From Dermabacteraceae bacterium TAE3-ERU5 (GTDB lineage: Bacteria > Actinomycetota > Actinomycetes > Actinomycetales > Dermabacteraceae): a stretch of 64,000 nt of DNA. The DNA lies in the NCBI GenBank assembly GCA_019218375.1, contig JAHUUK010000007.1, forward strand, positions 1-64,000. The letters run 5' to 3'. Position numbers and translations under genes: made by a program. The notes under the pieces were generated by a model, which worked only from the letters and a program-made list of their open reading frames with translations, did no database searches and was not told the DNA's origin. Shown here one piece after another: positions 1 through 64,000 of the stretch (positions are counted from its first letter, which is position 1; each line of letters begins with the position of its first letter).

Positions 1-162
1 GCCATGTGGGACTTCTCCGACATCGAATCTCCCAAGCGCATCAAGGACGCCTACCGGATCCAGCTAGACACGCTCACCGATCCGGCGCAGCAGGAAGAGT
101 TTTTGGCAGAAGCCCGCGCGGGGTACCTGCTGGCCGGGGAACTCTTCAACGCCCTCGCCTAG
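1..162 (+). CDS. Heme oxygenase, C-terminal fragment (cut by window edge)
   Basis: Frame 1 is open from the first base to a TAG at 160-162 and gives about 53 residues. The piece contains WDFSDIESPKRIKDAYR, then an LDTL segment and a final ELFNALA. This resembles the last helices of biliverdin-forming heme oxygenases (HmuO type), where an FKxxYRxxLD segment is followed by a helix ending in LFxxL. The enzyme opens heme to release iron, CO and biliverdin. The proximal His and the distal helix lie outside the window, so the call rests on C-terminal similarity only. A terminator follows at 210-243. Confidence 0.55.
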   Translation, partial: AMWDFSDIESPKRIKDAYRIQLDTLTDPAQQEEFLAEARAGYLLAGELFNALA

Positions 163-209
163 CGCTAATCGGTGTCGACAAAACGGTCGTAAAGGTAAAA
201 CAGGCAGAA

Positions 210-243
210 AAGGCGCGCCGCCCCGGATGGGACGGCGCGCCTT
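210..243. terminator. Bidirectional intrinsic terminator between heme oxygenase and ackA
   Basis: An 11-bp stem, AAGGCGCGCCG (210-220) against CGGCGCGCCTT (233-243), lies between two convergent genes. It is flanked by A on the left and T on the right, so it can serve both directions. Confidence 0.75.
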
Positions 244-260
244 TCGCGTAGCTTTTCGGA

Positions 261-1457
261 TCAGGCTCCGGTGACCTCTAGGGTCTGGCGGGCAATCGCC
301 AGTTCCTCGTTGGTCGGGAAGACCAGGACGGTAACCTTCGACTCCTGCGCGGAAATAACCTGCGGCTCGCCGGTGCGGAGTCGGTTCTTTTCCTCGTCCA
401 GTACGATGCCGAATTCGGAAAGGCCCTCGAGCGCGGCCTTGCGCACGATGTCGGCGTTCTCGCCGATACCTGCGGTGAACGCGATAACGTCCACGCCGCC
501 CATCAGGAACGAGTAGGAGCCGATGTACTTCTTCAGGCGGTGAACGTAGATGTCCATAGCCACCTTGGCTTCCTCGTTGCCCTCATTGATCTGAGCCTCG
601 ATGTCGCGGAAATCGCTGTAGCCGCACAGGCCCATCATGCCGGACTTCTTGTTCAGCAGGGTGTCTACGTCCTCGGGGCTCATGCCCGCCTGGCGGAACA
701 GGTGCACGTAAACGCTCGGGTCGATGTCGCCGCTGCGGGTGCCCATGACCAGGCCCTCGAGCGGGGTCAGGCCCATCGAGGTATCAATCGGCTGGCCGTT
801 CTTAACCGCAGAAACGGAAGCGCCGTTGCCCAGGTGCAGCACGATGGTGCGCAGATCGCTGACGTCCTTACCGAGGTAGGAAGCGACCTCCTGCGAAACG
901 TACTGGTGGCTGGTGCCGTGGGCGCCGTAACGGTAAACCGAGAACTCCTGGGCGACCTCCTTGTTGATCCCGTAGTTACGGGAGGAGGCCGGCAGGCCGT
1001 AGAAGAACGAGGTATCGAACACGGCCACGTGCGGCACGTTCGGCAGCAGCTTGCGGGCACCGTTGATGCCGTCCACGGCAGCGTAGTTGTGCAGCGGGGC
1101 CAGCTTGCCCAGATCGTGGATCTGGTCGCGTACCTCGTCATCGATCAGGGTGGCGTGTTCGAAAACGGAACCGCCCTGCACCACGCGGTGGCCGACGGCG
1201 GTGATGGAGCCGTCGGTCAGGGAAATCCCGACCGCCTCGAAGGCTTCCTCAACCTTCTGCATGCCGACCTCGTGGTTGGGAACGGGAGCGGTGAACTCCT
1301 TCTTCTCCCCGCCCGACTTGATCGAGAACGCGCCCATTTCGAGGCCGATGCGTTCCACCAGGCCGGAGGCGTCAACCTCGCCGGTAACCGGGTTCAGCAG
1401 CTGGAACTTAATCGAGGAAGAACCAGAGTTAACAACAAGAACCTTGCTCATGCTCAC
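261..1457 (-). CDS. ackA: Acetate kinase
   Basis: 398 aa, the usual AckA length. It transfers phosphate from acetyl phosphate to ADP, giving acetate and ATP in the cytoplasm. Visible ASKHA-fold signatures are VLVVNSGSSSIKFQL at the N terminus, HLGNGASVSAV in the phosphate loop, the MGTRSGDIDP segment, and a C-terminal AFTAGIGENAD motif. The Arg loop usually written RVVHGG reads HRVVQGG here, so Gln replaces the common His; the Arg is kept. The start overlaps the pta stop by 4 bp (ATGA), so the two are translationally coupled. A second in-frame ATG two codons downstream (1451) is an alternative start. Confidence 0.95.
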   Translation of the reverse strand: MSMSKVLVVNSGSSSIKFQLLNPVTGEVDASGLVERIGLEMGAFSIKSGGEKKEFTAPVPNHEVGMQKVEEAFEAVGISLTDGSITAVGHRVVQGGSVFEHATLIDDEVRDQIHDLGKLAPLHNYAAVDGINGARKLLPNVPHVAVFDTSFFYGLPASSRNYGINKEVAQEFSVYRYGAHGTSHQYVSQEVASYLGKDVSDLRTIVLHLGNGASVSAVKNGQPIDTSMGLTPLEGLVMGTRSGDIDPSVYVHLFRQAGMSPEDVDTLLNKKSGMMGLCGYSDFRDIEAQINEGNEEAKVAMDIYVHRLKKYIGSYSFLMGGVDVIAFTAGIGENADIVRKAALEGLSEFGIVLDEEKNRLRTGEPQVISAQESKVTVLVFPTNEELAIARQTLEVTGA

Positions 1458-3550
1458 TTCTTTTCTTGGGTCTGCGCGGCGTCAGCGGCCTGCGCCTGAA
1501 TGGCTGTAATGACAACGGTATTAATAATGTCATCCACAAGCGCGCCACGCGAAAGATCGTTGACGGGCTTGTTCAGACCCTGCAAGACCGGGCCGATAGC
1601 GATCGCGCCCGCGCTGCGCTGAACAGCCTTGTAAGTGTTGTTGCCGGTGTTCAGGTCCGGGAACACGAACACGGTGGCGCGGCCAGCAACCGAAGAGTCG
1701 GGAAGCTTGGTCTTGGCTACCGAGGTGTCCACCGCGGCGTCGTACTGAATCGGGCCTTCCACGTTCAGTTCGGGGTGGGATGCGTGCACGATCTCGGTCG
1801 CCTCGCGCACCTTGTCCACGTCGGCGCCGGTGCCGGAGGTGCCGGTCGAGTAGGACAGCATGGCAACGCGCGGGTCGATCCCGAACTGGGTGGCGGTTTC
1901 CGCCGACTGCGCGGCGATGTCCGCGAGCTGTTCCGCCGTCGGGTCCGGGTTAACGGCGCAGTCGCCGTAAACCAGCACGCGATCCTCAAGCGCCATCAGG
2001 AACACCGAGGAAACGATCTTGGCGCCCGGCTTGGTCTTGATGATTTCGAAGCTGGGGCGGATCGTGTGCGCGGTCGAATGGACAGCGCCGGAAACCATGC
2101 CGTCGGCTTCACCCATGTGCACCATCATGGTGCCGAAGTAGGAAACATCCTGCACCTTCTCGCGGGCCTGCTCGAGGGTCACGCCCTTCTTGGCGCGCAG
2201 GCGCGCGTACTCGGCCGCGTACTTCTCAACCAGCTTCTCATCGTGCGGGGAAACGATGGTGGCCCCCGTGATGTCGTGGCCGAGCTGCGAAGCCTTCGAG
2301 CGGATCTCGTTTTCTTCGCCCAGCAGGATCAGATCTGCCACGCCGCGGGCGAGCAGGGTTTCGGTGGCTGCGAGGATGCGCGGCTCGTTGCCCTCCGGCA
2401 ACACGATCCGCTTGCGTTCGCCGCGGGCGCGGGCCAGCAGATCGAACTGGAACATCATCGGGGTGACTACGTCACTGGTGGCAACGTTGATGGCCGACAT
2501 CAGCTCCGTGCTATCCACGTTATCCGCGAAGGAACGGCGCGCGGCCTCTACCTTGGCGGGGGAGTCCGAGGTCAGGCTGCCGCGGGTACGGTCCACGCGG
2601 CGGGCCACCTCAAAAGTCGAAGCGTCGGTCGTGATCAGGGGCAGATCCTGCGGCAGGCCCTTCAGCAGCAGCGAGACCTCGCTCGGCAGCTCGTAGCCGC
2701 CGCTGAGGATGATCGAGCTAAGCGTGGGCAGGGTGCCGGACTGCTGCGCCATGAAAAGGCCGGGCAGCAGATCGAAACGGTCGCCGGGAGCGATTACGGT
2801 GCAGTTTTCGCTCAGGCGCTTCAATACGTTCGGCAGGCTCATCGCGGCGATCACCACGTCCAGCGAGGTGCGGCTGAGCCATTCGGGGGAGCCGTGCATG
2901 AGCTGGCCGCCCACGGCGTCCACCAGGTTCTGTACGGTCGGCGCGGTCAGGATCGGGTTCTCCGGAATAGCTGCGATCAGTTTTACCGCGGGGAGCTTTT
3001 CCTGGAGTTCCTCGATGACCTCTGCGCGCTGCTCTTCTGCCACGCGGTTGGCGATTACCGCCACCGTATCTGCGTGGTTGCTGGTCAGCTCTGCCAGGGC
3101 CACGTTGGCCTGGGTAGCGATCTGCTGCGGGGTATGTTCAAAACCGTTCAGCACCAGCAGCACGGGAGCGCCAATGTTGGCGGCCACGGTGGCGTTGAAT
3201 GCCAGTTCGTTCGGGTTTGCTACGTCGATGTAGTCGGAGCCGACCACGATGAGGGCGCTGAAACGCTCCTTCAGATCGCGGTAGCGGCGCATGATCTCTT
3301 CGTGCGCGGCCTCCGGATCGGAGTGCATGGTCGCGTACGAGACACCAATCGCGTCGGCGTAGTCCTGTTTCACCCCCGGGTGGGAAATGAGTAGGTCTAC
3401 AACGTAGTCGGGCTTATCGCCGGACTTGTAGACGGGGCGGAAAATGCCAACGTTTTCCGATGCGGCAACGAAGGCATCGAGGAGGCCGAGTGCCACTGTG
3501 GACTTCCCGGTCCTCCCCTCTGACGAGGCGATGTACACACTGTGAGACAC
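1454..3550 (-). CDS. pta: Phosphate acetyltransferase, long form
   Basis: 698 aa. It converts acetyl-CoA and phosphate to acetyl phosphate for AckA. Three domains can be seen: an N-terminal P-loop domain (SEGRTGKSTVALGL, residues about 1-230) of the dethiobiotin-synthetase type, a DRTGG-like middle region, and the catalytic PTA_PTB domain from about residue 370 (ARGERKRIVLPEGNEPRIL to the end). The start is GTG at 3550, six bases downstream of TACGAT (3557-3562), so the mRNA is probably leaderless. The promoter region is shared divergently with the SURF1 gene. Together with ackA this is the substrate-level ATP pathway of a fermentative or mixed-acid metabolism. Confidence 0.95.
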   Translation of the reverse strand: MSHSVYIASSEGRTGKSTVALGLLDAFVAASENVGIFRPVYKSGDKPDYVVDLLISHPGVKQDYADAIGVSYATMHSDPEAAHEEIMRRYRDLKERFSALIVVGSDYIDVANPNELAFNATVAANIGAPVLLVLNGFEHTPQQIATQANVALAELTSNHADTVAVIANRVAEEQRAEVIEELQEKLPAVKLIAAIPENPILTAPTVQNLVDAVGGQLMHGSPEWLSRTSLDVVIAAMSLPNVLKRLSENCTVIAPGDRFDLLPGLFMAQQSGTLPTLSSIILSGGYELPSEVSLLLKGLPQDLPLITTDASTFEVARRVDRTRGSLTSDSPAKVEAARRSFADNVDSTELMSAINVATSDVVTPMMFQFDLLARARGERKRIVLPEGNEPRILAATETLLARGVADLILLGEENEIRSKASQLGHDITGATIVSPHDEKLVEKYAAEYARLRAKKGVTLEQAREKVQDVSYFGTMMVHMGEADGMVSGAVHSTAHTIRPSFEIIKTKPGAKIVSSVFLMALEDRVLVYGDCAVNPDPTAEQLADIAAQSAETATQFGIDPRVAMLSYSTGTSGTGADVDKVREATEIVHASHPELNVEGPIQYDAAVDTSVAKTKLPDSSVAGRATVFVFPDLNTGNNTYKAVQRSAGAIAIGPVLQGLNKPVNDLSRGALVDDIINTVVITAIQAQAADAAQTQEKK

Positions 3551-3556
3551 CCTTAC

Positions 3557-3562
3557 ATCGTA
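3557..3562 (-). promoter_or_regulatory. -10 element of leaderless pta-ackA mRNA
   Basis: TACGAT on the minus strand, then six bases, then the pta GTG. The spacing places transcription start at or beside the start codon. No Shine-Dalgarno sequence is present. Confidence 0.5.
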
Positions 3563-3679
3563 TGCCTGACGTGTGTTTTGTGGGAGGGGCTAACGGCCTT
3601 CATCTCTCAGTTCACATTCGCACGCCAGGCTGAGGCGTTTTTCCTGACACTTGTTTTCTTTGGTGTGAGAAACCCTTTG

Positions 3680-3685
3680 TACGAT
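3680..3685 (+). promoter_or_regulatory. -10 element of SURF1 mRNA, probably leaderless
   Basis: TACGAT followed by six bases and the ATG at 3692. A clear -35 is not visible. The hexamer is identical to the one of the divergent pta promoter. Confidence 0.5.
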
Positions 3686-3691
3686 GGGGGA

Positions 3692-4423
3692 ATGCTGCGC
3701 ATCGCCCTCCGCCCAAAGTTTTTGGGCATCCTCGCCCTGATGATCGTTTTGGCGAGCATCTGCGCGCTGCTCGCCAACTGGCAGTGGTCGCGCGCGCAGC
3801 GCACTTTGGCCGACGCCCCCGCCCGGCAGGTCGCCGAAATACCGCTGGAAAATGTGCTGCTTCCGAGGGCCCCGGTGGTGAATAGCGCCGTCGGTAAAAG
3901 GGTGTTTGTGGAGGGCGAATTTGCCCCCGAGAAACAGGTGCTGGTGCCGGGGAGAAGCATCGCGGGCGAAAAAGCCACCCTCGTGGTGAGCGGGCTAATC
4001 ACCCCCGCTGGAGACGTGCTGCCGGTGGTGCGCGGCTGGCTGCCGGGGGAAGTTTCCCCGGCCGACGTGCCCGCGCCGCCCTCCGGAAAGCGCCGCGTGA
4101 TCGGCTGGCTGGAGGCAAGCGAGGCCGCTGTGCGCGGCGAGATCGGTCCGGGGCGGGTCGGGGAGATCGCTACCCCGCTGCTGATAAATCTTTGGCACGC
4201 GCCGATGTATTCCGGTTACCTGGCGGCAGCCCCCGCCCAGGGGGAGGGGCTGCGTGCCATGCCCGCGCCGGAAGAAAAACGCGGGGCGCTGAACCTGCAA
4301 AACCTGGGCTATGCCGCCCAGTGGCTGCTGTTTGGCGGCTTCTTCCTCTATATATGGTGGAAGATGGTTAGGCAGACTTACCTAGACGAAATAAATTTCC
4401 CGCGGAAGGCAAGTGAAGGCTGA
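3692..4423 (+). CDS. SURF1-family cytochrome oxidase assembly protein
   Basis: 243 aa. SURF1 proteins help insert heme a and assemble cytochrome c oxidase in the membrane. The family layout is complete: one N-terminal membrane helix (about residues 9-28), a soluble periplasm-facing domain with GKRVFVEGEF and VVRGWLPG segments, and a second helix near the C terminus (QWLLFGGFFLYIWW). The frame stays open upstream to 3542, but ATG 3692 is chosen because it follows a -10 hexamer by six bases and gives the expected N terminus MLRIALRPKF. The stop overlaps the region of the next start, so it is co-transcribed with DUF3817 and perhaps guaA. Confidence 0.85.
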   Translation: MLRIALRPKFLGILALMIVLASICALLANWQWSRAQRTLADAPARQVAEIPLENVLLPRAPVVNSAVGKRVFVEGEFAPEKQVLVPGRSIAGEKATLVVSGLITPAGDVLPVVRGWLPGEVSPADVPAPPSGKRRVIGWLEASEAAVRGEIGPGRVGEIATPLLINLWHAPMYSGYLAAAPAQGEGLRAMPAPEEKRGALNLQNLGYAAQWLLFGGFFLYIWWKMVRQTYLDEINFPRKASEG

Positions 4424-4424
4424 C

Positions 4425-4832
4425 ATGCAACGGCCCCTAGACGAAGTTCAGATCCGTACCGCGCTGGCACGCTTCAAGGTTGCCTCCATCGTGGAAGGCA
4501 TCGCCCTGCTGGTGCTGGTCGCGATTATGGTGATGCGGTACGTCGTTTACCCGACGCCCGGACCCGACCACGCCACCTGGAGTTTTGTTTCCGCTAAGTG
4601 GTCTCCCGTGCACGGCCTGATCTACATCATCTACGTCATCCTGGCGTTCGATCTGTGGCTCAAAATGCGCTGGCACATCGGCCGCATGCTGCTGCTGATG
4701 TTCTTCGGCGTGGTGCCCGTGCTGAGCTTCTTCGGGGAACACTGGACCCATCAGCACGTGGAGCGGGAACTGCGCGAACGCGTCACTACCGACGATATCG
4801 ACGAAGCTGACCTGGACGCCTACGACGAGTAG
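4425..4832 (+). CDS. DUF3817 family membrane protein
   Basis: 135 aa from ATG 4425, which has GAAGG six bases upstream; GTG at 4413 in the same frame would overlap the SURF1 stop and is less well placed. Three hydrophobic segments are visible ([31 protein letters not shown] and [16 protein letters not shown]). The end is acidic ([13 protein letters not shown]). The [14 protein letters not shown] start and the final FFGEHW segment are typical of DUF3817. The biochemical role is unknown; the gene is a frequent neighbour of guaA in Actinobacteria. Confidence 0.85.
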
Positions 4833-4844
4833 CGCTTTCCGGGT

Positions 4845-4850
4845 TAGGAT
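4845..4850 (+). promoter_or_regulatory. -10 element for guaA, leaderless start at GTG 4858
   Basis: TAGGAT lies seven bases before GTG 4858. The in-frame ATG at 4849 overlaps this hexamer, so if the promoter is real that ATG is not transcribed. Confidence 0.45.
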
Positions 4851-4857
4851 GGTCGGC

Positions 4858-6450
4858 GTGAACGCACCGAATCACCGTCCCGTCCTCGTCGTCGACTTCG
4901 GCGCCCAGTACGCGCAGCTAATTGCGCGTCGTGTGCGCGAAGCGCGTGTCTATTCCGAGATCGTCCCGCACACCATGTCGGTGGCGGACATGCTCGCTAA
5001 AGAGCCCCAGGCCATCATCCTTTCCGGTGGCCCGTCCTCCGTCTACGCCCCCGGCGCCCCCAAGCTCGATCCGGCCCTGCTGGAAGCTGGCGTGCCGGTA
5101 CTGGGCCTGTGCTACGGCTTCCAGGCCATGGCGCAGGCGCTCGGTGGCACCGTTTCCCGCACCGGCGTGCGCGAATACGGCGGCACCACGCTGAGCGCAA
5201 TCGACGGTTCCTCCCAGCTGCTTAACTCCCAGGATCTGGACCAGAAGGTTTGGATGAGCCACGGTGACTGTGTCACCGAGGTTCCCTCCTCCTGCTCCGT
5301 GGTCGCCACCTCCGGCGCGAGCCCGGTGGCGGCATTCGAGGATCCGGTGCGCCGCCTCTACGGCGTGCAGTGGCACCCCGAGGTCGGCCACTCCGATCGC
5401 GGCCAGGAAGTGCTCACCAACTTCCTCTACAACGGTGCCGGGATCGAACCGACCTGGACCATGACCAACGTGATCGAGGAGCAGGTAGCCAAGATCCGCG
5501 AGCAGGTGGGCGACAAGCGCGCCATCTGCGGCCTCTCCGGTGGCGTCGATTCCGCCGTTGCCGCGGCCCTCGTGCAGAAGGCCATCGGCGACCAGCTGAC
5601 CTGCGTCTACGTGAACCACGGCCTGATGCGCCTGAACGAATCCGAAGAGATTGAAAAGGCGTTCGGCAAGGCCAGCGGCGGCGCGAAGCTGGTCATGGTG
5701 GACGCGGAAGACGTCTTCCTGGAGGCGCTCGCGGGCGTTACCGACCCGGAAACCAAGCGCAAGATCATCGGCGAAAAGTTCATCCGCACCTTCGAAAAGG
5801 CGCAGGCCGACATCGTTGCGGAATCCGCCGCCGACCCGAACAACCTGCACACCACGGACGTCGCGTTCCTGGTGCAGGGCACCCTCTACCCCGACGTAGT
5901 GGAGTCCGGCGGAGGCGAAGGCACCGCGAACATCAAGAGCCACCACAACGTGGGCGGCCTGCCCGACGACCTCGAGTTCGAGCTGGTGGAGCCGCTGCGC
6001 ACCCTGTTCAAGGACGAGGTGCGCGCCGTGGGTGGCCAGCTCGGGCTGCCCGACGAAATCGTTTGGCGTCAGCCGTTCCCCGGACCCGGCCTGGGCATCC
6101 GCATCATCGGCGAGGTCACCAAGGAACGCCTGGACATCCTGCGCAAGGCCGACGCGATCGCTCGCGAAGAGATGAGCGCGGCTGGCCTCGACCGCGAAAT
6201 CTGGCAGTGCCCCGTGGTGCTGCTGGCCGACGTGCGCTCCGTGGGCGTGCAGGGCGATGGCCGCACCTACGGCCACCCCGTCGTGCTGCGCCCTGTGACC
6301 AGCGATGACGCGATGACCGCCGACTGGGCCCGCATGCCCTACGACGTGCTCTCGCGTATCTCCACCCGGATCACCAACGAGGTTGAGGAGATCAACCGAG
6401 TTGTCCTGGACGTCACGAGCAAGCCGCCGGGCACCATCGAATGGGAGTGA
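4858..6450 (+). CDS. guaA: GMP synthase (glutamine-hydrolysing)
   Basis: 530 aa. It aminates XMP to GMP using glutamine and ATP, the last step of guanine nucleotide synthesis. The N-terminal class I amidotransferase domain shows [25 protein letters not shown], the nucleophile elbow [10 protein letters not shown] and the catalytic HPEVGHSD. The ATP pyrophosphatase domain shows the PP-loop [14 protein letters not shown] near residue 220. The C-terminal dimerisation domain ends in [10 protein letters not shown], the usual GuaA end. I place the start at GTG 4858 because it follows the TAGGAT hexamer; the ATG at 4849 adds three residues. No purine riboswitch is visible upstream. Confidence 0.96.
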
Positions 6451-6466
6451 CCCGGCTTTGACAGAC

Positions 6467-7120
6467 ATGATTGTCGCTGAGGGTGTAGCCGTGTCCCGCG
6501 AAAGCGGGACGCTGCTACACCCTTTCAGTACCCGCCTGGAAAAGGGGCGCGCCGGGGCCGTGATCGGGCCTAACGGGGCCGGAAAAACCACGTTTCTGCG
6601 CGTGGTTGCGGGACTGCTCGCCCCCAGCGAGGGGACTATCCGCGTGGCGGGGGTGAAGCCCGACGATCGCAATGCGGAGTTTCGCCGCAGCGTCACCGGG
6701 CTGATCGGCACCCCGCCCGTGGCGCGGGACCTGACCCTGCACGAACACCTCATGATGATCGCCGCAACCTGGGGCGAAACCATCCCGGGGGCGCGCCAAA
6801 AGGCCGACTCCCTGCTTGAAGAACTCGAGATAGCACAGTTTAGGAACCGTTTCCCGCACGAACTTTCCTCCGGCCAGTCGCAGCTTGCCGCGCTCGCCCT
6901 GGTGCTCGCCCGCCCCTGCGAACTGCTGTTGCTAGACGAACCCGAACAGCGGCTAGACCCCGAACGGCTCGAAAACGTCGGCCGCGTACTGAGGGCGCGG
7001 GTCGAGGACGGGCTGACGCTGCTGCTCGCCACGCACTCCGTCTCGTTGCGCGAGGCCGTGGCCGACGATCTGCTGCGAGTTCCGGTAGCGGAAGAAAAAT
7101 CCGCGCACGGGGAATCCTGA
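6467..7120 (+). CDS. ABC transporter ATP-binding subunit
   Basis: 217 aa, a single nucleotide-binding domain. The motifs are complete: Walker A GPNGAGKTT, a signature LSSGQSQL (S instead of G at the second position, Q in place of E), Walker B ELLLLDEPEQ and the switch His in ATHSVS. It is the energising subunit for the membrane protein that starts one base before this gene ends. The frame is open back into guaA; ATG 6467 begins at MIVAEGVAV, the expected first beta strand, and TTG 6458 is a nearer alternative to the GGGAG at 6443. The substrate is unknown. Its position directly after guaA suggests read-through transcription. Confidence 0.85.
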   Translation: MIVAEGVAVSRESGTLLHPFSTRLEKGRAGAVIGPNGAGKTTFLRVVAGLLAPSEGTIRVAGVKPDDRNAEFRRSVTGLIGTPPVARDLTLHEHLMMIAATWGETIPGARQKADSLLEELEIAQFRNRFPHELSSGQSQLAALALVLARPCELLLLDEPEQRLDPERLENVGRVLRARVEDGLTLLLATHSVSLREAVADDLLRVPVAEEKSAHGES

Positions 7121-8547
7121 TGCTTACCGGCCTCAAGGCTGCCCGCGCCATTCGGCTCTACCGGGACGGCGGCCAGGACACCAGCGAACTGCTTTACCGC
7201 GCCTACCTGCTGCTGCTTACCCTGCTAATGCTCGGCGTGCCCGTGCTTATCTCGCTCGCCACGAAGCTGACCGCGCCAGCAGCGATGGCCGTGCTGAGCG
7301 CCCCGGACACGCCCAAAAAACTTTGGCTGCTTTTCGGGGCCTGCGGTGTTGGCGCCCTCCTGCTGGGCGGCACCAGGGGGCCGGTCATGCGCTCTCCGTT
7401 CCTGACCTTCCTCTATGCCGACTCTCCGCTGCCGCGTCGGCGCACGCAACTGGTTCCCTTCGCCGCCTCGGCACTCTCCCTGATCTTCGCCGCCGCGCTG
7501 CTGGCCAGCCCGTTCGCCTGGGCGCTGGGTAATTACCTGATTTGTCTTTACGCCGCGGCCTGCGCCACCGTGCTGTCGGCGCTCTGGCTGGCGGGGCAGG
7601 CGAGCATACCGCGTCGCGCCCGCCTAGCCGTGTTGGCGGCCTGCGCACTGATCGCCCTGCTCGGATACCTGGATGCGATAGGGGCCGCCGCCCTGGCAGG
7701 GATCGCGCTGCCTGCGCTCGCCGCGATGCCGAGCCTGCTGGATCGCCTGCGTGCGTCGGTGCTGTTGGCGCAGGCCAGCCGTTGGGACGCGGCCAGCATG
7801 GCCGCCGCTACCGGTGACCTATCCGCTGCGGCGGGCAGGTTCCGCCCGGTGCCGGTAACGGGGCGCGGCCTGCCCGCCGTGGCGAACCTGCCGCTGCCGC
7901 TCGGGGCCAGGCTGGTGCTGCGCGACGCCGTGGCGAGCCTGCGTACCCCGCTGCGGCTACTGGCCGCGCTCGGAGCGGTGGCCCTCGCCTCCCGGCTCCT
8001 GCCGAAACACCTTAGCCTTACCGTAGGTCCGGAAGGGATCTTGGGCCTGATCTGGCCGCTCGCGCCGGTGGTGGCGTCGGCCTGCCTGCTGCTGATTGCG
8101 GCGGGCGCGTTTTGCGATCCGCTGCGTGCTGTGGTGGAGGGGCTGGGCGTGCCGAAACTGTACGGCCCCGGTCCGCTCGCGCTGTTCGCCTGGCACCTGG
8201 TCTGGCCGCTGCTGCTCATCTTTGGCTGCGCGCTGGCTGCCGGGGGAGTGCAGCCCGCGCTGCTTGCGGCGATGCTGTTCCTGGTGCGTGCCCGCGATCT
8301 GCTGCGCGGCGATATGCCCGCGGAAATGCTGGTCCCGGCCCCCACGGCGGGAATGGATATGCAGGGCGTGGCCGTTTTTGCCTGGGTGGCGCAGGCCTAC
8401 CTGCTTGCCTCGGTCATGGCGGTGGGTTTCTTGCTGGCTGCGGGAACAGAACGCTTTGGAGGGTGGGCGGCACCCGTGCTGGCACTGTCCTATTTTGTCT
8501 CCAGCGGGTTTGCCGTGCCAAGGGCCATGAAGCGGCTGCGCAACTAA
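7120..8547 (+). CDS. ABC transporter membrane subunit, polytopic
   Basis: 475 aa, strongly hydrophobic, with about ten to twelve predicted membrane segments spread over the whole length and few polar loops. The start ATG overlaps the stop of the ATPase gene (TGATG), so the two proteins are made together and should form one exporter or ABC-2-like complex. No family motif that fixes a substrate could be recognised; the arrangement resembles actinobacterial ABC pairs with a single fused permease. Highly GC-rich codon use matches the neighbours. Confidence 0.7.
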   Translation: MLTGLKAARAIRLYRDGGQDTSELLYRAYLLLLTLLMLGVPVLISLATKLTAPAAMAVLSAPDTPKKLWLLFGACGVGALLLGGTRGPVMRSPFLTFLYADSPLPRRRTQLVPFAASALSLIFAAALLASPFAWALGNYLICLYAAACATVLSALWLAGQASIPRRARLAVLAACALIALLGYLDAIGAAALAGIALPALAAMPSLLDRLRASVLLAQASRWDAASMAAATGDLSAAAGRFRPVPVTGRGLPAVANLPLPLGARLVLRDAVASLRTPLRLLAALGAVALASRLLPKHLSLTVGPEGILGLIWPLAPVVASACLLLIAAGAFCDPLRAVVEGLGVPKLYGPGPLALFAWHLVWPLLLIFGCALAAGGVQPALLAAMLFLVRARDLLRGDMPAEMLVPAPTAGMDMQGVAVFAWVAQAYLLASVMAVGFLLAAGTERFGGWAAPVLALSYFVSSGFAVPRAMKRLRN

Positions 8548-8575
8548 TCTGCTTTCGAATATTTCGTTTAGCGTG

Positions 8576-8581
8576 TATTGT
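8576..8581 (+). promoter_or_regulatory. -10 element of HTH/PIN module
   Basis: TATTGT, seven bases before ATG 8589, gives a leaderless antitoxin-toxin mRNA. Confidence 0.45.
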
Positions 8582-8588
8582 GTGCGGC

Positions 8589-9074
8589 ATGTGCACCACC
8601 ACCCTGCGCCGCGAAACAGTGGCTCCGTCCAGTAAAGACGGTGACGAACTGCGCGAGCTAGCCCGTTTCCTGGCGGAAACGCCTACCGGAGTTGGGCGCG
8701 AGGTGCCGTTCCTGTGCTCTCCCACCGGGCAAAAGAAAGACATCCCGGTGGAGGTCTATAAGGCACTGGTGTGCATAGTCGAGGCGCTCGCGGAGGGGCG
8801 TGGCGTCTCCGTGGTTCCCACAAACACCACCCTCACCACCCAGCAGGCGGCAGATTATCTTTGCGTATCCCGCCCCACCCTGGTGAAGCTGCTAGAAGAG
8901 GGCGAAATCCCCTTCACTAAAGTGGGCCGACACCGCCGTGTGGCCCTGCACGAGCTGCTACGTTTCGAGGAAGAACAGGCTGCCCGCACACGCCAGAATT
9001 TGCGTGAACTAACCCGCGAAAGCGTGGCCGACGGTAGCTACTTCTGCTCGCCTGGCGAGCAGGAAAATAATTAA
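8589..9074 (+). CDS. Excisionase-type HTH antitoxin
   Basis: 161 aa. Residues about 82-126 (LTTQQAADYLCVSRPTLVKL to the end of the wing) match the excisionase/MerR-like winged helix found in actinobacterial antitoxins. The N-terminal 75 residues are an unassigned dimerisation-like region. ATG 8589 is chosen over the longer frame running through the upstream gene because a -10 hexamer precedes it. The gene ends 14 bases before a PIN-domain gene, so it is the DNA-binding half of a type II toxin-antitoxin pair and should repress its own promoter. Its C-terminal tail (ESVADGSYFC region) probably wraps the toxin; that is inference. Confidence 0.75.
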   Translation: MCTTTLRRETVAPSSKDGDELRELARFLAETPTGVGREVPFLCSPTGQKKDIPVEVYKALVCIVEALAEGRGVSVVPTNTTLTTQQAADYLCVSRPTLVKLLEEGEIPFTKVGRHRRVALHELLRFEEEQAARTRQNLRELTRESVADGSYFCSPGEQENN

Positions 9075-9088
9075 CGCGGGGTGCGGCA

Positions 9089-9634
9089 GTGGCTTTTCCA
9101 GTACTGCTAGACGCCTGTGTGCTCATCCCCATGCCGATAGCCGATCTTTTGCTTAGGTTGGGGGAGGCAAAACAATATCGGCCTCTCTGGTCAGAGGACA
9201 TCCTGGCTGAAGTTACGCGTTCCCTCACCACCTCGCTCGGTTTGCCGCCGGATAAGGCTCGGCGGCGCGTGGGGGTTATGCGTTGCTGCTTCCCCGATGC
9301 GCTGGTGGACGGCTATCAAGAACTGTTTCCCGCCATGCTTAATCAGGCGAAAGATAGGCATGTGCTGGCTGCCGCGGTGCGCGCCAATGCGGAACTGATC
9401 GTGACCGCTAACCTGCGCGACTTTCCGCACTCCGCGCTGGCGCCGTACGACCTGGCAGCGAAAACCCCCGACGATTTCCTGCTCGACATGCACGATCTAA
9501 ACCGGCCCCTGGTCGAATGGGTAGTTGAGCAAATAGTGGCGGACATGAACCACCCCCGGATGGACCGGGAAACCTACCTGGTGAACCTGGCGCGCTGCGG
9601 CCTGCCCGCGTTCGCGCGGAAACTGGCTGGCTAA
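9089..9634 (+). CDS. PIN-domain toxin (VapC-like ribonuclease)
   Basis: 181 aa. PIN nucleases cut RNA with Mg ions held by conserved acidic residues. Visible are the first Asp in VLLDACVLIP (residue 8), an acidic helix segment SEDILAEV, a central Asp in KDRHVLAAAV and the final Asp in IVTANLRDF. It is longer than a classical VapC (about 130 aa), with a C-terminal extension of about 50 residues. The start is GTG 9089, preceded by GCGGGG. It directly follows its HTH antitoxin. The target RNA cannot be predicted. Confidence 0.75.
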   Translation: MAFPVLLDACVLIPMPIADLLLRLGEAKQYRPLWSEDILAEVTRSLTTSLGLPPDKARRRVGVMRCCFPDALVDGYQELFPAMLNQAKDRHVLAAAVRANAELIVTANLRDFPHSALAPYDLAAKTPDDFLLDMHDLNRPLVEWVVEQIVADMNHPRMDRETYLVNLARCGLPAFARKLAG

Positions 9635-9647
9635 TCCCTGAACAGCA

Positions 9648-9684
9648 AAAAGCGGGGCGGCGGGGAACCCTGCCGCCCCGCTTT
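9648..9684. terminator. Bidirectional terminator between PIN toxin and nadB
   Basis: AAAGCGGGGCGGC pairs with GCCGCCCCGCTTT, a 13-bp stem with A before and T after, between convergent genes. Confidence 0.8.
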
Positions 9685-9697
9685 GCGGGAAATCCGA

Positions 9698-11293
9698 TTA
9701 GCGGTGGAAGCCGCGCGAAACCGCGACCTCGTCGGTCTGCGGAAAATCGGCGCGGGTGTGTGCGCCGCGCGTTTCCTTACGCATCAGGGCCGCCCCCAGC
9801 AGCAGGGAGGCCGACGTGAGCGCGTCGCGCAGCTCCAGCTCCTGCCTGGTCTGCGCCTCGGAGGGCAGTGAAGAAAGCCAGGCGAGCACCTGCTCGCGCG
9901 CCGCTGCCAGCTCGGCGGGATCGCGCACCACGCCCGCCTTCTCCCACATCAGCGTCTGGAGCGCAGTCAGCGAGGCGGGTTCCTCGCTAGGCGCAGCGGT
10001 GGGGGCGGGCACCTCTGCGCGGTGCAGTTCCAGGTCGGCAAGATCGCGCGGTGCGGGATCGTCCTCGCGCGACAGCAGGGCGGCGCAGGCGCGGCCCGTC
10101 ACGCAGCCCTCCAACAGGGAATTCGTGGCCAGACGGTTCGCGCCGTGTACGCCGTTGCAACCGGCCTCGCCCACGGCAAACAGGCCGGGTAGCGAGGTGC
10201 GGCCCTCCACCGTGGAGGCGATGCCGCCCATCCAGTAGTGCGCCGCCGGGGTGATCGGAATTGGATCGTCCCAGGTCAGGCGCTTGGTGGCTATCTGGCG
10301 GCTCATGCCGGGGAACATGGCCGACAGTTCCTCCGGGGTGCCGATCGGGCGGGCGTCCAGGAACACCTGGCCGCCCGTTTCCTGGCGGCGGCGGTAGATT
10401 GCGCGCGCCACGATATCGCGGGAAGCCAGTTCGCCGCGCTCATCGCTCAGGTGCAGGAAGCGTTCCCCGTTCGCGTCGATAATGTGCGCGCCGCGCCCGC
10501 GCACGGCCTCTCCGATCAGCGGGAAGCCGGGGGCGTCCAGGGAGGTCGGATGGAACTGGAAGAACTCGGGATCGCGGATCACCGCGCCCGCCCGGTAGGC
10601 GAGTGCCACGGAGCCGCCCACCGCGCCGCGCAGGTTGGTGGTGACGGCGAACATGCCACCCGCGCCGCCGGTGGCGAGCACCACCGCGTCGGCGCGCAGC
10701 TGCTCACCGGGGGTGTAGTTGCCGTCCGCGTCCCGCTTGCCCAGCAGTTCCACGCCGACCACGCGGCCGTCCTCCACCAGGAGGTCTCGCACCATTTCTT
10801 TTTCGCGCACCGTGATGAGGCCCTGCGCCGCGGCCTCCTGCACGCGATCGCGCAGGGAGAAAGCGATCAGCCTGCCGGTGCGGTCGCCGCCCGCATGCGC
10901 GGAACGAGGGAACGAATGGCCGCCGGTCTGGCGGGGCTCGAGCTGGCTGAGTTCGCGCTCGCCCACGCTGTCATCCGCCGGGGTGGTGTAATCCCAGGTA
11001 ACGCCCCACTTTTCCAGCTGCGCGATGGCGGCCACCGCATTGTCGGCCACGAACTGCGCCGATTCGGTAACGCCGATGCCGTTGCCGGAGGCCAGGGTGT
11101 CATCCCGGTGCAAGGCCACGGAATCGTCCGGGTGCCAGGCTCCGGCCACGCCGGACTGCGCCATCAGGGTGTTTGCCTGGCCGATCGCGTCCTTAGACAC
11201 CAGGGTGATCTGGGCGCCGCCCAGCGCGCACAGTTCGAGTGCGCAGCTCAGACCGGCCACGCCGGCGCCGACGATCAAAACATGCTTAGTCAC
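9698..11293 (-). CDS. nadB: L-aspartate oxidase
   Basis: 531 aa. It oxidises L-aspartate to iminoaspartate with FAD, the first step of de novo NAD synthesis. The N terminus shows the dinucleotide-binding GAGVAGLSCALEL, followed by the SGVAGAWHPDDS segment, an ATGGAGGMF motif, the catalytic-region HPTSL, and an AVGEAGCNGVHGANRLASNSL-type motif (NRLATNSLLEG here). The C-terminal helical domain is present. It follows the GNAT gene by two bases and is co-transcribed with it. nadA and nadC, its usual partners, are not in the window, which is unusual for actinobacterial nad operons. Confidence 0.88.
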   Translation of the reverse strand: MTKHVLIVGAGVAGLSCALELCALGGAQITLVSKDAIGQANTLMAQSGVAGAWHPDDSVALHRDDTLASGNGIGVTESAQFVADNAVAAIAQLEKWGVTWDYTTPADDSVGERELSQLEPRQTGGHSFPRSAHAGGDRTGRLIAFSLRDRVQEAAAQGLITVREKEMVRDLLVEDGRVVGVELLGKRDADGNYTPGEQLRADAVVLATGGAGGMFAVTTNLRGAVGGSVALAYRAGAVIRDPEFFQFHPTSLDAPGFPLIGEAVRGRGAHIIDANGERFLHLSDERGELASRDIVARAIYRRRQETGGQVFLDARPIGTPEELSAMFPGMSRQIATKRLTWDDPIPITPAAHYWMGGIASTVEGRTSLPGLFAVGEAGCNGVHGANRLATNSLLEGCVTGRACAALLSREDDPAPRDLADLELHRAEVPAPTAAPSEEPASLTALQTLMWEKAGVVRDPAELAAAREQVLAWLSSLPSEAQTRQELELRDALTSASLLLGAALMRKETRGAHTRADFPQTDEVAVSRGFHR

Positions 11294-11295
11294 TA

Positions 11296-12366
11296 TTAGT
11301 TTCCCTGTTCCTTAGCTAGCGGTACTGGATCTGCCGCGTCCTCCCTGGCGTGCCAGGAGTGCAGGCTGTAATCGAGGCGCCAGCCGAGGCTTTCGTAAAG
11401 CCCGTTAGCGCCGGTAAGAGACTCGGAATCGACCTCTAATAAGACTCGTTTATCGCCGCGCTGCGCCGCATCGCGCAGCACCGCGTACATCAGTGCCTTG
11501 GAGACGCCGCGCCCCCGCGCCGCGCTGTGCACCCCCAGGTAGGCGACGTACTGGGCGGGTCCTTCGCCATCGCTTTCCGGCACTTCGGTGCTGACCAGCG
11601 CACCCCCTGGGTGCCAGTCGCCGCGTTCGTCGCGAATCTCCGCGAGCCACCAGAGGTCAAAGCTGTGGCCGGGGGATTCACGCATACGCTGCATGAACTC
11701 GGGCAGGGACTCGCGGTGAGAGTTGAAGTGATCCGTAAAGGATTCCTCGAGCACCAGGTGGGCATTACGCACATCGCGCGCGAGCGGCATGCCGTCGCTG
11801 TGGGTGTGGATACGGCGCACGCGCACTCCCTCGCGCGGCTCTGGCGGGTTTAGATCGTCCTCGGTGACGGGCCGCGCCATCTCCCAAAACACGCGCGTCT
11901 TGGCAAATCCCGCCTCCGCCAGCCAGCTTGCGGTGCGCTGATCGCGTTCGTCCAGGTCTACGCCCACCTGGGTGTCGGGCAGCCCCCGAGTGGCCGCGAT
12001 TCGCTGCGCTCCCTCGCGTATCCACCGCACCAGGGGCGGGGCGAGCTGTTCGTGCGCGTCGGCCACCAGCAGTTCAAACGAGCAGCGGCCAGCGGCGCGG
12101 TCATGCAGGGCGGCCCAAGCGCACAGTTCCCCGGCCGAGGTGCGGATGAGTACCTGATTACGGGTCCAGGAGCCGGTGCCGGTGACTCGCTCCGTGAGGG
12201 TTTCCAGGCTATCGGCGGAACCCGCGCGCGTTTGCTCGCGCTGCTTACTCAACAGGGAATGCAGTTCGGGAATGTCCTCGCTGGTCGGCACGCTGGCCAC
12301 ATACCCCGCGGGCAGCGAGGGCTGATCGGCCGGGGCGGGAATGAACACGCGGCTAGTTTCGGACAT
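11296..12366 (-). CDS. Tandem GNAT acetyltransferase, MshD-like architecture
   Basis: 356 aa from ATG 12366. Two GNAT-like halves are seen. The C-terminal half holds a good acetyl-CoA motif A (YLGVHSAARGRGVSKALM) and a final NGLYESLGWR, typical of GNAT. The N-terminal half (residues about 60-170) has the fold pattern with a degenerate motif. Mycothiol synthase has the same duplicated layout, but I cannot assign that substrate; it may be a paralogue. The frame extends upstream to 12402, but ATG 12366 has AGGAGG just before it. nadB follows after two bases. Confidence 0.65.
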   Translation of the reverse strand: MSETSRVFIPAPADQPSLPAGYVASVPTSEDIPELHSLLSKQREQTRAGSADSLETLTERVTGTGSWTRNQVLIRTSAGELCAWAALHDRAAGRCSFELLVADAHEQLAPPLVRWIREGAQRIAATRGLPDTQVGVDLDERDQRTASWLAEAGFAKTRVFWEMARPVTEDDLNPPEPREGVRVRRIHTHSDGMPLARDVRNAHLVLEESFTDHFNSHRESLPEFMQRMRESPGHSFDLWWLAEIRDERGDWHPGGALVSTEVPESDGEGPAQYVAYLGVHSAARGRGVSKALMYAVLRDAAQRGDKRVLLEVDSESLTGANGLYESLGWRLDYSLHSWHAREDAADPVPLAKEQGN

Positions 12367-12506
12367 GCCTCCTAGTGTGCCAGGCATGACAGGGGATGGC
12401 ACCCCTCAATATCGCGGCGGGGAGGCGTGCCCGCCGCCCGGCAGGAGCAAGTTAGCGGCTATACGGGTTATCTGGGCAACATAATTTCTTAATAACCCTT
12501 AACAGT

Positions 12507-12535
12507 TTGCCTTATGGGGGCATAGGGAATACTGT
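12507..12535 (+). promoter_or_regulatory. Promoter of the dicarboxylate symporter gene
   Basis: -35 TTGCCT (12507-12512), a 17-base spacer, -10 TACTGT (12530-12535), then seven bases to GTG 12543. This argues against the longer frame that begins with TTG at 12507. Confidence 0.55.
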
Positions 12536-12542
12536 TGTCGTC

Positions 12543-13907
12543 GTGAATACAGCAACTCAGTCCCAGGAGCGCAGCCTGCTGCGCCGCATTATCGACATCC
12601 CGTTCGGCTGGCAGGTGCTTGCCGGCCTCGTCCTCGGCGTCGTCCTCGGATTCGTCGCCATCAGCATCGGCCCGGTGGGAGAAGACCCCAACTGGCTGAC
12701 CGTCACCCTAAAGACCATCGGCAGTATCTTCGTGACGCTGCTGAAGGCGCTCGTGCCGCCGCTCGTCTTCCTCGCGATCGTTTCTTCTATCGCAAACCTG
12801 CGCCAGGTAACGAACGCCGCCCGCCTCGCGGGTAAGACCCTGCTCTGGTTCGCCATCACCTCCCTGGTGGCGGTGGCCATCGGCCTGGCTCTCGGTATCT
12901 TCACCGCACCCGGCAGCAACACCGCAGTGACTGCGGCCGAGGCCAAGCGCGTCGGTACCCAGGGCGGCTGGCTAGACTTCCTCGGCGGCCTCGTACCCAG
13001 CAACTTCCTCGGCCTGGGCGCACACGTATCCAGCGACGGTTCCGCCAGCGTCAGCTTCGACACCCTGCAGATCCTGGTCATCTCCATCGCCGTCGGCATC
13101 GCCGCGCTTTCGGTCGGTGAAAAGGCCGAACCGTTCCTCAAGCTCACCTCGTCCCTGCTGGAAATCGTGCAGAAGATCCTCTGGTGGGTAATCCGCCTGG
13201 CCCCGATCGGCACCGTCGGCCTGCTCGGCAACGCCGTGGTCAGCTACGGCTGGGGCACCATCGGTTCCCTCGGCGTGTTCGTGGCCGACATCTACATCGG
13301 CATCCTGCTCGTGTTCCTGATCGTCTACCCGGCAATCCTGAAGCTCAACGGCCTCAGCGTGCGCTCCTTCTACCGCGGAGTCTGGCCCGCCACCTCGCTG
13401 GCGTTCGTCTCCCGTAGCTCGCTCGGCACCATGCCGATGACCCAGACCGTCACCACCGAAAACCTCGGCGTGCCCCGCCACTACGCATCCTTCGCGGTGC
13501 CGCTTGGCGCGACCACCAAGATGGACGGCTGCGCCGCCATCTACCCGGCGCTCGCAGCGATCTTCGTGGCCAACTTCTTCGGAGTCCCGCTTGGCATCAC
13601 CGACTACCTGCTGATCGTCGTCGTAGCCGTGTTCGGTTCGGCAGCCACCGCAGGTGTCACCGGAGCGACCGTCATGCTCACCCTGACGCTCTCCACCCTG
13701 GGACTGCCCCTCGAAGGTGTCGGCCTGCTGCTCGCGGTAGACCCGATCCTCGACATGGGCCGCACCGCCCTCAACGTGACCGGCCAGGCCCTCGTGCCCG
13801 TCATCGTGTCGGCCCGCGAAAAGATCCTGGACCGCAAGGTTTACGACTCGGCCGCAGGCCGCGAAACCTTCGCAAACCTGGAAGATCGCGAGCACGCCAC
13901 CGCCTAA
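12543..13907 (+). CDS. Sodium:dicarboxylate/amino-acid symporter (SDF family)
   Basis: 454 aa from GTG 12543. Members of this family take up dicarboxylates, glutamate, serine or threonine with sodium or protons. Eight membrane helices and two re-entrant loops fit the length. The serine-rich loop reads FVSRSSLGTMPMT and the second half has the conserved FAVPLGATTKMDGCA and a DPILDMGRTALNVTG segment; the last is the substrate-binding helix with Asp, Arg and Asn. The Arg and Asp pattern in that helix fits a dicarboxylate-type substrate better than SstT-type serine uptake, but this is inference. Monocistronic: own promoter and terminator. Confidence 0.82.
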   Translation: MNTATQSQERSLLRRIIDIPFGWQVLAGLVLGVVLGFVAISIGPVGEDPNWLTVTLKTIGSIFVTLLKALVPPLVFLAIVSSIANLRQVTNAARLAGKTLLWFAITSLVAVAIGLALGIFTAPGSNTAVTAAEAKRVGTQGGWLDFLGGLVPSNFLGLGAHVSSDGSASVSFDTLQILVISIAVGIAALSVGEKAEPFLKLTSSLLEIVQKILWWVIRLAPIGTVGLLGNAVVSYGWGTIGSLGVFVADIYIGILLVFLIVYPAILKLNGLSVRSFYRGVWPATSLAFVSRSSLGTMPMTQTVTTENLGVPRHYASFAVPLGATTKMDGCAAIYPALAAIFVANFFGVPLGITDYLLIVVVAVFGSAATAGVTGATVMLTLTLSTLGLPLEGVGLLLAVDPILDMGRTALNVTGQALVPVIVSAREKILDRKVYDSAAGRETFANLEDREHATA

Positions 13908-13936
13908 AGGGCGTGACAAGCGCTAAAAGAAACGCT

Positions 13937-13973
13937 CACCGGGCGGCCCGTAACTAACGGGCCGCCCGGTTTG
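13937..13973 (+). terminator. Terminator of the symporter gene
   Basis: ACCGGGCGGCCCG (13938-13950) pairs with CGGGCCGCCCGGT, loop of about six bases, then TT. Confidence 0.75.
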
Positions 13974-14050
13974 CCTGCCGGGGTTGTTTACGCGCCCGGG
14001 TGTGAGATTCTTAGGGGGTAGTTTTTCGCCAGGGCAGGAGAATAGGGAAT

Positions 14051-15613
14051 ATGTCCGCTGAAGAAATCCGCAACGCCTACGCCTTCGCAGGACCGCTCAT
14101 CCACCTGGGCGCGCTCAGCGACGGCGATACCATCGAGGCCGACGTCCCCGTAAACCTGGCCCTCAGCATGCTCAACCGGCACGGCCTCATCGCGGGTGCC
14201 ACCGGCACAGGCAAAACCAAGACCCTGCAGGTGATCGCGGAACAGGTCGCCGCAGCGGGCACCCCCGTTTTCGTGGCCGACATGAAAGGCGACCTGTCGG
14301 GCATCGCGGTACCCGGCGAGGACAGCGAAAAAATTCGCGACCGCGCCGCTAAGCGCGGCCAGGAATGGCAGCCGCGCGCCGGAAGCAGCGAGTTCTACAC
14401 CCTGGGCGGGCAGGGCACCGGCACCCCGATTCGCACCACCGTGTGCGACTTCGGCCCCGTGCTGCTGGCAAAGGTGCTCGACCTCAACGAAACCCAGGAA
14501 AGCTCCCTCGAACTGATCTTCCACTACGCGGACAAAAACGGCCTGGCCCTGCTGGACCTCAAAGACCTGCGTTCCCTGATCCAGTTCCTCACCTCCTCCG
14601 AAGGCAAGGCCGAACTGAAGGGAATCGGCGGTATTTCCAGCGCCACCGCGGGCGTCATTCTGCGCGAACTGACCGCTTTCGAGGCGTCGGGAGCCGACGT
14701 CTTCTTCGGGGAGCCAGCCTTCGATACCTCCGACCTGCTGCGCTACGACGACGCGGGCCACGGCATCATCAGCATCCTCTCCCTGCCGGGGGTGGCGCGT
14801 CGGCCCGAACTGTTCTCCACCTTCATGATGTGGCTGCTGGCCGATCTCTACCAGGACCTGCCCGAGGTCGGCGACCAGCCGAAACCAAAGCTGGTGTTCT
14901 TCTTCGACGAGGCCCACCTGCTGTTCAAGGGCGCCTCCAAGGCGTTCCTGAACGAGGTAATCCAGACGGTGCGCCTGATCCGCTCCAAGGGAGTAGGCAT
15001 CTTCTTCATTACCCAGACCCCGAAGGACGTTCCGGCCGACGTGCTGGCGCAGCTCGGCAACCGGGTGCAGCACGCCTTGCGCGCCTACACCCCGGACGAT
15101 GCGAAAGCCCTCAAAGCCACCGCCTCCACCTTCCCGCGCAGCGACTACGACCTGGTAGAGGTAATCCCCGCGCTCGGCACCGGCGAAGCCGTAGTCACCG
15201 TGATGAGCGAAGACGGCGCACCCACCCCGGTGGCACGCACCGCCGTGCGCGCCCCAGAGTCCTCCATGAATCCCGCTCCGGAGGCCGAAGTGGCCCGTAT
15301 CGTGGAGGGGTCGAAGCTGGCGAAACGCTACGGCGAAGTGATCGACCGCGAATCCGCGTACGAGATCCTGAACCGACGAGCAAGCGAACAGGCAAGCGGC
15401 ACGGCCACCCAGGCTCAGCAGCAGGGGAGCGGTCAGGCAGAAACCGAAGCGGCCACCTCTAGCGCGCGTACCAAAACGGCTACAAAAGAGGAAGAAAGCG
15501 GCGGTTTCTTCAGCAACCCCGCGGTGCGTTCCTTCCTGCGTTCCGCCGGCACCGTGCTAGGCCGGGAGATCACGCGCTCCCTGTTCGGCACGCGCCGACG
15601 CCGCCGCTACTAA
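14051..15613 (+). CDS. HerA-like ATPase, DUF853/YjgR family
   Basis: 520 aa. Walker A is GATGTGKTKT near residue 55 and Walker B is LVFFFDEAHLLF near residue 285. The FMMWLLADLYQ region, the RSKGVGIFFITQTPKDVP segment and the Gly-rich NRVQHALRAYTP are typical of YjgR. The last 80 residues are low-complexity (Gln, Thr, Ala, Ser), then a basic end GTRRRRRY. The family resembles HerA/FtsK motor ATPases; its cellular role is not established. The start ATG has GCAGGAG upstream. A perfect hairpin follows the stop. Confidence 0.85.
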   Translation: MSAEEIRNAYAFAGPLIHLGALSDGDTIEADVPVNLALSMLNRHGLIAGATGTGKTKTLQVIAEQVAAAGTPVFVADMKGDLSGIAVPGEDSEKIRDRAAKRGQEWQPRAGSSEFYTLGGQGTGTPIRTTVCDFGPVLLAKVLDLNETQESSLELIFHYADKNGLALLDLKDLRSLIQFLTSSEGKAELKGIGGISSATAGVILRELTAFEASGADVFFGEPAFDTSDLLRYDDAGHGIISILSLPGVARRPELFSTFMMWLLADLYQDLPEVGDQPKPKLVFFFDEAHLLFKGASKAFLNEVIQTVRLIRSKGVGIFFITQTPKDVPADVLAQLGNRVQHALRAYTPDDAKALKATASTFPRSDYDLVEVIPALGTGEAVVTVMSEDGAPTPVARTAVRAPESSMNPAPEAEVARIVEGSKLAKRYGEVIDRESAYEILNRRASEQASGTATQAQQQGSGQAETEAATSSARTKTATKEEESGGFFSNPAVRSFLRSAGTVLGREITRSLFGTRRRRRY

Positions 15614-15625
15614 TAGCCCACGGAG

Positions 15626-15658
15626 ATTTCCTCCCTGGGCCTGGCCCAGGGAGGAAAC
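15626..15658 (+). terminator. Perfect hairpin overlapping the next gene's ribosome binding site
   Basis: TTTCCTCCCTGGGCC pairs base for base with GGCCCAGGGAGGAAA, leaving a very short loop. The 3' arm contains GGGAGG, the likely Shine-Dalgarno of the TTG start at 15659. It could end transcription of the ATPase gene or hide the ribosome site of the next gene. Confidence 0.6.
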
Positions 15659-16141
15659 TTGATCGACTACACGCCGTACTGGTTCCCCGTAGACCTAGCC
15701 GGTCCGCTGCTGTGGGGCTGCTTGGCGCTCGCCGCGCTAGCTGTTGCGGGCGGGGTGGGGCTGCTGTGCGCGGGCTGCGATAGGAAAGATCGGACGGTGC
15801 GGGCGCTAGCGGTCTTGGCGGTGTTTTCCCTGGTCGGCGCCAGCGCTTTCTGGGGTCTGAAATGGCTGGCCGTAGACCATGCTCGCCAGGTGTTCGCCAC
15901 CTACAACGCGGTGCCGGATGATCCCGAGAGCACCCCGATCAAACCCGGCCCCTACGAGGGGCCATACATGCTCACCTACACCCACCCGGAGACGGGCAAG
16001 CAGACCCGGCTCTTTTGCGGAATCCGCATGGTCGCGCCGATGGACGGTGAAGGCAGCAAGCTGCGCGTCCCCTGCTGGCAGGGGGAAATGCACAACGGTA
16101 AGTCGGTTAAGCCAAAGGAGTTCGGGGAGAAGTTGCGTTAG
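15659..16141 (+). CDS. Small two-helix membrane protein of unknown function
   Basis: 160 aa, starting at TTG 15659 with GGGAGG five bases upstream inside a hairpin arm. Two membrane helices (about residues 15-38 and 50-66) are followed by a polar C-terminal domain of about 90 residues that carries two Cys (FCGIRM and VPCWQG), which could form a disulfide outside the membrane. Not recognised as a known family. GC content matches the upstream genes. It converges on the glycosyltransferase genes and overlaps the end of the first by four bases. Confidence 0.6.
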   Translation: MIDYTPYWFPVDLAGPLLWGCLALAALAVAGGVGLLCAGCDRKDRTVRALAVLAVFSLVGASAFWGLKWLAVDHARQVFATYNAVPDDPESTPIKPGPYEGPYMLTYTHPETGKQTRLFCGIRMVAPMDGEGSKLRVPCWQGEMHNGKSVKPKEFGEKLR

Positions 16142-17322
16142 TTAGTTTCTGGATATACTGTATTCGGAGAAATAGTTTTAGGCGAGGACATCAAATCCTC
16201 CCAGAAATCTACCACCGTATTGGTGGCGTATTCTGCCGCTAATTTCTTCCCCATATCTGACTTTTGTTGTCGAGCAGAGAAGTCCGAAATCGCCGTAGAG
16301 ATAAGTTCGGCTAGTCCAGAAGTTGTTTCGTCTGAGCAGACCCATCCTGCTTGTGATGCTATTTCGCATGTGGCCGGAGACGATGGTGTTGCAATTACGG
16401 GTACACCGCGAGAAGCGGACTCCAGGAGAACCATTGGTTGACCTTCTGTAATTGAAGGTAGAACGGTAAGGCCAGCTGCTTCGTAACACTTTAAAACATC
16501 GGTACTTGGGATATCTCCAGAGAAGAAAACTCGGTCGATAAGGCCCGCTTCTTTGGCGCGCTCTTTTATTTGGTTAAGCTGCTCTCCACCTCCCACATAG
16601 CGCAGAGTCCAGTCGCTGAAATTGTTTGAAATTCGCTCAAAGGCATCTAATAGCAGTTGTGGACGTTTCAGTCCTGTAATTCTTCCAACAAAGAGGATTT
16701 CTTTTCGTTCTGCAGTATATTCGCTTACCTGCTCCGGTAGTGGGATTGGATTATGGGAATAGAATGTTGGGACGTCGAACAGTGATGCAAAACTTTTTGC
16801 GTCGGCTTCGGAGAGCACCCCAAAGGCGTTCGATAGCTTCGCGACTTCTTTTAGGAGCTCAGGGGCGCCGCCGTGATTGTAGGCGTGGAAGCTGCTGTGG
16901 TACTGAGTAATTACCTTAGGACGGTCAGCTGCAGGTAGTGCAAGGATTTCTCTGAGCAGAATAAGCGCTTCTTCTGAACGTTCAACTAGCATTATGCAAG
17001 TTTTAGAGTCTAGCGCATTGACATACTTTTTTGTACGCAAGTTCCTATAAATATCCCACAATGGGGTTAGTAGCAATTTTAGTGCCAGCTTTAGTTTGAA
17101 GGGGCCCGGGAACTTCCTGGAAATTGGGTTGTGGGATGTGTAGCCTATGTGTTTATTTAGGGAGAAGTGAGGAGCTATTCCTTTGGGGGATACGTCCTGA
17201 GATGACAGGAAAGACACCTTGTAGCCGCGTGAGGCGAATTCTTTAGCAAAAGTATTCACTACCGTTGTTGTACCGCCGGTGGGGCCATGAACATTTTTGT
17301 AAAAAACTATGTGATTAATCAT
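16138..17322 (-). CDS. GT-B glycosyltransferase (family 4-like)
   Basis: 394 aa from ATG 17322. A GT-B fold with an N-terminal acceptor domain that begins MINHIVFYKNVHGPTGGTTT and a C-terminal nucleotide-sugar domain with EILFVGRITGLKRPQLLL and the EX7E-type segment SITEGQPMVLLESASRGVPV. It should transfer a sugar from a nucleotide donor to an unknown acceptor (teichoic acid, polysaccharide or glycoprotein). It is paralogous to the next gene: both carry a PGPFxxKLAxK..T..W.xYR block. The start overlaps the stop of the partner gene by 8 bp. Base composition is far more AT-rich than the flanking genes, a sign of acquisition. Confidence 0.82.
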   Translation of the reverse strand: MINHIVFYKNVHGPTGGTTTVVNTFAKEFASRGYKVSFLSSQDVSPKGIAPHFSLNKHIGYTSHNPISRKFPGPFKLKLALKLLLTPLWDIYRNLRTKKYVNALDSKTCIMLVERSEEALILLREILALPAADRPKVITQYHSSFHAYNHGGAPELLKEVAKLSNAFGVLSEADAKSFASLFDVPTFYSHNPIPLPEQVSEYTAERKEILFVGRITGLKRPQLLLDAFERISNNFSDWTLRYVGGGEQLNQIKERAKEAGLIDRVFFSGDIPSTDVLKCYEAAGLTVLPSITEGQPMVLLESASRGVPVIATPSSPATCEIASQAGWVCSDETTSGLAELISTAISDFSARQQKSDMGKKLAAEYATNTVVDFWEDLMSSPKTISPNTVYPETN

Positions 17323-18562
17323 TTTTCGGCACCTTATGAGGGATGGTATTGGGTGAGCGTGACGCAAACAGTGTTACCCAGCTATCACCAATCTTTTGTG
17401 ATGAAAATGCGGATGCTAGTTCCAGGCATTTCTTTGACAGCTCTTGTCTGTGCCCAATGTCAGATATCGCTTCGTCTAGTACGGATGCGAGTCCTTCAGG
17501 AGAGTCATCTTCACACAGGTAGCCAGCTTTTTCTGCGATCTTCCTGGCGCCTGAGCAAGAATTCGTGGTAACTCCGGGAACGCCTCGTGCGGCACATTCT
17601 GTTAGCGCCATGGGTAATGCTTCAAAACTTGATTGAAGCACACATAGTCCCGCTTTATCTATCTCTGGAATTACGTTAGATACATAGCCGTGGAAATTGA
17701 TTCTGTCTTCGCTGAGGAGTTTTGCGGCTAGGGCTTTCCATTTATCCTCGGCTGGCCCTGTGCCGTACAATTCCAGTGTCCACTCTGGGTGCTTCTGTGC
17801 TATTAAAGAGAAAGCGTGCAGAAGTAAATCGACCCGTTTTTCATCAGACATGCGGCCTAAAAATATAAGTTTTTTTCGGTATTTTAGGACGGGAATTTTG
17901 TCTAATACGTCATTTACGGGATTTGGTAGCACGCCGACGTGCGCATTAAATGCATCAGCAAAATCTTGTGCGTATTCTTCTGTTAGTGCTAGCAGGGCAT
18001 CTAAGTGGGGGAGAGTTGAAGCTATTTTAGACTCTGAGCCCCAGGCTTTCATCCCATCCATGGAACCATGGAACTGCATAAACACTCCGGGGCCCTTGTT
18101 TTTACCCCTTAAAGTACTAATATATTTTGATATAAACTGAGATATTCCAGCCTCTAAGAGGATGAAGTTGTCAGATTCATCAAATTTCCTGAGGTGGGCT
18201 AGTAAGCGCGCGTCTCTGTAGACTTTCCAGGGGATGGTAAGAGTGCGCTTAATTGCTAGCTTTACTCCAAAAGGGCCTGGATACAGTTGGGCTAACCTGT
18301 GTTCAGATGTAATATTTTGTAGCTTGTTAATTATGAAAAGGTTTTCAGGGGAACTGGGGACAACCATGTCTGCCCCTGAGGCTGGAGGGTTATGGGAAAT
18401 TACTTCTACCGTAAATCCCCTCGATTTAAATTCTTTGGCGAGCAGGCGCATAGCGCTATTTGTGCCACCAAGTGCACCGTAATCATTTACGCAAAAAATT
18501 ACACGTCTATTTTGCTTGCGGGGCTGCTTCAAGGTGTCTTTATCTCCTGAGTGTAAACTCAT
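17315..18562 (-). CDS. GT-B glycosyltransferase, paralogue of the downstream gene
   Basis: 415 aa. N-terminal domain with RVIFCVNDYGALGGTNSA, C-terminal donor domain with LIFLGRMSDEKRVDLLL and SSFEALPMALTECAARGVP. It resembles poly(glycerol phosphate) or capsule glycosyltransferases in general layout; no acceptor can be named. The first 18 residues are polar and may not be translated; a TTG ten codons in lies downstream of AGGAG and is an alternative start. It is transcribed together with the previous gene. It has the same AT-rich composition. Confidence 0.8.
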   Translation of the reverse strand: MSLHSGDKDTLKQPRKQNRRVIFCVNDYGALGGTNSAMRLLAKEFKSRGFTVEVISHNPPASGADMVVPSSPENLFIINKLQNITSEHRLAQLYPGPFGVKLAIKRTLTIPWKVYRDARLLAHLRKFDESDNFILLEAGISQFISKYISTLRGKNKGPGVFMQFHGSMDGMKAWGSESKIASTLPHLDALLALTEEYAQDFADAFNAHVGVLPNPVNDVLDKIPVLKYRKKLIFLGRMSDEKRVDLLLHAFSLIAQKHPEWTLELYGTGPAEDKWKALAAKLLSEDRINFHGYVSNVIPEIDKAGLCVLQSSFEALPMALTECAARGVPGVTTNSCSGARKIAEKAGYLCEDDSPEGLASVLDEAISDIGHRQELSKKCLELASAFSSQKIGDSWVTLFASRSPNTIPHKVPKND

Positions 18563-18581
18563 ACATCATATACAAGTAACG

Positions 18582-18618
18582 CTGCAGGGTAGGGTAGTAG
18601 CGCAGTCCTACCCTGCAG
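18582..18618 (-). terminator. Hairpin downstream of gpmA
   Basis: CTGCAGGGTAGG (18582-18593) pairs with CCTACCCTGCAG (18607-18618) across 13 bases. No clear U-run on the gpmA side, so it may be a weak terminator. Confidence 0.55.
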
Positions 18619-18644
18619 CTAAGTTTTATTCAGAAAGTAATTTT

Positions 18645-19391
18645 CTACTTCTTTCCCTGGTTAGCTACGGCCTCAGCGGCGGCCTTAGCGGCAACCGGGT
18701 CGAGGTAGCGGCCGCCCTTGACGGTCGGCTTGAAGTTTTCGTCCAGCTCGTAAACGAGCGGCTGGCCGGTCGGGATGTTCAGTTCGGAGATGTCCTCGTC
18801 GGAGATCTCGTCCAGGAACTTCACCAGCGCGCGCAGCGAGTTGCCGTGGGCGGCAACCAGAACGGTCTTGCCAGCCTCAAGATCCGGCTTGATGTCGGAC
18901 TCCCAGTACGGGGTGAAGCGAGCCACGACGTCCTTCAGGCACTCGGCCTTCGGCATTTCGTCGCCCAGGCCTGCGTAGCGGGCCTCGCCGTCCTGCGAGA
19001 ACTCGGTGCCAAACTCGATGTCCGGCGGCGGGGTGTCGTAGGAACGACGCCAAGCCATGAACTGCTCGTCGCCGTACTTGTCGCGAATCTCGGTCTTGTT
19101 CATGCCCTGCAGAGCGCCGTAGTGACGCTCGTTCAGACGCCAGTTACGGGTAACCGGGATCCAGTGCAGATCGGCCGCGTCCAGAGCCAGGTTCGCGGTC
19201 ATGATGGCGCGGCGCAGCAGCGAGGTGTGCACCACGTCCGGCTTAATGCCGGATTCCTTCAGCAGCTTGCCGCCGTTGACGGCCTCTTCCTTACCTGCCT
19301 CGGAGAGCGGCACATCCACCCAACCGGTGAACAGGTTCTTTGCATTCCATTCGCTCTCGCCGTGGCGGAGCAGTACCAGTGTGTAGGTCAT
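18645..19391 (-). CDS. gpmA: 2,3-bisphosphoglycerate-dependent phosphoglycerate mutase
   Basis: 248 aa, the standard dPGM length. It interconverts 3- and 2-phosphoglycerate in glycolysis. The catalytic [12 protein letters not shown] (phospho-His), [12 protein letters not shown], the [13 protein letters not shown] substrate segment and the second His in [13 protein letters not shown] are all present. A TAGGCT hexamer six bases before the ATG indicates a leaderless mRNA. It stands alone between the low-GC glycosyltransferases and dtd. Confidence 0.95.
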
Positions 19392-19397
19392 GTGTTA

Positions 19398-19403
19398 AGC
19401 CTA
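19398..19403 (-). promoter_or_regulatory. -10 element of gpmA
   Basis: TAGGCT on the minus strand, six bases before the start codon. Confidence 0.5.
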
Positions 19404-19513
19404 CGCGCTTAACGCAGGGAAGAAAAAGGACACCGGCCGGGCCTGGCAGGCGGGGAAGCAATACCGGCAGGTCGGCTTGGAAAAGCGGGGGTGGGGCTAT
19501 TTCCCGGCGCGGG

Positions 19514-19969
19514 CTATTTTTCGAGCAGGATGGTGACCGGGCCGTTGTTCGTCAGAGATACGCGCATGTGTGCTCCGAACTGGCCGGTCTCCACCGGAAC
19601 ACCCCGCTCGCGCACGGCCTCCACTAGGGAATTAAACACGGGTTCCGCGACAGGGCCGGGGGCGGCATCGTTCCAGGAGGGGCGGCGCCCCTTGCGGGTG
19701 TCGGCATATAGCGTGAACTGGGATACCAACATGACGGGCGCTCCCGCGTCTAGCACCGAGCGTTCGCCCTCCAGGATGCGCAGTTCGCAGATCTTGCGGG
19801 CGATGTATTCGACCTGTTCCGGGCCGTCGCCGTGGGTGACTCCCACCAGAACCAAAAGCCCCTCGCCGGTGAAGCCGGAAATGCGTTCGCTGTTCTCGCC
19901 GTCAGGGGCGGGGGAGTCGGCCACCACGTCTACGCTGGCGCCCGCTACTCGTTGAATCACTGCACGCAT
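19514..19969 (-). CDS. dtd: D-aminoacyl-tRNA deacylase
   Basis: 151 aa. It hydrolyses D-amino acids mischarged on tRNA. The start MRAVIQRVAGASV, the catalytic-site SQFTLYAD segment with TRKGRRPSW, and the GAHMRVSLTNNGPVTI end are the family's signature; the cross-subunit Gly-cisPro pair is in the NGPVT motif. Its promoter hexamer TAAACT (19976-19981) lies six bases before the ATG. The first 136-bp repeat begins about 75 bases upstream. Confidence 0.93.
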   Translation of the reverse strand: MRAVIQRVAGASVDVVADSPAPDGENSERISGFTGEGLLVLVGVTHGDGPEQVEYIARKICELRILEGERSVLDAGAPVMLVSQFTLYADTRKGRRPSWNDAAPGPVAEPVFNSLVEAVRERGVPVETGQFGAHMRVSLTNNGPVTILLEK

Positions 19970-19975
19970 ATCGGC

Positions 19976-19981
19976 AGTTTA
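19976..19981 (-). promoter_or_regulatory. -10 element of dtd
   Basis: TAAACT on the minus strand, six bases before the start codon. Confidence 0.5.
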
Positions 19982-20045
19982 ACGAGCGCGGGTAGCGAAC
20001 TTAAACAACTAGGTGCACTTCAGGCCGTTATCCCTCGCCCCCTCC

Positions 20046-20181
20046 TGACGTTTGGGTGCACTAACTGCTGGTAACACCCACCCGCTTACGTTTGGGTGCA
20101 CTAACTGTTGCGAAACCGCGATTTAACCCACCGAAAGTGCACCTAGATGTAAGGGGTAGCCAAAAGTGCACCCAAACGTCA
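20046..20181 (+). repeat. 136-bp intergenic nested-palindrome repeat, copy 1
   Basis: It starts TGACGTTTGGGTGCACT and ends GTGCACCCAAACGTCA, so the ends are inverted repeats. A second, inner inverted pair starts near offset 41 (TTACGTTTGGGTGCACT) and ends near offset 107; the inner right arm is degenerate here (ACCTAGATG). A further half arm AGGTGCACTT lies at about 20011. It is the most diverged of the four copies. Confidence 0.85.
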
Positions 20182-20199
20182 GGTTAGGAACGGCGGGCG

Positions 20200-21471
20200 C
20201 TAGGCGGCCCGGTTCCGGCCTCCGGCTCCAGCAGTCAGCACGATAAACACACCCGCCGCAGCCAGCGTCAGCGCCGGCCACACCACCAGCGGCACGATCA
20301 GCCCGAACGCGGTTCCCAGGTAACCGCCGCCGAAGGCCGCGAACGGTACGCAGCCCATCGCGATCATCCTGAGCGCGGCGGAGGCCCGGCCCAGCGAACC
20401 GGAATCGACCGACTGTGCCATGTAGGTGTAGCCGGCGATGTTCGTCAGCGTCAGCGTGAGGGTCCACGCCACCACGAAAGCGATCATGAACGCCGCACCG
20501 TAAGCGGGCAGCAGGTAGGCGCATAGCGGCAGGGCCGCCGAAAGGGTCTGGGCGAAAATACCCACCGTGTAGATCGTCTTGGTCGGGAACCTGTCGGTCA
20601 CCTTGACGCTGAGTACGGCGGCGAACATGCCGGCCAGCGCCGCCAGCGTGCCGAGCATGCCGTAAAAGGCGGGGGAGAGGCCCAGGTTACGCAGTACCAG
20701 CACCGTTTCTACCGAATCGCCTATCGCGTAGCCGATGTTGCCGACCGCGTTCATCAGCACCACGGCGATTAATAGCCGGTTTCCGGCGATTACCTTGAAG
20801 CCGTGCGTGAACTCCTGCCAGACGGTGCCCGGCGCGATGTCCGACAGCTCGGGTGCCTGCTCGCCGTCGGCGTAGACCACGGCGGCGTCGCGGGCCGCCT
20901 TATCGCTCAGGTAGAGGCGCAGCATCAGCACCAGCGTGAGGGCGAACAGGGCCACGGCCAGCCCGAGCGTGGCCACGCCGCCGATGGTGCTGATGGCGAT
21001 GCCGGCCAGGGCGGGGAAAACCACCCCGATAACGCGGTCCGCGGCCGCCAGCTTCGCCACCGTGCGGGAGATCAGCGCCTTATCGGAGGTGAGTAGCGGT
21101 ACCAGCGTCACCTGTGCGTTTTCTGCCACCACGGTGAGCATGCCGATCAGAGTCACCGCCACCATCGTGCCCAGCACGCCCACCTGCCCGGCGGCATAGA
21201 GCGCGAAGAATACGCCCACCACTAGGGTCTTCGCGGTGATAGTGCCGAGCAGGGTCTTGAGGGGGCCGACCCTGTCCACAAGCACCCCGGTGGGCACCGA
21301 GAGCAGCAGGAACGAGATTGAGCCGAGCGCGTTCAGCAGGCCGATGTCGGCCGTGGTGAAACCGAACGTGACCACCACCAGGATGCCGAGGGCGTCATCA
21401 AAGACGGTGTTTCCGGCGGCGTCGGACATGTTCGCCGCGAGTGCGTGCCTGACGTTGGGGTTTTTCTTCAC
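20200..21471 (-). CDS. MFS transporter, probable peptide exporter of the P450 operon
   Basis: 423 aa with about twelve membrane helices of the major facilitator type; the loop between helices 2 and 3 reads GVLVDRVGPLKT, a variant of the G-x-L-x-D-R-x-G motif. The start is GTG 21471 and overlaps the P450 stop by four bases (GTGA), so it is the last gene of a three-gene operon with a 31-aa peptide and a P450. By context it is the likely exporter or self-protection pump for the peptide product. Its GC content is high, like the housekeeping genes and unlike the AT-rich P450 next to it. Confidence 0.8.
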   Translation of the reverse strand: MKKNPNVRHALAANMSDAAGNTVFDDALGILVVVTFGFTTADIGLLNALGSISFLLLSVPTGVLVDRVGPLKTLLGTITAKTLVVGVFFALYAAGQVGVLGTMVAVTLIGMLTVVAENAQVTLVPLLTSDKALISRTVAKLAAADRVIGVVFPALAGIAISTIGGVATLGLAVALFALTLVLMLRLYLSDKAARDAAVVYADGEQAPELSDIAPGTVWQEFTHGFKVIAGNRLLIAVVLMNAVGNIGYAIGDSVETVLVLRNLGLSPAFYGMLGTLAALAGMFAAVLSVKVTDRFPTKTIYTVGIFAQTLSAALPLCAYLLPAYGAAFMIAFVVAWTLTLTLTNIAGYTYMAQSVDSGSLGRASAALRMIAMGCVPFAAFGGGYLGTAFGLIVPLVVWPALTLAAAGVFIVLTAGAGGRNRAA

Positions 21472-22574
21472 GTTTTTAAACTCCGTTTAACAAAGATGCC
21501 TCTAGGGGGAGTGAGTAAAGTCCCTACAAGGGGAGAAGACCCTGGAACTTTCCAGAACTCTATGTATAGATCTTCTTTCAAAGATTCGCTAAAGGCTGAG
21601 AGGGTTTCTATGCTGGGATTTCTGGCCGGGCAAATCCCGCGTCCCTTGCCGAAAGTTAAGTCCACCTTAGAGGGTGTTTGAGAGAGCCACCTTGACGGCA
21701 TAAAGGTGTCGGGGTTATTCCAAGTCTTAGGATCCCTGTTCCCCTGCTTTACGTTAAGCAGTGCCGTATCTCCAGGAGAGACTTCAATGTTTCCTATTGA
21801 GGACCTTTCTACAAATGTTCTGGCAAGCCTGCAAGCGGGAGATGATAGACGAAGTGACTCTCGAACAAATAGCTCGCTAGCTGTTTCTCGGTGCAGGCTT
21901 TTGTGTCTGTGTGCGTCTAGTAATAGCCATTCTAGCGAAGCCCCAAGAAAGCCTGTCGTCGCCAAAACCAATCTTTGAAACAGTTCTGCTCGCTCTTCTG
22001 GTGAGGGTGTTAGTGATATCGCCAGGTCCACGAGGTCCAAGTTTGAATGGGAGGGGGCCTCTGTGGCCAAGGCTTTTCGGAAAAGGTGCCGAGCCTCGTT
22101 TAAGTGTTTGTAGGGATTAGATGCAACTCTTTTGATGTCGTCCCTTATTACCGATTTTTGCACATAAAAATCTATGGCTGACTGGAGGCTATCCGAGCGC
22201 CAACTGCCTGCTATTTGTTCCCTGTGGAAGTCGCGGATCAACCTATGACCGAAGTTTCGGGAGGGGGAGATATTGCTGTGGCGATCCAGGACTTCCCGAG
22301 CGCGACTTTGTTGGTTGTTGGCGCGAGTCGAGAATATTTCAAGAACTCTTTTTGAGGCCTCCTTTATAACATCCTCTGGTAAAGGGGTATACTCCAGTCT
22401 AAAGAAGCCGCTCTCGTGTCTCAGCAGGTTGGTTTTGTTTGCCAAAATATCAATTATGGCAAAGTTTGATGAAATATTCACATATTCTTCATTTACCCTA
22501 AAATCGGTACGCCAAGTATTTATTGCTATCCGATTTAGGATGTGTGCGTCAATCCATCGTTTAACTATAGCCAT
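21468..22574 (-). CDS. Cytochrome P450, candidate peptide-crosslinking enzyme
   Basis: 368 aa from ATG 22574. The heme-binding loop is FGKGRGICPAR (axial Cys), the K-helix ExxR is ESLR, and the PERF region reads PDTFMPSRW. The I-helix region LATTGFLGASLEW lacks the usual acid-threonine pair, as in several coupling P450s. It is shorter than typical bacterial P450s (about 400 aa), the missing part being N-terminal. The frame is open up to 22715, but that part overlaps the peptide gene and a hairpin. Base composition is AT-rich compared with neighbours. With a tiny peptide gene before it and an exporter after it, the likely role is oxidative crosslinking of that peptide; this is inference from gene order. 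Confidence 0.8.
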   Translation of the reverse strand: MAIVKRWIDAHILNRIAINTWRTDFRVNEEYVNISSNFAIIDILANKTNLLRHESGFFRLEYTPLPEDVIKEASKRVLEIFSTRANNQQSRAREVLDRHSNISPSRNFGHRLIRDFHREQIAGSWRSDSLQSAIDFYVQKSVIRDDIKRVASNPYKHLNEARHLFRKALATEAPSHSNLDLVDLAISLTPSPEERAELFQRLVLATTGFLGASLEWLLLDAHRHKSLHRETASELFVRESLRLSSPACRLARTFVERSSIGNIEVSPGDTALLNVKQGNRDPKTWNNPDTFMPSRWLSQTPSKVDLTFGKGRGICPARNPSIETLSAFSESLKEDLYIEFWKVPGSSPLVGTLLTPPRGIFVKRSLKT

Positions 22575-22596
22575 AACTTTACCGCCAATTTTTAGT

Positions 22597-22629
22597 GGGG
22601 TGGCCCCGAAATATTTTCGGAGCCACCCC
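22597..22629 (-). promoter_or_regulatory. Strong hairpin between peptide gene and P450 gene
   Basis: Two 15-base arms (22597-22611 and 22615-22629) pair with one mismatch around a 3-base loop. It begins 25 bases after the peptide stop and ends 22 bases before the P450 ATG. No U-run follows on the minus strand, so it looks like an attenuator or mRNA-stabilising element that favours the peptide over the enzyme. Confidence 0.6.
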
Positions 22630-22653
22630 TGCATCTTGTTTGCAGCCGTCCGA

Positions 22654-22749
22654 TTATCGAGGGGGAGGCTGCCCGTAATTGCGGGAGTACTTGGCGCGAG
22701 CGAGGGACTCGGCAACCGCGGAGTTAATAAGCGAATGGATAGCCTTCAT
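22654..22749 (-). CDS. 31-aa peptide, candidate RiPP precursor
   Basis: ATG 22747-22749 to TAA 22654-22656, preceded by AAAGGAG with five bases of spacing, among the best ribosome sites in the window. The product starts MKAIHSLINSAVAESLARAK, a plausible amphipathic helical leader with a short Ala/Leu repeat, and ends with KYSRNYGQPPPR. The only aromatic residues of the second half are Tyr21 and Tyr25, spaced four apart, suited to a Tyr-Tyr crosslink. A P450 gene and an MFS gene follow on the same strand. It is not a recognised precursor family; known P450-modified peptide classes (biarylitides, cittilins, atropopeptides) also have very short precursors beside a P450. It could instead be a regulatory upstream ORF. 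Confidence 0.65.
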   Translation of the reverse strand: MKAIHSLINSAVAESLARAKYSRNYGQPPPR

Positions 22750-22864
22750 TGGATTCTCCTTTGACTCTTTTAGGTGGGCTTCTCCCGCCTAGTCCACAGG
22801 TTAGATCTATGTGCTGCTTGGGTGCAATGTGATAACAAAATTTTATTTATTTGTTACGAAATTA

Positions 22865-24112
22865 TCAGGGGTTATGCAGCCAGGTTTCTGCGACCGCCAC
22901 CATTTGCGCGGTGGTTTCCTGCCAGCCGTCCTCCTGCTGCCGGTGCGGTCCGGTGGCCAGGCTGAGCGCCACCCCGGCGCTGCGCACGGCCAGCTCGCGG
23001 CGATCCACGCGCCGTTCAAACACGCGCCGCCATTCGCGCACGCACTGCGCGATGTTTTCTTGCGCCTCGCGGCTCACGCCGCCGCGTTCCCCGAAAGAGG
23101 CCCAAATGCTCAGGTGTCCCATCATGCAGGCCAGATCATCCACGCGCCTGCCCGCCCCCAGCGTGTCGATGTCTAACAGTCCGCTGACGCGGCCCTGCGA
23201 AACGAAAAGCTGTGCCTCGTAGAAGTCGCCGTGCACCACATCCGTGGTGGGGACATCCCGGTAGGCGGCCAGCCCGTCGGCGATTCCGCCCGCTAGCTGC
23301 TGCACCCTGCCGGTCAGGGAGGGGACGGCGCGGGCGATCACGTCGGCGTAGAAATCGCAGGATTCGGTCCAGGGCACGCTCTGCCGGGACGCTGCCAGGA
23401 AAGGGGGCAGGGAATCGAGCAGATTTATCAGGCTGGCCGGATGGCAGGACGCGGCACCGCGGCGCACGATTTCGTCCGTCAGCGGCCCGCCCGAAAGCTG
23501 AGCGAACACGAGCAGCCCCGGCCCGTGCGCCAGCACCTCGGGCACGGGGACCCCGGCGGTGCGGAGCTGAGCGTGGCGAAAAGCCAGCTCATCGGCCCGC
23601 GAGGGCGGCATGACTTTCAGAAATACCTGCTGCTCGGGAAGTTTGGCCGACAGCACGGCGCGCCTTCCCGGCCGGTAGGAAAGCACCTTTACGGGAACCT
23701 GCTCCGGCACCGCGAAGCCCAGGCCGCGCAGCACGCCGACCAATTGCGCGGGGTAGCAAACCTCCGCCAGACAGGGCAGCCACGGGTCGCGCGGAAAACG
23801 CCAGACCCGCACGGGCAGGCCGTCCTCCTGGAGCAGCAGGGAAGCGTCGGCGCTGACTACGGCGGGTTCCGGTTCTCCGCCGTGCACTGCGGCCCCGAGC
23901 ATCTCCTCGCGCGGCTGCGCCCCTGCACCGTCAAGTTCCGGCCAGCAGACCCGCGCCCGGTAAAGCGCCTTGGTGGAGCGGCCGGGGCGGTGATCCACGT
24001 GGTCCAGTTCCCAATCGATCAACTGACCGCCGCCGGAGGCCACGGCGCGCGCCAACACGCCGCGTGCGCGTGCGGTTGTGAGCAGGGCGTAGCCGTCCGG
24101 TGAAATATTCAT
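22865..24112 (-). CDS. Aminoglycoside-phosphotransferase-family kinase
   Basis: 415 aa. The C-terminal half carries a kinase-like catalytic loop VVHGDFYEAQLFV (with Gln where most members have Asn) and the metal-binding LLDIDTLGAG. The N-terminal half is a diverged lobe with KALYRARV. Proteins of this kind phosphorylate small hydroxyl compounds (sugars, antibiotics, choline); the substrate is unknown. It is divergent from DUF3151 with only 34 bases between the starts. The start has AAAGGGGG just before it. It lies upstream of the peptide-P450 operon on the same strand but is separated from it by 115 bases. Confidence 0.7.
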   Translation of the reverse strand: MNISPDGYALLTTARARGVLARAVASGGGQLIDWELDHVDHRPGRSTKALYRARVCWPELDGAGAQPREEMLGAAVHGGEPEPAVVSADASLLLQEDGLPVRVWRFPRDPWLPCLAEVCYPAQLVGVLRGLGFAVPEQVPVKVLSYRPGRRAVLSAKLPEQQVFLKVMPPSRADELAFRHAQLRTAGVPVPEVLAHGPGLLVFAQLSGGPLTDEIVRRGAASCHPASLINLLDSLPPFLAASRQSVPWTESCDFYADVIARAVPSLTGRVQQLAGGIADGLAAYRDVPTTDVVHGDFYEAQLFVSQGRVSGLLDIDTLGAGRRVDDLACMMGHLSIWASFGERGGVSREAQENIAQCVREWRRVFERRVDRRELAVRSAGVALSLATGPHRQQEDGWQETTAQMVAVAETWLHNP

Positions 24113-24134
24113 TCCCCCTTTCCTATCAGGTCGA

Positions 24135-24140
24135 TAGGCT
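24135..24140 (+). promoter_or_regulatory. -10 element of the DUF3151 gene
   Basis: TAGGCT, six bases before ATG 24147; leaderless arrangement. Confidence 0.5.
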
Positions 24141-24146
24141 TAATGC

Positions 24147-24584
24147 ATGACTGTTAATCCGCAAAACCTGCTCGGTATCCCCGAAACCCTGCTGCCGCAG
24201 AGCCATCCCGACACCGAGGTGGCCGCTGTGCTGGGAACGGAAGAAAGCCCCGCCGTAGCGCGGGAACAGGCTGCGCTGCACCCGGCTTCGAGCCTGGCCT
24301 GGGCCGTGCTGGCGGAGGATGCGCTGGCGGGAGAAGACCCGATCGCCGCCTACGCGTACGCGCGCGTCGGCTATCACCGCGGCCTGGATGCGCTGCGCCG
24401 TTCCGGCTGGCGCGGGCAGGGCCCCGTGCCTTATCGCCACCCGCAAAACCGGGGCTTCCTGCGCGCGCTGGCTGCGCTCGGCAGGGCAGCGGCTGCGATC
24501 AACGAAGAAGAGGAAGTCACCCGGATTGCCGCGTTCCTGCACGATTGCGATGCCGCCTACGCGCAGGAAAACCCGCTCGGCTAA
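24147..24584 (+). CDS. DUF3151 family protein
   Basis: 145 aa, all-helical in appearance and acidic. The family signature is visible as a LASSLAWAxLAExAL-type segment (HPASSLAWAVLAEDAL), then AYAYARVGYHRGLDALRRSGW and the final RIAAFLHDCDA. The family occurs almost only in Actinobacteria, normally directly upstream of purA, as here. No biochemical function is known; the pattern recalls TPR-like helical repeats. Confidence 0.88.
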   Translation: MTVNPQNLLGIPETLLPQSHPDTEVAAVLGTEESPAVAREQAALHPASSLAWAVLAEDALAGEDPIAAYAYARVGYHRGLDALRRSGWRGQGPVPYRHPQNRGFLRALAALGRAAAAINEEEEVTRIAAFLHDCDAAYAQENPLG

Positions 24585-24725
24585 CGCCGGGCAAAGCGCC
24601 TCAATCACCGTCCACCAACCCAAAACGTTTGGGGCTTCTTCCCTTGCAACCGGGATAGCCAGGACGTTTTCCTTAACCGGTTGGTAGGATCTAGTGGTTC
24701 ATCTCGAAAGGACCAGGAATCTGAC

Positions 24726-26012
24726 ATGCCTGCAATCGTGATCGTCGGCGCCCAGTGGGGCGACGAAGGCAAGGGTAAGGCCACCGACCTGCTCGGCCCC
24801 CACGTTGATTACGTGGTGAAGCCGAACGGCGGCAACAACGCCGGGCACACCGTGGTCGTCGGCGGGGAAAAGTTTGAGCTGAAGCTCCTGCCCGCCGGGA
24901 TCCTGTCCGAAAACGCCACCCCCGTCATCGGGAACGGCGTGGTGGTGAACTTGGAGGCGCTTTTCCAGGAGATGGACGCGCTGCAGGCGCGCGGCCTGGA
25001 TGCGCAGCGGCTCAGGGTCAGCGCCGACGCGCACCTGGTCGCCCCCTACCACCAGACCCTGGATAAGGTGACGGAACGCTTCCTCGGCAAGCGCGCCATC
25101 GGCACCACCGGGCGCGGTATCGGCCCGACCTACATGGACAAGGTGGGCCGCCTCGGTATCCGTGTGCAGGACGTGTTCGATCCGTCGATCCTGCGCCAGA
25201 AGATCGAGGGCGCGCTGCGTCAGAAGAACGAACTGCTGGTCAAGCTGTACAACCGCCGCGCCGTGGACGTCGACGAGATGGTGGAATACTTCCTCAGCTA
25301 CGTCGATCGCCTCCGCCCCCTCGTGGTGGATTCCTCCCGTCTGCTCAACGACGCGCTGGATCGCGGCGAAACTGTCCTGTTCGAGGGCGGTCAGGCCACT
25401 TTCCTGGACGTCGACCACGGCACTTACCCGTTCGTGACCAGCTCTAACCCGACGGCGGGCGGCGCCTGCACCGGGGCCGGAGTCGGGCCGACCCGCATCG
25501 ACCGCGTGATCGGCATCGTCAAGGCGTACACCACCCGCGTCGGCGCGGGGCCGTTCCCGACGGAACTGTTCGACGAATGGGGCGAGTTCCTGCAAAAGAC
25601 CGGCGGCGAGTTCGGGGTAAACACCGGCCGTCCCCGCCGCTGCGGCTGGTACGACGCCCTGATGGCGCGCCACGCGAGCCGCGTCAACGGCTTCACCGAC
25701 CTGTTCCTGACCAAGCTCGACGTGCTGACCGGCATCGACGAGATCCCGATCTGCGTCGGTTACGACGTAGACGGCAAGGTGTACGACCAGATGCCGATGA
25801 CCCAGACCGAGTTCCACCACGCGAAGCCCGTCTACGAAACCATGCCGGGCTGGAGCGAGGACATCACCGGGGTACGCGAGTTCTCCGACCTGCCGCAAAC
25901 CGCGCAGGATTACGTGCTGCGCCTGGAGGAGCTCTCCGGCTGCCGCATCTCCGCGATCGGCGTCGGCCCCGGCCGCGAGGCCATCGTGCAGCGGCACCCG
26001 CTGCTGCCGTGA
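24726..26012 (+). CDS. purA: Adenylosuccinate synthetase
   Basis: 428 aa. It joins IMP and aspartate with GTP to form adenylosuccinate, the first committed step to AMP. The P-loop [11 protein letters not shown] at residues 7-17, GNNAGHTVV, the IMP-binding [11 protein letters not shown] and the C-terminal VGPGREAIV segment are intact. The frame opens 15 codons earlier, but ATG 24726 gives the standard [10 protein letters not shown] start and has GAAAGGACC upstream. A possible -10, TAGGAT, is at 24685-24690. It starts a run of overlapping genes with the SCP-like and membrane proteins. Confidence 0.96.
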
Positions 26013-26377
26013 GCAGAAAACAGATAGACCCGCAGGATGGCCGGGCCGCGCTGCGCGCCTGGGCCACGGGAGAAACCTCCCGCAGCGTAACCGCCACTGC
26101 GGTGCGCTACAGCCTGCAACTGCTATCCGAACGCCATCCCGGCGGGGCGGTGGAGGTTCGCGTGCCGCCCTACGGCGTAACCCAGGCGATAGCCGGGGTG
26201 CGCCACACGCGCGGCACCCCGCCCGCGGTCGTGGAATGCGATCCGCAAACCTGGCTGCAGCTGGTGCTAGGGAATGTTTCCTGGGCCGACGCGGTGGGTG
26301 CGGGCCGGGTAAGCGCGAGCGGCGAACGCTCCGATATTGGTGACCTACTACCCCTGATAGGAAGGGACGCGGCATGA
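26009..26377 (+). CDS. Sterol-carrier-family (SCP-like) protein
   Basis: 122 aa from GTG 26009, which overlaps the purA stop (GTGA). The sequence has the small alpha/beta pattern of bacterial sterol-carrier domain proteins, with the [11 protein letters not shown] and [18 protein letters not shown] segments; the last is the conserved SCP core, followed by a final [12 protein letters not shown]. These proteins sit between purA and purF in many actinobacteria; the ligand is unknown. The stop overlaps the next ATG by four bases. Confidence 0.75.
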
Positions 26378-26658
26378 GCGGTGACGATAAGAAAAGCACG
26401 GGCGCAAACGCATACGTGGCGACGGGCAGGCGCTCGCCGCGCATCGGCACCTTCACCCTGGTAGGGGCCGTGCTGGGCGCCGTGGCCATGCTGGCGTGGG
26501 GGTTTGCGGCGGGCGAACCGACGGGGACGACCCTGTTGGTGCTGTTGCTGACGGGCGCTTTCGTCGGCTCCCTGCTGGTCGGCGCACTGGCTGCGCTATG
26601 GGATTATTTGGCGGAGCGTATGTTCAACCGGGCACGGGGCAAACAAAAATCTGAATAG
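26374..26658 (+). CDS. Small two-helix membrane protein
   Basis: 94 aa with two membrane helices (about residues 28-46 and 53-74) and a basic C-terminal tail. Start overlaps the previous stop (ATGA). Conserved gene order between purA and purF in Actinobacteria suggests a shared but unknown role; no domain is recognised. Confidence 0.7.
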   Translation: MSGDDKKSTGANAYVATGRRSPRIGTFTLVGAVLGAVAMLAWGFAAGEPTGTTLLVLLLTGAFVGSLLVGALAALWDYLAERMFNRARGKQKSE

Positions 26659-26695
26659 CCTCCCCAGCGGCTATCGCTTGTGGCATGATTAACAT

Positions 26696-28159
26696 GTGCC
26701 ACGAGGTGACGGACTTTTAACGCACGACCTTCTCCCCGGCGAAAAAGGGCCCCAGGATGCCTGCGGTGTCTATGGTGTCTATGCACCCGGCGAGGAAGTC
26801 TCGAAACTGACCTACTACGGCCTGTACGCCCTACAGCATCGCGGCCAGGAATCCGCCGGGATTGCGACCGGGAACGGCAGCCACATCCGCGTCTATAAAG
26901 ACATGGGCCTGGTATCCCAGGTGTTCGACGAGGCCGCCCTCGGCTCCCTCAACGGACACGTTGCCATCGGCCATGTGCGCTATTCGACCACCGGCGGTTC
27001 GACTTGGCAGAACGCCCAGCCCACCCTGGGAACCAGGGGAGAGGGCACGGTAGCCCTGGCGCACAACGGCAATCTGGTTAATACCGCCGAACTGCGCGCC
27101 ATGCTGGATGCACGCGGCGGGGCCAGTCGCCGTGGCGAGATCGCGCGTGGCAACACCACCGATACCGCCCTGGTTACCGCCCTGCTTGATGCCCCCGGCT
27201 CGCTAGAAGACGTTCTGGCGGGCCTTTTGCCTTTCTTACGCGGTGCCTACTGTTTCGTGGTGATGGAGGAGGACTGCCTCTACGCCGCCCGCGATCCGCA
27301 GGGGATCCGGCCGCTGGTGCTCGGCAAACTGGAGCGCGGCTGGGTGGTGGCCAGCGAAAGCGCCGCCCTGGATATCTGCGGCGCCACCTATGTGCGGGAC
27401 GTAGAACCCGGCGAAATGCTGGTCATTAACGCCTCCGGGGTGCGCTCACGGCAGGTGCTGGTGCCTGAGCCGCGCGGCTGCGTGTTTGAGCACGTTTATC
27501 TGGCGCGGCCCGACACCCAGCTCGGTGGGCGCAGCGTGAACGAGTCCCGCGTAGAGATGGGGCGGCAGTTGGCGCGCGAACACCCGGTTGCGGCCGACCT
27601 GGTGATTCCCACCCCGGAATCGGGGACTCCCGCCGCCATCGGTTACGCGCAGGAATCGGGCATCCCCTACGGGCAGGGCATGGTGAAGAACGCCTACGTG
27701 GGGCGCACCTTTATCCAGCCCTCGCAAACGATCCGTCAGCTCGGTATCCGCCTGAAACTGAACCCGCTACGCGAGGTGATTGCGGGAAAGCGCCTGGTGG
27801 TGGTGGATGATTCGATCGTGCGCGGTAACACCCAGCGGGCCGTGGTGAAGATGCTGCGCGACGCGGGTGCGAGCGAGGTACACGTGCGCATTTCATCGCC
27901 GCCCGTGCTTTGGCCCTGCTATTACGGTATCGACTTCGCCGACCGTAAGGAACTGGTGGCGAACGGTGCCGACGTGGACGAGGTTTGCGCGATGATCGGC
28001 GCGGATTCCCTGGGCTATATCAGCCGCCAGGGAATGGTGCGGGCCACGCGGCAGGAGGAAAGCTCGCTCTGCACCGCCTGCTTCAGCGGTAGTTACCCGA
28101 TCCCGTTGCCGGAGCCGACCCTGCTGGGTAAGAACGTTTTGGAAAAGAAAGGCTGCTAA
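26696..28159 (+). CDS. purF: Amidophosphoribosyltransferase
   Basis: 487 aa. It makes phosphoribosylamine from PRPP and glutamine, the first step of purine synthesis. A propeptide of 22 residues precedes the catalytic Cys (QDACGVYGV, Cys23), as in the B. subtilis-type enzyme. The PRPP loop is VVVDDSIVRGNTQ. Fe-S-type cysteines are seen in SLCTACFSG near the end. The start is GTG 26696; the bases CATGAT lie six before it, a possible weak leaderless promoter. purM follows with no gap. Confidence 0.95.
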   Translation: MPRGDGLLTHDLLPGEKGPQDACGVYGVYAPGEEVSKLTYYGLYALQHRGQESAGIATGNGSHIRVYKDMGLVSQVFDEAALGSLNGHVAIGHVRYSTTGGSTWQNAQPTLGTRGEGTVALAHNGNLVNTAELRAMLDARGGASRRGEIARGNTTDTALVTALLDAPGSLEDVLAGLLPFLRGAYCFVVMEEDCLYAARDPQGIRPLVLGKLERGWVVASESAALDICGATYVRDVEPGEMLVINASGVRSRQVLVPEPRGCVFEHVYLARPDTQLGGRSVNESRVEMGRQLAREHPVAADLVIPTPESGTPAAIGYAQESGIPYGQGMVKNAYVGRTFIQPSQTIRQLGIRLKLNPLREVIAGKRLVVVDDSIVRGNTQRAVVKMLRDAGASEVHVRISSPPVLWPCYYGIDFADRKELVANGADVDEVCAMIGADSLGYISRQGMVRATRQEESSLCTACFSGSYPIPLPEPTLLGKNVLEKKGC

Positions 28160-29278
28160 ATGGCTATCACCTACCGCGATGCGGGCGTGGACACGGAGGC
28201 TGGCGACCGCGCCGTGGCCCTCATGCGGGAGGCCGTGGCGCGCAGCCATGACGCTACCGTGCTGGGCGGTATCGGTGCTTTCGCCGGGCTGATCGATGCG
28301 AGCGCGCTTAAAAACTACAACCGGCCCCTGCTCGCTTCCAGCACGGACGGTGTAGGCACCAAGGTGGCGCTCGCACAAACCCTGGATATTCACGACACTA
28401 TCGGCCAGGATCTGGTGGCGATGGTGGTGGACGACATCGTGGTGTGCGGTGCCCGCCCCCTGGCCATGACCGACTACATTGCCTGCGGCAAGGTGGTGCC
28501 GGAACGCATCGCCGACATCGTGCGCGGCATCGCCACCGGCTGTGAAATGGCGGGCTGCCCGCTGGTGGGCGGCGAAACAGCCGAACATCCAGGGCTGCTT
28601 GCGGCCGACGAATACGACGTCGCCGGTGCGGCGTTCGGCGTGGTTGAAGCCGCCGAACTGCTCGGACCCGAACGGGTGCGCGCGGGGGACGTAGTTTTGG
28701 GTATGGATTCTTCCGGGCTGCATTCGAACGGGTATTCCCTGGTGCGCGCCACCATTGCGGAGTCCGGGATTTCCCTGGAAAAGCACCACGACGGCTTCGG
28801 CCGCACCGTGGGGGAGGAACTGCTGCAGCCCACCCGTATCTACAGCCGCGACATGCTGGCTTTGCTGGAAGCGGGCATTGAGGTGCACGCCCTCAGCCAC
28901 ATCACCGGGGGCGGCCTGGCCGCTAACCTGGCCAGGGTGATTCCGGCGGGGCTGTGCGCCCGCATCGAAAGAACCACCTGGCAGCCGGGGGAAGTGTTCG
29001 CCGCCGTTTCCGGCTGGGGCGGGGTGCCCCAGCTCGATCTGGAACAGACCCTCAACATGGGGATCGGCATGGTTGCGCTAGTGCCGCAGGAAAGTGCCGA
29101 CGCCGCGCTGCGCCTGCTCACCGAACGCGGCCTGCCCAGCAGGGTGATCGGCAGGGTAAGCGCCGACGCTGATTCCGACGGAGCGGCAGATAGCGATCCG
29201 CTGCGCCTGCGCGTGCAGGGGGCGAAGGGCGTGCACGGCGGCAGTGTGGTGGTCACCGGGCAGCACGCTGGCTGGTAA
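28160..29278 (+). CDS. purM: Phosphoribosylformylglycinamidine cyclo-ligase
   Basis: 372 aa. It closes the imidazole ring of aminoimidazole ribotide with ATP. The N-terminal YRDAGVDTEAGDRAV, the Gly-rich LLASSTDGVGTK, the MVVDDIVVCGARPL ATP site and the HITGGGLAANLARV segment are standard PurM features. The start codon follows the purF stop directly, so the two are coupled. A short Asp/Ser insertion near the C terminus (SADADSDGAADSD) is unusual but harmless-looking. No other pur genes follow; the remaining steps are encoded elsewhere. Confidence 0.95.
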   Translation: MAITYRDAGVDTEAGDRAVALMREAVARSHDATVLGGIGAFAGLIDASALKNYNRPLLASSTDGVGTKVALAQTLDIHDTIGQDLVAMVVDDIVVCGARPLAMTDYIACGKVVPERIADIVRGIATGCEMAGCPLVGGETAEHPGLLAADEYDVAGAAFGVVEAAELLGPERVRAGDVVLGMDSSGLHSNGYSLVRATIAESGISLEKHHDGFGRTVGEELLQPTRIYSRDMLALLEAGIEVHALSHITGGGLAANLARVIPAGLCARIERTTWQPGEVFAAVSGWGGVPQLDLEQTLNMGIGMVALVPQESADAALRLLTERGLPSRVIGRVSADADSDGAADSDPLRLRVQGAKGVHGGSVVVTGQHAGW

Positions 29279-29287
29279 AAAGCGCAG

Positions 29288-29320
29288 GATTCCCCGGCGT
29301 TATAACTGCGCCGGGGAATC
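29288..29320 (+). terminator. Hairpin after purM
   Basis: GATTCCCCGGCG pairs with CGCCGGGGAATC. There is no T-run, so it may only be part of a two-step terminator with the next hairpin. Confidence 0.5.
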
Positions 29321-29366
29321 CCGATACGCGGGAGGTTTCCTTCACCGAGAGCACCCAAAGGGCATG

Positions 29367-29396
29367 AAAAAAGCGGCCTATAGGCCGCTTTTTTCA
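29367..29396. terminator. Bidirectional terminator between purM and DUF3073
   Basis: AAAAAAGCGGCC pairs with GGCCGCTTTTTT around TATA, a classical two-way intrinsic terminator between convergent genes. Confidence 0.9.
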
Positions 29397-29409
29397 TGCT
29401 GCGTGGGCG

Positions 29410-29586
29410 TTAGTCTTCGTCGTCAGCGTACCGATCCACGTAATCGTCATAAAGGTGATCGTCGGAGGCGGTAGCTTTCTGGCCCTGGAGCTCACGCTGA
29501 AGAGCGGTGAGATCGGTGGGAGGGCTGTAATACTTGAGGTCCCGCGCAACCTTGGTCTGCTTGGCTTTCTGCCGGCCACGCCCCAT
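29410..29586 (-). CDS. DUF3073 family small protein
   Basis: 58 aa, from ATG 29584-29586 to TAA 29410-29412. It starts MGRGRQKAKQTKVARDLKYY, continues with SPPTDLTALQRELQ and ends in an acidic tail (DDYVDRYADDED). This is the full DUF3073 pattern: basic head, central helix, acidic end. The family is confined to Actinobacteria and usually lies convergent with purM, as here. Function is unknown; the charge layout suggests nucleic-acid or ribosome association, which is speculation. Confidence 0.88.
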   Translation of the reverse strand: MGRGRQKAKQTKVARDLKYYSPPTDLTALQRELQGQKATASDDHLYDDYVDRYADDED

Positions 29587-29687
29587 AGGTCAGACCCCCT
29601 GTCATTAAAGACTACGTTAGCTGCTCGTATCAGTCTCTAAGGTTACCGCATATCTGCGGATGTGGAAAACATTCTCAGAGAAACGTT

Positions 29688-30917
29688 TCACTTATCGCGT
29701 AAAGCAGAGCGAGAGAGCCTGAGCGCTGCCGCCCCGCAGAGGGTGAGCGTGGCGGCGCAAACGGCGGGAGCCCAGGCCGCCGTCGCAACCCCGGCCGCGT
29801 CCACGATGCGTCCCGCGATGGGGGCCGCAAACGCCTGCCCGGTGACCAGTGCGGCGGACATCAACGTCAGCGCTAAGCTGTAGCGCTGCGGTGGGGAAAC
29901 CTCGCTCACCAGCGAAAACATGGTTACCATGACCGGCCCGATGCCTATGCCGATCAGCGCCATGATGATACCCAGGGTGGATACTCGATCCACCAGCGGC
30001 AGCAGGCAGGCGGCGGTGCCGATGAACGCCGCCGTGACCAGCCAGCGCAGTGGATAGGGCACGGAATCGGGCACCTTCACCATCGCCAGCGCGAATACCG
30101 CCGACGTGATCCCCATGGCCCCGTACAGCAGGCCCGCCTGGGAGGCGTCCCCGTGGCTCTTCGCGAAAGCCGAAACTACCGTCAGCATGGAGCCGAAGAA
30201 CGCTCCCAGCGTAAGCATGCCCAGCACGGGTACGTAGGCCGCCAGGGGGAGGCGTGGCTTTGCGGTAACTTCCGCCCCCGGTTCCGGGCGCGGCGCGGGC
30301 TTAGGCGCGGTGCGATGCAGCGCAAACCAGGCGGTCCCGGCGGCGGTCAGGACGGCGGCCACGGTCAGCGGCCCGCCAAGGGAGCTCAGCGAGGCGATCA
30401 CGCCCACTAGCACCGGGCCAGCCACGTAACTGAGTTCGTCGGCCATGGATTCGTAGCTGAGCGCGGCGGAGGTGGTTTTCGTTCCCCATTCAGTCCCGCC
30501 GCGCGGATGCTCGGCGATCAATGCCAGCCAGCGGGCGCGCACCATCACCGGGATCTGCGGGGTGGTGAACCCGGCCAGGAAACAACCGGCGACGGTGAAC
30601 GAAAACGCCCAATTAAACACGGTGGCGCTCACCGTGAGCAGTAGTGCCAGTGCCGACAGCAGGCCGACGGGCAACAGCACGCGCCGCTGCCCCCACCTGT
30701 CTACCGCCATGCCGAGCAGGGGCGCGCCGACAGCGGTGCCCGCCCCGACCGCACCCGAGGCGATGCCCGCCAGGGTGGCGGAGTCGGTAGCCGTATAGAC
30801 CAGGGTGAGGGAGCCGATGGGCAGCATCGCGGAAGGCAGCCGCGCGAGCCAGGAAAGGGGCAGGAACGACCAGCCAGCGATTCGCGGAAGCGCCGGGTAG
30901 CCGTGGGCCTCGCTCAA
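29688..30917 (-). CDS. MFS transporter
   Basis: 409 aa with about twelve hydrophobic helices; the helix 2-3 loop reads GMAVDRWGQRRV, matching the MFS motif A. The start overlaps the stop of the flippase-like gene by four bases, so it belongs to a three-gene operon headed by the GH15-like protein. The substrate is unknown; a sugar or drug is possible. Confidence 0.78.
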   Translation of the reverse strand: MSEAHGYPALPRIAGWSFLPLSWLARLPSAMLPIGSLTLVYTATDSATLAGIASGAVGAGTAVGAPLLGMAVDRWGQRRVLLPVGLLSALALLLTVSATVFNWAFSFTVAGCFLAGFTTPQIPVMVRARWLALIAEHPRGGTEWGTKTTSAALSYESMADELSYVAGPVLVGVIASLSSLGGPLTVAAVLTAAGTAWFALHRTAPKPAPRPEPGAEVTAKPRLPLAAYVPVLGMLTLGAFFGSMLTVVSAFAKSHGDASQAGLLYGAMGITSAVFALAMVKVPDSVPYPLRWLVTAAFIGTAACLLPLVDRVSTLGIIMALIGIGIGPVMVTMFSLVSEVSPPQRYSLALTLMSAALVTGQAFAAPIAGRIVDAAGVATAAWAPAVCAATLTLCGAAALRLSRSALRDK

Positions 30918-31963
30918 TTCTTCACCACCGGGCGCAGCCCGGTAGCGGCTCCGACGATGCCGCCGAGCAGGACCTGCACGCCGAGATTAACCAGCGCGAA
31001 CAGCAGCAGTGCGGCCACCGCGGTGGCGGGTGCAAAACCGAGCGCCACCAGTGCGGCTGCGGTGCCGGTTTCGGAGAAACCCAGGCCGTGCGGGGTGAGC
31101 GGCACCAGGGCCAGCAGGCGTCCCAGCGAGAACACCGCCAGCAGCGTGAATGGATCCGGGGCCACCCCGTAGATGTGCAGGCAGAGCCAGAACATGACGA
31201 ACTCTGCCACGCGCACCAGCAGCGGCCCAGCGAACAGCTCGGGGAGCCGGCCCTGCACGGTGGCGTAGGCGTGTTCGCGCGCGCTTAACAGGGCGCTACT
31301 GTTCTTTTGGTTATCGGCCCCCGCGTCGGCCAGCCGCGCCAGGGCGGTGAAGCAACGGCGCGAGAACACGGCGGCAGAAAGCACCCCGACGAGCAGCAGG
31401 GTTAGGAGGGCGAAAGCGAGGGCGGCGAACGTAACGCCCCCCTGCAACTGCGGATTGCCCCCGAGCGCGAGCGCGGCCAGGCCCAGCAGCGGCAGCAGCG
31501 CCGTGATGCAGAGGTCAGCCAGGGAAGTCATGATGATGCCGGTGGCGATGCGCAACTTACCGAGCGGGCGCAGGATCACCACCGTGTAAAACAGGGCGAA
31601 CACGCTGCCCATGGGGAGCGCCACGGCCAGCGCCGACGCGCCCGCCTGCTGGCGAAAGGCCTGCGGATAGGTGAGGCCGAAGCCAGCGCGAATCGTCAGC
31701 GAATAGGCGAGCGGGGTGGCCAGCGCGAGCAGCAACAGCAGCGACAGCTCGGGAAGCGAAACGGTTGCCAGCGCCGCGCCGATCTCCGTCCAGTTAGCGC
31801 CGGTCAGCGCAGGCAGCGCCCAAACGAAAAACACGGCCAGCAGGGCCAGGGTCAGGCAGGCACGCACCGCCAGCCGCGCGCGGGAGGGGGCTTCCTGGGA
31901 AAGAACCGAGGTGAGCAGCTTCTCCGCGGGCGGTGCCGGGTGCGGATCGTGAGAAAAAGTCAT
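30914..31963 (-). CDS. Flippase-like membrane protein (LPG synthase TM-region family)
   Basis: 349 aa, about eight membrane helices, resembling the membrane domain of lysylphosphatidylglycerol synthase (UPF0104/AglD type). Segments LTPHGLGFSETGTAAALVALG and the earlier QQAGASALAVALPMGSVFAL correspond to the two conserved repeats. Such proteins flip lipids or help synthesise glycolipids; the exact role is not known. It overlaps both neighbours by four bases. Confidence 0.72.
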   Translation of the reverse strand: MTFSHDPHPAPPAEKLLTSVLSQEAPSRARLAVRACLTLALLAVFFVWALPALTGANWTEIGAALATVSLPELSLLLLLALATPLAYSLTIRAGFGLTYPQAFRQQAGASALAVALPMGSVFALFYTVVILRPLGKLRIATGIIMTSLADLCITALLPLLGLAALALGGNPQLQGGVTFAALAFALLTLLLVGVLSAAVFSRRCFTALARLADAGADNQKNSSALLSAREHAYATVQGRLPELFAGPLLVRVAEFVMFWLCLHIYGVAPDPFTLLAVFSLGRLLALVPLTPHGLGFSETGTAAALVALGFAPATAVAALLLFALVNLGVQVLLGGIVGAATGLRPVVKN

Positions 31964-33327
31964 CCCGAAAATGATGGCACGGGTAGCTGGGCCTTTCCCA
32001 ATGTGTGTGCGCAGATGATCACGTTTGCGCAGGTCCAGGTAAGCGGCGCTACCCCGGCAGGCAGGGCAGAGGCGTTTATCTTCTCCGGCAGGCTCCCGGC
32101 GGCGGTCAAATGTTCAGCCAGGAAAGAAAGGTTTGCCAGGGCCTGGGTGCGCATTTGCGGTTCTTGCGCCTGCGCCACGGTGAGCAGGCTGAGCGCGGGA
32201 GTCCAGGAAGTGGCGCGGTCGTGCCAGAAAGTGCCGGGGCGTACGCCGCCCACCGGCACGGCGATCTCTTGCAAGGTTGCCCGCAACGCCGCCAGGCGTT
32301 CCGGGGTGGCAGCCGCGAAGGGCGGCAGCAGGGTCGCTACCACCGCGTCGCGCCCCGAAAGGAAACGCGCCCGCCGCCGGTAGCCGTAGGGAGCGAAATC
32401 CCTATCCAGCGCCTCCCGGCTGCGCGCCGGGAGATCGCCCAGGGCGTTACCGCCGCCCAGCAGGCGAGCGGTCGCCGCGCATGAGGCCACCCCCGCCGCG
32501 TAGGGGCCCGCGATCCCCAGCGTGAGGTGCTTTTCCGGCACCTCCCAGTAGTCGGGCGAAGAACGCGGCAGGTACTTTCCCGGTGCGCGCAGCGCCAGCA
32601 GCGCGGACGCGAACGTTTCTTGCAGCGCCAGCAGGCGGGGTCGCAGGCGGGAGCGGTTTTCCGGCGTCAGGGCTGCTGCCACCTGGAACAGTGCCCAGGC
32701 GCTCCAGCCGGGGCCGTCGTTTTGTGCGGGGCGGGAGTCCGGAACGGCGCAGGAGCCGGGGCGGGCCAGCCTGGCGGGCATCTCTCCGCCGGGGCCGACG
32801 CAGGCTGCGGAAGTCTCTAGGATTTTCACCGCCCTGTCGGCCTGCGCAGGCGCGCCCGGCGCGAGCAGCGCGTGGGCCACCGCCGCGAAAGCGGCGTCTC
32901 GCGGCCAGTGATAGCGCCAGTAGGAAGGCCAGGAGGCGTAAACGAAGCCGCTGGGCAGGGTGAGCGCGTCCAGGTCGGCCACGGCCTGGCGCAGCATCGG
33001 CTGTAGTGCGTCGGGCAGGTTCGGGAAGTCGGCGGTTGCGGCCAGGGCGGAATCTGCCACGTTTTCGCGCTGCTTAGGTGCCAGATCGGAAACGGTGCCG
33101 CCGTATGCGCTACGGGGGTCGTAGTCCCCGAGCGCACGGCCCGGCAGGGGCGCGAGCGAACCGTCGCGTAAGCGGGCCACGCCGCCGCTGCGCAGCAGCC
33201 ACTGCCTGGCCGCGGCAGCCCTGCGCGGGGTGGTCGGCTGCGCCAACAGTGAGGCCGCTCCCAGCGCGACGGTGAGTTTGCCGACGCGAGAGAGCATCTC
33301 TCTGCGAGACTCGCTGAACGGGGCCAT
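31960..33327 (-). CDS. Tat-exported GH15-like glycoside hydrolase
   Basis: 455 aa from ATG 33327. The N terminus SRREMLSRVG followed by a hydrophobic stretch and an Ala-rich end is a twin-arginine signal. The YWRYHWPRDAAFAAVAHALL segment near residue 150 matches the (alpha/alpha)6 barrel of GH15 glucoamylases and glucodextranases, with an invariant WPRD. Expected action is release of glucose from alpha-glucans outside the membrane. A second-acid candidate could not be fixed by eye. A TAGGGT hexamer lies six bases before the ATG (leaderless). It heads an operon with a flippase-like protein and an MFS protein, which suggests a shared envelope-glycan role. Confidence 0.7.
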   Translation of the reverse strand: MAPFSESRREMLSRVGKLTVALGAASLLAQPTTPRRAAAARQWLLRSGGVARLRDGSLAPLPGRALGDYDPRSAYGGTVSDLAPKQRENVADSALAATADFPNLPDALQPMLRQAVADLDALTLPSGFVYASWPSYWRYHWPRDAAFAAVAHALLAPGAPAQADRAVKILETSAACVGPGGEMPARLARPGSCAVPDSRPAQNDGPGWSAWALFQVAAALTPENRSRLRPRLLALQETFASALLALRAPGKYLPRSSPDYWEVPEKHLTLGIAGPYAAGVASCAATARLLGGGNALGDLPARSREALDRDFAPYGYRRRARFLSGRDAVVATLLPPFAAATPERLAALRATLQEIAVPVGGVRPGTFWHDRATSWTPALSLLTVAQAQEPQMRTQALANLSFLAEHLTAAGSLPEKINASALPAGVAPLTWTCANVIICAHTLGKAQLPVPSFSG

Positions 33328-33333
33328 ACCCAA

Positions 33334-33343
33334 ACCCTAGACT
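33334..33343. promoter_or_regulatory. Overlapping divergent -10 elements
   Basis: On the minus strand TAGGGT (33334-33339) lies six bases before the GH15-like ATG. On the plus strand TAGACT (33338-33343) lies eight bases before ATG 33352. The two hexamers share two bases, so the promoters should exclude one another. Confidence 0.4.
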
Positions 33344-33351
33344 AGGTAGCT

Positions 33352-33705
33352 ATGAACGTTCTTCTAGGTATCTTTGTTTCCCTGCACCTACTCTGCTGGG
33401 CCATCACCCTCGGCGCCTGGGCCGTTGCGGTGAAAACCCGCAAGCCCTCGCCCGCCATCGCGCATGCCGCGGGCGGCGCGCTGGTATTCGGCATTCTGGC
33501 CATGATCGTCGCGATGTCGCTCGGCCCGATCAGCGGCAGCGGCCACCTGTTCTACACCATCAAGCTGCTGTTCGCCCTCATCACGACCGGCGCGGCCTTC
33601 GTGGCTAAGAGCCGCCAGGAAGAGACCCCGACCCTGGTCTGGTACGCGATCCCGGCGGCCATCGTGGCCAACGTGTTCGTGGGCGTTTTCCAGCTCGGAA
33701 TGTGA
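33352..33705 (+). CDS. Small membrane protein of four helices
   Basis: 117 aa. Four hydrophobic helices (about residues 3-25, 38-60, 66-85 and 95-115) with short loops. The sequence is typical of small actinobacterial membrane proteins found before pcrA; no function is known. The pcrA ATG follows ten bases after the stop, so the two are probably one transcription unit. Confidence 0.7.
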   Translation: MNVLLGIFVSLHLLCWAITLGAWAVAVKTRKPSPAIAHAAGGALVFGILAMIVAMSLGPISGSGHLFYTIKLLFALITTGAAFVAKSRQEETPTLVWYAIPAAIVANVFVGVFQLGM

Positions 33706-33714
33706 TTTAACGGC

Positions 33715-36180
33715 ATGCCCTCCCTGTTTGACGACCTCTCCCTGCCGGACAACCTGGCCCACCTGGGCCAGGAGCCGGAAGACGACGGCTGGCAGTCGCC
33801 GGAAGAAGAATGGCTACCGCCGGACGAACGTGATTCTTTTGTTGGCGCCGGTCAGCGAATCGCGTCTCTGGTAGAGGGCCTGAACGGCCCGCAGCGAGAG
33901 GCCGTCGAACACAGGGGTGGCCCGCTGCTCATCGTGGCGGGCGCGGGATCGGGAAAGACCCGCGTCCTCACCCACCGGATCGCCCACCTCCTGGCCACCG
34001 GCGAAGCCTACGCCGGGCAGATCCTCGCGATCACCTTCACCAACAAGGCTGCCGCGGAAATGAAGGAAAGGGTGGCCGCCCTGGTGGGGCCGGAGGCTCG
34101 CCACATGTGGGTTTCCACCTTCCACTCCGCCTGCGTGCGCATCCTGCGGGCCGAAGCCGCCGCGCTCGACATGCGCAGCACCTTCACCATTTACGATTCC
34201 GCCGACTCCCTGCGGCTGATCACGTCCATCTGCAAAGACCTGAACGTAGACAGCAAGCAGCATCCGCCGCGCGCCATCTCCTCCCGCATCTCAAGCCTGA
34301 AAAACGACCTCGTCAGCAGCGATGACTACGTGGCCGAGGCCGAGAAGGCGAAGAACCCGTTCGAGCGGGTGCTTTCTCGCATCTACAGCCAGTACCAGGA
34401 ACGCCTGCACCAGGCCAACGCGGTAGATTTCGACGACCTGATCGGCCTGGTCGTGCACCTATTTAGGCAGCACCCGGCAATCGCGGAAAACTACCGCCGC
34501 CGCTTCCCGCACGTGCTGGTGGACGAATACCAGGACACCAACCACGCCCAGTACGCCCTGATCCGCGAACTAATCGGCCCCAGCCCGGACGTAGACCTGA
34601 CCGTGGTGGGCGATTCCGACCAGTCGATCTACGCCTTCCGTGGCGCGACGATCCGCAACATCGTCGAATTCGAGGAAGACTACCCCGGCGCACGCACCAT
34701 CGTTTTGGAACAGAACTACCGTTCCACCCAAAACATCCTCAGCGCCGCCAACGCCGTTATCTCCGTTAATCAGGGCCGCCGCAAAAAGAACCTCTGGACC
34801 GATCACGGCGAGGGCGAAAAAATCACCCTCTACGTGGCCGACGACGACCGCGGAGAAGCCCGCTACATCTGCCAGCAGATAGACGCCCTGCTGGACGAGG
34901 GGCGCAAAGCCGGAGAGGTGGCGGTGTTCTACCGCGCCAACGCGCAATCGCGCGCCCTCGAAGACCAGCTGCTGCGCGTCGGTATCCCCTACAAGGTGGT
35001 AGGCGGCACCCGCTTCTACGAACGCCGCGAAGTCAAGGACGCGATCGCCTACCTGCGGGTGCTGCTCAACCCCGACGACGAAATCAACCTGCGCCGCATC
35101 CTGAACGTGCCCAAGCGCGGCATCGGGGACAGGGCGGAGGCCGCGATAGCGGTCTACGCCGAACAGCAACGCATCGGATTCGCGCAGGCGCTCGCCGCCG
35201 CCGAACACGCCCCCGGCCTCGCCACCCGCTCCCTCGGCGCGATCCGCAAGTTCAACGAACTCATTGCGCAGCTGCGCGAAAAACTACGCGAGGGCGTCGG
35301 CCCCTCCGAACTGTTGGATGAGATTCTGCGCAGCAGCGGCTACTACGCAAGCCTGCAAAACAGCGACGATCCGCAGGACGAATCCCGGCTGGAAAACCTG
35401 GCCGAACTGGTTTCCGTGGCGGCAGAGTTCGAGGATCAGCTTCGCGCGGCAGAGGCCGCCGCGAGCGAATTCGCCGGTGAAGAAGAAAACGAAGACGAAC
35501 TGGGGCCGGTAGCGCAGTTCCTGGAAAAGGTTTCCCTGGTGGCCGACTCCGACCAGATTCCAGGGGAAGAAGAACAGTACGTCACCCTGATGACGCTCCA
35601 TACCGCGAAGGGCCTGGAGTTCCCGGTCGTGTTCCTGACCGGCATGGAGGACGGCACGTTCCCGCACCAGCGCAGCCTGGCCGATCCGCAGCAGCTCGAG
35701 GAAGAGCGCCGACTGGCATACGTCGGCCTTACCCGCGCACGCCAGCGGCTCTTCATCACCCGCGCGCAGATGCGCAGCGCCTGGGGCGGTACGCAGTTCT
35801 TCCCGGCCTCACGCTTCCTGGAAGATATCCCGGAGGAAACGCTGCACGTGGCACGCGCCGGAGGCTCGTCCTACGGCGGCAGCTACGGCGGCTACGGTGA
35901 ACAGCAGGCCCGGCGCGGCCCGTCGGTCACCGGCGTCACCCCCGGTTTTGGCAGGCGCGACGTCTCGCGCCCCTCGTTCGGCTCCGGCCGCCCCGCCAAG
36001 CGCGCCGACGCGATAGTTTCGCTCGCGGTCGGCGATCGCGTGACGCACGATTCGTTCGGCATGGGGACAGTCGCCGCCGTTAGCGGTCAGGGAGAAAAGA
36101 CCCAGGTTGAGGTCGTGTTCCGGGAACCTCACGGGCGAAAGCGCCTGCTGCTGCGCTACGCGCCGCTGACCAAGCTGTAG
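33715..36180 (+). CDS. pcrA: ATP-dependent DNA helicase PcrA/UvrD
   Basis: 821 aa. A 3'-5' SF1A helicase for nucleotide-excision repair and replication restart. An acidic N-terminal extension of about 55 residues precedes the Q motif LNGPQREAV. Motif I is GAGSGKTRVLTHRI, motif II VDEYQDTNHAQY, motif III VGDSDQSIYAFRGA, motif IV EQNYRST, motif V TLHTAKGLEFPVVF and motif VI EERRLAYVGLTRARQRL. The C-terminal part holds a Gly/Tyr/Ser-rich linker and then a Tudor-like RNA-polymerase-binding domain (GDRVTHDSFGMGTVAAV) as in PcrA. A strong terminator follows at 36218-36256. Confidence 0.96.
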   Translation: MPSLFDDLSLPDNLAHLGQEPEDDGWQSPEEEWLPPDERDSFVGAGQRIASLVEGLNGPQREAVEHRGGPLLIVAGAGSGKTRVLTHRIAHLLATGEAYAGQILAITFTNKAAAEMKERVAALVGPEARHMWVSTFHSACVRILRAEAAALDMRSTFTIYDSADSLRLITSICKDLNVDSKQHPPRAISSRISSLKNDLVSSDDYVAEAEKAKNPFERVLSRIYSQYQERLHQANAVDFDDLIGLVVHLFRQHPAIAENYRRRFPHVLVDEYQDTNHAQYALIRELIGPSPDVDLTVVGDSDQSIYAFRGATIRNIVEFEEDYPGARTIVLEQNYRSTQNILSAANAVISVNQGRRKKNLWTDHGEGEKITLYVADDDRGEARYICQQIDALLDEGRKAGEVAVFYRANAQSRALEDQLLRVGIPYKVVGGTRFYERREVKDAIAYLRVLLNPDDEINLRRILNVPKRGIGDRAEAAIAVYAEQQRIGFAQALAAAEHAPGLATRSLGAIRKFNELIAQLREKLREGVGPSELLDEILRSSGYYASLQNSDDPQDESRLENLAELVSVAAEFEDQLRAAEAAASEFAGEEENEDELGPVAQFLEKVSLVADSDQIPGEEEQYVTLMTLHTAKGLEFPVVFLTGMEDGTFPHQRSLADPQQLEEERRLAYVGLTRARQRLFITRAQMRSAWGGTQFFPASRFLEDIPEETLHVARAGGSSYGGSYGGYGEQQARRGPSVTGVTPGFGRRDVSRPSFGSGRPAKRADAIVSLAVGDRVTHDSFGMGTVAAVSGQGEKTQVEVVFREPHGRKRLLLRYAPLTKL

Positions 36181-36217
36181 CAGTTACGGCGCGCAGAAAC
36201 ATATAGGGGCCAAATAT

Positions 36218-36256
36218 GCAGGGGCCGCCCCGGTGTCATACCTGGGCGGCCCCTGT
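36218..36256. terminator. Terminator between pcrA and the UMF1 transporter
   Basis: CAGGGGCCGCCC (36219-36230) pairs with GGGCGGCCCCTG (36244-36255) between convergent genes. Confidence 0.75.
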
Positions 36257-36274
36257 ATCGCGTTTGCGTGCGGG

Positions 36275-37672
36275 TCAGGCCTCCTGCTGCTCCCGCTTGG
36301 CGCGCTGGTGCGAGCCGTGGCCGTCCTCACCGAGCTTGATCAGGGAGAACATGGCCAGGCCCACGGCCATGACCACCATGATGCCGACGATGCCCATGCG
36401 GGTCGCGCCGAAGAGTGAGACGGTGATCGCGAATGCGGAGGTGCCGAGGAACCCGAGCGCGCGCCCCGTGGTGGCGTAGAGGCCGAAGTCTTCGGTTTCG
36501 TGTCCCGGCAGGGAAAGGCGGGTGAGCAGGGTGCGAGAGGCCGACTGGATCGGGCCGACGAAGAAGCTCAGCATGAGGCCACCGACCCAGAACATGGCCT
36601 TCGCGTCGATAGCCAGAATCATGATGCCGACGGCGAGGATGGAGACGAGGCCGCCGATGATCACGATGCGGGGGCCGAGCAGATCGTCGATCTTGCCGCC
36701 CAGGTAGACGCCGAAGCCGGCCACCAGGTTGGCGGCGATGCCGAACAGGATGGTTTCGGTGGTGTCGAAGCCGTAGGCGGCCGCCGCGATGACGCCTGCC
36801 AGGCTGAAGATCGCACCTAGGCCGTCGCGGTAGACGGCCGAAGCGATCAGGTACTTCAGGGTCACCGGCTCCTCGCGCGCCATGCGCTTGAGGTGCCTTG
36901 CGATCTGTACGTAGCCATCGATGGCGTTCCAGGACGGGGCGTTCGGGTCCTTGGGGGAGGCAGGAGCGCGCAGCATCAGCGGCAGGGTGAACACCAAAAT
37001 CCATACCGCCACGAAAATCGGGATAGCGCGCAGGTTCCAGGATTCGTCGGTAGTGATACCGAGCAGGCCGTCGTTCGGCATGACGAAGCCGATGAGCACC
37101 AGCACCAGGCAGATGATGGAACCGAAGTAGCCGAGCGCCCAGGCATTGCCGGAAACGCGGCCACGGTTGTTTTCGTCGGAAATCTGCGGCAGCACGGAGT
37201 TTGAGAAAACCGCCGCGAGTTCGGAAAACACGAGCGCGAGCGAGATCAGGATGCAGCCCGCCAACAGATACGAGGGATGCGGCGCAATGAAAGCCATCAG
37301 CGCGATGCTGCCCGCCGTGCCGATGGTGAACAGGTTAAGGAACACGTTGCGCATGCCGCCCGTGTCGGCCAACCCACCCAGCAGGGGTGCGAGAAGCGCG
37401 ATCAGCAGGGAGCCGACCATCTGGCTGGTGGCGAGGGTGGTGGAGGCGCTGTCTTTGGCGGCGGTGATCGCCTCCGGGTCCGTCAGCCCCGCGGTAGAGA
37501 CGGCGTTCGTTAGGTAGGTGACGAAAACGAACGTCAGGATCACCGAATTGAATGCTGAGATCCCCCAGTCCCACAGGCCAAATGCACGCACCTGACGCTT
37601 AACCACGGGATCGTTCGGATCGACCTCGGGCAGGCTCGGGGCGGACGAAAAGGGGGGTGTTGCCATCGACAT
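36275..37672 (-). CDS. UMF1/Atg22-type MFS transporter
   Basis: 465 aa from ATG 37672. After a short polar head the sequence runs FGLWDWGISAFNSVILTFVF, the conserved WDW(A)xSAxxS segment that marks the UMF1 family, then about twelve membrane helices. A DDLLGPRIVIIGG loop follows the central cytoplasmic segment. Some members export amino acids or pteridines; the substrate here is unknown. The -10 TAAAGT (37680-37685) lies seven bases before ATG 37672; the alternative GTG at 37681 overlaps the hexamer and is rejected. Monocistronic. Confidence 0.78.
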   Translation of the reverse strand: MSMATPPFSSAPSLPEVDPNDPVVKRQVRAFGLWDWGISAFNSVILTFVFVTYLTNAVSTAGLTDPEAITAAKDSASTTLATSQMVGSLLIALLAPLLGGLADTGGMRNVFLNLFTIGTAGSIALMAFIAPHPSYLLAGCILISLALVFSELAAVFSNSVLPQISDENNRGRVSGNAWALGYFGSIICLVLVLIGFVMPNDGLLGITTDESWNLRAIPIFVAVWILVFTLPLMLRAPASPKDPNAPSWNAIDGYVQIARHLKRMAREEPVTLKYLIASAVYRDGLGAIFSLAGVIAAAAYGFDTTETILFGIAANLVAGFGVYLGGKIDDLLGPRIVIIGGLVSILAVGIMILAIDAKAMFWVGGLMLSFFVGPIQSASRTLLTRLSLPGHETEDFGLYATTGRALGFLGTSAFAITVSLFGATRMGIVGIMVVMAVGLAMFSLIKLGEDGHGSHQRAKREQQEA

Positions 37673-37679
37673 AGTGCTC

Positions 37680-37685
37680 ACTTTA
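37680..37685 (-). promoter_or_regulatory. -10 element of the UMF1 gene
   Basis: TAAAGT, seven bases before ATG 37672 on the minus strand. Confidence 0.5.
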
Positions 37686-37782
37686 CGTTGCGGGGGGCTA
37701 ATTACCCGGTAGTAAGTGGAGCCTATTTAGTTAACGAAAAGGTTAATTATTTTGGCTCCGAGGGTGGTACACGGGCAGCGAA

Positions 37783-37812
37783 CGGGCGGGCAAGGAAGAG
37801 CTTGCCCGCCCG
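37783..37812 (-). terminator. Hairpin after fhs
   Basis: CGGGCGGGCAAG (37783-37794) pairs with CTTGCCCGCCCG (37801-37812), six-base loop. No T-run on the fhs side. Confidence 0.6.
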
Positions 37813-37832
37813 AAAACGCGTTCCTAAATCAC

Positions 37833-39506
37833 CTAGAACAGGCCGATGGCCTGCCCGTTTTCATCCACGCCCATGCGTAGCGCGGCGGGCTCCTTGGGGA
37901 GCCCCGGCATCGTCATAATCGATCCCGTGATGGCGACCACAAACCCGGCGCCCAGCTTCGGCACCAGATCGCGCACGTGCAGGGTGTGCCCGCTCGGCGC
38001 GCCGCGCAGCGACTGATCGTCGGAGAACGAATACTGAGTCTTCGCCACGCAGACCGGCAGCCGGTCCCAGCCGTGCTTCTTGAGCTGGCGCAGTTTCAGC
38101 GGCGCGCTGTCGGTGAACTGCACCCCGTCCGCACCGTAGACCTCGCGGGCCAGGGTGTTCAGCGAAGCCTCCACGCCCTCGGCCGGATCGTACAGGTGGC
38201 GGAAATCGTGCTTTTGGGCGGCCACCTCAAGCACCTGGTCGGCGAGTTCCAGGCCGCCCTCGCCACCCTTGGCCCAGACCTCGGTCAGGGCCGCGCGCAC
38301 TCCGCGCTCGCGGCACCAGTTCAGCAGCGCATCCAGCTCCGCCTCGGTATCGCTCGGGAAACGATTCACGGCAACCACCGGCTCCAGGCCAAACTTGCCC
38401 ACCGTTTCCAGGTGGCGCGCCAGGTTCGCGGTGCCCTCCAACATGGCGGGCACGTTTTCCTGCGTCAGTTCGTCCTTCGCCACGCCGCCGTGATGCTTGA
38501 GCGCGCGCACCGTGGCCACCACAACCACCGCATCGGGAGCGAAATCCCCGTAGCGGGCCTTAATGTCCAGGAACTTCTCCGCGCCCAGGTCAGCACCGAA
38601 GCCGGCCTCGGTAACCACCGTGTCGGCCAGGCCCCGCGCCAGGTTGGTGGCGCGAATGCTGTTGCAGCCGTGCGCGATGTTCGCAAACGGGCCGCCGTGC
38701 ACCAGCGCCGGAGTGCCGCCCAGAGTCTGCACCAGGTTCGGGTTGATCGCGTCCTTCAGTAGCAGGGTGAGCGCACCCTCCACCTTGAGGTCCTTCACCT
38801 GCACCGGGGTGCGGTCGTAGCGGTAGCCGATCAGGATTTCCCCGAGACGCCGCTGCAGATCGTTGATATCGCTGGCCAGGCAGAGCACCGCCATGATCTC
38901 GGAGGCCACGGTGATGTCGAAGCCGTCCTCGCGCGGCACGCCCTGTAAAGGCCCGCCGAGGCCCACGGTGACGTGGCGCAGCGCCCGGTCGTTGATGTCC
39001 ACCACGCGCTTCCAGGTGATGCGGCGCGGGTCCAGTCCCAGTTCGTTGCCCTGGTGCAGGTGGTTATCGATCAGGGCCGACAGGGTGTTGTTCGCCGCGG
39101 TGATCGCGTGCAGATCCCCGGTGAAGTGCAGGTTGATGTCCTCCATCGGCACCACCTGGGCGTGGCCGCCGCCTGCCGCACCGCCCTTGATGCCCATGAC
39201 GGGGCCGAGCGAGGGCTCTCGCAGCGCCACCATCGTGTTCCTGCCGCGCAGGTTCAGGGCGTCGGCCAGGCCGACGGTAACGGTGGACTTGCCTTCGCCC
39301 GCCGGGGTGGGGGAGATAGCGGTGACCAGCACCAGGGAACCGGCGCGGGAACTTGCCGAGGTGGCCAGTTCCGCGTCTACTTTGGCCTTGGTCTTGCCGT
39401 AGGGAATTAGGGCTTCGGCGGGGATTCCCGCACGTTCAGCGATTTCGGTAATGGGGCGGACATCCGCCGCCTGGGCGATAGCTAGATCGGGGTTTTCGTG
39501 ACTCAT
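37833..39506 (-). CDS. fhs: Formate-tetrahydrofolate ligase
   Basis: 557 aa. It makes 10-formyl-THF from formate, THF and ATP, feeding purine and Met-tRNA formylation pathways. The P-loop [18 protein letters not shown] lies near residue 65. [31 protein letters not shown] and the C-terminal [16 protein letters not shown] are characteristic. The ATG has GAGGAGCCC upstream, so unlike many neighbours it uses a normal leader. Formate for this enzyme could come from pyruvate formate-lyase, which is not in the window. Confidence 0.95.
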
Positions 39507-39625
39507 CTGGGCTCCTCGCTACGGGGGTGTGACCCAGCATACGCGAGGGGTGCGGCTGTGCCCTGAAAGATCGTAAAACTGGCGCGCCGCTATGCGGGGC
39601 TAACGAATGGTGCTAACGAATGGGA

Positions 39626-40255
39626 CTACCGCAACGGTGAGGAGGCGCGGGCGGTGTGGGTTTTGCTTAGCGAGCGCAGAGCGCGCTGGATCATTAGGAA
39701 CAGGAATACCGCCGCGACCACCAGGACTATTCCGAGCAGCGCCGCAAGCAGCGGGGCCATCACCGCAGCCACCACCAACACTAGGGCGGCGGCGTCCTCG
39801 CCCAGACTGCGCAGCACCTGGCTTATCGGCTCCGGCAAGATAGCGGTCATTCCGGCCGTGACGGCGCCCTTGCCAATGCTGACGGGGGCTGCTGCGCCGC
39901 CACCGAGCAGGGCCGTCACAACGGCCATCGTCGGCCCCGCCTCCGCCCCGAGCTGGGCCCCCAGCAGCGCGCCGAGGATCGGGCGCAAGAACTGGTTAAT
40001 CGCCTCCATCGGCAGGTTAATGCCCAGGATCTTATCGATCACCAGATCAGCGAAGGCCAGCGCGCCGCTGATTCCCAGGACCCAGGGGTTGGCGATCGTT
40101 TCGGGAATGCTGCCTGCGGTGCTTTGCAAAAACTCCGGCCCGTAGGCGGGGACGGCCATGCCGAACGCGGCAAGCATGAACGCGGTGAAATAGGGGCGTA
40201 GCCCGGCTGCGGAACCGACGCCGATAGCCATGAGAGAAGCGGTGAGCGGGGACAA
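39626..40255 (-). CDS. DUF4126 family membrane protein
   Basis: 209 aa from TTG 40255, which has GGAGG five bases upstream; the frame continues upstream through a G-rich, Pro-coding stretch that is not believable protein. The first helix reads LTASLMAIGVGSAAGLRPYF, the conserved head of DUF4126, and several further hydrophobic helices follow, ending in a basic tail. Function unknown. Confidence 0.75.
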   Translation of the reverse strand: MSPLTASLMAIGVGSAAGLRPYFTAFMLAAFGMAVPAYGPEFLQSTAGSIPETIANPWVLGISGALAFADLVIDKILGINLPMEAINQFLRPILGALLGAQLGAEAGPTMAVVTALLGGGAAAPVSIGKGAVTAGMTAILPEPISQVLRSLGEDAAALVLVVAAVMAPLLAALLGIVLVVAAVFLFLMIQRALRSLSKTHTARASSPLR

Positions 40256-40267
40256 GCGGGCCTCCAA

Positions 40268-40538
40268 ACTGAGTGATCCTGTTTTTACAGGATAGTGCCG
40301 GACTGGGAGGGGCGAGGGTTTCCCTGTGCGTTCTGCCGGGCGTTTACCGGCTTGCCTTGCCGGGGCGGGGACTGGGGCTGGGGAAAGGGGGACTGGGAGA
40401 AATGACGGGGAACGGGAGGGGGGGGGAGAGAAGGAGTAGGAGAGGGGCAACGGGGGAGGCGAGGGGGAAAGGGGCAGCGGGAAGGTGGGGGAGAGAGAAC
40501 GGAGAGGTGAGGGGAACGCGGGAAGGAGTGGCAAGGAG
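40268..40538 (+). other. G/A-rich intergenic stretch
   Basis: The plus strand is dominated by runs of G separated by A (for example GGGGCGGGGACTGGGGCTG and nearby runs of nine G). It is open in one minus frame only because the complement codes for Pro and Ser. No gene is seen. Several G-quadruplex-like clusters could form on the plus strand. Confidence 0.7.
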
Positions 40539-40674
40539 TGACGTTGAGGTGCACTAAGTGCTGTTCACCCCCACCCCTTTACGTTTGGGTGCACTAAACG
40601 CTGCGAAAACGCGGTTTAACCCCCAAGAAGTGCACCCAAACGTAAGGCACAACCAAAACTGCACCTGAGCGTCA
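40539..40674 (+). repeat. 136-bp intergenic nested-palindrome repeat, copy 2
   Basis: Begins TGACGTTGAGGTGCAC and ends with the complementary TGCACCTGAGCGTCA. The inner pair is TTACGTTTGGGTGCACT against AGTGCACCCAAACGTAA. It is almost identical to copy 3, which lies 650 bases on in the opposite orientation. Confidence 0.88.
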
Positions 40675-40824
40675 CGTCAATGTCTAGGGTCGGGAAACGG
40701 GGGGGGGGCGGTGCGCGCGAAAAGGGATGCGCTAGTGCCTTAGGTATGAGGGCGAAGGCTGAGGCGTCGCGGAGAAGGATGAGGCATCGGGGGAAAGGCG
40801 GGGGATGGCCGGTTTTTGGGCAAA

Positions 40825-40862
40825 AGAAAACCCCCGCGATGTAGAAGCTACGCGAGGGGGTT
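40825..40862 (-). terminator. Terminator of tRNA-Phe
   Basis: On the minus strand AACCCCCTCGCG and CGCGGGGGTT form a stem, followed by TTTTCTTTT. Confidence 0.85.
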
Positions 40863-40865
40863 CAG

Positions 40866-40938
40866 TGGCTCCGACCGGCGTCGATCCGGTGACCTTTCGA
40901 TTTTCAGTCGAACGCTCTACCAACTGAGCTACAGAGCC
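40866..40938 (-). tRNA. tRNA-Phe (GAA)
   Basis: 73 nt on the minus strand. Acceptor arm GGCTCTG with CGGAGCC (one G-U), D arm GTAGCTCAGTTGGTAGAGC, anticodon stem TTCGA/TCGAA with loop CTGAAAA, T loop GGATCGACGCC region. The anticodon GAA reads Phe. CCA is not encoded. Confidence 0.95.
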
Positions 40939-40963
40939 GTGCTCGCCGTGGCGAACAAAGAAA

Positions 40964-40991
40964 ACTCTACACGACTCACAGGCGGAGACAA
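40964..40991 (-). promoter_or_regulatory. Promoter of tRNA-Phe
   Basis: -35 TTGTCT (40986-40991), a 16-base spacer and -10 TAGAGT (40964-40969) on the minus strand. Confidence 0.55.
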
Positions 40992-41325
40992 AACTCGTGT
41001 GACGCATATAAATAATCGCCGCGCGGTAACGCCGAAACCTGGGACGTGAGCGAGCGAAGCTGCTGGGCGGATTGGGTGGGCAGGGGGTGAAACGGAGGTG
41101 GCGGTGTGCAGAGAAAACGCACGACAAAGCGCGGCGAAAGAGGCGTTGCGGTGATGGTGTAACGAGTTGAGAAGAAGGTGCGAGGGAATGAGGGGTGTTA
41201 GGGGAAGGTTGTGAGGAGGAAGTGGAGATGGGGTGTTAGGGGAAGGGGGCGAGGGGTATGGCGCGGGTGGATATGGGCATGGGCATGGGCATGGATGTGG
41301 GCGTGGGTGAGAGAGGCGTGGGGGG
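40992..41325. other. G-rich intergenic stretch without a gene
   Basis: Plus strand rich in G. A 17-base direct repeat starting GGGGTGTTAGGGG occurs twice within 50 bases, and the hexamer ATGGGC is repeated three times at 41273-41294. No ORF with a ribosome site was found. Confidence 0.6.
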
Positions 41326-41461
41326 TTACGTTTAGGTGCAGTTTTGGTTGCCCCTTACGTTTGGGTGCACTTCTTGGGGGTTAAACCGCGTTTTCGCAGC
41401 GTTTAGTGCACCCAAACGTAAGGGTGTGGGGGTAAACAGCACTTAGTGCACCTCAACGTGA
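41326..41461 (-). repeat. 136-bp intergenic nested-palindrome repeat, copy 3 (inverted)
   Basis: Read on the minus strand it begins TCACGTTGAGGTGCACT and matches copy 2 nearly base for base, including the core CTGCGAAAACGCGGTTTAAC. With copy 2 it brackets the tRNA-Phe gene as a large inverted repeat. Confidence 0.88.
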
Positions 41462-41499
41462 GAGTGGGCGGGAGGCGGGCGCCTACCCGGTGGCGCAGG

Positions 41500-41588
41500 C
41501 TGGAAAAGACTCTGCGGGCCGGAAGAGATTCTGTGGGCTGGAAGAGATTCTGTGGGCTGGAAAAGATTCTGTGGGCCAGAAAAGATTT
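41500..41588 (+). repeat. 19-bp tandem repeat, 4.7 units
   Basis: Units begin CTGGAAAAGACTCTGCGGG and differ at two or three positions: 41500-41518, 41519-41537, 41538-41556, 41557-41575 and a partial unit to 41588. It lies between repeat copy 3 and the tRNA-Asp terminator and has no coding frame with a start signal. Confidence 0.85.
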
Positions 41589-41666
41589 AGGGGAGAGCGC
41601 GGAGCAGCCTGAGGGTGACGCGGCGGGGAGAGCGTGGGGCGGCGTGCGGGGAACGCAGCGGGCAAC

Positions 41667-41699
41667 GAAAACGCCCCGAACTTTCGTTCGGGGCGTTTT
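41667..41699 (-). terminator. Terminator of tRNA-Asp
   Basis: AAAACGCCCCGAAC pairs with GTTCGGGGCGTTTT around TTTC, a 14-bp stem with A and T flanks; it serves tRNA-Asp on the minus strand. Confidence 0.9.
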
Positions 41700-41706
41700 C
41701 TGTCAG

Positions 41707-41780
41707 CGACCCTGACCGGGCTTGAACCGGCGACCTCCGCCGTGACAGGGCGGCACTCTAACCAACTGAGCTACAGGGCC
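41707..41780 (-). tRNA. tRNA-Asp (GTC)
   Basis: 74 nt on the minus strand. Acceptor GGCCCTG with CAGGGTC, D arm GTAGCTCAGTTGGTTAGAG, anticodon stem CCGCC/GGCGG with loop CTGTCAC, T arm GCCGGTTCAAGCCCGGT. Anticodon GTC reads Asp. CCA is not encoded; the discriminator is G. Confidence 0.95.
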
Positions 41781-41814
41781 TTTCTTGCTTCGCGATCTCT
41801 CGCTTGCCTGATCA

Positions 41815-41842
41815 ATATTACAGGGTTTTTGCGGCGCTGCAA
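41815..41842 (-). promoter_or_regulatory. Promoter of tRNA-Asp
   Basis: -35 TTGCAG (41837-41842), 16-base spacer, -10 TAATAT (41815-41820) on the minus strand, 35 bases before the mature 5' end. Confidence 0.6.
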
Positions 41843-41948
41843 ATTCGTGGAGCGTGACGCTGCTCACGAGCGATTCTCGGGCGGCGCTATCGCGCACCAA
41901 AACCTACGCTGAACAGCGATTTTGCTTTATCGAAATGGTGTTGCCGGG

Positions 41949-42821
41949 CTAAACCTTGCCGATTTCCAGCTTCTTTTCGGCCTGGAACTCCTGCTCTATG
42001 CGCCCGTACGCCCAGTACCCCGAAAGGGACAGGTTCTCTTTCGGCAGTTCCAGGCGGCTTGCGAGTTTGCGAATGGGCTTCATGGCTTCGCGCTCCCCGT
42101 GGGCGAACACCGCGATGTCGGCCACCGTTAGCTCCGGATCTGCGGATAGCTGCCGTTCGATGGCTTCTGCGAGCGCGTTAGAAAGTAGGAGGATGTCTTC
42201 TTCCGTGCGACCCGTGCCGGTGTTCCCTTCTAGCCAGATGATTTCGACGCCCTCCGGGTGGGCGAGTGGAATGCGTTCCTCTTCGCTGTTCGCTTCTATC
42301 AGCGCTACCCCGGACGCATCCTTGGGGAGGGCTTCCAGTGAGCGGGCGATGGCGGGGAGGGCCGAGGCGTCGCCTACGAAAGCGTGCCAGCGGGTTTCGG
42401 GACGGGGATAGTAGGCGCCGCCGGGGCCGACAAACTGCACCATGTCTCCAACCTTGCATGACTTGGCCCAGGGGCCGGCCACGCCGGCCTCGCCGTGGGT
42501 GACCAGGTCAATGGTGAGGGTCTGTGCCTCTTTATCTACCTGGCGCAGCGTGTATGTGCGGGTGATCGGCCATTCCTCGGCGGGTCGCTCCTTGCGTAGC
42601 GCCTCCGCATCAATCGGTTCGGTGAGCGGGGTGCCGTCGTGGGAGAACAGGAGTTTCACGTAGGCGTCGGTGCATTCGTTGTGCAGGATGTCTGAAAACT
42701 CATCGCCACCGGCAACGATGCGCACCATGTCCTTGGTGACCCAAACCTTTTCGAGGATGCGTAGATGATGGGTGGGGCGCTGCCCTTTCGGGGGGCGGGT
42801 GGGGCGCTTCGGATCCGACAT
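41949..42821 (-). CDS. Siderophore-interacting FAD-binding reductase (SIP family)
   Basis: 290 aa from ATG 42821, which has AAAGGGAG upstream; a start at 42848 in the same frame falls inside an operator-like palindrome. SIP proteins reduce ferric siderophores with a flavin to release iron in the cytoplasm. The FAD-binding ITRTYTLRQVD motif, the HGEAGVAGPWA segment, the NAD(P)H-domain GDASALPAIARSLEAL and the final SLSGYWAYGR are all seen. A DtxR-type box at 42841-42859 suggests iron repression. Confidence 0.88.
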   Translation of the reverse strand: MSDPKRPTRPPKGQRPTHHLRILEKVWVTKDMVRIVAGGDEFSDILHNECTDAYVKLLFSHDGTPLTEPIDAEALRKERPAEEWPITRTYTLRQVDKEAQTLTIDLVTHGEAGVAGPWAKSCKVGDMVQFVGPGGAYYPRPETRWHAFVGDASALPAIARSLEALPKDASGVALIEANSEEERIPLAHPEGVEIIWLEGNTGTGRTEEDILLLSNALAEAIERQLSADPELTVADIAVFAHGEREAMKPIRKLASRLELPKENLSLSGYWAYGRIEQEFQAEKKLEIGKV

Positions 42822-42840
42822 TGGCTCCCTTTCCGGTTGG

Positions 42841-42859
42841 TTAGGCATTGCTAACCATA
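42841..42859 (-). promoter_or_regulatory. Candidate DtxR/IdeR iron box upstream of SIP gene
   Basis: Plus-strand TTAGGCATTGCTAACCATA agrees with the consensus TTAGGTTAGGCTAACCTAA at 13 of 19 positions. It also sits in a perfect 7-bp inverted repeat TGGTTAG/CTAACCA with a 6-base gap (42838-42857). Confidence 0.5.
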
Positions 42860-43065
42860 CTAATTGCCGGGTGTTCGCAGGGGGAGCCTTGAGTTTCTCC
42901 CTGTGAACGTGCGCACTTTATTTTTCTGGAACAGTTCTGATTACTGTCTGCATGTAAGCTGAGATTAAACAACTCTCTGGGTTGTAGAACTAATTGCCTC
43001 CTGCGCTGCGGGTTTAACAGCGTTGTGGCCGAGTGGGGCGCTAAACACTGTTAAGGAGAACTACT

Positions 43066-43722
43066 TTGTCTGAAGACAAGCTGAACGAGGTCGAAGGCGG
43101 CGTAAGCCGTCGTTCGATCGCTAAGGCCGCGGCCTGGGCCGTTCCCGCCGTTACCGTGATGGGTGCCGCCCCGAGCGCCGCCGTCAGCCCGGTCCCGAAC
43201 ACCATCCGCGGTATTAAGCCGACCCACATTGACGGGCGCCCCATCGGTTACCAGGCGACCGGCAAGCAGGGTGAGTTCAGCTTCCACCTGCCGAAGGAAG
43301 TAAACATCCCCCGCATGTGCTGGGAGGTCTCCATCGTTCCGGTCCCGAACAAGAAGGGACAGATCGATAAGAAGGAACGTCCCTTCCGCCTCGAGGACGT
43401 CGATGACAACGGCGGCAGCGCTAAGCAGCTGCACTGGACTCCTGAGAACGGTAAGAAGCTGGATCAGCTTGACTACAAGTACAACCCCTCCACCGGCGTG
43501 GAGACCATCAGCTTCTGCACCGAGCCTGTGGAGTCCGATGTGCGCAGTGGTACCCAGCGCATCACCTTCAAGATCTACACCGGTATCACCAACATCTTCG
43601 GCAACGGCCGCGCAGACAAGGTCATTGTCAAGGGCTGGGACAAGTCCGGCCAGGTAGTCGATTACGACTCCGTTGAGGCTTCTAACGCGCCTAACGACGA
43701 GAATTACGACGGCCGCGTCTGA
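43066..43722 (+). CDS. Tat-secreted protein of unknown function, paralogue A
   Basis: 218 aa from TTG 43066, preceded by AAGGAG with seven bases of spacing. A twin-arginine signal SRRSIAKAAAWAVPAVTVMG is followed by an AAPSAAVS region suited to cleavage. The mature part is rich in Lys, Asp and Asn and probably all-beta. A block FKIYTGITNIFGNGRADKVI is shared with the next gene (FKVYTGYTDIFNRRADKVVV). Both end DGRV. No known family is recognised. Two Cys (MCWEV and FCTEP) could pair outside the cell. It has its own terminator at 43742-43773. Confidence 0.72.
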   Translation: MSEDKLNEVEGGVSRRSIAKAAAWAVPAVTVMGAAPSAAVSPVPNTIRGIKPTHIDGRPIGYQATGKQGEFSFHLPKEVNIPRMCWEVSIVPVPNKKGQIDKKERPFRLEDVDDNGGSAKQLHWTPENGKKLDQLDYKYNPSTGVETISFCTEPVESDVRSGTQRITFKIYTGITNIFGNGRADKVIVKGWDKSGQVVDYDSVEASNAPNDENYDGRV

Positions 43723-43741
43723 TTCAACACTTGCCTGTCTT

Positions 43742-43774
43742 AAAGGGCGAGGGTCCTTTGGGCTCTCGCCCTTT
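43742..43774 (+). terminator. Terminator of Tat protein A
   Basis: AAAGGGCGAG (43742-43751) pairs with CTCGCCCTTT (43764-43773), followed by TT. Confidence 0.8.
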
Positions 43775-43909
43775 TTGGGCATTTTGGGGAAAAGTTCCCC
43801 AGAGTGTCTTGGTTTTGAACACGCATTAACGGGTGTCCGAAACCAAATCTTTTGGTAGTCGTACCCCGCATAGAGGCGCGGCTCTTGGATAGCGAAAGTA
43901 AGTACGATA

Positions 43910-44668
43910 ATGGATAGTGACAAGGTTGAGGGGCAGCCCCTGAGCCGTCGCGGACTCGCCAAGGCCGCCGCCTGGGGTGCTCCCGCAGTCGTGATGATGG
44001 GAGCCGCCCCCTGCGTGGGTGCGTCTACCGTCGATGTTCCCGAAAATCCCTTCGGCAAAGGCTGGATCTATGTTGACCAGCGCAATGTCGGCACCATTGC
44101 CGCTCTCGCGGAGGGCGACTTCCACTACCTGTTCCCGAGTAACGGTAAGAGCATTACCGTGCCGGAAATGGAGTGGACCGTTAAGGTAATCCCGGTACCT
44201 AACGACGAGGGCAAGCTAAACACCGCAAACCGTGAGGTCTACGTACAAGAGTACGTGACAAGCAATCTGGATAGCGCTGTGGCCTTTAACAAGACCACTC
44301 CCGTGAGCGGTTCCAACGGTAAGTTCATCCCCGGCAATATCAACGGTAAGAGGAACGCCGATGGTAGCTACACAGTCACCTTCACTACCCCGGAGGTAAC
44401 TGACTCCCGCGGAAACCAGGTGCGCAGTTACGGCTTCAAGGTTTACACGGGATATACCGATATCTTTAACCGTCGCGCCGACAAGGTCGTCGTAGAGGGC
44501 CGCCCCAAGAACGGGGTAAAGGGGCCCGACGGTAAACCGGTTTGCAAGCCGGGCACCCAGGAGCCGATGGACCTGCTGTGGGTTGATTACGACTCTGTCA
44601 GGGATGCCAGCCCCGACAAGCGTTTCGGTCAGCCCGGCTGGAGCTACGCTCAGGACGGCCGCGTCTGA
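43910..44668 (+). CDS. Tat-secreted protein of unknown function, paralogue B
   Basis: 252 aa. The signal LSRRGLAKAAAWGAPAVVMM is almost the same as in paralogue A, and the mature parts align along their length with a longer loop here (GVKGPDGKPVCKPGTQEP). Shared features are VxVIPVPNxxGxxN, the YTGxTxIF..RADKVxV core and the DGRV end. It is probably a duplicate of the previous gene that has since diverged. Function is unknown; a surface or cell-wall role is a guess. The ribosome site is weak (GAAAG). It converges on the carbamate kinase operon over a shared terminator. Confidence 0.72.
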   Translation: MDSDKVEGQPLSRRGLAKAAAWGAPAVVMMGAAPCVGASTVDVPENPFGKGWIYVDQRNVGTIAALAEGDFHYLFPSNGKSITVPEMEWTVKVIPVPNDEGKLNTANREVYVQEYVTSNLDSAVAFNKTTPVSGSNGKFIPGNINGKRNADGSYTVTFTTPEVTDSRGNQVRSYGFKVYTGYTDIFNRRADKVVVEGRPKNGVKGPDGKPVCKPGTQEPMDLLWVDYDSVRDASPDKRFGQPGWSYAQDGRV

Positions 44669-44696
44669 GTTAGTTCCCTGCCAAAAGGCATAAATG

Positions 44697-44733
44697 GAAG
44701 GGCCACCCCTAGCGAGGGGTGGCCCTTCTTTCT
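44697..44733. terminator. Bidirectional terminator between Tat protein B and arcC
   Basis: GAAGGGCCACCCCT pairs with AGGGGTGGCCCTTC around AGCG, followed by TTTCT. It closes both convergent units. Confidence 0.85.
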
Positions 44734-44749
44734 ATTTAGCTACGAACGA

Positions 44750-45685
44750 CTAGTTCAGCGTGATTCGCGTGCCCGTTTCGCCGCGCAGAGCCTGCGCCAG
44801 GCAATCGATGCTGGTAATCAGCGCCTCGCCGTTCGGGTTGTTCTCCACGAAGTTCAGCGCCGCCTCCATCTTCGGCAGCATCGAACCGGCGGGGAACTGG
44901 CCCTGCTCGATGTATTCCAGCGCCTCCGCGCGGGTCATGTGATCCACCCAGCGCTGGGTCGGCTTGCCGAAGTCCACGGCCACCTGCGGTACGCCCGTGA
45001 CCAGGAACAGCGAATCGGCCTTCAGCTCGTGCGCCAGCAGCGCCGAAGCCGCGTCCTTGTCGATCACGGCCTCCACCGTCTCCTCGCGGCCGTCCTTACG
45101 CACGGTCGGAATGCCGCCGCCGCCGCAAGCCAGCACGATGTGCCCGGCATCCATCAGGGTGCGCACGGAACGGAACTCGAGGATCTGCTGCGGCTTCGGG
45201 GAGGGCACCACCCAGCGGTAGCCACGACCCGAATCCTCGATCACGGTGCGGCCCTCGGCGCGCATCCGCTCCGCTTCTTCTTCCGACAGGAAGCGGCCGA
45301 CGGGCTTGGTCGGGTTCGCGAAAGCCGGGTCCTCGTGATCCACCAGGGTGTGGCTGATAACCGAGGTCACCTTGAAGAACTTGTTGCGCTTGAGGCAGAT
45401 GTTGCGCAGCGCGTAACGCAGCAGCGAACCGATCGAGCCTTCGCTCATCGCGCCGGTCGATGCCATCAGGATCTCCGAAATATCGGAATGCTTCTGGGCC
45501 AGATCCAGCATGCCCTCGTAGATCACGCCAACCTGCGGGCCGTTGCCGTAGGTGAGAACAACATCCATGCCCTCTTCGGCGAAGTCGATCACCGGCTCCA
45601 GCATTTCTTCCAGGGCGGAAGTGTCGTGCGGATTAACGGTGGGCAGGGCGTTACCGCCAACTGCGATAACCAGCGTCTTAGACAT
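44750..45685 (-). CDS. arcC: Carbamate kinase
   Basis: 311 aa, the normal length. It makes ATP from carbamoyl phosphate and ADP, releasing carbamate (ammonia and CO2). VIAVGGNAL at the start, TYGNGPQVG, the VISHTLVDHEDPAFANPTKP loop, VACGGGGIP-type LACGGGGIPTV and KDAASALLAHEL are all in place. ATG 45685 follows AAAGGAG at the right spacing; the frame upstream is read-through. It is the last gene of the carbamoyl operon, so its substrate should be supplied by the FdrA/DUF1116/DUF2877 system; no arginine deiminase genes are nearby. Confidence 0.94.
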   Translation of the reverse strand: MSKTLVIAVGGNALPTVNPHDTSALEEMLEPVIDFAEEGMDVVLTYGNGPQVGVIYEGMLDLAQKHSDISEILMASTGAMSEGSIGSLLRYALRNICLKRNKFFKVTSVISHTLVDHEDPAFANPTKPVGRFLSEEEAERMRAEGRTVIEDSGRGYRWVVPSPKPQQILEFRSVRTLMDAGHIVLACGGGGIPTVRKDGREETVEAVIDKDAASALLAHELKADSLFLVTGVPQVAVDFGKPTQRWVDHMTRAEALEYIEQGQFPAGSMLPKMEAALNFVENNPNGEALITSIDCLAQALRGETGTRITLN

Positions 45686-45718
45686 TGAAACTCCTTTGGA
45701 TATTAAGCGGTAATAATG

Positions 45719-45758
45719 GCCCGCCGCCCCGGCTGGATAGCAAGGCCGGGACGGCGGG
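45719..45758 (-). promoter_or_regulatory. Intra-operon hairpin before carbamate kinase
   Basis: CCCGCCGCCCCGGC pairs with GGCCGGGACGGCGGG with a bulge, between the DUF1116 stop and the arcC ribosome site. It could act as a partial terminator or protect the mRNA upstream. Confidence 0.5.
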
Positions 45759-45791
45759 GGTATGGGGGAGGTGAGGGGAAACCCGGCTACC

Positions 45792-47042
45792 TCACATCCC
45801 CAGCTCTTTCGCGTACTTCTCGGCGAATGCCTCGAGTGCTTTCTCGAAGCAGGCCAGCGGCGGGAACACGACGCCCGCCCCAACCTGGCCGACCCCCGGT
45901 TCGCGGTGCGCGATACCGGAGTTGATGTAGGGGCGAATACCCGTTTCGACCACGCTCACCATGTCCACACCCACCGGGATGCCCTGGAACCCGATGGTCG
46001 GGGCCTTGTAGGTCTGGGACTTGCCCTCGGTGATGGTGAACATGCTGCGTGTGATGTCGTAGGCCGCGTCGGAACCGTCCAGGCCCACGAACTGGGTGAC
46101 GGCGGGGGCGCAGGCCATGGCGACGCCGCCGAAACCGACGCATTCCACGATCGCGGAATCGCCGATGTCCGGGTTCGCGTCCTTCTCCGTGTAACCGGGG
46201 AAGTACAGGCCCTGCGGCATCTCCACCGGCGCCTCGAACCAGGTGTCACCGAGCGCCGCGATCTTGATGCCGAAGTTCGTGCCGTTACGGGACATGGCCG
46301 ACACCAGCGTGCAGTACTCGATGCCCTTGATCGGATCGATGCTCGCCTTCGCGGACGCCATCGCCAGGTTCAGGAAGAACTGGTCGTTGGTGTACAGGAA
46401 CGACGCGATTCGTTCGATCACGTCACCGTCGTGGCAGGTGCGCGCGATCGCGGGCATGATCTCCCGGAAGAACAGGGCCGACGCCGCGATGTTGCGCTGG
46501 TGCAGCTCGTCGCCCATCGCCAGGGCCTTCGCGATGATGACCCGCAGGTCGATCCCGCCCACCTGAGCGATGGCGCGCTTCACGACCGGCGCGAACTCGT
46601 CGGCCAACCAGCGCAGACGATCCAGTACCTCGGCGTCGTTAGCGCCGAAACGCATCACCTTGCCGATGCCCTCGTTAAAGGTCGAATAGGCGACGTTACC
46701 GAAAGCCTTGTTCTCCACCTTCACCAGGGGCATGGACGGCGAAACCATGCCGGTCATGGGGCCGACGATGTCCGCCGAATGGTTGTGCCGCAGCTCAACC
46801 CCGCCGGACTCTACCAGGGCGGCGGCGGCATCAAGATCGCTCGCCCAACCCTCGTAGACGCACACGCCGAGGATCGCGCCACGCAGCGGGCCGCACATGT
46901 CGGCCCAGGCCAGCGGCGGTCCCGCATGGTAGATGACGCGGTCCCCCGCCGGGAGGACGTCGCGTGCGTACACGACGTCCACCAGCGTAGGTTCCGCAGC
47001 GTTGATACGGGCAAGCGCCCGCTCGTTCGCCTCGCGAATCAT
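45792..47042 (-). CDS. DUF1116 protein, AllG-like subunit 1
   Basis: 416 aa. The family signature is seen in HAGPPLAWADMCGPLRGAI near residue 40, the GPMTGMVSPSMPLVKVENK block and AMGDELHQRN. As I recall, the E. coli homologue YlbE (AllG) is part of the oxamate carbamoyltransferase with FdrA (AllF) and YlbF (AllH). It starts five bases after the stop of the 59-aa FdrA C-terminal protein and is paralogous to the DUF1116 gene at 48837. Cytoplasmic. Confidence 0.85.
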   Translation of the reverse strand: MIREANERALARINAAEPTLVDVVYARDVLPAGDRVIYHAGPPLAWADMCGPLRGAILGVCVYEGWASDLDAAAALVESGGVELRHNHSADIVGPMTGMVSPSMPLVKVENKAFGNVAYSTFNEGIGKVMRFGANDAEVLDRLRWLADEFAPVVKRAIAQVGGIDLRVIIAKALAMGDELHQRNIAASALFFREIMPAIARTCHDGDVIERIASFLYTNDQFFLNLAMASAKASIDPIKGIEYCTLVSAMSRNGTNFGIKIAALGDTWFEAPVEMPQGLYFPGYTEKDANPDIGDSAIVECVGFGGVAMACAPAVTQFVGLDGSDAAYDITRSMFTITEGKSQTYKAPTIGFQGIPVGVDMVSVVETGIRPYINSGIAHREPGVGQVGAGVVFPPLACFEKALEAFAEKYAKELGM

Positions 47043-47044
47043 TT

Positions 47045-47224
47045 TCAGCCCAGCTCTTTCAGCCGCTCGATGATCTCGATCAGGCGCAGGTTGCCACCGG
47101 CCGGCGGACGCCAGTCGATGTGCACACCGGTTGCGCCCTGCATGTTCACGGCGTCGTTGAACACCTCGAGGCCGAGGTTAAGCACGGTCATGTTTTCCTG
47201 CTCAAATAGCGGAGTGGTTTCCAT
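47045..47224 (-). CDS. 59-aa protein equal to the C-terminal segment of FdrA
   Basis: ATG 47222-47224 to TGA 47045-47047, with AAAGG nine bases upstream. It contains NMTVLNLGLEVFNDAV, then a HIDWRPPAGGNLRLIEIIERL end. As I recall, E. coli FdrA (about 555 aa) finishes with a very similar stretch (an INIGL segment, then WSPVAGGN and a LLERL end). Here FdrA is about 516 aa and ends before that stretch. The gene lies between fdrA and DUF1116, in the place a fused tail would occupy. It is therefore probably a separately encoded subunit domain. Confidence 0.75.
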   Translation of the reverse strand: METTPLFEQENMTVLNLGLEVFNDAVNMQGATGVHIDWRPPAGGNLRLIEIIERLKELG

Positions 47225-47257
47225 GATGAATTACCTTTCTGCTGGCGTGAGCAGGGC

Positions 47258-48808
47258 TCACTTGACGACTGCGACGGCGGCGCGTGCGCAGTGCTCGTTC
47301 GTTTCGAATACGCGGATACCGGCCTCTTCCAGGATCTGCTCCTGGGCGCGGTAGTCCTGGTAGTCCTGGTAGGAACCGCAAATGTTGGCGAAGAACGCTA
47401 CCTCGCGGCCCACCTTCGCCAGTTCGGCGCGGGCCTCGCGGACCTCGTCGGCCAGGATCTTGCCGGCCTCATCGTGTGCGCCGTAGCCCGTCTCGATGTC
47501 GAGCACGATAACGGCGGTCTCCGGGTCGAGGGCCTCCTGCAGAAGACGCTCGCCGCGCAGCGACGGCTCGATCATCGGGTGCGGCTTGCCAACGGTGAAG
47601 GCGTCGTCGCCGAGGTCCAGCACGGTGTGGCCCTCGGAACGGGTGACGTCCTTCAGCGCGTAGTCGTAGTTCAGCGGTGCGTTCGAGAACGGCATGCCGA
47701 TCTCGTCGGCAATAATCAGCTGCGTCTCGTAGGAGAGCGTGCCGCCGCAGTACAGGCCGCGAATGTAGCGCTGGCCCTCGCTGAGGGCGGCGCGCGCCGC
47801 GGAAACGATTTCCTCGGTGTCCGCGCGGCCGGTGATCTGGCTGGCCTCGGCATCGCCCGCGGCCATATCCAGGCAGAGCTGCGCGGTGTCGGTCAGGGTG
47901 TGGCCGACCTTCGCTTCGGTGCCGCCGAGCAGGTTCGAATCGTCACCCAGCAGGCAAGCCACGACGGGCTTGCTGAGGGAATCGATCTTGCGGGCCAGCT
48001 TCTCCACCACGGCCGGGGCCGGAGGCTTGGAGACGATGGCGATGATGTCGGTCTGCGGATCCGCTTCGAGCATGTCGATCGCGTGCAGCATCATCTTGCC
48101 GCCGACGGCCTCCTTCAGGTCACGGCCACCGGTGCCGAGCGCCTGGCTGATGCCGCCGCCGAAGTTCGAAACCAGGGTCATGACTTCCTGCAGGCCGGTG
48201 CCGGACGCCGCCACGATGCCGACGTTGCCGCGCGAAACCTTGTTCGCGAAGCCCAGGCCGATGCCGTTTACGACGGCGGTGCCACAGTCGGGGCCCATCA
48301 TCAGCAGGCCCTTCTCGATGGCGAGGTCCTTCAGCTGGTTCTCGTTCTCGATGCTCATGTTGTCGGAGAACAGCAGCACGTTAACGCCGGCGTTGAGCAG
48401 GCGCTTCACCTCGATATGGGCCATGTTGCCGGGCAGGGAAACAACGGCCATCTGCGGCTCGGGGTATTCCTCCAGGGCCTGCGCGGTGGTGTCGAAAACG
48501 GTCTGCGCGCCGGACTTCGCGGCCTTCTGCGACTGCTTGGCTTCCAGGATCTCCATCGCGTGTGCGATAGCGGCATCCACGGTGGCTTCGTCGTCGGCTT
48601 TCACGGCGAAAACGAGGTCGTTCGGCGAAGCATCCTCGCCTTCCTGCGCGAGCAGACCCGAGTTGCGCATCAGGTCCTTGTTCATCTCGGAAGCCATCAT
48701 GACGGCGATGTTGTGCGAACCGCCGACCTCCGGCGCCACCTTGCTGGTGAGCAGCATCAGCGTGGCCGAGTCGTAGTACGAGTTCTTCTTGATTACGTTC
48801 TTGAGCAC
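47258..48808 (-). CDS. fdrA: FdrA-like (AllF-like) acyl-CoA-synthetase-fold protein
   Basis: 516 aa from GTG 48808 with AAGGAG upstream. The protein resembles the alpha and beta parts of succinyl-CoA synthetase. LLMMGPDCGTAVVNGIGLGF, the VGIVAASGTGLQEVM segment, ALGTGGRDLKEAVGG and GDDAFTVGKPHPMIEPSLR are FdrA features. It lacks the last 50-60 residues of the E. coli protein, which are encoded by the next small gene. Expected role: catalytic subunit of a carbamoyltransferase that releases carbamoyl phosphate from a carbamoylated acid such as carbamoyl-oxamate. Cytoplasmic. Confidence 0.88.
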   Translation of the reverse strand: MLKNVIKKNSYYDSATLMLLTSKVAPEVGGSHNIAVMMASEMNKDLMRNSGLLAQEGEDASPNDLVFAVKADDEATVDAAIAHAMEILEAKQSQKAAKSGAQTVFDTTAQALEEYPEPQMAVVSLPGNMAHIEVKRLLNAGVNVLLFSDNMSIENENQLKDLAIEKGLLMMGPDCGTAVVNGIGLGFANKVSRGNVGIVAASGTGLQEVMTLVSNFGGGISQALGTGGRDLKEAVGGKMMLHAIDMLEADPQTDIIAIVSKPPAPAVVEKLARKIDSLSKPVVACLLGDDSNLLGGTEAKVGHTLTDTAQLCLDMAAGDAEASQITGRADTEEIVSAARAALSEGQRYIRGLYCGGTLSYETQLIIADEIGMPFSNAPLNYDYALKDVTRSEGHTVLDLGDDAFTVGKPHPMIEPSLRGERLLQEALDPETAVIVLDIETGYGAHDEAGKILADEVREARAELAKVGREVAFFANICGSYQDYQDYRAQEQILEEAGIRVFETNEHCARAAVAVVK

Positions 48809-48836
48809 GATTACTCCTTAAACAGGCTGGTGAAGA

Positions 48837-50072
48837 TCAGATGCCGAGTTCTTCGGCGAGGGCGATGAGGGCGTCCTCGAACGGCTTGGCCGGAATGGTG
48901 GACATGCCCGCGCCGACCATGCCGACACCCGCCTTGTTGGAGGCGATGGCGGTGTTCAGGGTCGGGGTGATACCGGTTTCGACCACGAGCGCGGCATCGA
49001 TAGCGGTCGGGGCACCCTGGAAGTCCAGAATCGGAATCTGGTACTTCGGGTTCTCGGTCAGGCACACCCGGTACATGTTCTGGGTGGTCTTCCAGGCCAC
49101 ATCAACGCTGGACGCGCCGACGAAGCGCACGATGGCGGGAGCGGCCAGCATGGCGCAGCCGCCCAGGCCACCGACCTCCATGATCGCGGAGTCGCCCAGG
49201 TCCGGGTTCGCGTCGGCCTCGGTGCGGCCGGGGAAGTACAGGCCCTCAACCATCGGGGCCGGAGCGGTGAACCAGCGTCCCGGCAGGCCCGAGATGCGCA
49301 CGCCCACCTCGACGCCGTTACGGGCGATGGCGGTCACCACGGAGGAACCGGGAACGCCATCGGCGGCGTCGGCCATCAGCTTCATGGCGGGCATGGCCAG
49401 GTTCAGGAAGAACTGGTCATTGCCGACGGACATGAAACGCATGATGTCGGCGGTGTGCTCGCCCGCGTGCTCCGCGATGCCGGTGGTGAGGGTCTTGATG
49501 ATGAGCGCGGTGCAGGCGAGGTTACGCATGTGCAGTTCGTCGCCCATCGCCAGGCCCTGGCCGATCATCGGGGCCAGATCCAGGCCGCCCATTTCGCGCA
49601 GCACCTTCTGGAAGATCGGCTGCGCGACCTCCTCGATCCAGTCCAGGCGCTTCAGGGTCTTTTCCCCGTACTCACCGAAGCGCAGGCCCACGCCCTGGCC
49701 CTCGGAGATGTTGCAGAACGCGCGCTGGCCCGTGTTGCGGTCCTCCACTACCCAAACCGGCATGGAGTAGGTGGTCAGGCCGGTCATGGGGCCGACGGCG
49801 CCGTAGGTGTGGCAGGGGGAGAACTCGATGCCGCCGTTCAGCGCCAGCTGTTCGGCCTCCTCCGGGGTTTCGGCGAGTCGTTCGTGCAGGGCCGCGCAGA
49901 TCACGGCGCCCTTCATCGGTTCGCACATGTCGGCGAACGCGATCGGCGGGCCGGCGTGCAGGAACAGGTTCTTCTTCAGTTCGGGAATGGCCTCGTGGGC
50001 GGGGACGATGTCCACCAGCACCGGGTCCGAGGCGAGCATCTTCTCGACTGCAATACGGTTTGCTTCTCTCAT
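48837..50072 (-). CDS. DUF1116 protein, AllG-like subunit 2
   Basis: 411 aa. It shares with the other DUF1116 protein the HAGPPIAFADMCEPMKGAV block, GPMTGLTTYSMPVWVVED, LAMGDELHMRNLA and the GLYFPGRTEADANPDLGDSA segment. The ATG lies close behind the Nramp-like stop with GGAGG upstream. E. coli has one such subunit; two in one operon suggest either a heteromeric enzyme or two specificities. Confidence 0.85.
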   Translation of the reverse strand: MREANRIAVEKMLASDPVLVDIVPAHEAIPELKKNLFLHAGPPIAFADMCEPMKGAVICAALHERLAETPEEAEQLALNGGIEFSPCHTYGAVGPMTGLTTYSMPVWVVEDRNTGQRAFCNISEGQGVGLRFGEYGEKTLKRLDWIEEVAQPIFQKVLREMGGLDLAPMIGQGLAMGDELHMRNLACTALIIKTLTTGIAEHAGEHTADIMRFMSVGNDQFFLNLAMPAMKLMADAADGVPGSSVVTAIARNGVEVGVRISGLPGRWFTAPAPMVEGLYFPGRTEADANPDLGDSAIMEVGGLGGCAMLAAPAIVRFVGASSVDVAWKTTQNMYRVCLTENPKYQIPILDFQGAPTAIDAALVVETGITPTLNTAIASNKAGVGMVGAGMSTIPAKPFEDALIALAEELGI

Positions 50073-50079
50073 TGCTTAC

Positions 50080-51330
50080 TTAGCCTCCAATCAGCTTGGA
50101 AATGACGTTGTAGAGTCCCCAGAAGCCGAGGATGAACGAGAGCAGCACGGCCAGGCCGCCCACCACGTTCTGCCAGGGCTTGTTGACGTACTCCTTCATG
50201 ACCTTCGAGTTGTTGGCCGCGATGATCAGCAGCGCGGCGATGAACGGCAGGATGAACCCGGAGGTGGCCTGCGCGAAGATGATGATCTGGATCGGCTTGG
50301 CGCCGGAGATCGCGAGGAACGTGCCGAACGCGACCACTACCAGGCCGAGTCCGCGCAGGTAGGGGTTGGCGATGCCGCCCTCGGTGTGGAACACCTTGGA
50401 AAGGATCGCGCGCATCGAGAACGGCACGGCGATGGCCGACGACAGGCCGGCGGCGAACAGGCCGAGGTCACCCACGATGCGAGCCCAGGAACCGAGCACC
50501 GGCTCGAGCGACTTGGTGAACACCAGCGGGCTGTTTACCTGGGTGCCGGTGCCGTGCAGCACCTTAGCGGCCACCACGATGATCGACATGGTGATCATGC
50601 CGCCGATGATGATGTTGAACAGGATGTCGAAACGAGCGTCCTTGACGGCGGTCTTGACGTCCTTATCCTGGCCCCACTTCTCGCCCGAGGTGATGGAGTG
50701 CAGGACCAGGTTGATACCGATCAGGGTGGTGCCCACCAGGGCCAGGGCGCTAATTACGCTGCCTTCCGGCATCGACGGAATGACCATGCCGCCCAGGATG
50801 CCCGGGATCGACGGCAGCACCGCCACCATGGTGACGACGAAGAGGATCGCCATTGCGCTCACGAAGAACTGCATGATGCGGCTCAGCGCGGTGTAGGAAG
50901 TCATGAACACGGTAGCGGCAGCGATCGCGGCGGTGATGACCGCAGCGGCCCAGATCGGCATCGAGGTGATGTCGGCCAGGCCAGCGCTAGCGCCGACGAT
51001 GTTACCGGCCTCGAACGCGAAGCAGATCGCGAGGGTGCCAGCCACGATGATGGTCTGCACGAAGCGCTTCCAGATGATGCTGGAGGGGAACATGTCAATC
51101 GCGGCATCGATGACGTTCTTGCCGCCGGCGATACCGACGCGCGAGGACATCTCCATCAGCACCACCAGGGCGATTACCGCAAGCAGCAGCACCCACAGCA
51201 GGGCGTAGCTGAACTCGGTGCCGACCTTGGTGGCGGTAATAACGGTGCCGGGGCCGATGAACGCGCTGGTAATAATGGCCGCGGGGCCCATCTTTTGGAA
51301 TCTGGCCTTGAGGCCGCTTTGTTGTTGCAT
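50080..51330 (-). CDS. Nramp-fold transporter without metal-site motifs
   Basis: 416 aa with about eleven helices. The first helix has FIGPGTVITATKVG where metal-transporting Nramps have DPGN, and the sixth helix region GTTLIGINLVLHS lacks the MPH methionine motif. Both metal-binding signatures are therefore absent, as in Nramp relatives found next to 5-oxoprolinase genes. Its place inside the carbamoyl operon suggests uptake of an organic acid or amide. ATG 51330 has AAAGGAG upstream. Confidence 0.8.
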   Translation of the reverse strand: MQQQSGLKARFQKMGPAAIITSAFIGPGTVITATKVGTEFSYALLWVLLLAVIALVVLMEMSSRVGIAGGKNVIDAAIDMFPSSIIWKRFVQTIIVAGTLAICFAFEAGNIVGASAGLADITSMPIWAAAVITAAIAAATVFMTSYTALSRIMQFFVSAMAILFVVTMVAVLPSIPGILGGMVIPSMPEGSVISALALVGTTLIGINLVLHSITSGEKWGQDKDVKTAVKDARFDILFNIIIGGMITMSIIVVAAKVLHGTGTQVNSPLVFTKSLEPVLGSWARIVGDLGLFAAGLSSAIAVPFSMRAILSKVFHTEGGIANPYLRGLGLVVVAFGTFLAISGAKPIQIIIFAQATSGFILPFIAALLIIAANNSKVMKEYVNKPWQNVVGGLAVLLSFILGFWGLYNVISKLIGG

Positions 51331-51356
51331 GAGAACTCCTTTGTTGTTGAGTGCGG

Positions 51357-52202
51357 TTATTTCTGATTGAAACTTTTAGCTGCGAGCAGTACGCCGCGCG
51401 CCGTATCGGCCCCCGACGAATGCCCGAGGGACAGCAGCCCCGCGAGCGCGCCGGGTACGGGAGCCCCCGCATAGCCGCGCAGCGTGCCGCTGAGGTGGGA
51501 AGAAAAATGCCCCGCGCAGGCCAGGCGCAGATAGTTTGCAGAGACATCGGTGGTCCTGGTAAGGAGCGGCGTGAGCGCGGTGGCCAGGGACGCGAAAGCG
51601 GGCGCGGCGTATCGGCGGGTAAAGGCCAGTGCGCCCAGCACGGAATCGTCGCCGGAGGGGGTCAGGCCGAAGCCCAGCCCGATCACCTCGTGCAGCAGCG
51701 CCGACGTCTGGTGGGTAGGCACGTCCTCTCCGCGCAGCAGGGGAGTCAGGGCCTCACGCAGGCAGTGGGCGATGCGTTCGCTAACCTCGGCGTAGCTATC
51801 AGGCAGGGAGGGTTCCTGCGCCGCTATCGCAGCGGCGATCTCATCGCTGTAACCGGGGTGGGTGAAGGTGCCGCCCGTGACCAGCAGGGTGTCTACGCGC
51901 TGCGTATCGGCAGAGACGAGCAGCCCGAGCTGATCGCGCCGCAGCACGTCGGCATGGGAGGCGATATGTACGCTGTCACCGCTGTTGAGCAAGCCGGGCA
52001 GGTTCGCGGCGCGCCACTGCGTGAGCGGCAGGGCGATGGAGAAGGACGCCGGGTAGTGCGCGCCGGTTGCGGGGCCGACCCAGGCGAGCAGGTCGTCGGG
52101 CAGCTCCAGGTTGAACCCCGACGCGAACACGGAATGCACGCGCGCCTGTTCGGGAAGCTCCGGCAGCGGGCCGTTCAGGTGGGAAACGGGCAGGTAGATC
52201 AC
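51357..52202 (-). CDS. DUF2877 protein, AllH-like subunit
   Basis: 281 aa. The family segments GLGFGLTPSGDDSVLGAL near residue 175 and a GHSSGADTARGVLLA end are clear. As I recall, E. coli YlbF (AllH) is the third component of oxamate carbamoyltransferase. The start overlaps the LctP stop by four bases (ATGA), linking permease and enzyme production. Confidence 0.82.
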   Translation of the reverse strand: MIYLPVSHLNGPLPELPEQARVHSVFASGFNLELPDDLLAWVGPATGAHYPASFSIALPLTQWRAANLPGLLNSGDSVHIASHADVLRRDQLGLLVSADTQRVDTLLVTGGTFTHPGYSDEIAAAIAAQEPSLPDSYAEVSERIAHCLREALTPLLRGEDVPTHQTSALLHEVIGLGFGLTPSGDDSVLGALAFTRRYAAPAFASLATALTPLLTRTTDVSANYLRLACAGHFSSHLSGTLRGYAGAPVPGALAGLLSLGHSSGADTARGVLLAAKSFNQK

Positions 52203-53728
52203 GCGCCCACCCCGATCCAGACGCTAAGTGCCAGGCCAACCACGAGCGCCTGCGCCAGGCTGATGACCAGCAGCGGCCGCAGGATTTCGCCCTCGCGGCC
52301 CTGCACACCCGCGGTGGTGGCGCCGAGCAGAATAGTGGACGGGCCGATGACCGCGCCCGCCGCGCCGCCCGCCGTCTGCGCGGCGAGGATCAGCGGCGCG
52401 GGCGCCGCGAGCTGCGCCGCCACCTCGCTCTGGAACGCCGCCAGCAGAATGTTGGAGGACATATTCGAGGAGGTCACGAATGCGCCGAACGTGCCCAGGG
52501 CGGCGGTGAAAGGCAGGTAGGCGATACCGGCGGTGGCCGCCACGCCCTGCGCCAAAATCTCGATCTGCCCCGTATTGAACAGCAGGCGCGCCAGCACCAG
52601 CAGGGCGGCGATGCCCAGGCTGGTCGGTAGCAATTTGGTGAGCGCGGCGCGGCAGGCGCTCGCCGTTCCGGCGCGATCCACGCCGCCCTCGCGGCGCAGC
52701 AGAAGCAGCGCGAAAACCGCAGTCAGGGTCAGCACGGTGCCCGCGTGGTAGAACAGCGGCACCCCGAGCAGCCGCAGCCCGGAAAGGGAATCGTGCAGGC
52801 CGGGCAGGGTGAACAGCAGCAGGGAGGAAGCCGCCAGGAACAGGAACGGTGCGGCCGACGCGAGCACGTTTCCGGTAGCGGGAGTGGCGGGAGCGGCAGG
52901 GGGAGCGTCGGCCTGGGCGGGCGCGGCGAGCAGGCGCGATTCGCAGGACCACTCAGAGGTGTAAATGCCCAGCCGGAAAGCCCCCAGCACCAGCACGAAC
53001 GCGGCGGCGGTCGGCACGAACGCGGCAATGGTCGGGTTCACCTGGCCAACCGCTATCTGGCCGCCCGCCATTACGGCGGAAACCGCCAGCACGAACGGCA
53101 GCGCGTGGCGCACGGCCGGGCCGCGACCGTAAAGGAAGCACATGATGAGTGCGCCCGACAGGTTGATCAGCCACAGGAAGATACCCGCGTAGAGAGAGGT
53201 TGCGGCCACGTTCTGGACCCCGCTCAGATCCACCAGGGCGTCCCAGGCCAGGCCCAGGGTGCCGTAGGTGTTAGCCCAGGCGTGCCCCAGCAGGGTGAGC
53301 ATGACGGCGGCGACGGGGCGCACGCCGAGCGCGATCAGGAACGGCGCGCAAACCGCCACCGGGACGCCGAATCCGGTGATCGACTGCAGAAAACTGGAAA
53401 AAACCCAGCCGAACAGGAGCACCAGGATCATGCGGTCGCCGCTGAGAGAGGTGGCGGCGTCCTTCAAAACGGTGAAAGATTCGCCCTCGCGCATGAACTC
53501 GTACAGGAAGATGGCGGGCCAGACCGCGTAAAGGATCGACAGGGCGGCGGAAAGCCCACCGCCGACGCTGTCGGCCAGCACGGGCAGGGTGAGCGTGCCG
53601 AGCAGCGCGGCGGAGGCCAGTGCGGTAGCTAAACCGAGCGCGCCCGCGCGGGGTATGCGCACGCGGAAGAAAGCAATAGCGCTAAACAGCACCGCGACGG
53701 GTGCGATGCTAGCGAGCCATTGCCACAT
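52199..53728 (-). CDS. L-lactate-permease-family (LctP) transporter
   Basis: 509 aa from ATG 53728 with GGGGAAG upstream; the longer frame runs into the divergent pucR gene and is rejected. Twelve to fourteen helices; SITGFGVPVAVCAPFL and TLLGHAWANTYGTLGL are LctP hallmarks, and FGAFVTSSNMSSNILL lies near the end. The family moves lactate or glycolate with protons. Oxamate is a close structural analogue of lactate and pyruvate, so in this operon it may carry an oxamate-like substrate; that is inference from context. Confidence 0.82.
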   Translation of the reverse strand: MWQWLASIAPVAVLFSAIAFFRVRIPRAGALGLATALASAALLGTLTLPVLADSVGGGLSAALSILYAVWPAIFLYEFMREGESFTVLKDAATSLSGDRMILVLLFGWVFSSFLQSITGFGVPVAVCAPFLIALGVRPVAAVMLTLLGHAWANTYGTLGLAWDALVDLSGVQNVAATSLYAGIFLWLINLSGALIMCFLYGRGPAVRHALPFVLAVSAVMAGGQIAVGQVNPTIAAFVPTAAAFVLVLGAFRLGIYTSEWSCESRLLAAPAQADAPPAAPATPATGNVLASAAPFLFLAASSLLLFTLPGLHDSLSGLRLLGVPLFYHAGTVLTLTAVFALLLLRREGGVDRAGTASACRAALTKLLPTSLGIAALLVLARLLFNTGQIEILAQGVAATAGIAYLPFTAALGTFGAFVTSSNMSSNILLAAFQSEVAAQLAAPAPLILAAQTAGGAAGAVIGPSTILLGATTAGVQGREGEILRPLLVISLAQALVVGLALSVWIGVGA

Positions 53729-53843
53729 TTTCTTCCCCTGATCATTACCGACTAGTAACTGCGGCGGGGGTGCGGGAATGCCGCTTCTGCCGCCTCTGTG
53801 CCTATAGCCTAAGGCCGGATACTTAACGAAAAGGCCGTGAAAT

Positions 53844-53882
53844 AGATAGACTTTTCTCGCTATCTTTATCCACTTTAGATAA
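53844..53882 (+). promoter_or_regulatory. Inverted repeats in the pucR/permease promoter region
   Basis: AGATAG (53844-53849) faces CTATCT (53860-53865) across ten bases; next to it TTATC (53866-53870) faces GATAA (53878-53882). They lie just before the pucR ribosome site and between the divergent operons and are candidate PucR operators. Confidence 0.4.
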
Positions 53883-53892
53883 GGAGTTTGTT

Positions 53893-55503
53893 GTGTTCGC
53901 AGCGATGACGGTGCGCGAGATGCTGGACCTGCCCGCGCTCTCCGCGGCCAGGGTGATTTCGGGACAGGGCAACCTCGAAGCCAAGGTGCAGCAGCTAAAC
54001 GTGCTCGAAGCGCCCGACCTCGCCCCCTGGCTGGCACCCGGTACCGTCTTGCTGACCAGCTACTTCGCGCTTGCCAACTGTGACGACGAAGAGCTGGAAC
54101 AGTTCATTTCGCAGATGGTGGAGGCCAAGGTGTCGGCCATCGTCATCAAACTTGACCGGCTCGTGAGCGAGGTGCCCCCCGAGTTCCTGCAGCCCAGCAG
54201 GCGCTACGGCATGCCGGTTATCACCGTGGATAAAGACGTCCGCTACGAAACGATCATCATGGACACGCTGCTGCCGATGGTGAATCACAAGGCGGGGCTG
54301 CTCGATCGGCACTACCGCATGAACCTGGTGCTGGATCGCTGGCGGATAGGCAACCACTCTCTGGAAGAGACGCTGAGCTACTTCGCCGAACTGATCGGAT
54401 ACCAGCTCACCCTGGAAAACATTCCCAATCGCGGCCTGCTCACCACGCTAGAGGAGCCGCTGCAACAGCGCGTTATAGAGGTTAAGCGGCACGTCAGCGA
54501 AAACTTCGCCGGGTTCTCGTACGACGTGCAGCAGGTGGTGGAACGCGGCGGCGGTACGGAGGTCAGCACCAGGGTGGTGGCGCCGATTGAGCTGGGCACC
54601 TCCCCGCGCTGCGAACTGATCGTGCACGACGCCCCGCAGCAGAGCGACGAATTCCTGATCGTGCTGGAACACCTGGCCCGCCACCTGCACATCGAGCTGC
54701 TCAACCAGCGCAACATCGACAACCTGATGTACTTCAACCGGCACAACCTGGTAGACGAACTGCTCACCAACACGGAACTGACCCCGCGCAACCTGGCGGC
54801 GGTGACCCGCGCCCTCGGCCTCGGCGTGTCCCCCCAATACCAGGTGGTGCAGGTGACCCTGCTGCCGCCCCCGGACGATTCCGTGGCCGATCGCGCCGGG
54901 GTGGGCATGGGGGACACCTACCATCGGGACACGCTGCGCATCAGGCGGCACCTGAGCGAACACTTCCCGCACTCGGAATGTCACGTCACAACGCACCGCG
55001 TAGCCATGATCGTGAACCTGCCCCGCGACGGGCAGCCGGTGACGTCGGCCGAAGTGGCCGACTGCCTGCCGGGAGACATCGTGCCCTACGTGGCGGGAAT
55101 CAGCCGGGTCGGCACCGTCAAGGAACTACCCAAGCTGCGCGAACAGACCCAGCAGGTGAAAGACATCCAGAAAGTGCTGCGCCGCTACAGCGACCCGATG
55201 AGCTACGACGAACTAGGCATCTTCAAGCTGTTCCACAGCCAGGAACTGGTGGAAAACATCGAAGAGTTCATCCCCCAAAAGTTCGTGCTGCTGCACCGCG
55301 AACACCCCGTGCTGTTCGAAACGCTGGTGACCTATCTGGAACAGGGCAGGAACGCCCACCGCTGCGCGCAGGAACTGGTGGTGCACCCTAAGACCGTGCA
55401 GTACCGGCTGGGGCGCATCCAAGATCTGGGGCTGGCCGATCTGGAAAACGTGGACGAAACCCTGCAGCTCCTGTTCGCGGCCCGCGTGCTGCGCGGCCGC
55501 TAA
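53893..55503 (+). CDS. PucR-family transcriptional regulator
   Basis: 536 aa. The N-terminal PucR ligand domain (MTVREMLDLPALSAARVISG onward, residues about 5-125) is followed by a linker region and a C-terminal PucR-type HTH (RNAHRCAQELVVHPKTVQYRLGRIQDLGL). Family members sense purine catabolites or related small amides and control their use. GTG 53893 is preceded by AAGGAG. It diverges from the carbamoyl operon across 164 bases and is the likely specific regulator. Confidence 0.9.
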   Translation: MFAAMTVREMLDLPALSAARVISGQGNLEAKVQQLNVLEAPDLAPWLAPGTVLLTSYFALANCDDEELEQFISQMVEAKVSAIVIKLDRLVSEVPPEFLQPSRRYGMPVITVDKDVRYETIIMDTLLPMVNHKAGLLDRHYRMNLVLDRWRIGNHSLEETLSYFAELIGYQLTLENIPNRGLLTTLEEPLQQRVIEVKRHVSENFAGFSYDVQQVVERGGGTEVSTRVVAPIELGTSPRCELIVHDAPQQSDEFLIVLEHLARHLHIELLNQRNIDNLMYFNRHNLVDELLTNTELTPRNLAAVTRALGLGVSPQYQVVQVTLLPPPDDSVADRAGVGMGDTYHRDTLRIRRHLSEHFPHSECHVTTHRVAMIVNLPRDGQPVTSAEVADCLPGDIVPYVAGISRVGTVKELPKLREQTQQVKDIQKVLRRYSDPMSYDELGIFKLFHSQELVENIEEFIPQKFVLLHREHPVLFETLVTYLEQGRNAHRCAQELVVHPKTVQYRLGRIQDLGLADLENVDETLQLLFAARVLRGR

Positions 55504-55519
55504 CAGGGGCACCGGGAAA

Positions 55520-56317
55520 CTAGTCGAACTGCACGATCACGGGAGCGTGATCGGATGCGCCCTTGCCCTTGCGTTCGTCCCTATCCACGTAGGCGTCGCT
55601 GACCAGCGGCTGCAGCGCGGGGGAGCCGAGCAGGAAGTCGATCTTCATGCCCTGCCGCTTGGGGAAACGCAGCTGCTGGTAGTCCCAGAACGTGTAGACG
55701 CCCTCTCCGGGGTGCAGCGGGCGCACCAGATCGGCGAAGCCGGTTTCGGTGATGGCGCGGAAAGCGTCGCGCTCCGGCTGCGTTACGTGGGTCTTACCGG
55801 CGAAGAAACCCATGTCCCAGACGTCGTAATCCTCCGGGGCCACGTTGAAATCACCGCACAGCACGGCGCGAGCCTGCGGGTCTGCTGCCAGGGTGGCGGC
55901 GGCGTGCTCCCGCACGGCGGCCAGCCACTCCAGCTTGTAGGTGTAGTGGGGATGGTCGATTTCGCGACCGTTAGGCACATACATGGAGGTCAGGGTCAGG
56001 CCGTCGGCACCACCCACGCGGGCGCTCAGCAGGCGGGCCTCGGTAACCGCCGGTTCGCCCCACTGCGGCAGGCCGGGGATCTCCTGGCGCACATCCTCCA
56101 GGCCAATCCGGGAAATAATCGCCACGCCGTTCCACTGATTCAGGCCGTGCGCCGCCACCTCGTATCCGGCCTCCTCTAGCGGGGCGGTCGGAAACTGTGC
56201 GGGCTTGCACTTGATCTCCTGCAGCGCCAGCGCGTCAATGTTTTGGCGCTCCAGGAAATCGACCACCCGGTCGATGCGGGCACGGACAGAGTTAATGTTC
56301 CAGGTCGCGATACGCAT
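55520..56317 (-). CDS. xth: Exodeoxyribonuclease III
   Basis: 265 aa from ATG 56317, giving the classical MRIATWNINSVRAR start. It is an AP endonuclease and 3' phosphatase in base excision repair. LQEIKCKPAQFP (metal Glu), TSMYVPNGR, CGDFNVAPEDYDV (catalytic Asp/Asn), a YTFWDYQ segment and the final ASDHAPVIV are all present. Its -10 TAGAAT (56325-56330) lies seven bases before the ATG. It shares an 82-base divergent region with pyrE. Confidence 0.93.
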   Translation of the reverse strand: MRIATWNINSVRARIDRVVDFLERQNIDALALQEIKCKPAQFPTAPLEEAGYEVAAHGLNQWNGVAIISRIGLEDVRQEIPGLPQWGEPAVTEARLLSARVGGADGLTLTSMYVPNGREIDHPHYTYKLEWLAAVREHAAATLAADPQARAVLCGDFNVAPEDYDVWDMGFFAGKTHVTQPERDAFRAITETGFADLVRPLHPGEGVYTFWDYQQLRFPKRQGMKIDFLLGSPALQPLVSDAYVDRDERKGKGASDHAPVIVQFD

Positions 56318-56324
56318 GGGGAAG

Positions 56325-56330
56325 ATTCTA
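56325..56330 (-). promoter_or_regulatory. -10 element of xth
   Basis: TAGAAT on the minus strand, seven bases before the ATG. Confidence 0.5.
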
Positions 56331-56387
56331 CGGGGGAGCGGGGAAACGGGCGGGGCGCGATGTGGAGGCGACCACACCGGCATGCGC

Positions 56388-56393
56388 TAACCT
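56388..56393 (+). promoter_or_regulatory. -10 element of pyrE
   Basis: TAACCT, six bases before ATG 56400. Confidence 0.5.
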
Positions 56394-56399
56394 GAGAGC

Positions 56400-56954
56400 A
56401 TGACCGCTGCACGTAGCCGCCTCCTGTCCCTTATCAACTCCCTGGCCGTGGTTCGCGGCCGCGTCACCCTGGCTTCCGGCAAGGAAGCCGACTACTACGT
56501 CGATCTGCGCCGGGTAACCCTGCACCACGAAGCCTCCCCGCTGGTCGGCCACGTCATGCTGGACCTGCTGGAAAGCAACGGCCTGCTGGAAGGCGTGGAG
56601 GCCGTCGGCGGCCTCACCCTGGGGGCCGATCCCGTCGCGGGTGCCATGCTGCACGCCGGAGCCCAGCGCGGCCTCAGCCTGGATGCGTTCGTGGTGCGTA
56701 AGAGCGAAAAAGCCCACGGCCTGCAGCGCCGTATCGAGGGGCCCGACGTTGCGGGCCGCCGCGTCATCGCGGTGGAGGACACCTCCACCACCGGCGGTTC
56801 CGTGCTCACCGCGTGCGAAGCGCTAGAAGAAGCCGGGGCCGAAATCGTGGGCGTCGCCGTGATCGTGGACCGCGACACCGGCGCGCGCGAAAAGGTCGAG
56901 GCGGCGGGCTACCGCTACCTGTCGGCATTCAGCGTGGAAGAACTGGACGTCTAA
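56400..56954 (+). CDS. pyrE: Orotate phosphoribosyltransferase
   Basis: 184 aa. It forms OMP from orotate and PRPP in pyrimidine synthesis. The GRVTLASGKEADYYVDLR head, the LGADPVAGAMLHAG substrate loop and the PRPP motif VIAVEDTSTTGGSVLTA are complete. Leaderless arrangement. A strong two-way terminator follows at 56988-57030. Confidence 0.94.
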   Translation: MTAARSRLLSLINSLAVVRGRVTLASGKEADYYVDLRRVTLHHEASPLVGHVMLDLLESNGLLEGVEAVGGLTLGADPVAGAMLHAGAQRGLSLDAFVVRKSEKAHGLQRRIEGPDVAGRRVIAVEDTSTTGGSVLTACEALEEAGAEIVGVAVIVDRDTGAREKVEAAGYRYLSAFSVEELDV

Positions 56955-56987
56955 ACGAGAAGCCGGAAAAGCCACCGGCCAAAACAA

Positions 56988-57030
56988 AAAAATAGGTGCC
57001 GCCCCGAGAAACCGGGGCGGCACCTATTTT
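56988..57030. terminator. Bidirectional terminator between pyrE and the metallopeptidase
   Basis: AAATAGGTGCCGCCCCG pairs with CGGGGCGGCACCTATTT around GAGAAAC, with A and T flanks. Confidence 0.92.
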
Positions 57031-57072
57031 GTTGTTTGTTGCGCTCGTTTTGGATGCGCTTGCTTGTTGCGT

Positions 57073-58035
57073 TTAGACGCGATCCGCTGAGAAGGTGTCG
57101 CAGGTGCGGATCTCGCCGCTGTTGTACCCCGTAATGAACCAGCGCTGCCGCTGCTGCGAGGAGCCGTGCGTCCACGATTCTGGCTGCACCTGGCCACCGG
57201 CGACGTCCTTTTGGATATGGTCGTCGCCCACGGCGGCCGCCGCCGAAAGGGCGTCCTGCACGTCCTTCTTGGTGAGGGGCTTTAGCAGGGGAGCGCTGTT
57301 GCCGGGGCCGGGGGTGCTGGCAGCGTGGCGGGCCCAAACCCCCGCGTAGCAGTCGGCCTGCAGCTCCAGCCGCACCGCATCGGACTGGGGGCCGGTGCTG
57401 CGACGATTAATGCCGCGCATGGCACCCTGCAGGTTCTGAATGTGGTGGCCGTATTCGTGGGCGACCACGTAGCTCTTGGCTAACTGCCCGCTGCTGGAGC
57501 CGAACCTAGCCTGCAGCTCCCGGTAGAAAGAGGTATCGATATAGATGGTGGAATCGGCCGGGCAGTAGAACGGGCCGGTCGCCGAGGTGGCGTTACCGCA
57601 GGCCGTGGCCACCTGGCGGCTGAAAATGACCGTCTGCGGTTCGCGGAACTTAATCCCCGCAGCCGGGGCGATGCGCGACCACAGACCGTCGGCGGATTCC
57701 ACCGTGGCCTGCACCAGGCAGTCGTCGTTACGGTTTGCGTCGGCTCCGGTGCGGCACTCTGTGAGCGCGCCGCCGCGCGTGTGCGGCTGCACCGGCTGTT
57801 CGTAGCCGCTCCCGGTGGCGCTACCCGCTCCGAGCAGCGAATCGAGCACGCTGGCCGGGATCACCCCGGTAGCGGCCAAGACAAACACGACCAGGGTAAT
57901 GCCGATCCCGCCGCCGGTCATGGGGATGGCCACCCGGCCGCGCCGGGGGCCGCGAGGAAAACCGCCACCGCTGCTGCCGCCGCCTGCGCGGCGCACGTTA
58001 TCGGAGCGAATGTCGGCATTGGGATCAAACGTCAT
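57073..58035 (-). CDS. Neutral zinc metallopeptidase (YpfJ family)
   Basis: 320 aa. A basic, Gly-rich cytoplasmic head (residues 1-38) is followed by one membrane helix (GIGITLVVFVLAATGVIPAS) and an extracellular domain. The zinc motif is HEYGHHIQ near residue 185. Four Cys in the extracellular part (TECRTG, DDCLV, TACGN and FYCPA) suggest two disulfides. Substrate unknown. TAGGCT lies six bases before its ATG, and its promoter overlaps that of the divergent methyltransferase. Confidence 0.88.
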   Translation of the reverse strand: MTFDPNADIRSDNVRRAGGGSSGGGFPRGPRRGRVAIPMTGGGIGITLVVFVLAATGVIPASVLDSLLGAGSATGSGYEQPVQPHTRGGALTECRTGADANRNDDCLVQATVESADGLWSRIAPAAGIKFREPQTVIFSRQVATACGNATSATGPFYCPADSTIYIDTSFYRELQARFGSSSGQLAKSYVVAHEYGHHIQNLQGAMRGINRRSTGPQSDAVRLELQADCYAGVWARHAASTPGPGNSAPLLKPLTKKDVQDALSAAAAVGDDHIQKDVAGGQVQPESWTHGSSQQRQRWFITGYNSGEIRTCDTFSADRV

Positions 58036-58041
58036 GCGCTC

Positions 58042-58065
58042 AGCCTACTGGCTGGCGGGTAGCAT
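58042..58065. promoter_or_regulatory. Back-to-back leaderless promoters
   Basis: Minus-strand TAGGCT (58042-58047) serves the metallopeptidase; plus-strand TAGCAT (58060-58065) serves the TrmH-family gene. The start codons are only 36 bases apart, so each -35 region lies in the other gene's -10 or start region. Confidence 0.5.
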
Positions 58066-58071
58066 GGCGCG

Positions 58072-58773
58072 GTGAGCACGCACGAAGATTCCCTCCCCGT
58101 TGCCGCTACCGCCACGCACACCGTGGGGGTCGGCCCCCACCCGCTGCCCTGGCCTGAGGGTGAGCACTACGACCCGGAACTGCTTGCGAACGGTGACCGG
58201 CGAAACGTGCTCGACCGCTACCGCTACTGGCGGCGCGAGGCGATCGTGGCTGATCTGGACCTTTTCCGCCACCCCCTGGATGTGGCGATAGAAAACTTCG
58301 AGCACGACTTCAACATCGGCTCGGTGGTGCGCAGCGCCAACGCTTTCGGGGTCGGTCACGTCCACATCGTGGGGCGGAGGCGCTGGAACCGGCGCGGCGC
58401 GATGGTGACCGATCGCTACCAGCACGTGCTGCACCACCCCACGTCCGCCGACCTTGCCGCCTGGGCGAAAGAGAACGGCAAGAGCATCGTGGCGGTTGAT
58501 AACACGCCGGGAGCAATCCCCATCGAACACGCCGAACTGCCGCGCGACTGCCTGATGGTTTTCGGGCAGGAGGGGCCGGGGGTATCCCCGGAAACGCTGG
58601 CGGTGGCGGAGTTTGTGACCGGCATCAGCCAGTTTGGCTCCACCCGTTCGATCAACGTCGGCGCCGCCGCGGCGGTGGCGATGCACACCTGGATCATGCG
58701 CCACGCGGACATTCCCCGCACGCTGGCCTCGCCCGGCGGCCCCGGCCCCGCGATTGGCCCCGCTTTCCCGTAG
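58072..58773 (+). CDS. TrmH/SpoU-family RNA 2'-O-methyltransferase
   Basis: 233 aa from GTG 58072. SPOUT motif 1 is EHDFNIGSVVRSANAFG, motif 2 is VFGQEGPGVSPE and motif 3 is STRSINVGAAAAVAMHTW. These form the trefoil knot that binds SAM. It probably methylates a ribose in tRNA or rRNA; the target is not deducible. An N-terminal segment of about 75 residues is the substrate-binding extension. Its stop is followed within 12 bases by an 8-bp tandem repeat. Confidence 0.9.
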   Translation: MSTHEDSLPVAATATHTVGVGPHPLPWPEGEHYDPELLANGDRRNVLDRYRYWRREAIVADLDLFRHPLDVAIENFEHDFNIGSVVRSANAFGVGHVHIVGRRRWNRRGAMVTDRYQHVLHHPTSADLAAWAKENGKSIVAVDNTPGAIPIEHAELPRDCLMVFGQEGPGVSPETLAVAEFVTGISQFGSTRSINVGAAAAVAMHTWIMRHADIPRTLASPGGPGPAIGPAFP

Positions 58774-58785
58774 ATCGGCTAGCTT

Positions 58786-58857
58786 TTTCTGGGTTTCTGG
58801 GTTTCTGGGTTTCTGGGTTTCTGGGTTTCTGGGTTTCTGGGTTTCTGGGTTTCTGGG
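58786..58857 (+). repeat. 8-bp tandem repeat, nine perfect units
   Basis: TTTCTGGG is repeated nine times without a change, with a degenerate tenth unit (TTTTGGGG). It lies between the methyltransferase stop and repeat copy 4. Such arrays change length by slippage. Confidence 0.95.
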
Positions 58858-58886
58858 TTTTGGGGCCCGTTTTGTCGGCCCAGCGC

Positions 58887-59022
58887 TAACACCTGGGTGC
58901 ACTTTGTGCTGGTAACTCCCGCTCGCTAACGCCTGGGTGCACTAACTGCTGCGAAAACGCGGTTTAACCCACCAAAAGTGCACCCAAACGTAAGGGGCAG
59001 CCAAAAGTGCACCCAAACGTCA
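58887..59022 (+). repeat. 136-bp intergenic nested-palindrome repeat, copy 4
   Basis: Left outer arm TAACACCTGGGTGCACT, right outer arm AGTGCACCCAAACGTCA, inner pair CTAACGCCTGGGTGCACT and AGTGCACCCAAACGTAAG, core CTGCGAAAACGCGGTTTAAC. The left arms have diverged (CCTGGG for TTTGGG) while the right arms are intact. Confidence 0.88.
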
Positions 59023-59169
59023 CCCTCCAACGTTTCGGGCAGGGGTGTGAGGTGGTGTTTCAGCATTGTGGGGGAGGAGCTGGCCGGGAGAGGACACAGA
59101 CCGCGCGGTTTCCACCCGCCCCCTCGTCTTTGCCCCAATTAAGGCCGACCTATTGCCCTTGCAGATAGG

Positions 59170-59188
59170 TAAGGTTAGGCTTTCCAAC
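59170..59188 (+). promoter_or_regulatory. Candidate DtxR/IdeR iron box upstream of the ABC pair
   Basis: TAAGGTTAGGCTTTCCAAC matches the consensus TTAGGTTAGGCTAACCTAA at 14 of 19 positions and lies 36 bases before the first ABC gene. Confidence 0.55.
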
Positions 59189-59224
59189 AAGCTATAGAAC
59201 ACCGTTCTACGGGTTGGGGAGGGC

Positions 59225-60970
59225 ATGGCCAAAGAAATGTCGGTAGCGCAGCTGATTGCGCCAGCCAAGAAAGACATGATCGTGACGGGGGCGCTCACCG
59301 CTATCGGTGCCGCCGTTTCGATAGTGCCCTACATCTGCCTGACAGAGATCGCGGCGGCCTACGCGCGCGGGGAACGGGGCGGTGCCATCTGGTGGTGGGG
59401 CTATCTGGCCATCGCCGCCATCGTCCTCGCCCCGCTGCTTTACACGGTGGGCCTGGGCCTGACGCACATCGCGGAAGCAAATCTGCGCTACAACCTGCGC
59501 CGCCGCCTGGTGGACGCGCTCGGCAAGATGCCGCTGGGGCGGGTGTTTGCCACTCCGCCCGGCAAGGTGCGCAAGATCGTGGCCGACGATACCTCTGCCA
59601 TCCATGTGCTGGTGGCTCACCTTTCCGGCGATGCCACCTACGCGGTGGTCAGCCTGATATTAGGGGTGGGCTACCTGCTTTGGGTGGATTGGCGGCTCAC
59701 CCTGCTGCTGCTCCTCATCTGGGTGCTCGTGATCGGGGGCCTGATGGTGACGTCCCAGTGGCGCTACGGGGAGAGCGTAAAAAGGTTTTCGCTGGCGCAG
59801 AACGAGCTTTCGGCCGCCGCCGCCGAACTGGTGGAAGGCATCCGCGAGGTAAAGACCTTTCAGGGTGCGCAGGCTCCCCGGACCCGTTTCAACGCCGCGC
59901 ACAAGGGGTTCTCGGACCTTTCCTACGAGTGGTCGAAGAGCGTCGGCATGGCGATGGCGGTGCTCGCCGCATTCCTCAAGCCCGGCGTTATTTTCGCTAC
60001 CGTAGCCCCGCTCGCGGTTTGGTTTGTTGCCCAGGGCTGGACCGAGCCCGCCTACACGCTGCCGTTCTTCATGCTCGCCCTGGGCATCCCCTCGGGCCTG
60101 CTGCAGCTGATGGTGCTGGCGCAGAGCCTGTACGAAGCGCGGCAGGCAGCGCAGGACACCGTGAGCGTGCTGTCGGTTCCCCCGATTAAAGAGGGGGCAG
60201 GAAGGCAGGAAGCGGGCCCGAAACCCGGCGAAGTCAGCTTCAGCGATGTGTCGTTCAGCTACACGGCCGACAGGGAGCGCCCCCTGCTGCATGACCTAAG
60301 TTTCACCGCCCCGGCCGGTAGCGTGACCGCGCTGGTCGGCCCCTCCGGCGGCGGTAAATCTACCCTGGTGAAACTAATCGCCCGCTTCCACGACGTAGAT
60401 TCGGGCAGCGTAAAGGTGGAGGGCCTGGACGTACGCGAGGTCACCTCCCGCTGGCTGCTTTCCCGCGTAGCCGTGGTGTTCCAGGACGTAGCCCTGGTGC
60501 ATGACACGGTGGCAAATAACATCGCTCTGGGGCGCACCGACGCCACCCGGGAAGAGATCGAGGCCGCGGCCCGCGCCGCCTGCCTGCACGAGCGCATCGC
60601 CCGCCTGAAGGATGGCTACGACACGGTGATCGGCGACGATGACGGCATCCTTTCCGGCGGGGAAATGCAGCGCCTGACCATCGCCCGCGCCTACCTGCAA
60701 GACGCCCCGATCCTGGTGCTCGACGAAGCCACCGCCATGGCGGACCCGCGCAGCGAACGGGAAATCCACCGGGCGCTCAGCGAACTAGCCAGGCGGCGCA
60801 CCGTGATCGTGATCGCGCACCGGCTCTCTACGGTGCGGGAGGCCGATCAGATCCTGGTCGTGGCAGGCGGCACCATCGCCGAACGCGGCAAGCATGAAGA
60901 ACTGGTTGCGGAGGGCGGCATCTACGCCTCGCTCTGGCACCGCCAGCAGGGGGAAGGCGACGAAAAATGA
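59225..60970 (+). CDS. ABC exporter-fold half-transporter, iron-linked (subunit 1)
   Basis: 581 aa. An N-terminal six-helix membrane domain (about residues 15-310) and a nucleotide-binding domain with Walker A GPSGGGKSTL, signature LSGGEMQRL, Walker B ILVLDEATAM and switch His in IVIAHRLSTV. It forms a heterodimer with the next gene, whose start overlaps by four bases. The iron box upstream suggests a role like IrtAB (ferric siderophore import by exporter-fold proteins) or siderophore export; there is no fused SIP domain. GGGGAGG precedes the ATG. Confidence 0.85.
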   Translation: MAKEMSVAQLIAPAKKDMIVTGALTAIGAAVSIVPYICLTEIAAAYARGERGGAIWWWGYLAIAAIVLAPLLYTVGLGLTHIAEANLRYNLRRRLVDALGKMPLGRVFATPPGKVRKIVADDTSAIHVLVAHLSGDATYAVVSLILGVGYLLWVDWRLTLLLLLIWVLVIGGLMVTSQWRYGESVKRFSLAQNELSAAAAELVEGIREVKTFQGAQAPRTRFNAAHKGFSDLSYEWSKSVGMAMAVLAAFLKPGVIFATVAPLAVWFVAQGWTEPAYTLPFFMLALGIPSGLLQLMVLAQSLYEARQAAQDTVSVLSVPPIKEGAGRQEAGPKPGEVSFSDVSFSYTADRERPLLHDLSFTAPAGSVTALVGPSGGGKSTLVKLIARFHDVDSGSVKVEGLDVREVTSRWLLSRVAVVFQDVALVHDTVANNIALGRTDATREEIEAAARAACLHERIARLKDGYDTVIGDDDGILSGGEMQRLTIARAYLQDAPILVLDEATAMADPRSEREIHRALSELARRRTVIVIAHRLSTVREADQILVVAGGTIAERGKHEELVAEGGIYASLWHRQQGEGDEK

Positions 60971-62703
60971 GGGAGCTGCTCGAAAAGACCGTGAACGCGC
61001 GAGAGGTGCGCACGGAGCTGGTGCTGTTCGTGCTCGGGGCCGCCGCGCAGGGGGTGGCACTGGCCCTGATGATCCCGTTCCTGCGCTCGTTCCTCGGCAC
61101 GCGCGAGAACCTGACGGCCTGGACCGTGGCCATCGTCGTGGCGGGCGTGGCCGCCCTGCTGCTGAACATTTACGCCGCCCACCGCTCCTACCGCCTGAGC
61201 GTTTACGAAATCTGCGACACCCTGATGGCGCGCATCCTGGAACGCACCCTGCGGCTGCCGCTCGGCTGGTTCAGCGCTAGCAACCAGGCGCGCGTAATTT
61301 CCGCCGTTTCGCGCGAACTAAACACGATCTCGCACATCGCTTCGATGCTGATCCCGAACCTGGTGGACGCCTTCGTGGTACCGATCGTGATGCTCGTCGT
61401 GGTGTTCTTCGTGGACCCGCTGCTGTGCCTGGTAATGGTGCTCGCGATACCTCCGCTGGCGCTCACCTGGCGTTGGATGCTGCGGGTCAGCGACCGCGTT
61501 AATGAGGAAGAGTTTGCGGCGGCGCGCGATACCGCCGGCAGGCTGGTGGAATACGCCAAGCTGCAGACGGTGCTGCGTGCCGCCGGTAAGGCATCCATTG
61601 AATGGACACCCCTCGGCGAAGAGCTGGAGCGAGAACACCGCGCGGTGATGGATTCGATGCAGCGCAAGGTCAGGCCCTCGATGACGTTCTCGTTCCTGCT
61701 GCAGGCAGCGTTCGGCATCGTGCTGCTGCTCGGACTGTCCCAGGTGATCGGCGCGAAACTGGACATGGCCGCTTACCTGGCGATCATGGTGGTGGCGGCG
61801 CGCATGCTCGCACCACTCAGCACCGCGATCATGTACAACGCGGAAATGTACAAGGCCCGCATGGCGCTGGAAGCGGTGGACGGCATCCTGTCGGCCCCGA
61901 CCCTGCCGGAACCGCAGGCACCCGTAGCCTTCCCGCGTGAACACTCCCTCACGTTCACCGACGTCAGTTTTGGTTACGACGGGGATAGGCCGGTCCTGAA
62001 CGGGATCAACCTGGAGGTAGAGAGCGGCAGCGTCACCGCCCTGGTGGGCGAGTCCGGCTGCGGTAAATCGACCCTGCTGCGCCTGGCCGGACGGTTCTGG
62101 GACGTGAACGGCGGCAGCGTGCGCATCGGCGGTATCGACGTGCGCGACATTCCCACCGAGGAACTGCTGGAGCGGATCTCGTTCGTGTTCCAGGACGTCT
62201 ACCTGTTCGACACCACGATCCGGGAAAACGTGCGCCTGGCCCGCCCCGGTGCGACCGACGAAGAAATCGCTCACGCCGCGCGGCAGGCGCGCCTCGACAG
62301 CGTGATCGCAACGCTGCCCGACGGCTGGGATACGCAGGTCGGCCCCGGCGGAAAGCTGCTTTCGGGTGGGGAACGCCAGCGGGTCGCCATCGCCCGCGCG
62401 TTCATCAAGGATTCCCCGATCCTGTTGCTGGACGAGGTTACGTCGGCACTGGACGGTGAAAACGAGGCCGCCATCACCGAAGTTATCCGGGAACTGGCGA
62501 AGGGACGCACCGTGCTGATGGTCGCGCACAGGCTCACCACCGTGCGCACCGCCGACAAGGTAGTGGTGCTGCGCCCCGGAGAATCGGGGCAGGGGGCGAA
62601 CATCGCCCAGGTAGGCACGTACGACGAACTCGCCGGGCAGCCGGGAGCGTTCGCGCGCATGGTGGAGGCCGACGGCGCCGACAGGCATTGGCGGCTGCGA
62701 TAG
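60967..62703 (+). CDS. ABC exporter-fold half-transporter, iron-linked (subunit 2)
   Basis: 578 aa, same layout as subunit 1. Walker A GESGCGKSTL, signature LSGGERQRV, Walker B ILLLDEVTSAL, switch His VAHRLTTV. The Walker B carboxylate following is Glu, so this site should be catalytically competent. Overlapping start (ATGA) couples it to subunit 1. A free-standing SIP reductase with its own iron box lies at 41949, which could complete an IrtAB-like ferric uptake route; this is inference. Confidence 0.85.
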   Translation: MRELLEKTVNAREVRTELVLFVLGAAAQGVALALMIPFLRSFLGTRENLTAWTVAIVVAGVAALLLNIYAAHRSYRLSVYEICDTLMARILERTLRLPLGWFSASNQARVISAVSRELNTISHIASMLIPNLVDAFVVPIVMLVVVFFVDPLLCLVMVLAIPPLALTWRWMLRVSDRVNEEEFAAARDTAGRLVEYAKLQTVLRAAGKASIEWTPLGEELEREHRAVMDSMQRKVRPSMTFSFLLQAAFGIVLLLGLSQVIGAKLDMAAYLAIMVVAARMLAPLSTAIMYNAEMYKARMALEAVDGILSAPTLPEPQAPVAFPREHSLTFTDVSFGYDGDRPVLNGINLEVESGSVTALVGESGCGKSTLLRLAGRFWDVNGGSVRIGGIDVRDIPTEELLERISFVFQDVYLFDTTIRENVRLARPGATDEEIAHAARQARLDSVIATLPDGWDTQVGPGGKLLSGGERQRVAIARAFIKDSPILLLDEVTSALDGENEAAITEVIRELAKGRTVLMVAHRLTTVRTADKVVVLRPGESGQGANIAQVGTYDELAGQPGAFARMVEADGADRHWRLR

Positions 62704-62829
62704 GTGGGGAATGTGAGGGAGGGAAAATATCCCTACCTGAAACTCCCGAAGGGGACCCCCCTATGGGAAGATAGAGGAGTCGGCACCGAGTATCGTGTCG
62801 CACCCCAACTTTGAAGGAGAATGCGCAGC

Positions 62830-63858
<1,029 letters not shown>

Positions 63859-63895
63859 TCTGCCACAAGCAGCCTGAGCGCTAACGCGCACAGCT

Positions 63896-63936
63896 AAAAA
63901 TGTCCCCCTCCACGCGATGTGGAGGGGGACATTTTT
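63896..63936. terminator. Bidirectional terminator after fba
   Basis: AAAAATGTCCCCCTCCAC pairs with GTGGAGGGGGACATTTTT around a short loop (GCGAT), an 18-bp stem with A and T tracts on both sides. Confidence 0.93.
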
Positions 63937-64000
63937 AATTAGCGCCGACGGAAAAGCCGGCCTCTTTACGTTTTGCTAAGCGCCGGTGGCGGCGGCTTAA
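63935..64000 (-). CDS. Possible C-terminal end of a convergent gene
   Basis: On the minus strand one frame is open from the window edge to a TAA directly beside the terminator. It encodes 21 residues ending LAKRKEAGFSVGAN, very basic. The stop-terminator spacing is what a real gene would show, but the piece is too short to identify. Confidence 0.35.
   Translation of the reverse strand, partial: LSRRHRRLAKRKEAGFSVGAN

Follow-up and report, generated by a model that had tools for sequence, protein, structure and literature searches.

What does a carrier of the Nramp fold transport once its metal site has been lost and its gene stands among genes for carbamoyl chemistry? This question is raised by a gene at 50080–51330 (minus strand) of a 64,000-nucleotide stretch of a Dermabacteraceae genome, the whole of which is called the window here. 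An initial annotation of the gene had proposed a cargo other than manganese, perhaps an amide-containing acid.

A genuine Nramp-family carrier

The open reading frame is real and encodes 416 residues, of which residues 31–384 match PF01566 (Nramp) in a profile search (E 3.2e-68; 230.8 bits against a curated cut-off of 29.8). The dN/dS of the gene is approximately 0.10 against the homologue at locus L054 and 0.08 against that at L055 (dS 1.8 for the L055 pair), and purifying selection acts on it. An AlphaFold2 model computed from a 40-row alignment was confident (pLDDT 88.5, pTM 0.88), and its best solved fold matches were DraNramp structures (6d91: Z 48.5, rmsd 2.3, 392 residues aligned, 24% identity). 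Fold matches were also high to the NRMT structure 7qji (Z 43.0) and to 9a52, an integrative model of Bacillus subtilis YcsG that was present in fold searches and absent from sequence searches (Z 40.6), with carriers of other families at Z 29.8 and lower (AdiC, 29.3). The protein has the Nramp fold, as the initial annotation had it, and is a genuine LeuT-fold carrier of the Nramp family (PF01566).

Routine annotation would, as also foreseen, name it a divalent-metal transporter: NCBIfam model NF037982, ‘Nramp family divalent metal transporter’, scores 81.7 bits against a cut-off of 50. The same model accepts seven of seven other GPGT proteins tried, and the name carried by this equivalog model looks over-applied. 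Against the NCBIfam MntH model, the window protein scores 149.9 bits, far under the cut-off of 430. A tblastn search of plasmids returned 77 records, all below 60% identity among the matches listed (30 of the 77).

The carrier gene lies in a transcarbamylase operon

The carbamoyl operon that had been proposed around the gene was found, with AllF, AllG, AllH and carbamate kinase genes all together in the window. The order is LctP, AllH, Nramp-like carrier, AllG1, AllF, a 59-aa ORF, AllG2 and carbamate kinase, all on the minus strand. The first gene (52199–53884; start codon chosen by us, the listed ORF extending to 54037) encodes an LctP-type carrier of the lactate/glycolate permease family (PF02652, E 4.9e-55; TIGR00795 191 bits, under the cut-off of 341). 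It is overlapped by four bases by the gene for the AllH (DUF2877) subunit at 51357–52202 (PF11392, E 6.6e-19). Beyond the carrier gene follow AllG1, an AllG (DUF1116) subunit placed by its tree in an Nramp-linked clade (48837–50072; PF06545, E 1.5e-81), and the FdrA-like AllF subunit (47258–48808; PF00549 and PF02629; NF004760 457.8 bits, over the cut-off of 433). The 59-aa ORF (47045–47224) resembles the C-terminal tail of Escherichia coli AllF (approximately residues 509–555), and the operon is completed by the AllG paralogue AllG2 (45792–47042; PF06545, E 1.1e-87) and a carbamate kinase of the ArcC/AllK type (44750–45688; NF009007 307.2 bits, over the cut-off of 266; TIGR00746 306.2 bits, under the cut-off of 358). 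A PucR-type (purine catabolism) regulator is encoded divergently at 53893–55503 on the plus strand (PF07905, PF13556). Compared to E. coli allFGHK, the operon has AllF, AllG, AllH and carbamate kinase in common, and differs in its two AllG genes, its detached AllF tail and its two carriers.

Gaps of −4, 26, 7 and 28 bases from LctP through AllH, the carrier and AllG to AllF suggest that the operon genes are co-transcribed. A promoter and terminator scan gave 2 promoter-like sites against 1.3 expected and 8 terminator-like sites against 6.9 expected. Between the carbamate kinase gene and a convergent gene at 43910–44668, positions 44696–44729 could form a 15-pair stem with a four-base loop, perhaps a shared terminator, the overall count of such matches being no higher than expected. 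Outside the operon, two similar adjoining genes at 43066–43722 and 43910–44668 (plus strand) have, by eye, a twin-arginine-like start (SRRxxAKAAAWxxPAV) and are perhaps secreted.

All five metal-site residues are replaced

Five co-evolved residues are described as the hallmark of Slc11 carriers, two of them in TM1 (Asp, Asn) and three in TM6 (Ala, Met, His) (PMC9606685). In our MAFFT alignment (A1), these correspond to G26, T29, T201, I204 and I206 of the window protein, and none of the five is retained in any of the four aligned members of its clade, which is delimited below. In DraNramp, we take the sites to be D56, N59, A227 and H232, with E134 as the TM3 Glu; M230 is named in the title of a structure entry. 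In TM1, GPGT (residues 26–29; 51244–51255, minus strand) replaces DPGN, as the initial annotation had read from the sequence; alignment A1 and column counts place GPGT in 4/4 aligned clade members and Asp and Asn in 3/3 MntH rows. In TM6, the alignments and column counts show T201-T-L-I-G-I-N207 (50710–50730, minus strand) in place of A-x-x-M-P-H-N, with T201, I/V204 and I/V206 in 4/4 aligned clade members. The MPH column is therefore occupied by I204-G205-I206 (50713–50721). The stretch NLVLHS (207–212), earlier taken for the replacement of MPH, is instead the conserved continuation after it, common to true MntH proteins (compare MPHNLFLHS of a solved MntH). More has been lost than was first claimed, including the TM6 Ala (A227, here T201) and the TM3 Glu of the proton path (E134), which is N110 in 4/4 clade members and Glu in 3/3 MntH rows. 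Relative to MntH/Slc11 as represented by DraNramp, the LeuT fold is kept, and the metal-site five together with the TM3 Glu are all replaced.

An alternative alignment that restores the metal ligands was looked for and ruled out: phmmer (with DraNramp and another solved MntH as partners), MAFFT and the profile match agree on one register at TM1 and TM6. The end points of the structural match, with model residue 9 on DraNramp residue 39, would likewise set residue 26 on D56 if the intervening stretch is gap-free. The Mg2+ carrier EleNRMT has the fold and the GTT of TM6 in common with the window protein; it keeps the TM1 Asp, its NDAGG aligning with IGPGT of L145, at a column where the window protein has Gly. 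With the metal ligands gone and the TM1 Asp of NRMT replaced by Gly, the window protein is by its site neither an Slc11 nor an NRMT carrier.

A rare clade of carriers beside AllF and AllG

A contig scan seeded on exact 8-residue peptides, the reach of which is limited to close relatives, found L054 (Dermabacteraceae bacterium TAE3-ERU27, 99%), L055 (an Actinomycetaceae metagenome-assembled genome, 80%), L056 (a Lachnospiraceae metagenome-assembled genome, 48%) and the distant, partial L057. Later searches added L126 in genome G1053 (56% to the window protein in A1) and L164 in G1759 (91% to L126), so that the known members come from Dermabacteraceae, one Actinomycetaceae metagenome-assembled genome and genomes of Lachnospiraceae type. 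In a 53-row maximum-likelihood tree, from which L012 and L033 (internal TAG), L023 (the L054 gene) and the partial L057 were left out, the window protein, L055, L056 and L126 are set apart from the other rows by a branch supported at 100/100; the placement of this clade among the other branches is poorly supported, with a possible long-branch join with L116. Relative to 28 PxpT-like rows, the clade has Met for Q59 (Gln in 28/28), Ser for A22 (Ala in 28/28) and Ser for N357 (Asn in 27/28), and at the TM6 break P205 is Gly or Ala and Y206 is Ile or Val. The clade is rare: besides the centre genome, it was found in 0/395, 1/57 (the L054 genome), 1/396, 0/397, 0/168 and 1/154 genomes at the E-value limit of each draw.

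Neighbouring genes were called by tblastn. L054 and L055 have an operon order identical to that of the window. L126 and L164 read AllF-AllG, carbamate kinase, AllG, LctP, AllH, Nramp-like, AllG1, AllF and tail, and L056 reads AllG, Nramp-like, AllG1, AllF, tail and amidase, with no AllH, LctP or carbamate kinase match within its 21 kb. AllG1 and AllF lie directly 3′ of the carrier gene in all six loci, with LctP and AllH ahead of it in five of the six. Linkage to AllF and AllG was present in 5/5 clade loci, and then also in L164, which was found later; two phyla are represented. AllF, AllG or AllH genes accompany 0/39 other Nramp-like loci. Counted as AllF/AllG linkage in 4/4 clade lineages against 0/39 other loci (the window and L054 forming one lineage and L164 lying outside the count), the association has a Fisher p of 8e-6, an overstated value as the rows share descent. 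Among the 39 loci are L041, with an internal TAG in its carrier, as well as L128 and L134–L137, which are distant; left out were L049 for its DPGN, L053 as divergent, L126 as a clade member and L138 as a repeat of L056. L055 and L056 being metagenome-assembled and the window genome 96% complete, absences from these genomes are provisional.

From the side of AllG, 20 stretches from 18 other genomes of the class were hand-picked, mostly as weaker matches and thus non-randomly, out of 90 AllG places in genomes other than that of the window; none had an Nramp-like or LctP-like match at E≤1e-4, and the sampled actinobacterial AllG operons therefore work without this carrier. At L056, an amidase gene at 14250–15494 (plus strand; NF006169 409.8 bits, over the cut-off of 391) follows the Nramp-AllG-AllF genes and could act on an amide product. 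Two further ORFs there (15589–16569 and 16690–18384), without a family match, were dropped as antisense, lying opposite a 1294-aa ORF. Both L056 and L126 have a galactarate/altronate-dehydratase-type gene close to the operon. In the open-access literature that we searched, outside which most subscription papers fall, we found no description of the AllFG-linked clade, and no paper pairing oxalurate with Nramp, or Nramp with DUF1116 or DUF2877.

Other metal-free carriers of the family

Metal-free PF01566 carriers and a role in 5-oxoproline use are already known, ‘orphan’ outgroups with a diverged metal site having been described (PMC10606218; PMC9606685). A phylum-wide draw of 396 genomes held 20, besides the window’s own, with a match at E≤1e-30; 17 of these have GPG[TS] and three DPGN, and the TM6 break of most of the 17 reads [VI]VPYN. 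Among the 39 other Nramp-like loci, 28 lie near PxpA/PxpB/PxpC-like, DUF1445 (D-glutamate cyclase)-like or hydantoinase/oxoprolinase A/B-like genes and are taken as PxpT/YcsG type, an assignment made from loci with pxp genes; 11 have neither gene set, some of them on short contigs. Pxp, DUF1445 and Hyu genes were found in 0/5 clade loci.

The window carrier and the PxpT/YcsG type are alike in fold and family and in having an amide-bond catabolic enzyme as operon partner, and most related loci also share the GPGT of TM1 and the GTT that precedes the break in TM6. They differ in that partner, PxpABC/HyuAB for the one and an AllFG-type enzyme for the other, and in forming separate clades; the window protein is 28–38% identical to PxpT-type rows. 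Pro-Tyr stands at the TM6 break in 31 of the 33 rows outside both the clade and MntH, and VPYN of the PxpT/YcsG type becomes IGIN, IGVN, VAIN or VGIN in the clade, in addition to the TM2 (Q59 to Met) and TM10 (N357 to Ser) changes.

Two other types were seen among the relatives. L028–L033, from the window’s own family, are Nramp-like proteins with GAGD in TM1 and GGVGGTITLAAYGYW at TM6. L024–L026 (L050–L052) are carriers that combine GPGT with a TM6 VPYNV and a TM3 GGDTTG; oxoprolinase-type genes were not found in 18 kb at L050–L052, and an isocitrate dehydrogenase gene follows in L050.

The transcarbamylase set and the source of its substrate

In E. coli, AllF-AllG-AllH is reported to be the oxamic transcarbamylase, which uses phosphate to cleave oxalurate into oxamate and carbamoyl phosphate, the latter then being acted on by carbamate kinase; the activity saturates at 10 mM Mg2+, and cells given 20 mM allantoin made 17.7 mM oxamate (PMC11326118). 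Identities of the AllG proteins to E. coli AllG are 46–48%, window AllG2 being 48% identical to it and 42% to AllG1. Window AllF shares 33% identity with E. coli AllF and 41% with YahF, a protein with no function known to us. In FastTree trees of 17 AllF and 25 AllG sequences, the Nramp-linked AllF and AllG1 fall into clades that exclude E. coli AllF and AllG; judged from these trees, they are paralogues rather than orthologues of the E. coli oxamic transcarbamylase subunits. AllG2 adjoins the E. coli AllG branch, weakly placed in the unrooted tree. Each clade locus has at least two different AllG proteins, and L126 and L164 hold an E. coli-like AllF-AllG set (61% for the AllG of L126) in addition to the Nramp-linked set. 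Beside the carbamate kinase gene of L126, an AllF-AllG fusion ORF of 1001 aa spans 15328–18333 (minus strand), with separate Nramp-linked AllF and AllG genes also present; the gene order at 2693–5656 (plus strand) of L164 is as in this fusion region. The 59-aa ORF, which matched no Pfam family at E below 0.2, resembles the last 47 or so residues of E. coli AllF. Such tail similarity continues past the AllF stop in the window, L054, L055, L056, L126 and L164, and the AllF tail looks to be a separate small gene in the clade loci.

E. coli makes oxalurate from allantoin by steps including AllB and AllD. Among the window, L054 and L055 genomes, none of the three had an AllD match at E≤1e-10 or an allantoinase over the curated cut-off (best scores 208, 207 and 232 bits against 358, the model giving below-cut-off matches in most control genomes too), and the substrate of the transcarbamylase therefore probably comes from outside these cells. 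The argument fails for L056, as an allantoinase over the cut-off and an AllD match of 54% are present in that genome, and is not firm for G1053, with a 33% AllD match; by these matches it would hold for the actinobacterial members only. Nitrifiers that have allFGHK without upstream purine genes have been proposed as users of oxalurate made by others (PMC12625717).

A model for ureido acid import

Taken together, our best explanation, to which we give a probability of roughly 0.6, is that the carrier is a LeuT-fold secondary importer, the metal site of which has been rebuilt to bind a carboxylic acid with a carbamoyl (ureido) group. An N-carbamoyl acid is the cargo that the enzymes of the operon would need: the presumably co-transcribed AllF/AllG/AllH-type transcarbamylase would split the imported ureido acid with phosphate, yielding carbamoyl phosphate and the amide of the acid, and carbamate kinase would turn the carbamoyl phosphate into ATP and carbamate, hence ammonia and CO2. 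Were the cargo oxalurate, the product would be oxamate. The amide-containing acid of the initial annotation agrees with this model indirectly, by way of the AllF and AllG neighbours and of the relative PxpT, which is needed for growth on 5-oxoproline.

In APC amino-acid carriers, the carboxylate of the substrate is bound by backbone amides of a GxG loop where TM1 is broken. The G-x-G-T loop of GPGT could act likewise, holding a carboxylate through backbone amides and Thr29, and the change from DPGN would then turn a metal cage into a carboxylate clamp. The structural match to AdiC, of model residues 11–410 on chain residues 10–415, would set residues 26–28 on AdiC 25–27 if gap-free between. 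The change of VPY to IGI in TM6 may reshape the pocket, and T201 and T202, N207, and E/Q107 and N110 of TM3 may face the ureido end of the cargo. Residue 107 is Glu in the window protein and L055 and Gln in L056 and L126, which leaves room for more than one coupling ion. The LctP-type carrier might export the product acid, oxamate being similar to pyruvate and to lactate, or else bring a second acid into the cell; in L056, which is without LctP, the amidase could consume such an amide, a complementary pattern seen at one locus. We infer the direction of transport, the cargo, the coupling ion, the residue roles and the LctP role alike.

The identity of the cargo is the largest uncertainty of this model. 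Oxalurate is the leading single candidate, at well under even odds, and a different ureido acid is about as likely. Paralogous AllFGH proteins may serve another N-carbamoyl acid, or a cyclic hydantoin-, allantoin- or parabanate-like precursor, a sub-case of the ureido acid model whose probability overlaps with it. Oxalurate may be wrong because the linked AllF and AllG1 stand apart from the E. coli proteins and L126 and L164 hold both sets; the multiple AllG proteins per locus and the amidase added in L056 point the same way. Against this, divergence by itself does not prove that the substrate has changed, both sets may combine into a single mixed enzyme for oxalurate, and window AllG2 adjoins, weakly, the E. 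coli branch.

The reports of manganese transport by relatives are the main evidence against the claim that the window protein is not a manganese transporter, evidence that would bear on it by relation. Overexpression of ycsG in B. subtilis raised cellular Mn, leading to the name mntG in 2023, and the same report notes that earlier ycsG evidence for 5-oxoproline could be polar and describes MumT as a member of a similar operon (PMC10448178); MumT of Acinetobacter baumannii is reported to help Mn accumulation (PMC5050338). In Corynebacterium glutamicum, deletion of pxpT blocks growth on 5-oxoproline and plasmid-borne pxpT restores it, with metal transport, in the words of its authors, not excluded (PMC13274462). 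A carrier that still imports Mn2+ or Mg2+ through other ligands could supply a Mg-dependent transcarbamylase, as the E. coli enzyme is, and carbamate kinase, and no other PF01566 protein was found in the window genome. We consider a metal role unlikely because all five ligands are lost, including the TM1 Asp that even EleNRMT keeps, because the regulator is of the PucR type and because AllF and AllG stay beside the clade carrier. ZnuA-family (Zn/Mn ABC) binding-protein matches lie elsewhere in the window genome at four places, corresponding to approximately three genes as two are parts of one frame, and Zn/Mn uptake thus need not depend on the carrier. The claim that the protein is not a manganese transporter stands by inference from the loss of 5/5 residues in 4/4 members; the reports that weigh against it concern YcsG and MumT, not this clade.

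Similarly improbable is a reversal of roles, in which import falls to the LctP-type carrier while the Nramp-type carrier serves as an exporter of oxamate or a different amide product, or as an exchanger of that product for substrate. The presence of two carriers in the operon and the oxamate yield of E. coli, a product needing disposal, would suit such an arrangement, but L056 has the Nramp-type gene with no LctP match in its 21-kb locus, and PxpT is thought to act in uptake (PMC13274462). That the protein is an ordinary PxpT, importing 5-oxoproline and placed in this operon by chance, is very improbable despite the GPGT, GTT and NLxLH stretches in common, given the 100/100 clade separation, the VPY, Q59 and N357 changes and the want of Pxp, DUF1445 and Hyu genes in the five clade loci.

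Implications

PF01566 proteins without a metal site are ‘orphans’ with no agreed function, and YcsG is disputed between Mn and 5-oxoproline; the transcarbamylase-tied clade provides an independent, testable case for the Nramp fold carrying small amide-bearing acids, and a candidate protein for the import of oxalurate or of some other ureido acid. We put at even odds the fuller proposal that it is an undescribed Nramp branch in which the metal cage became a carboxylate site, giving a dedicated ureido-acid importer that supplies a transcarbamylase for energy and nitrogen. Should the cargo be something other than oxalurate, the linked AllF-AllG-AllH set would represent a new carbamoyltransferase. 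If the proposal is true, bacteria that have no allantoin pathway would feed on oxalurate-like compounds that others release, with ATP obtained by way of carbamoyl phosphate.
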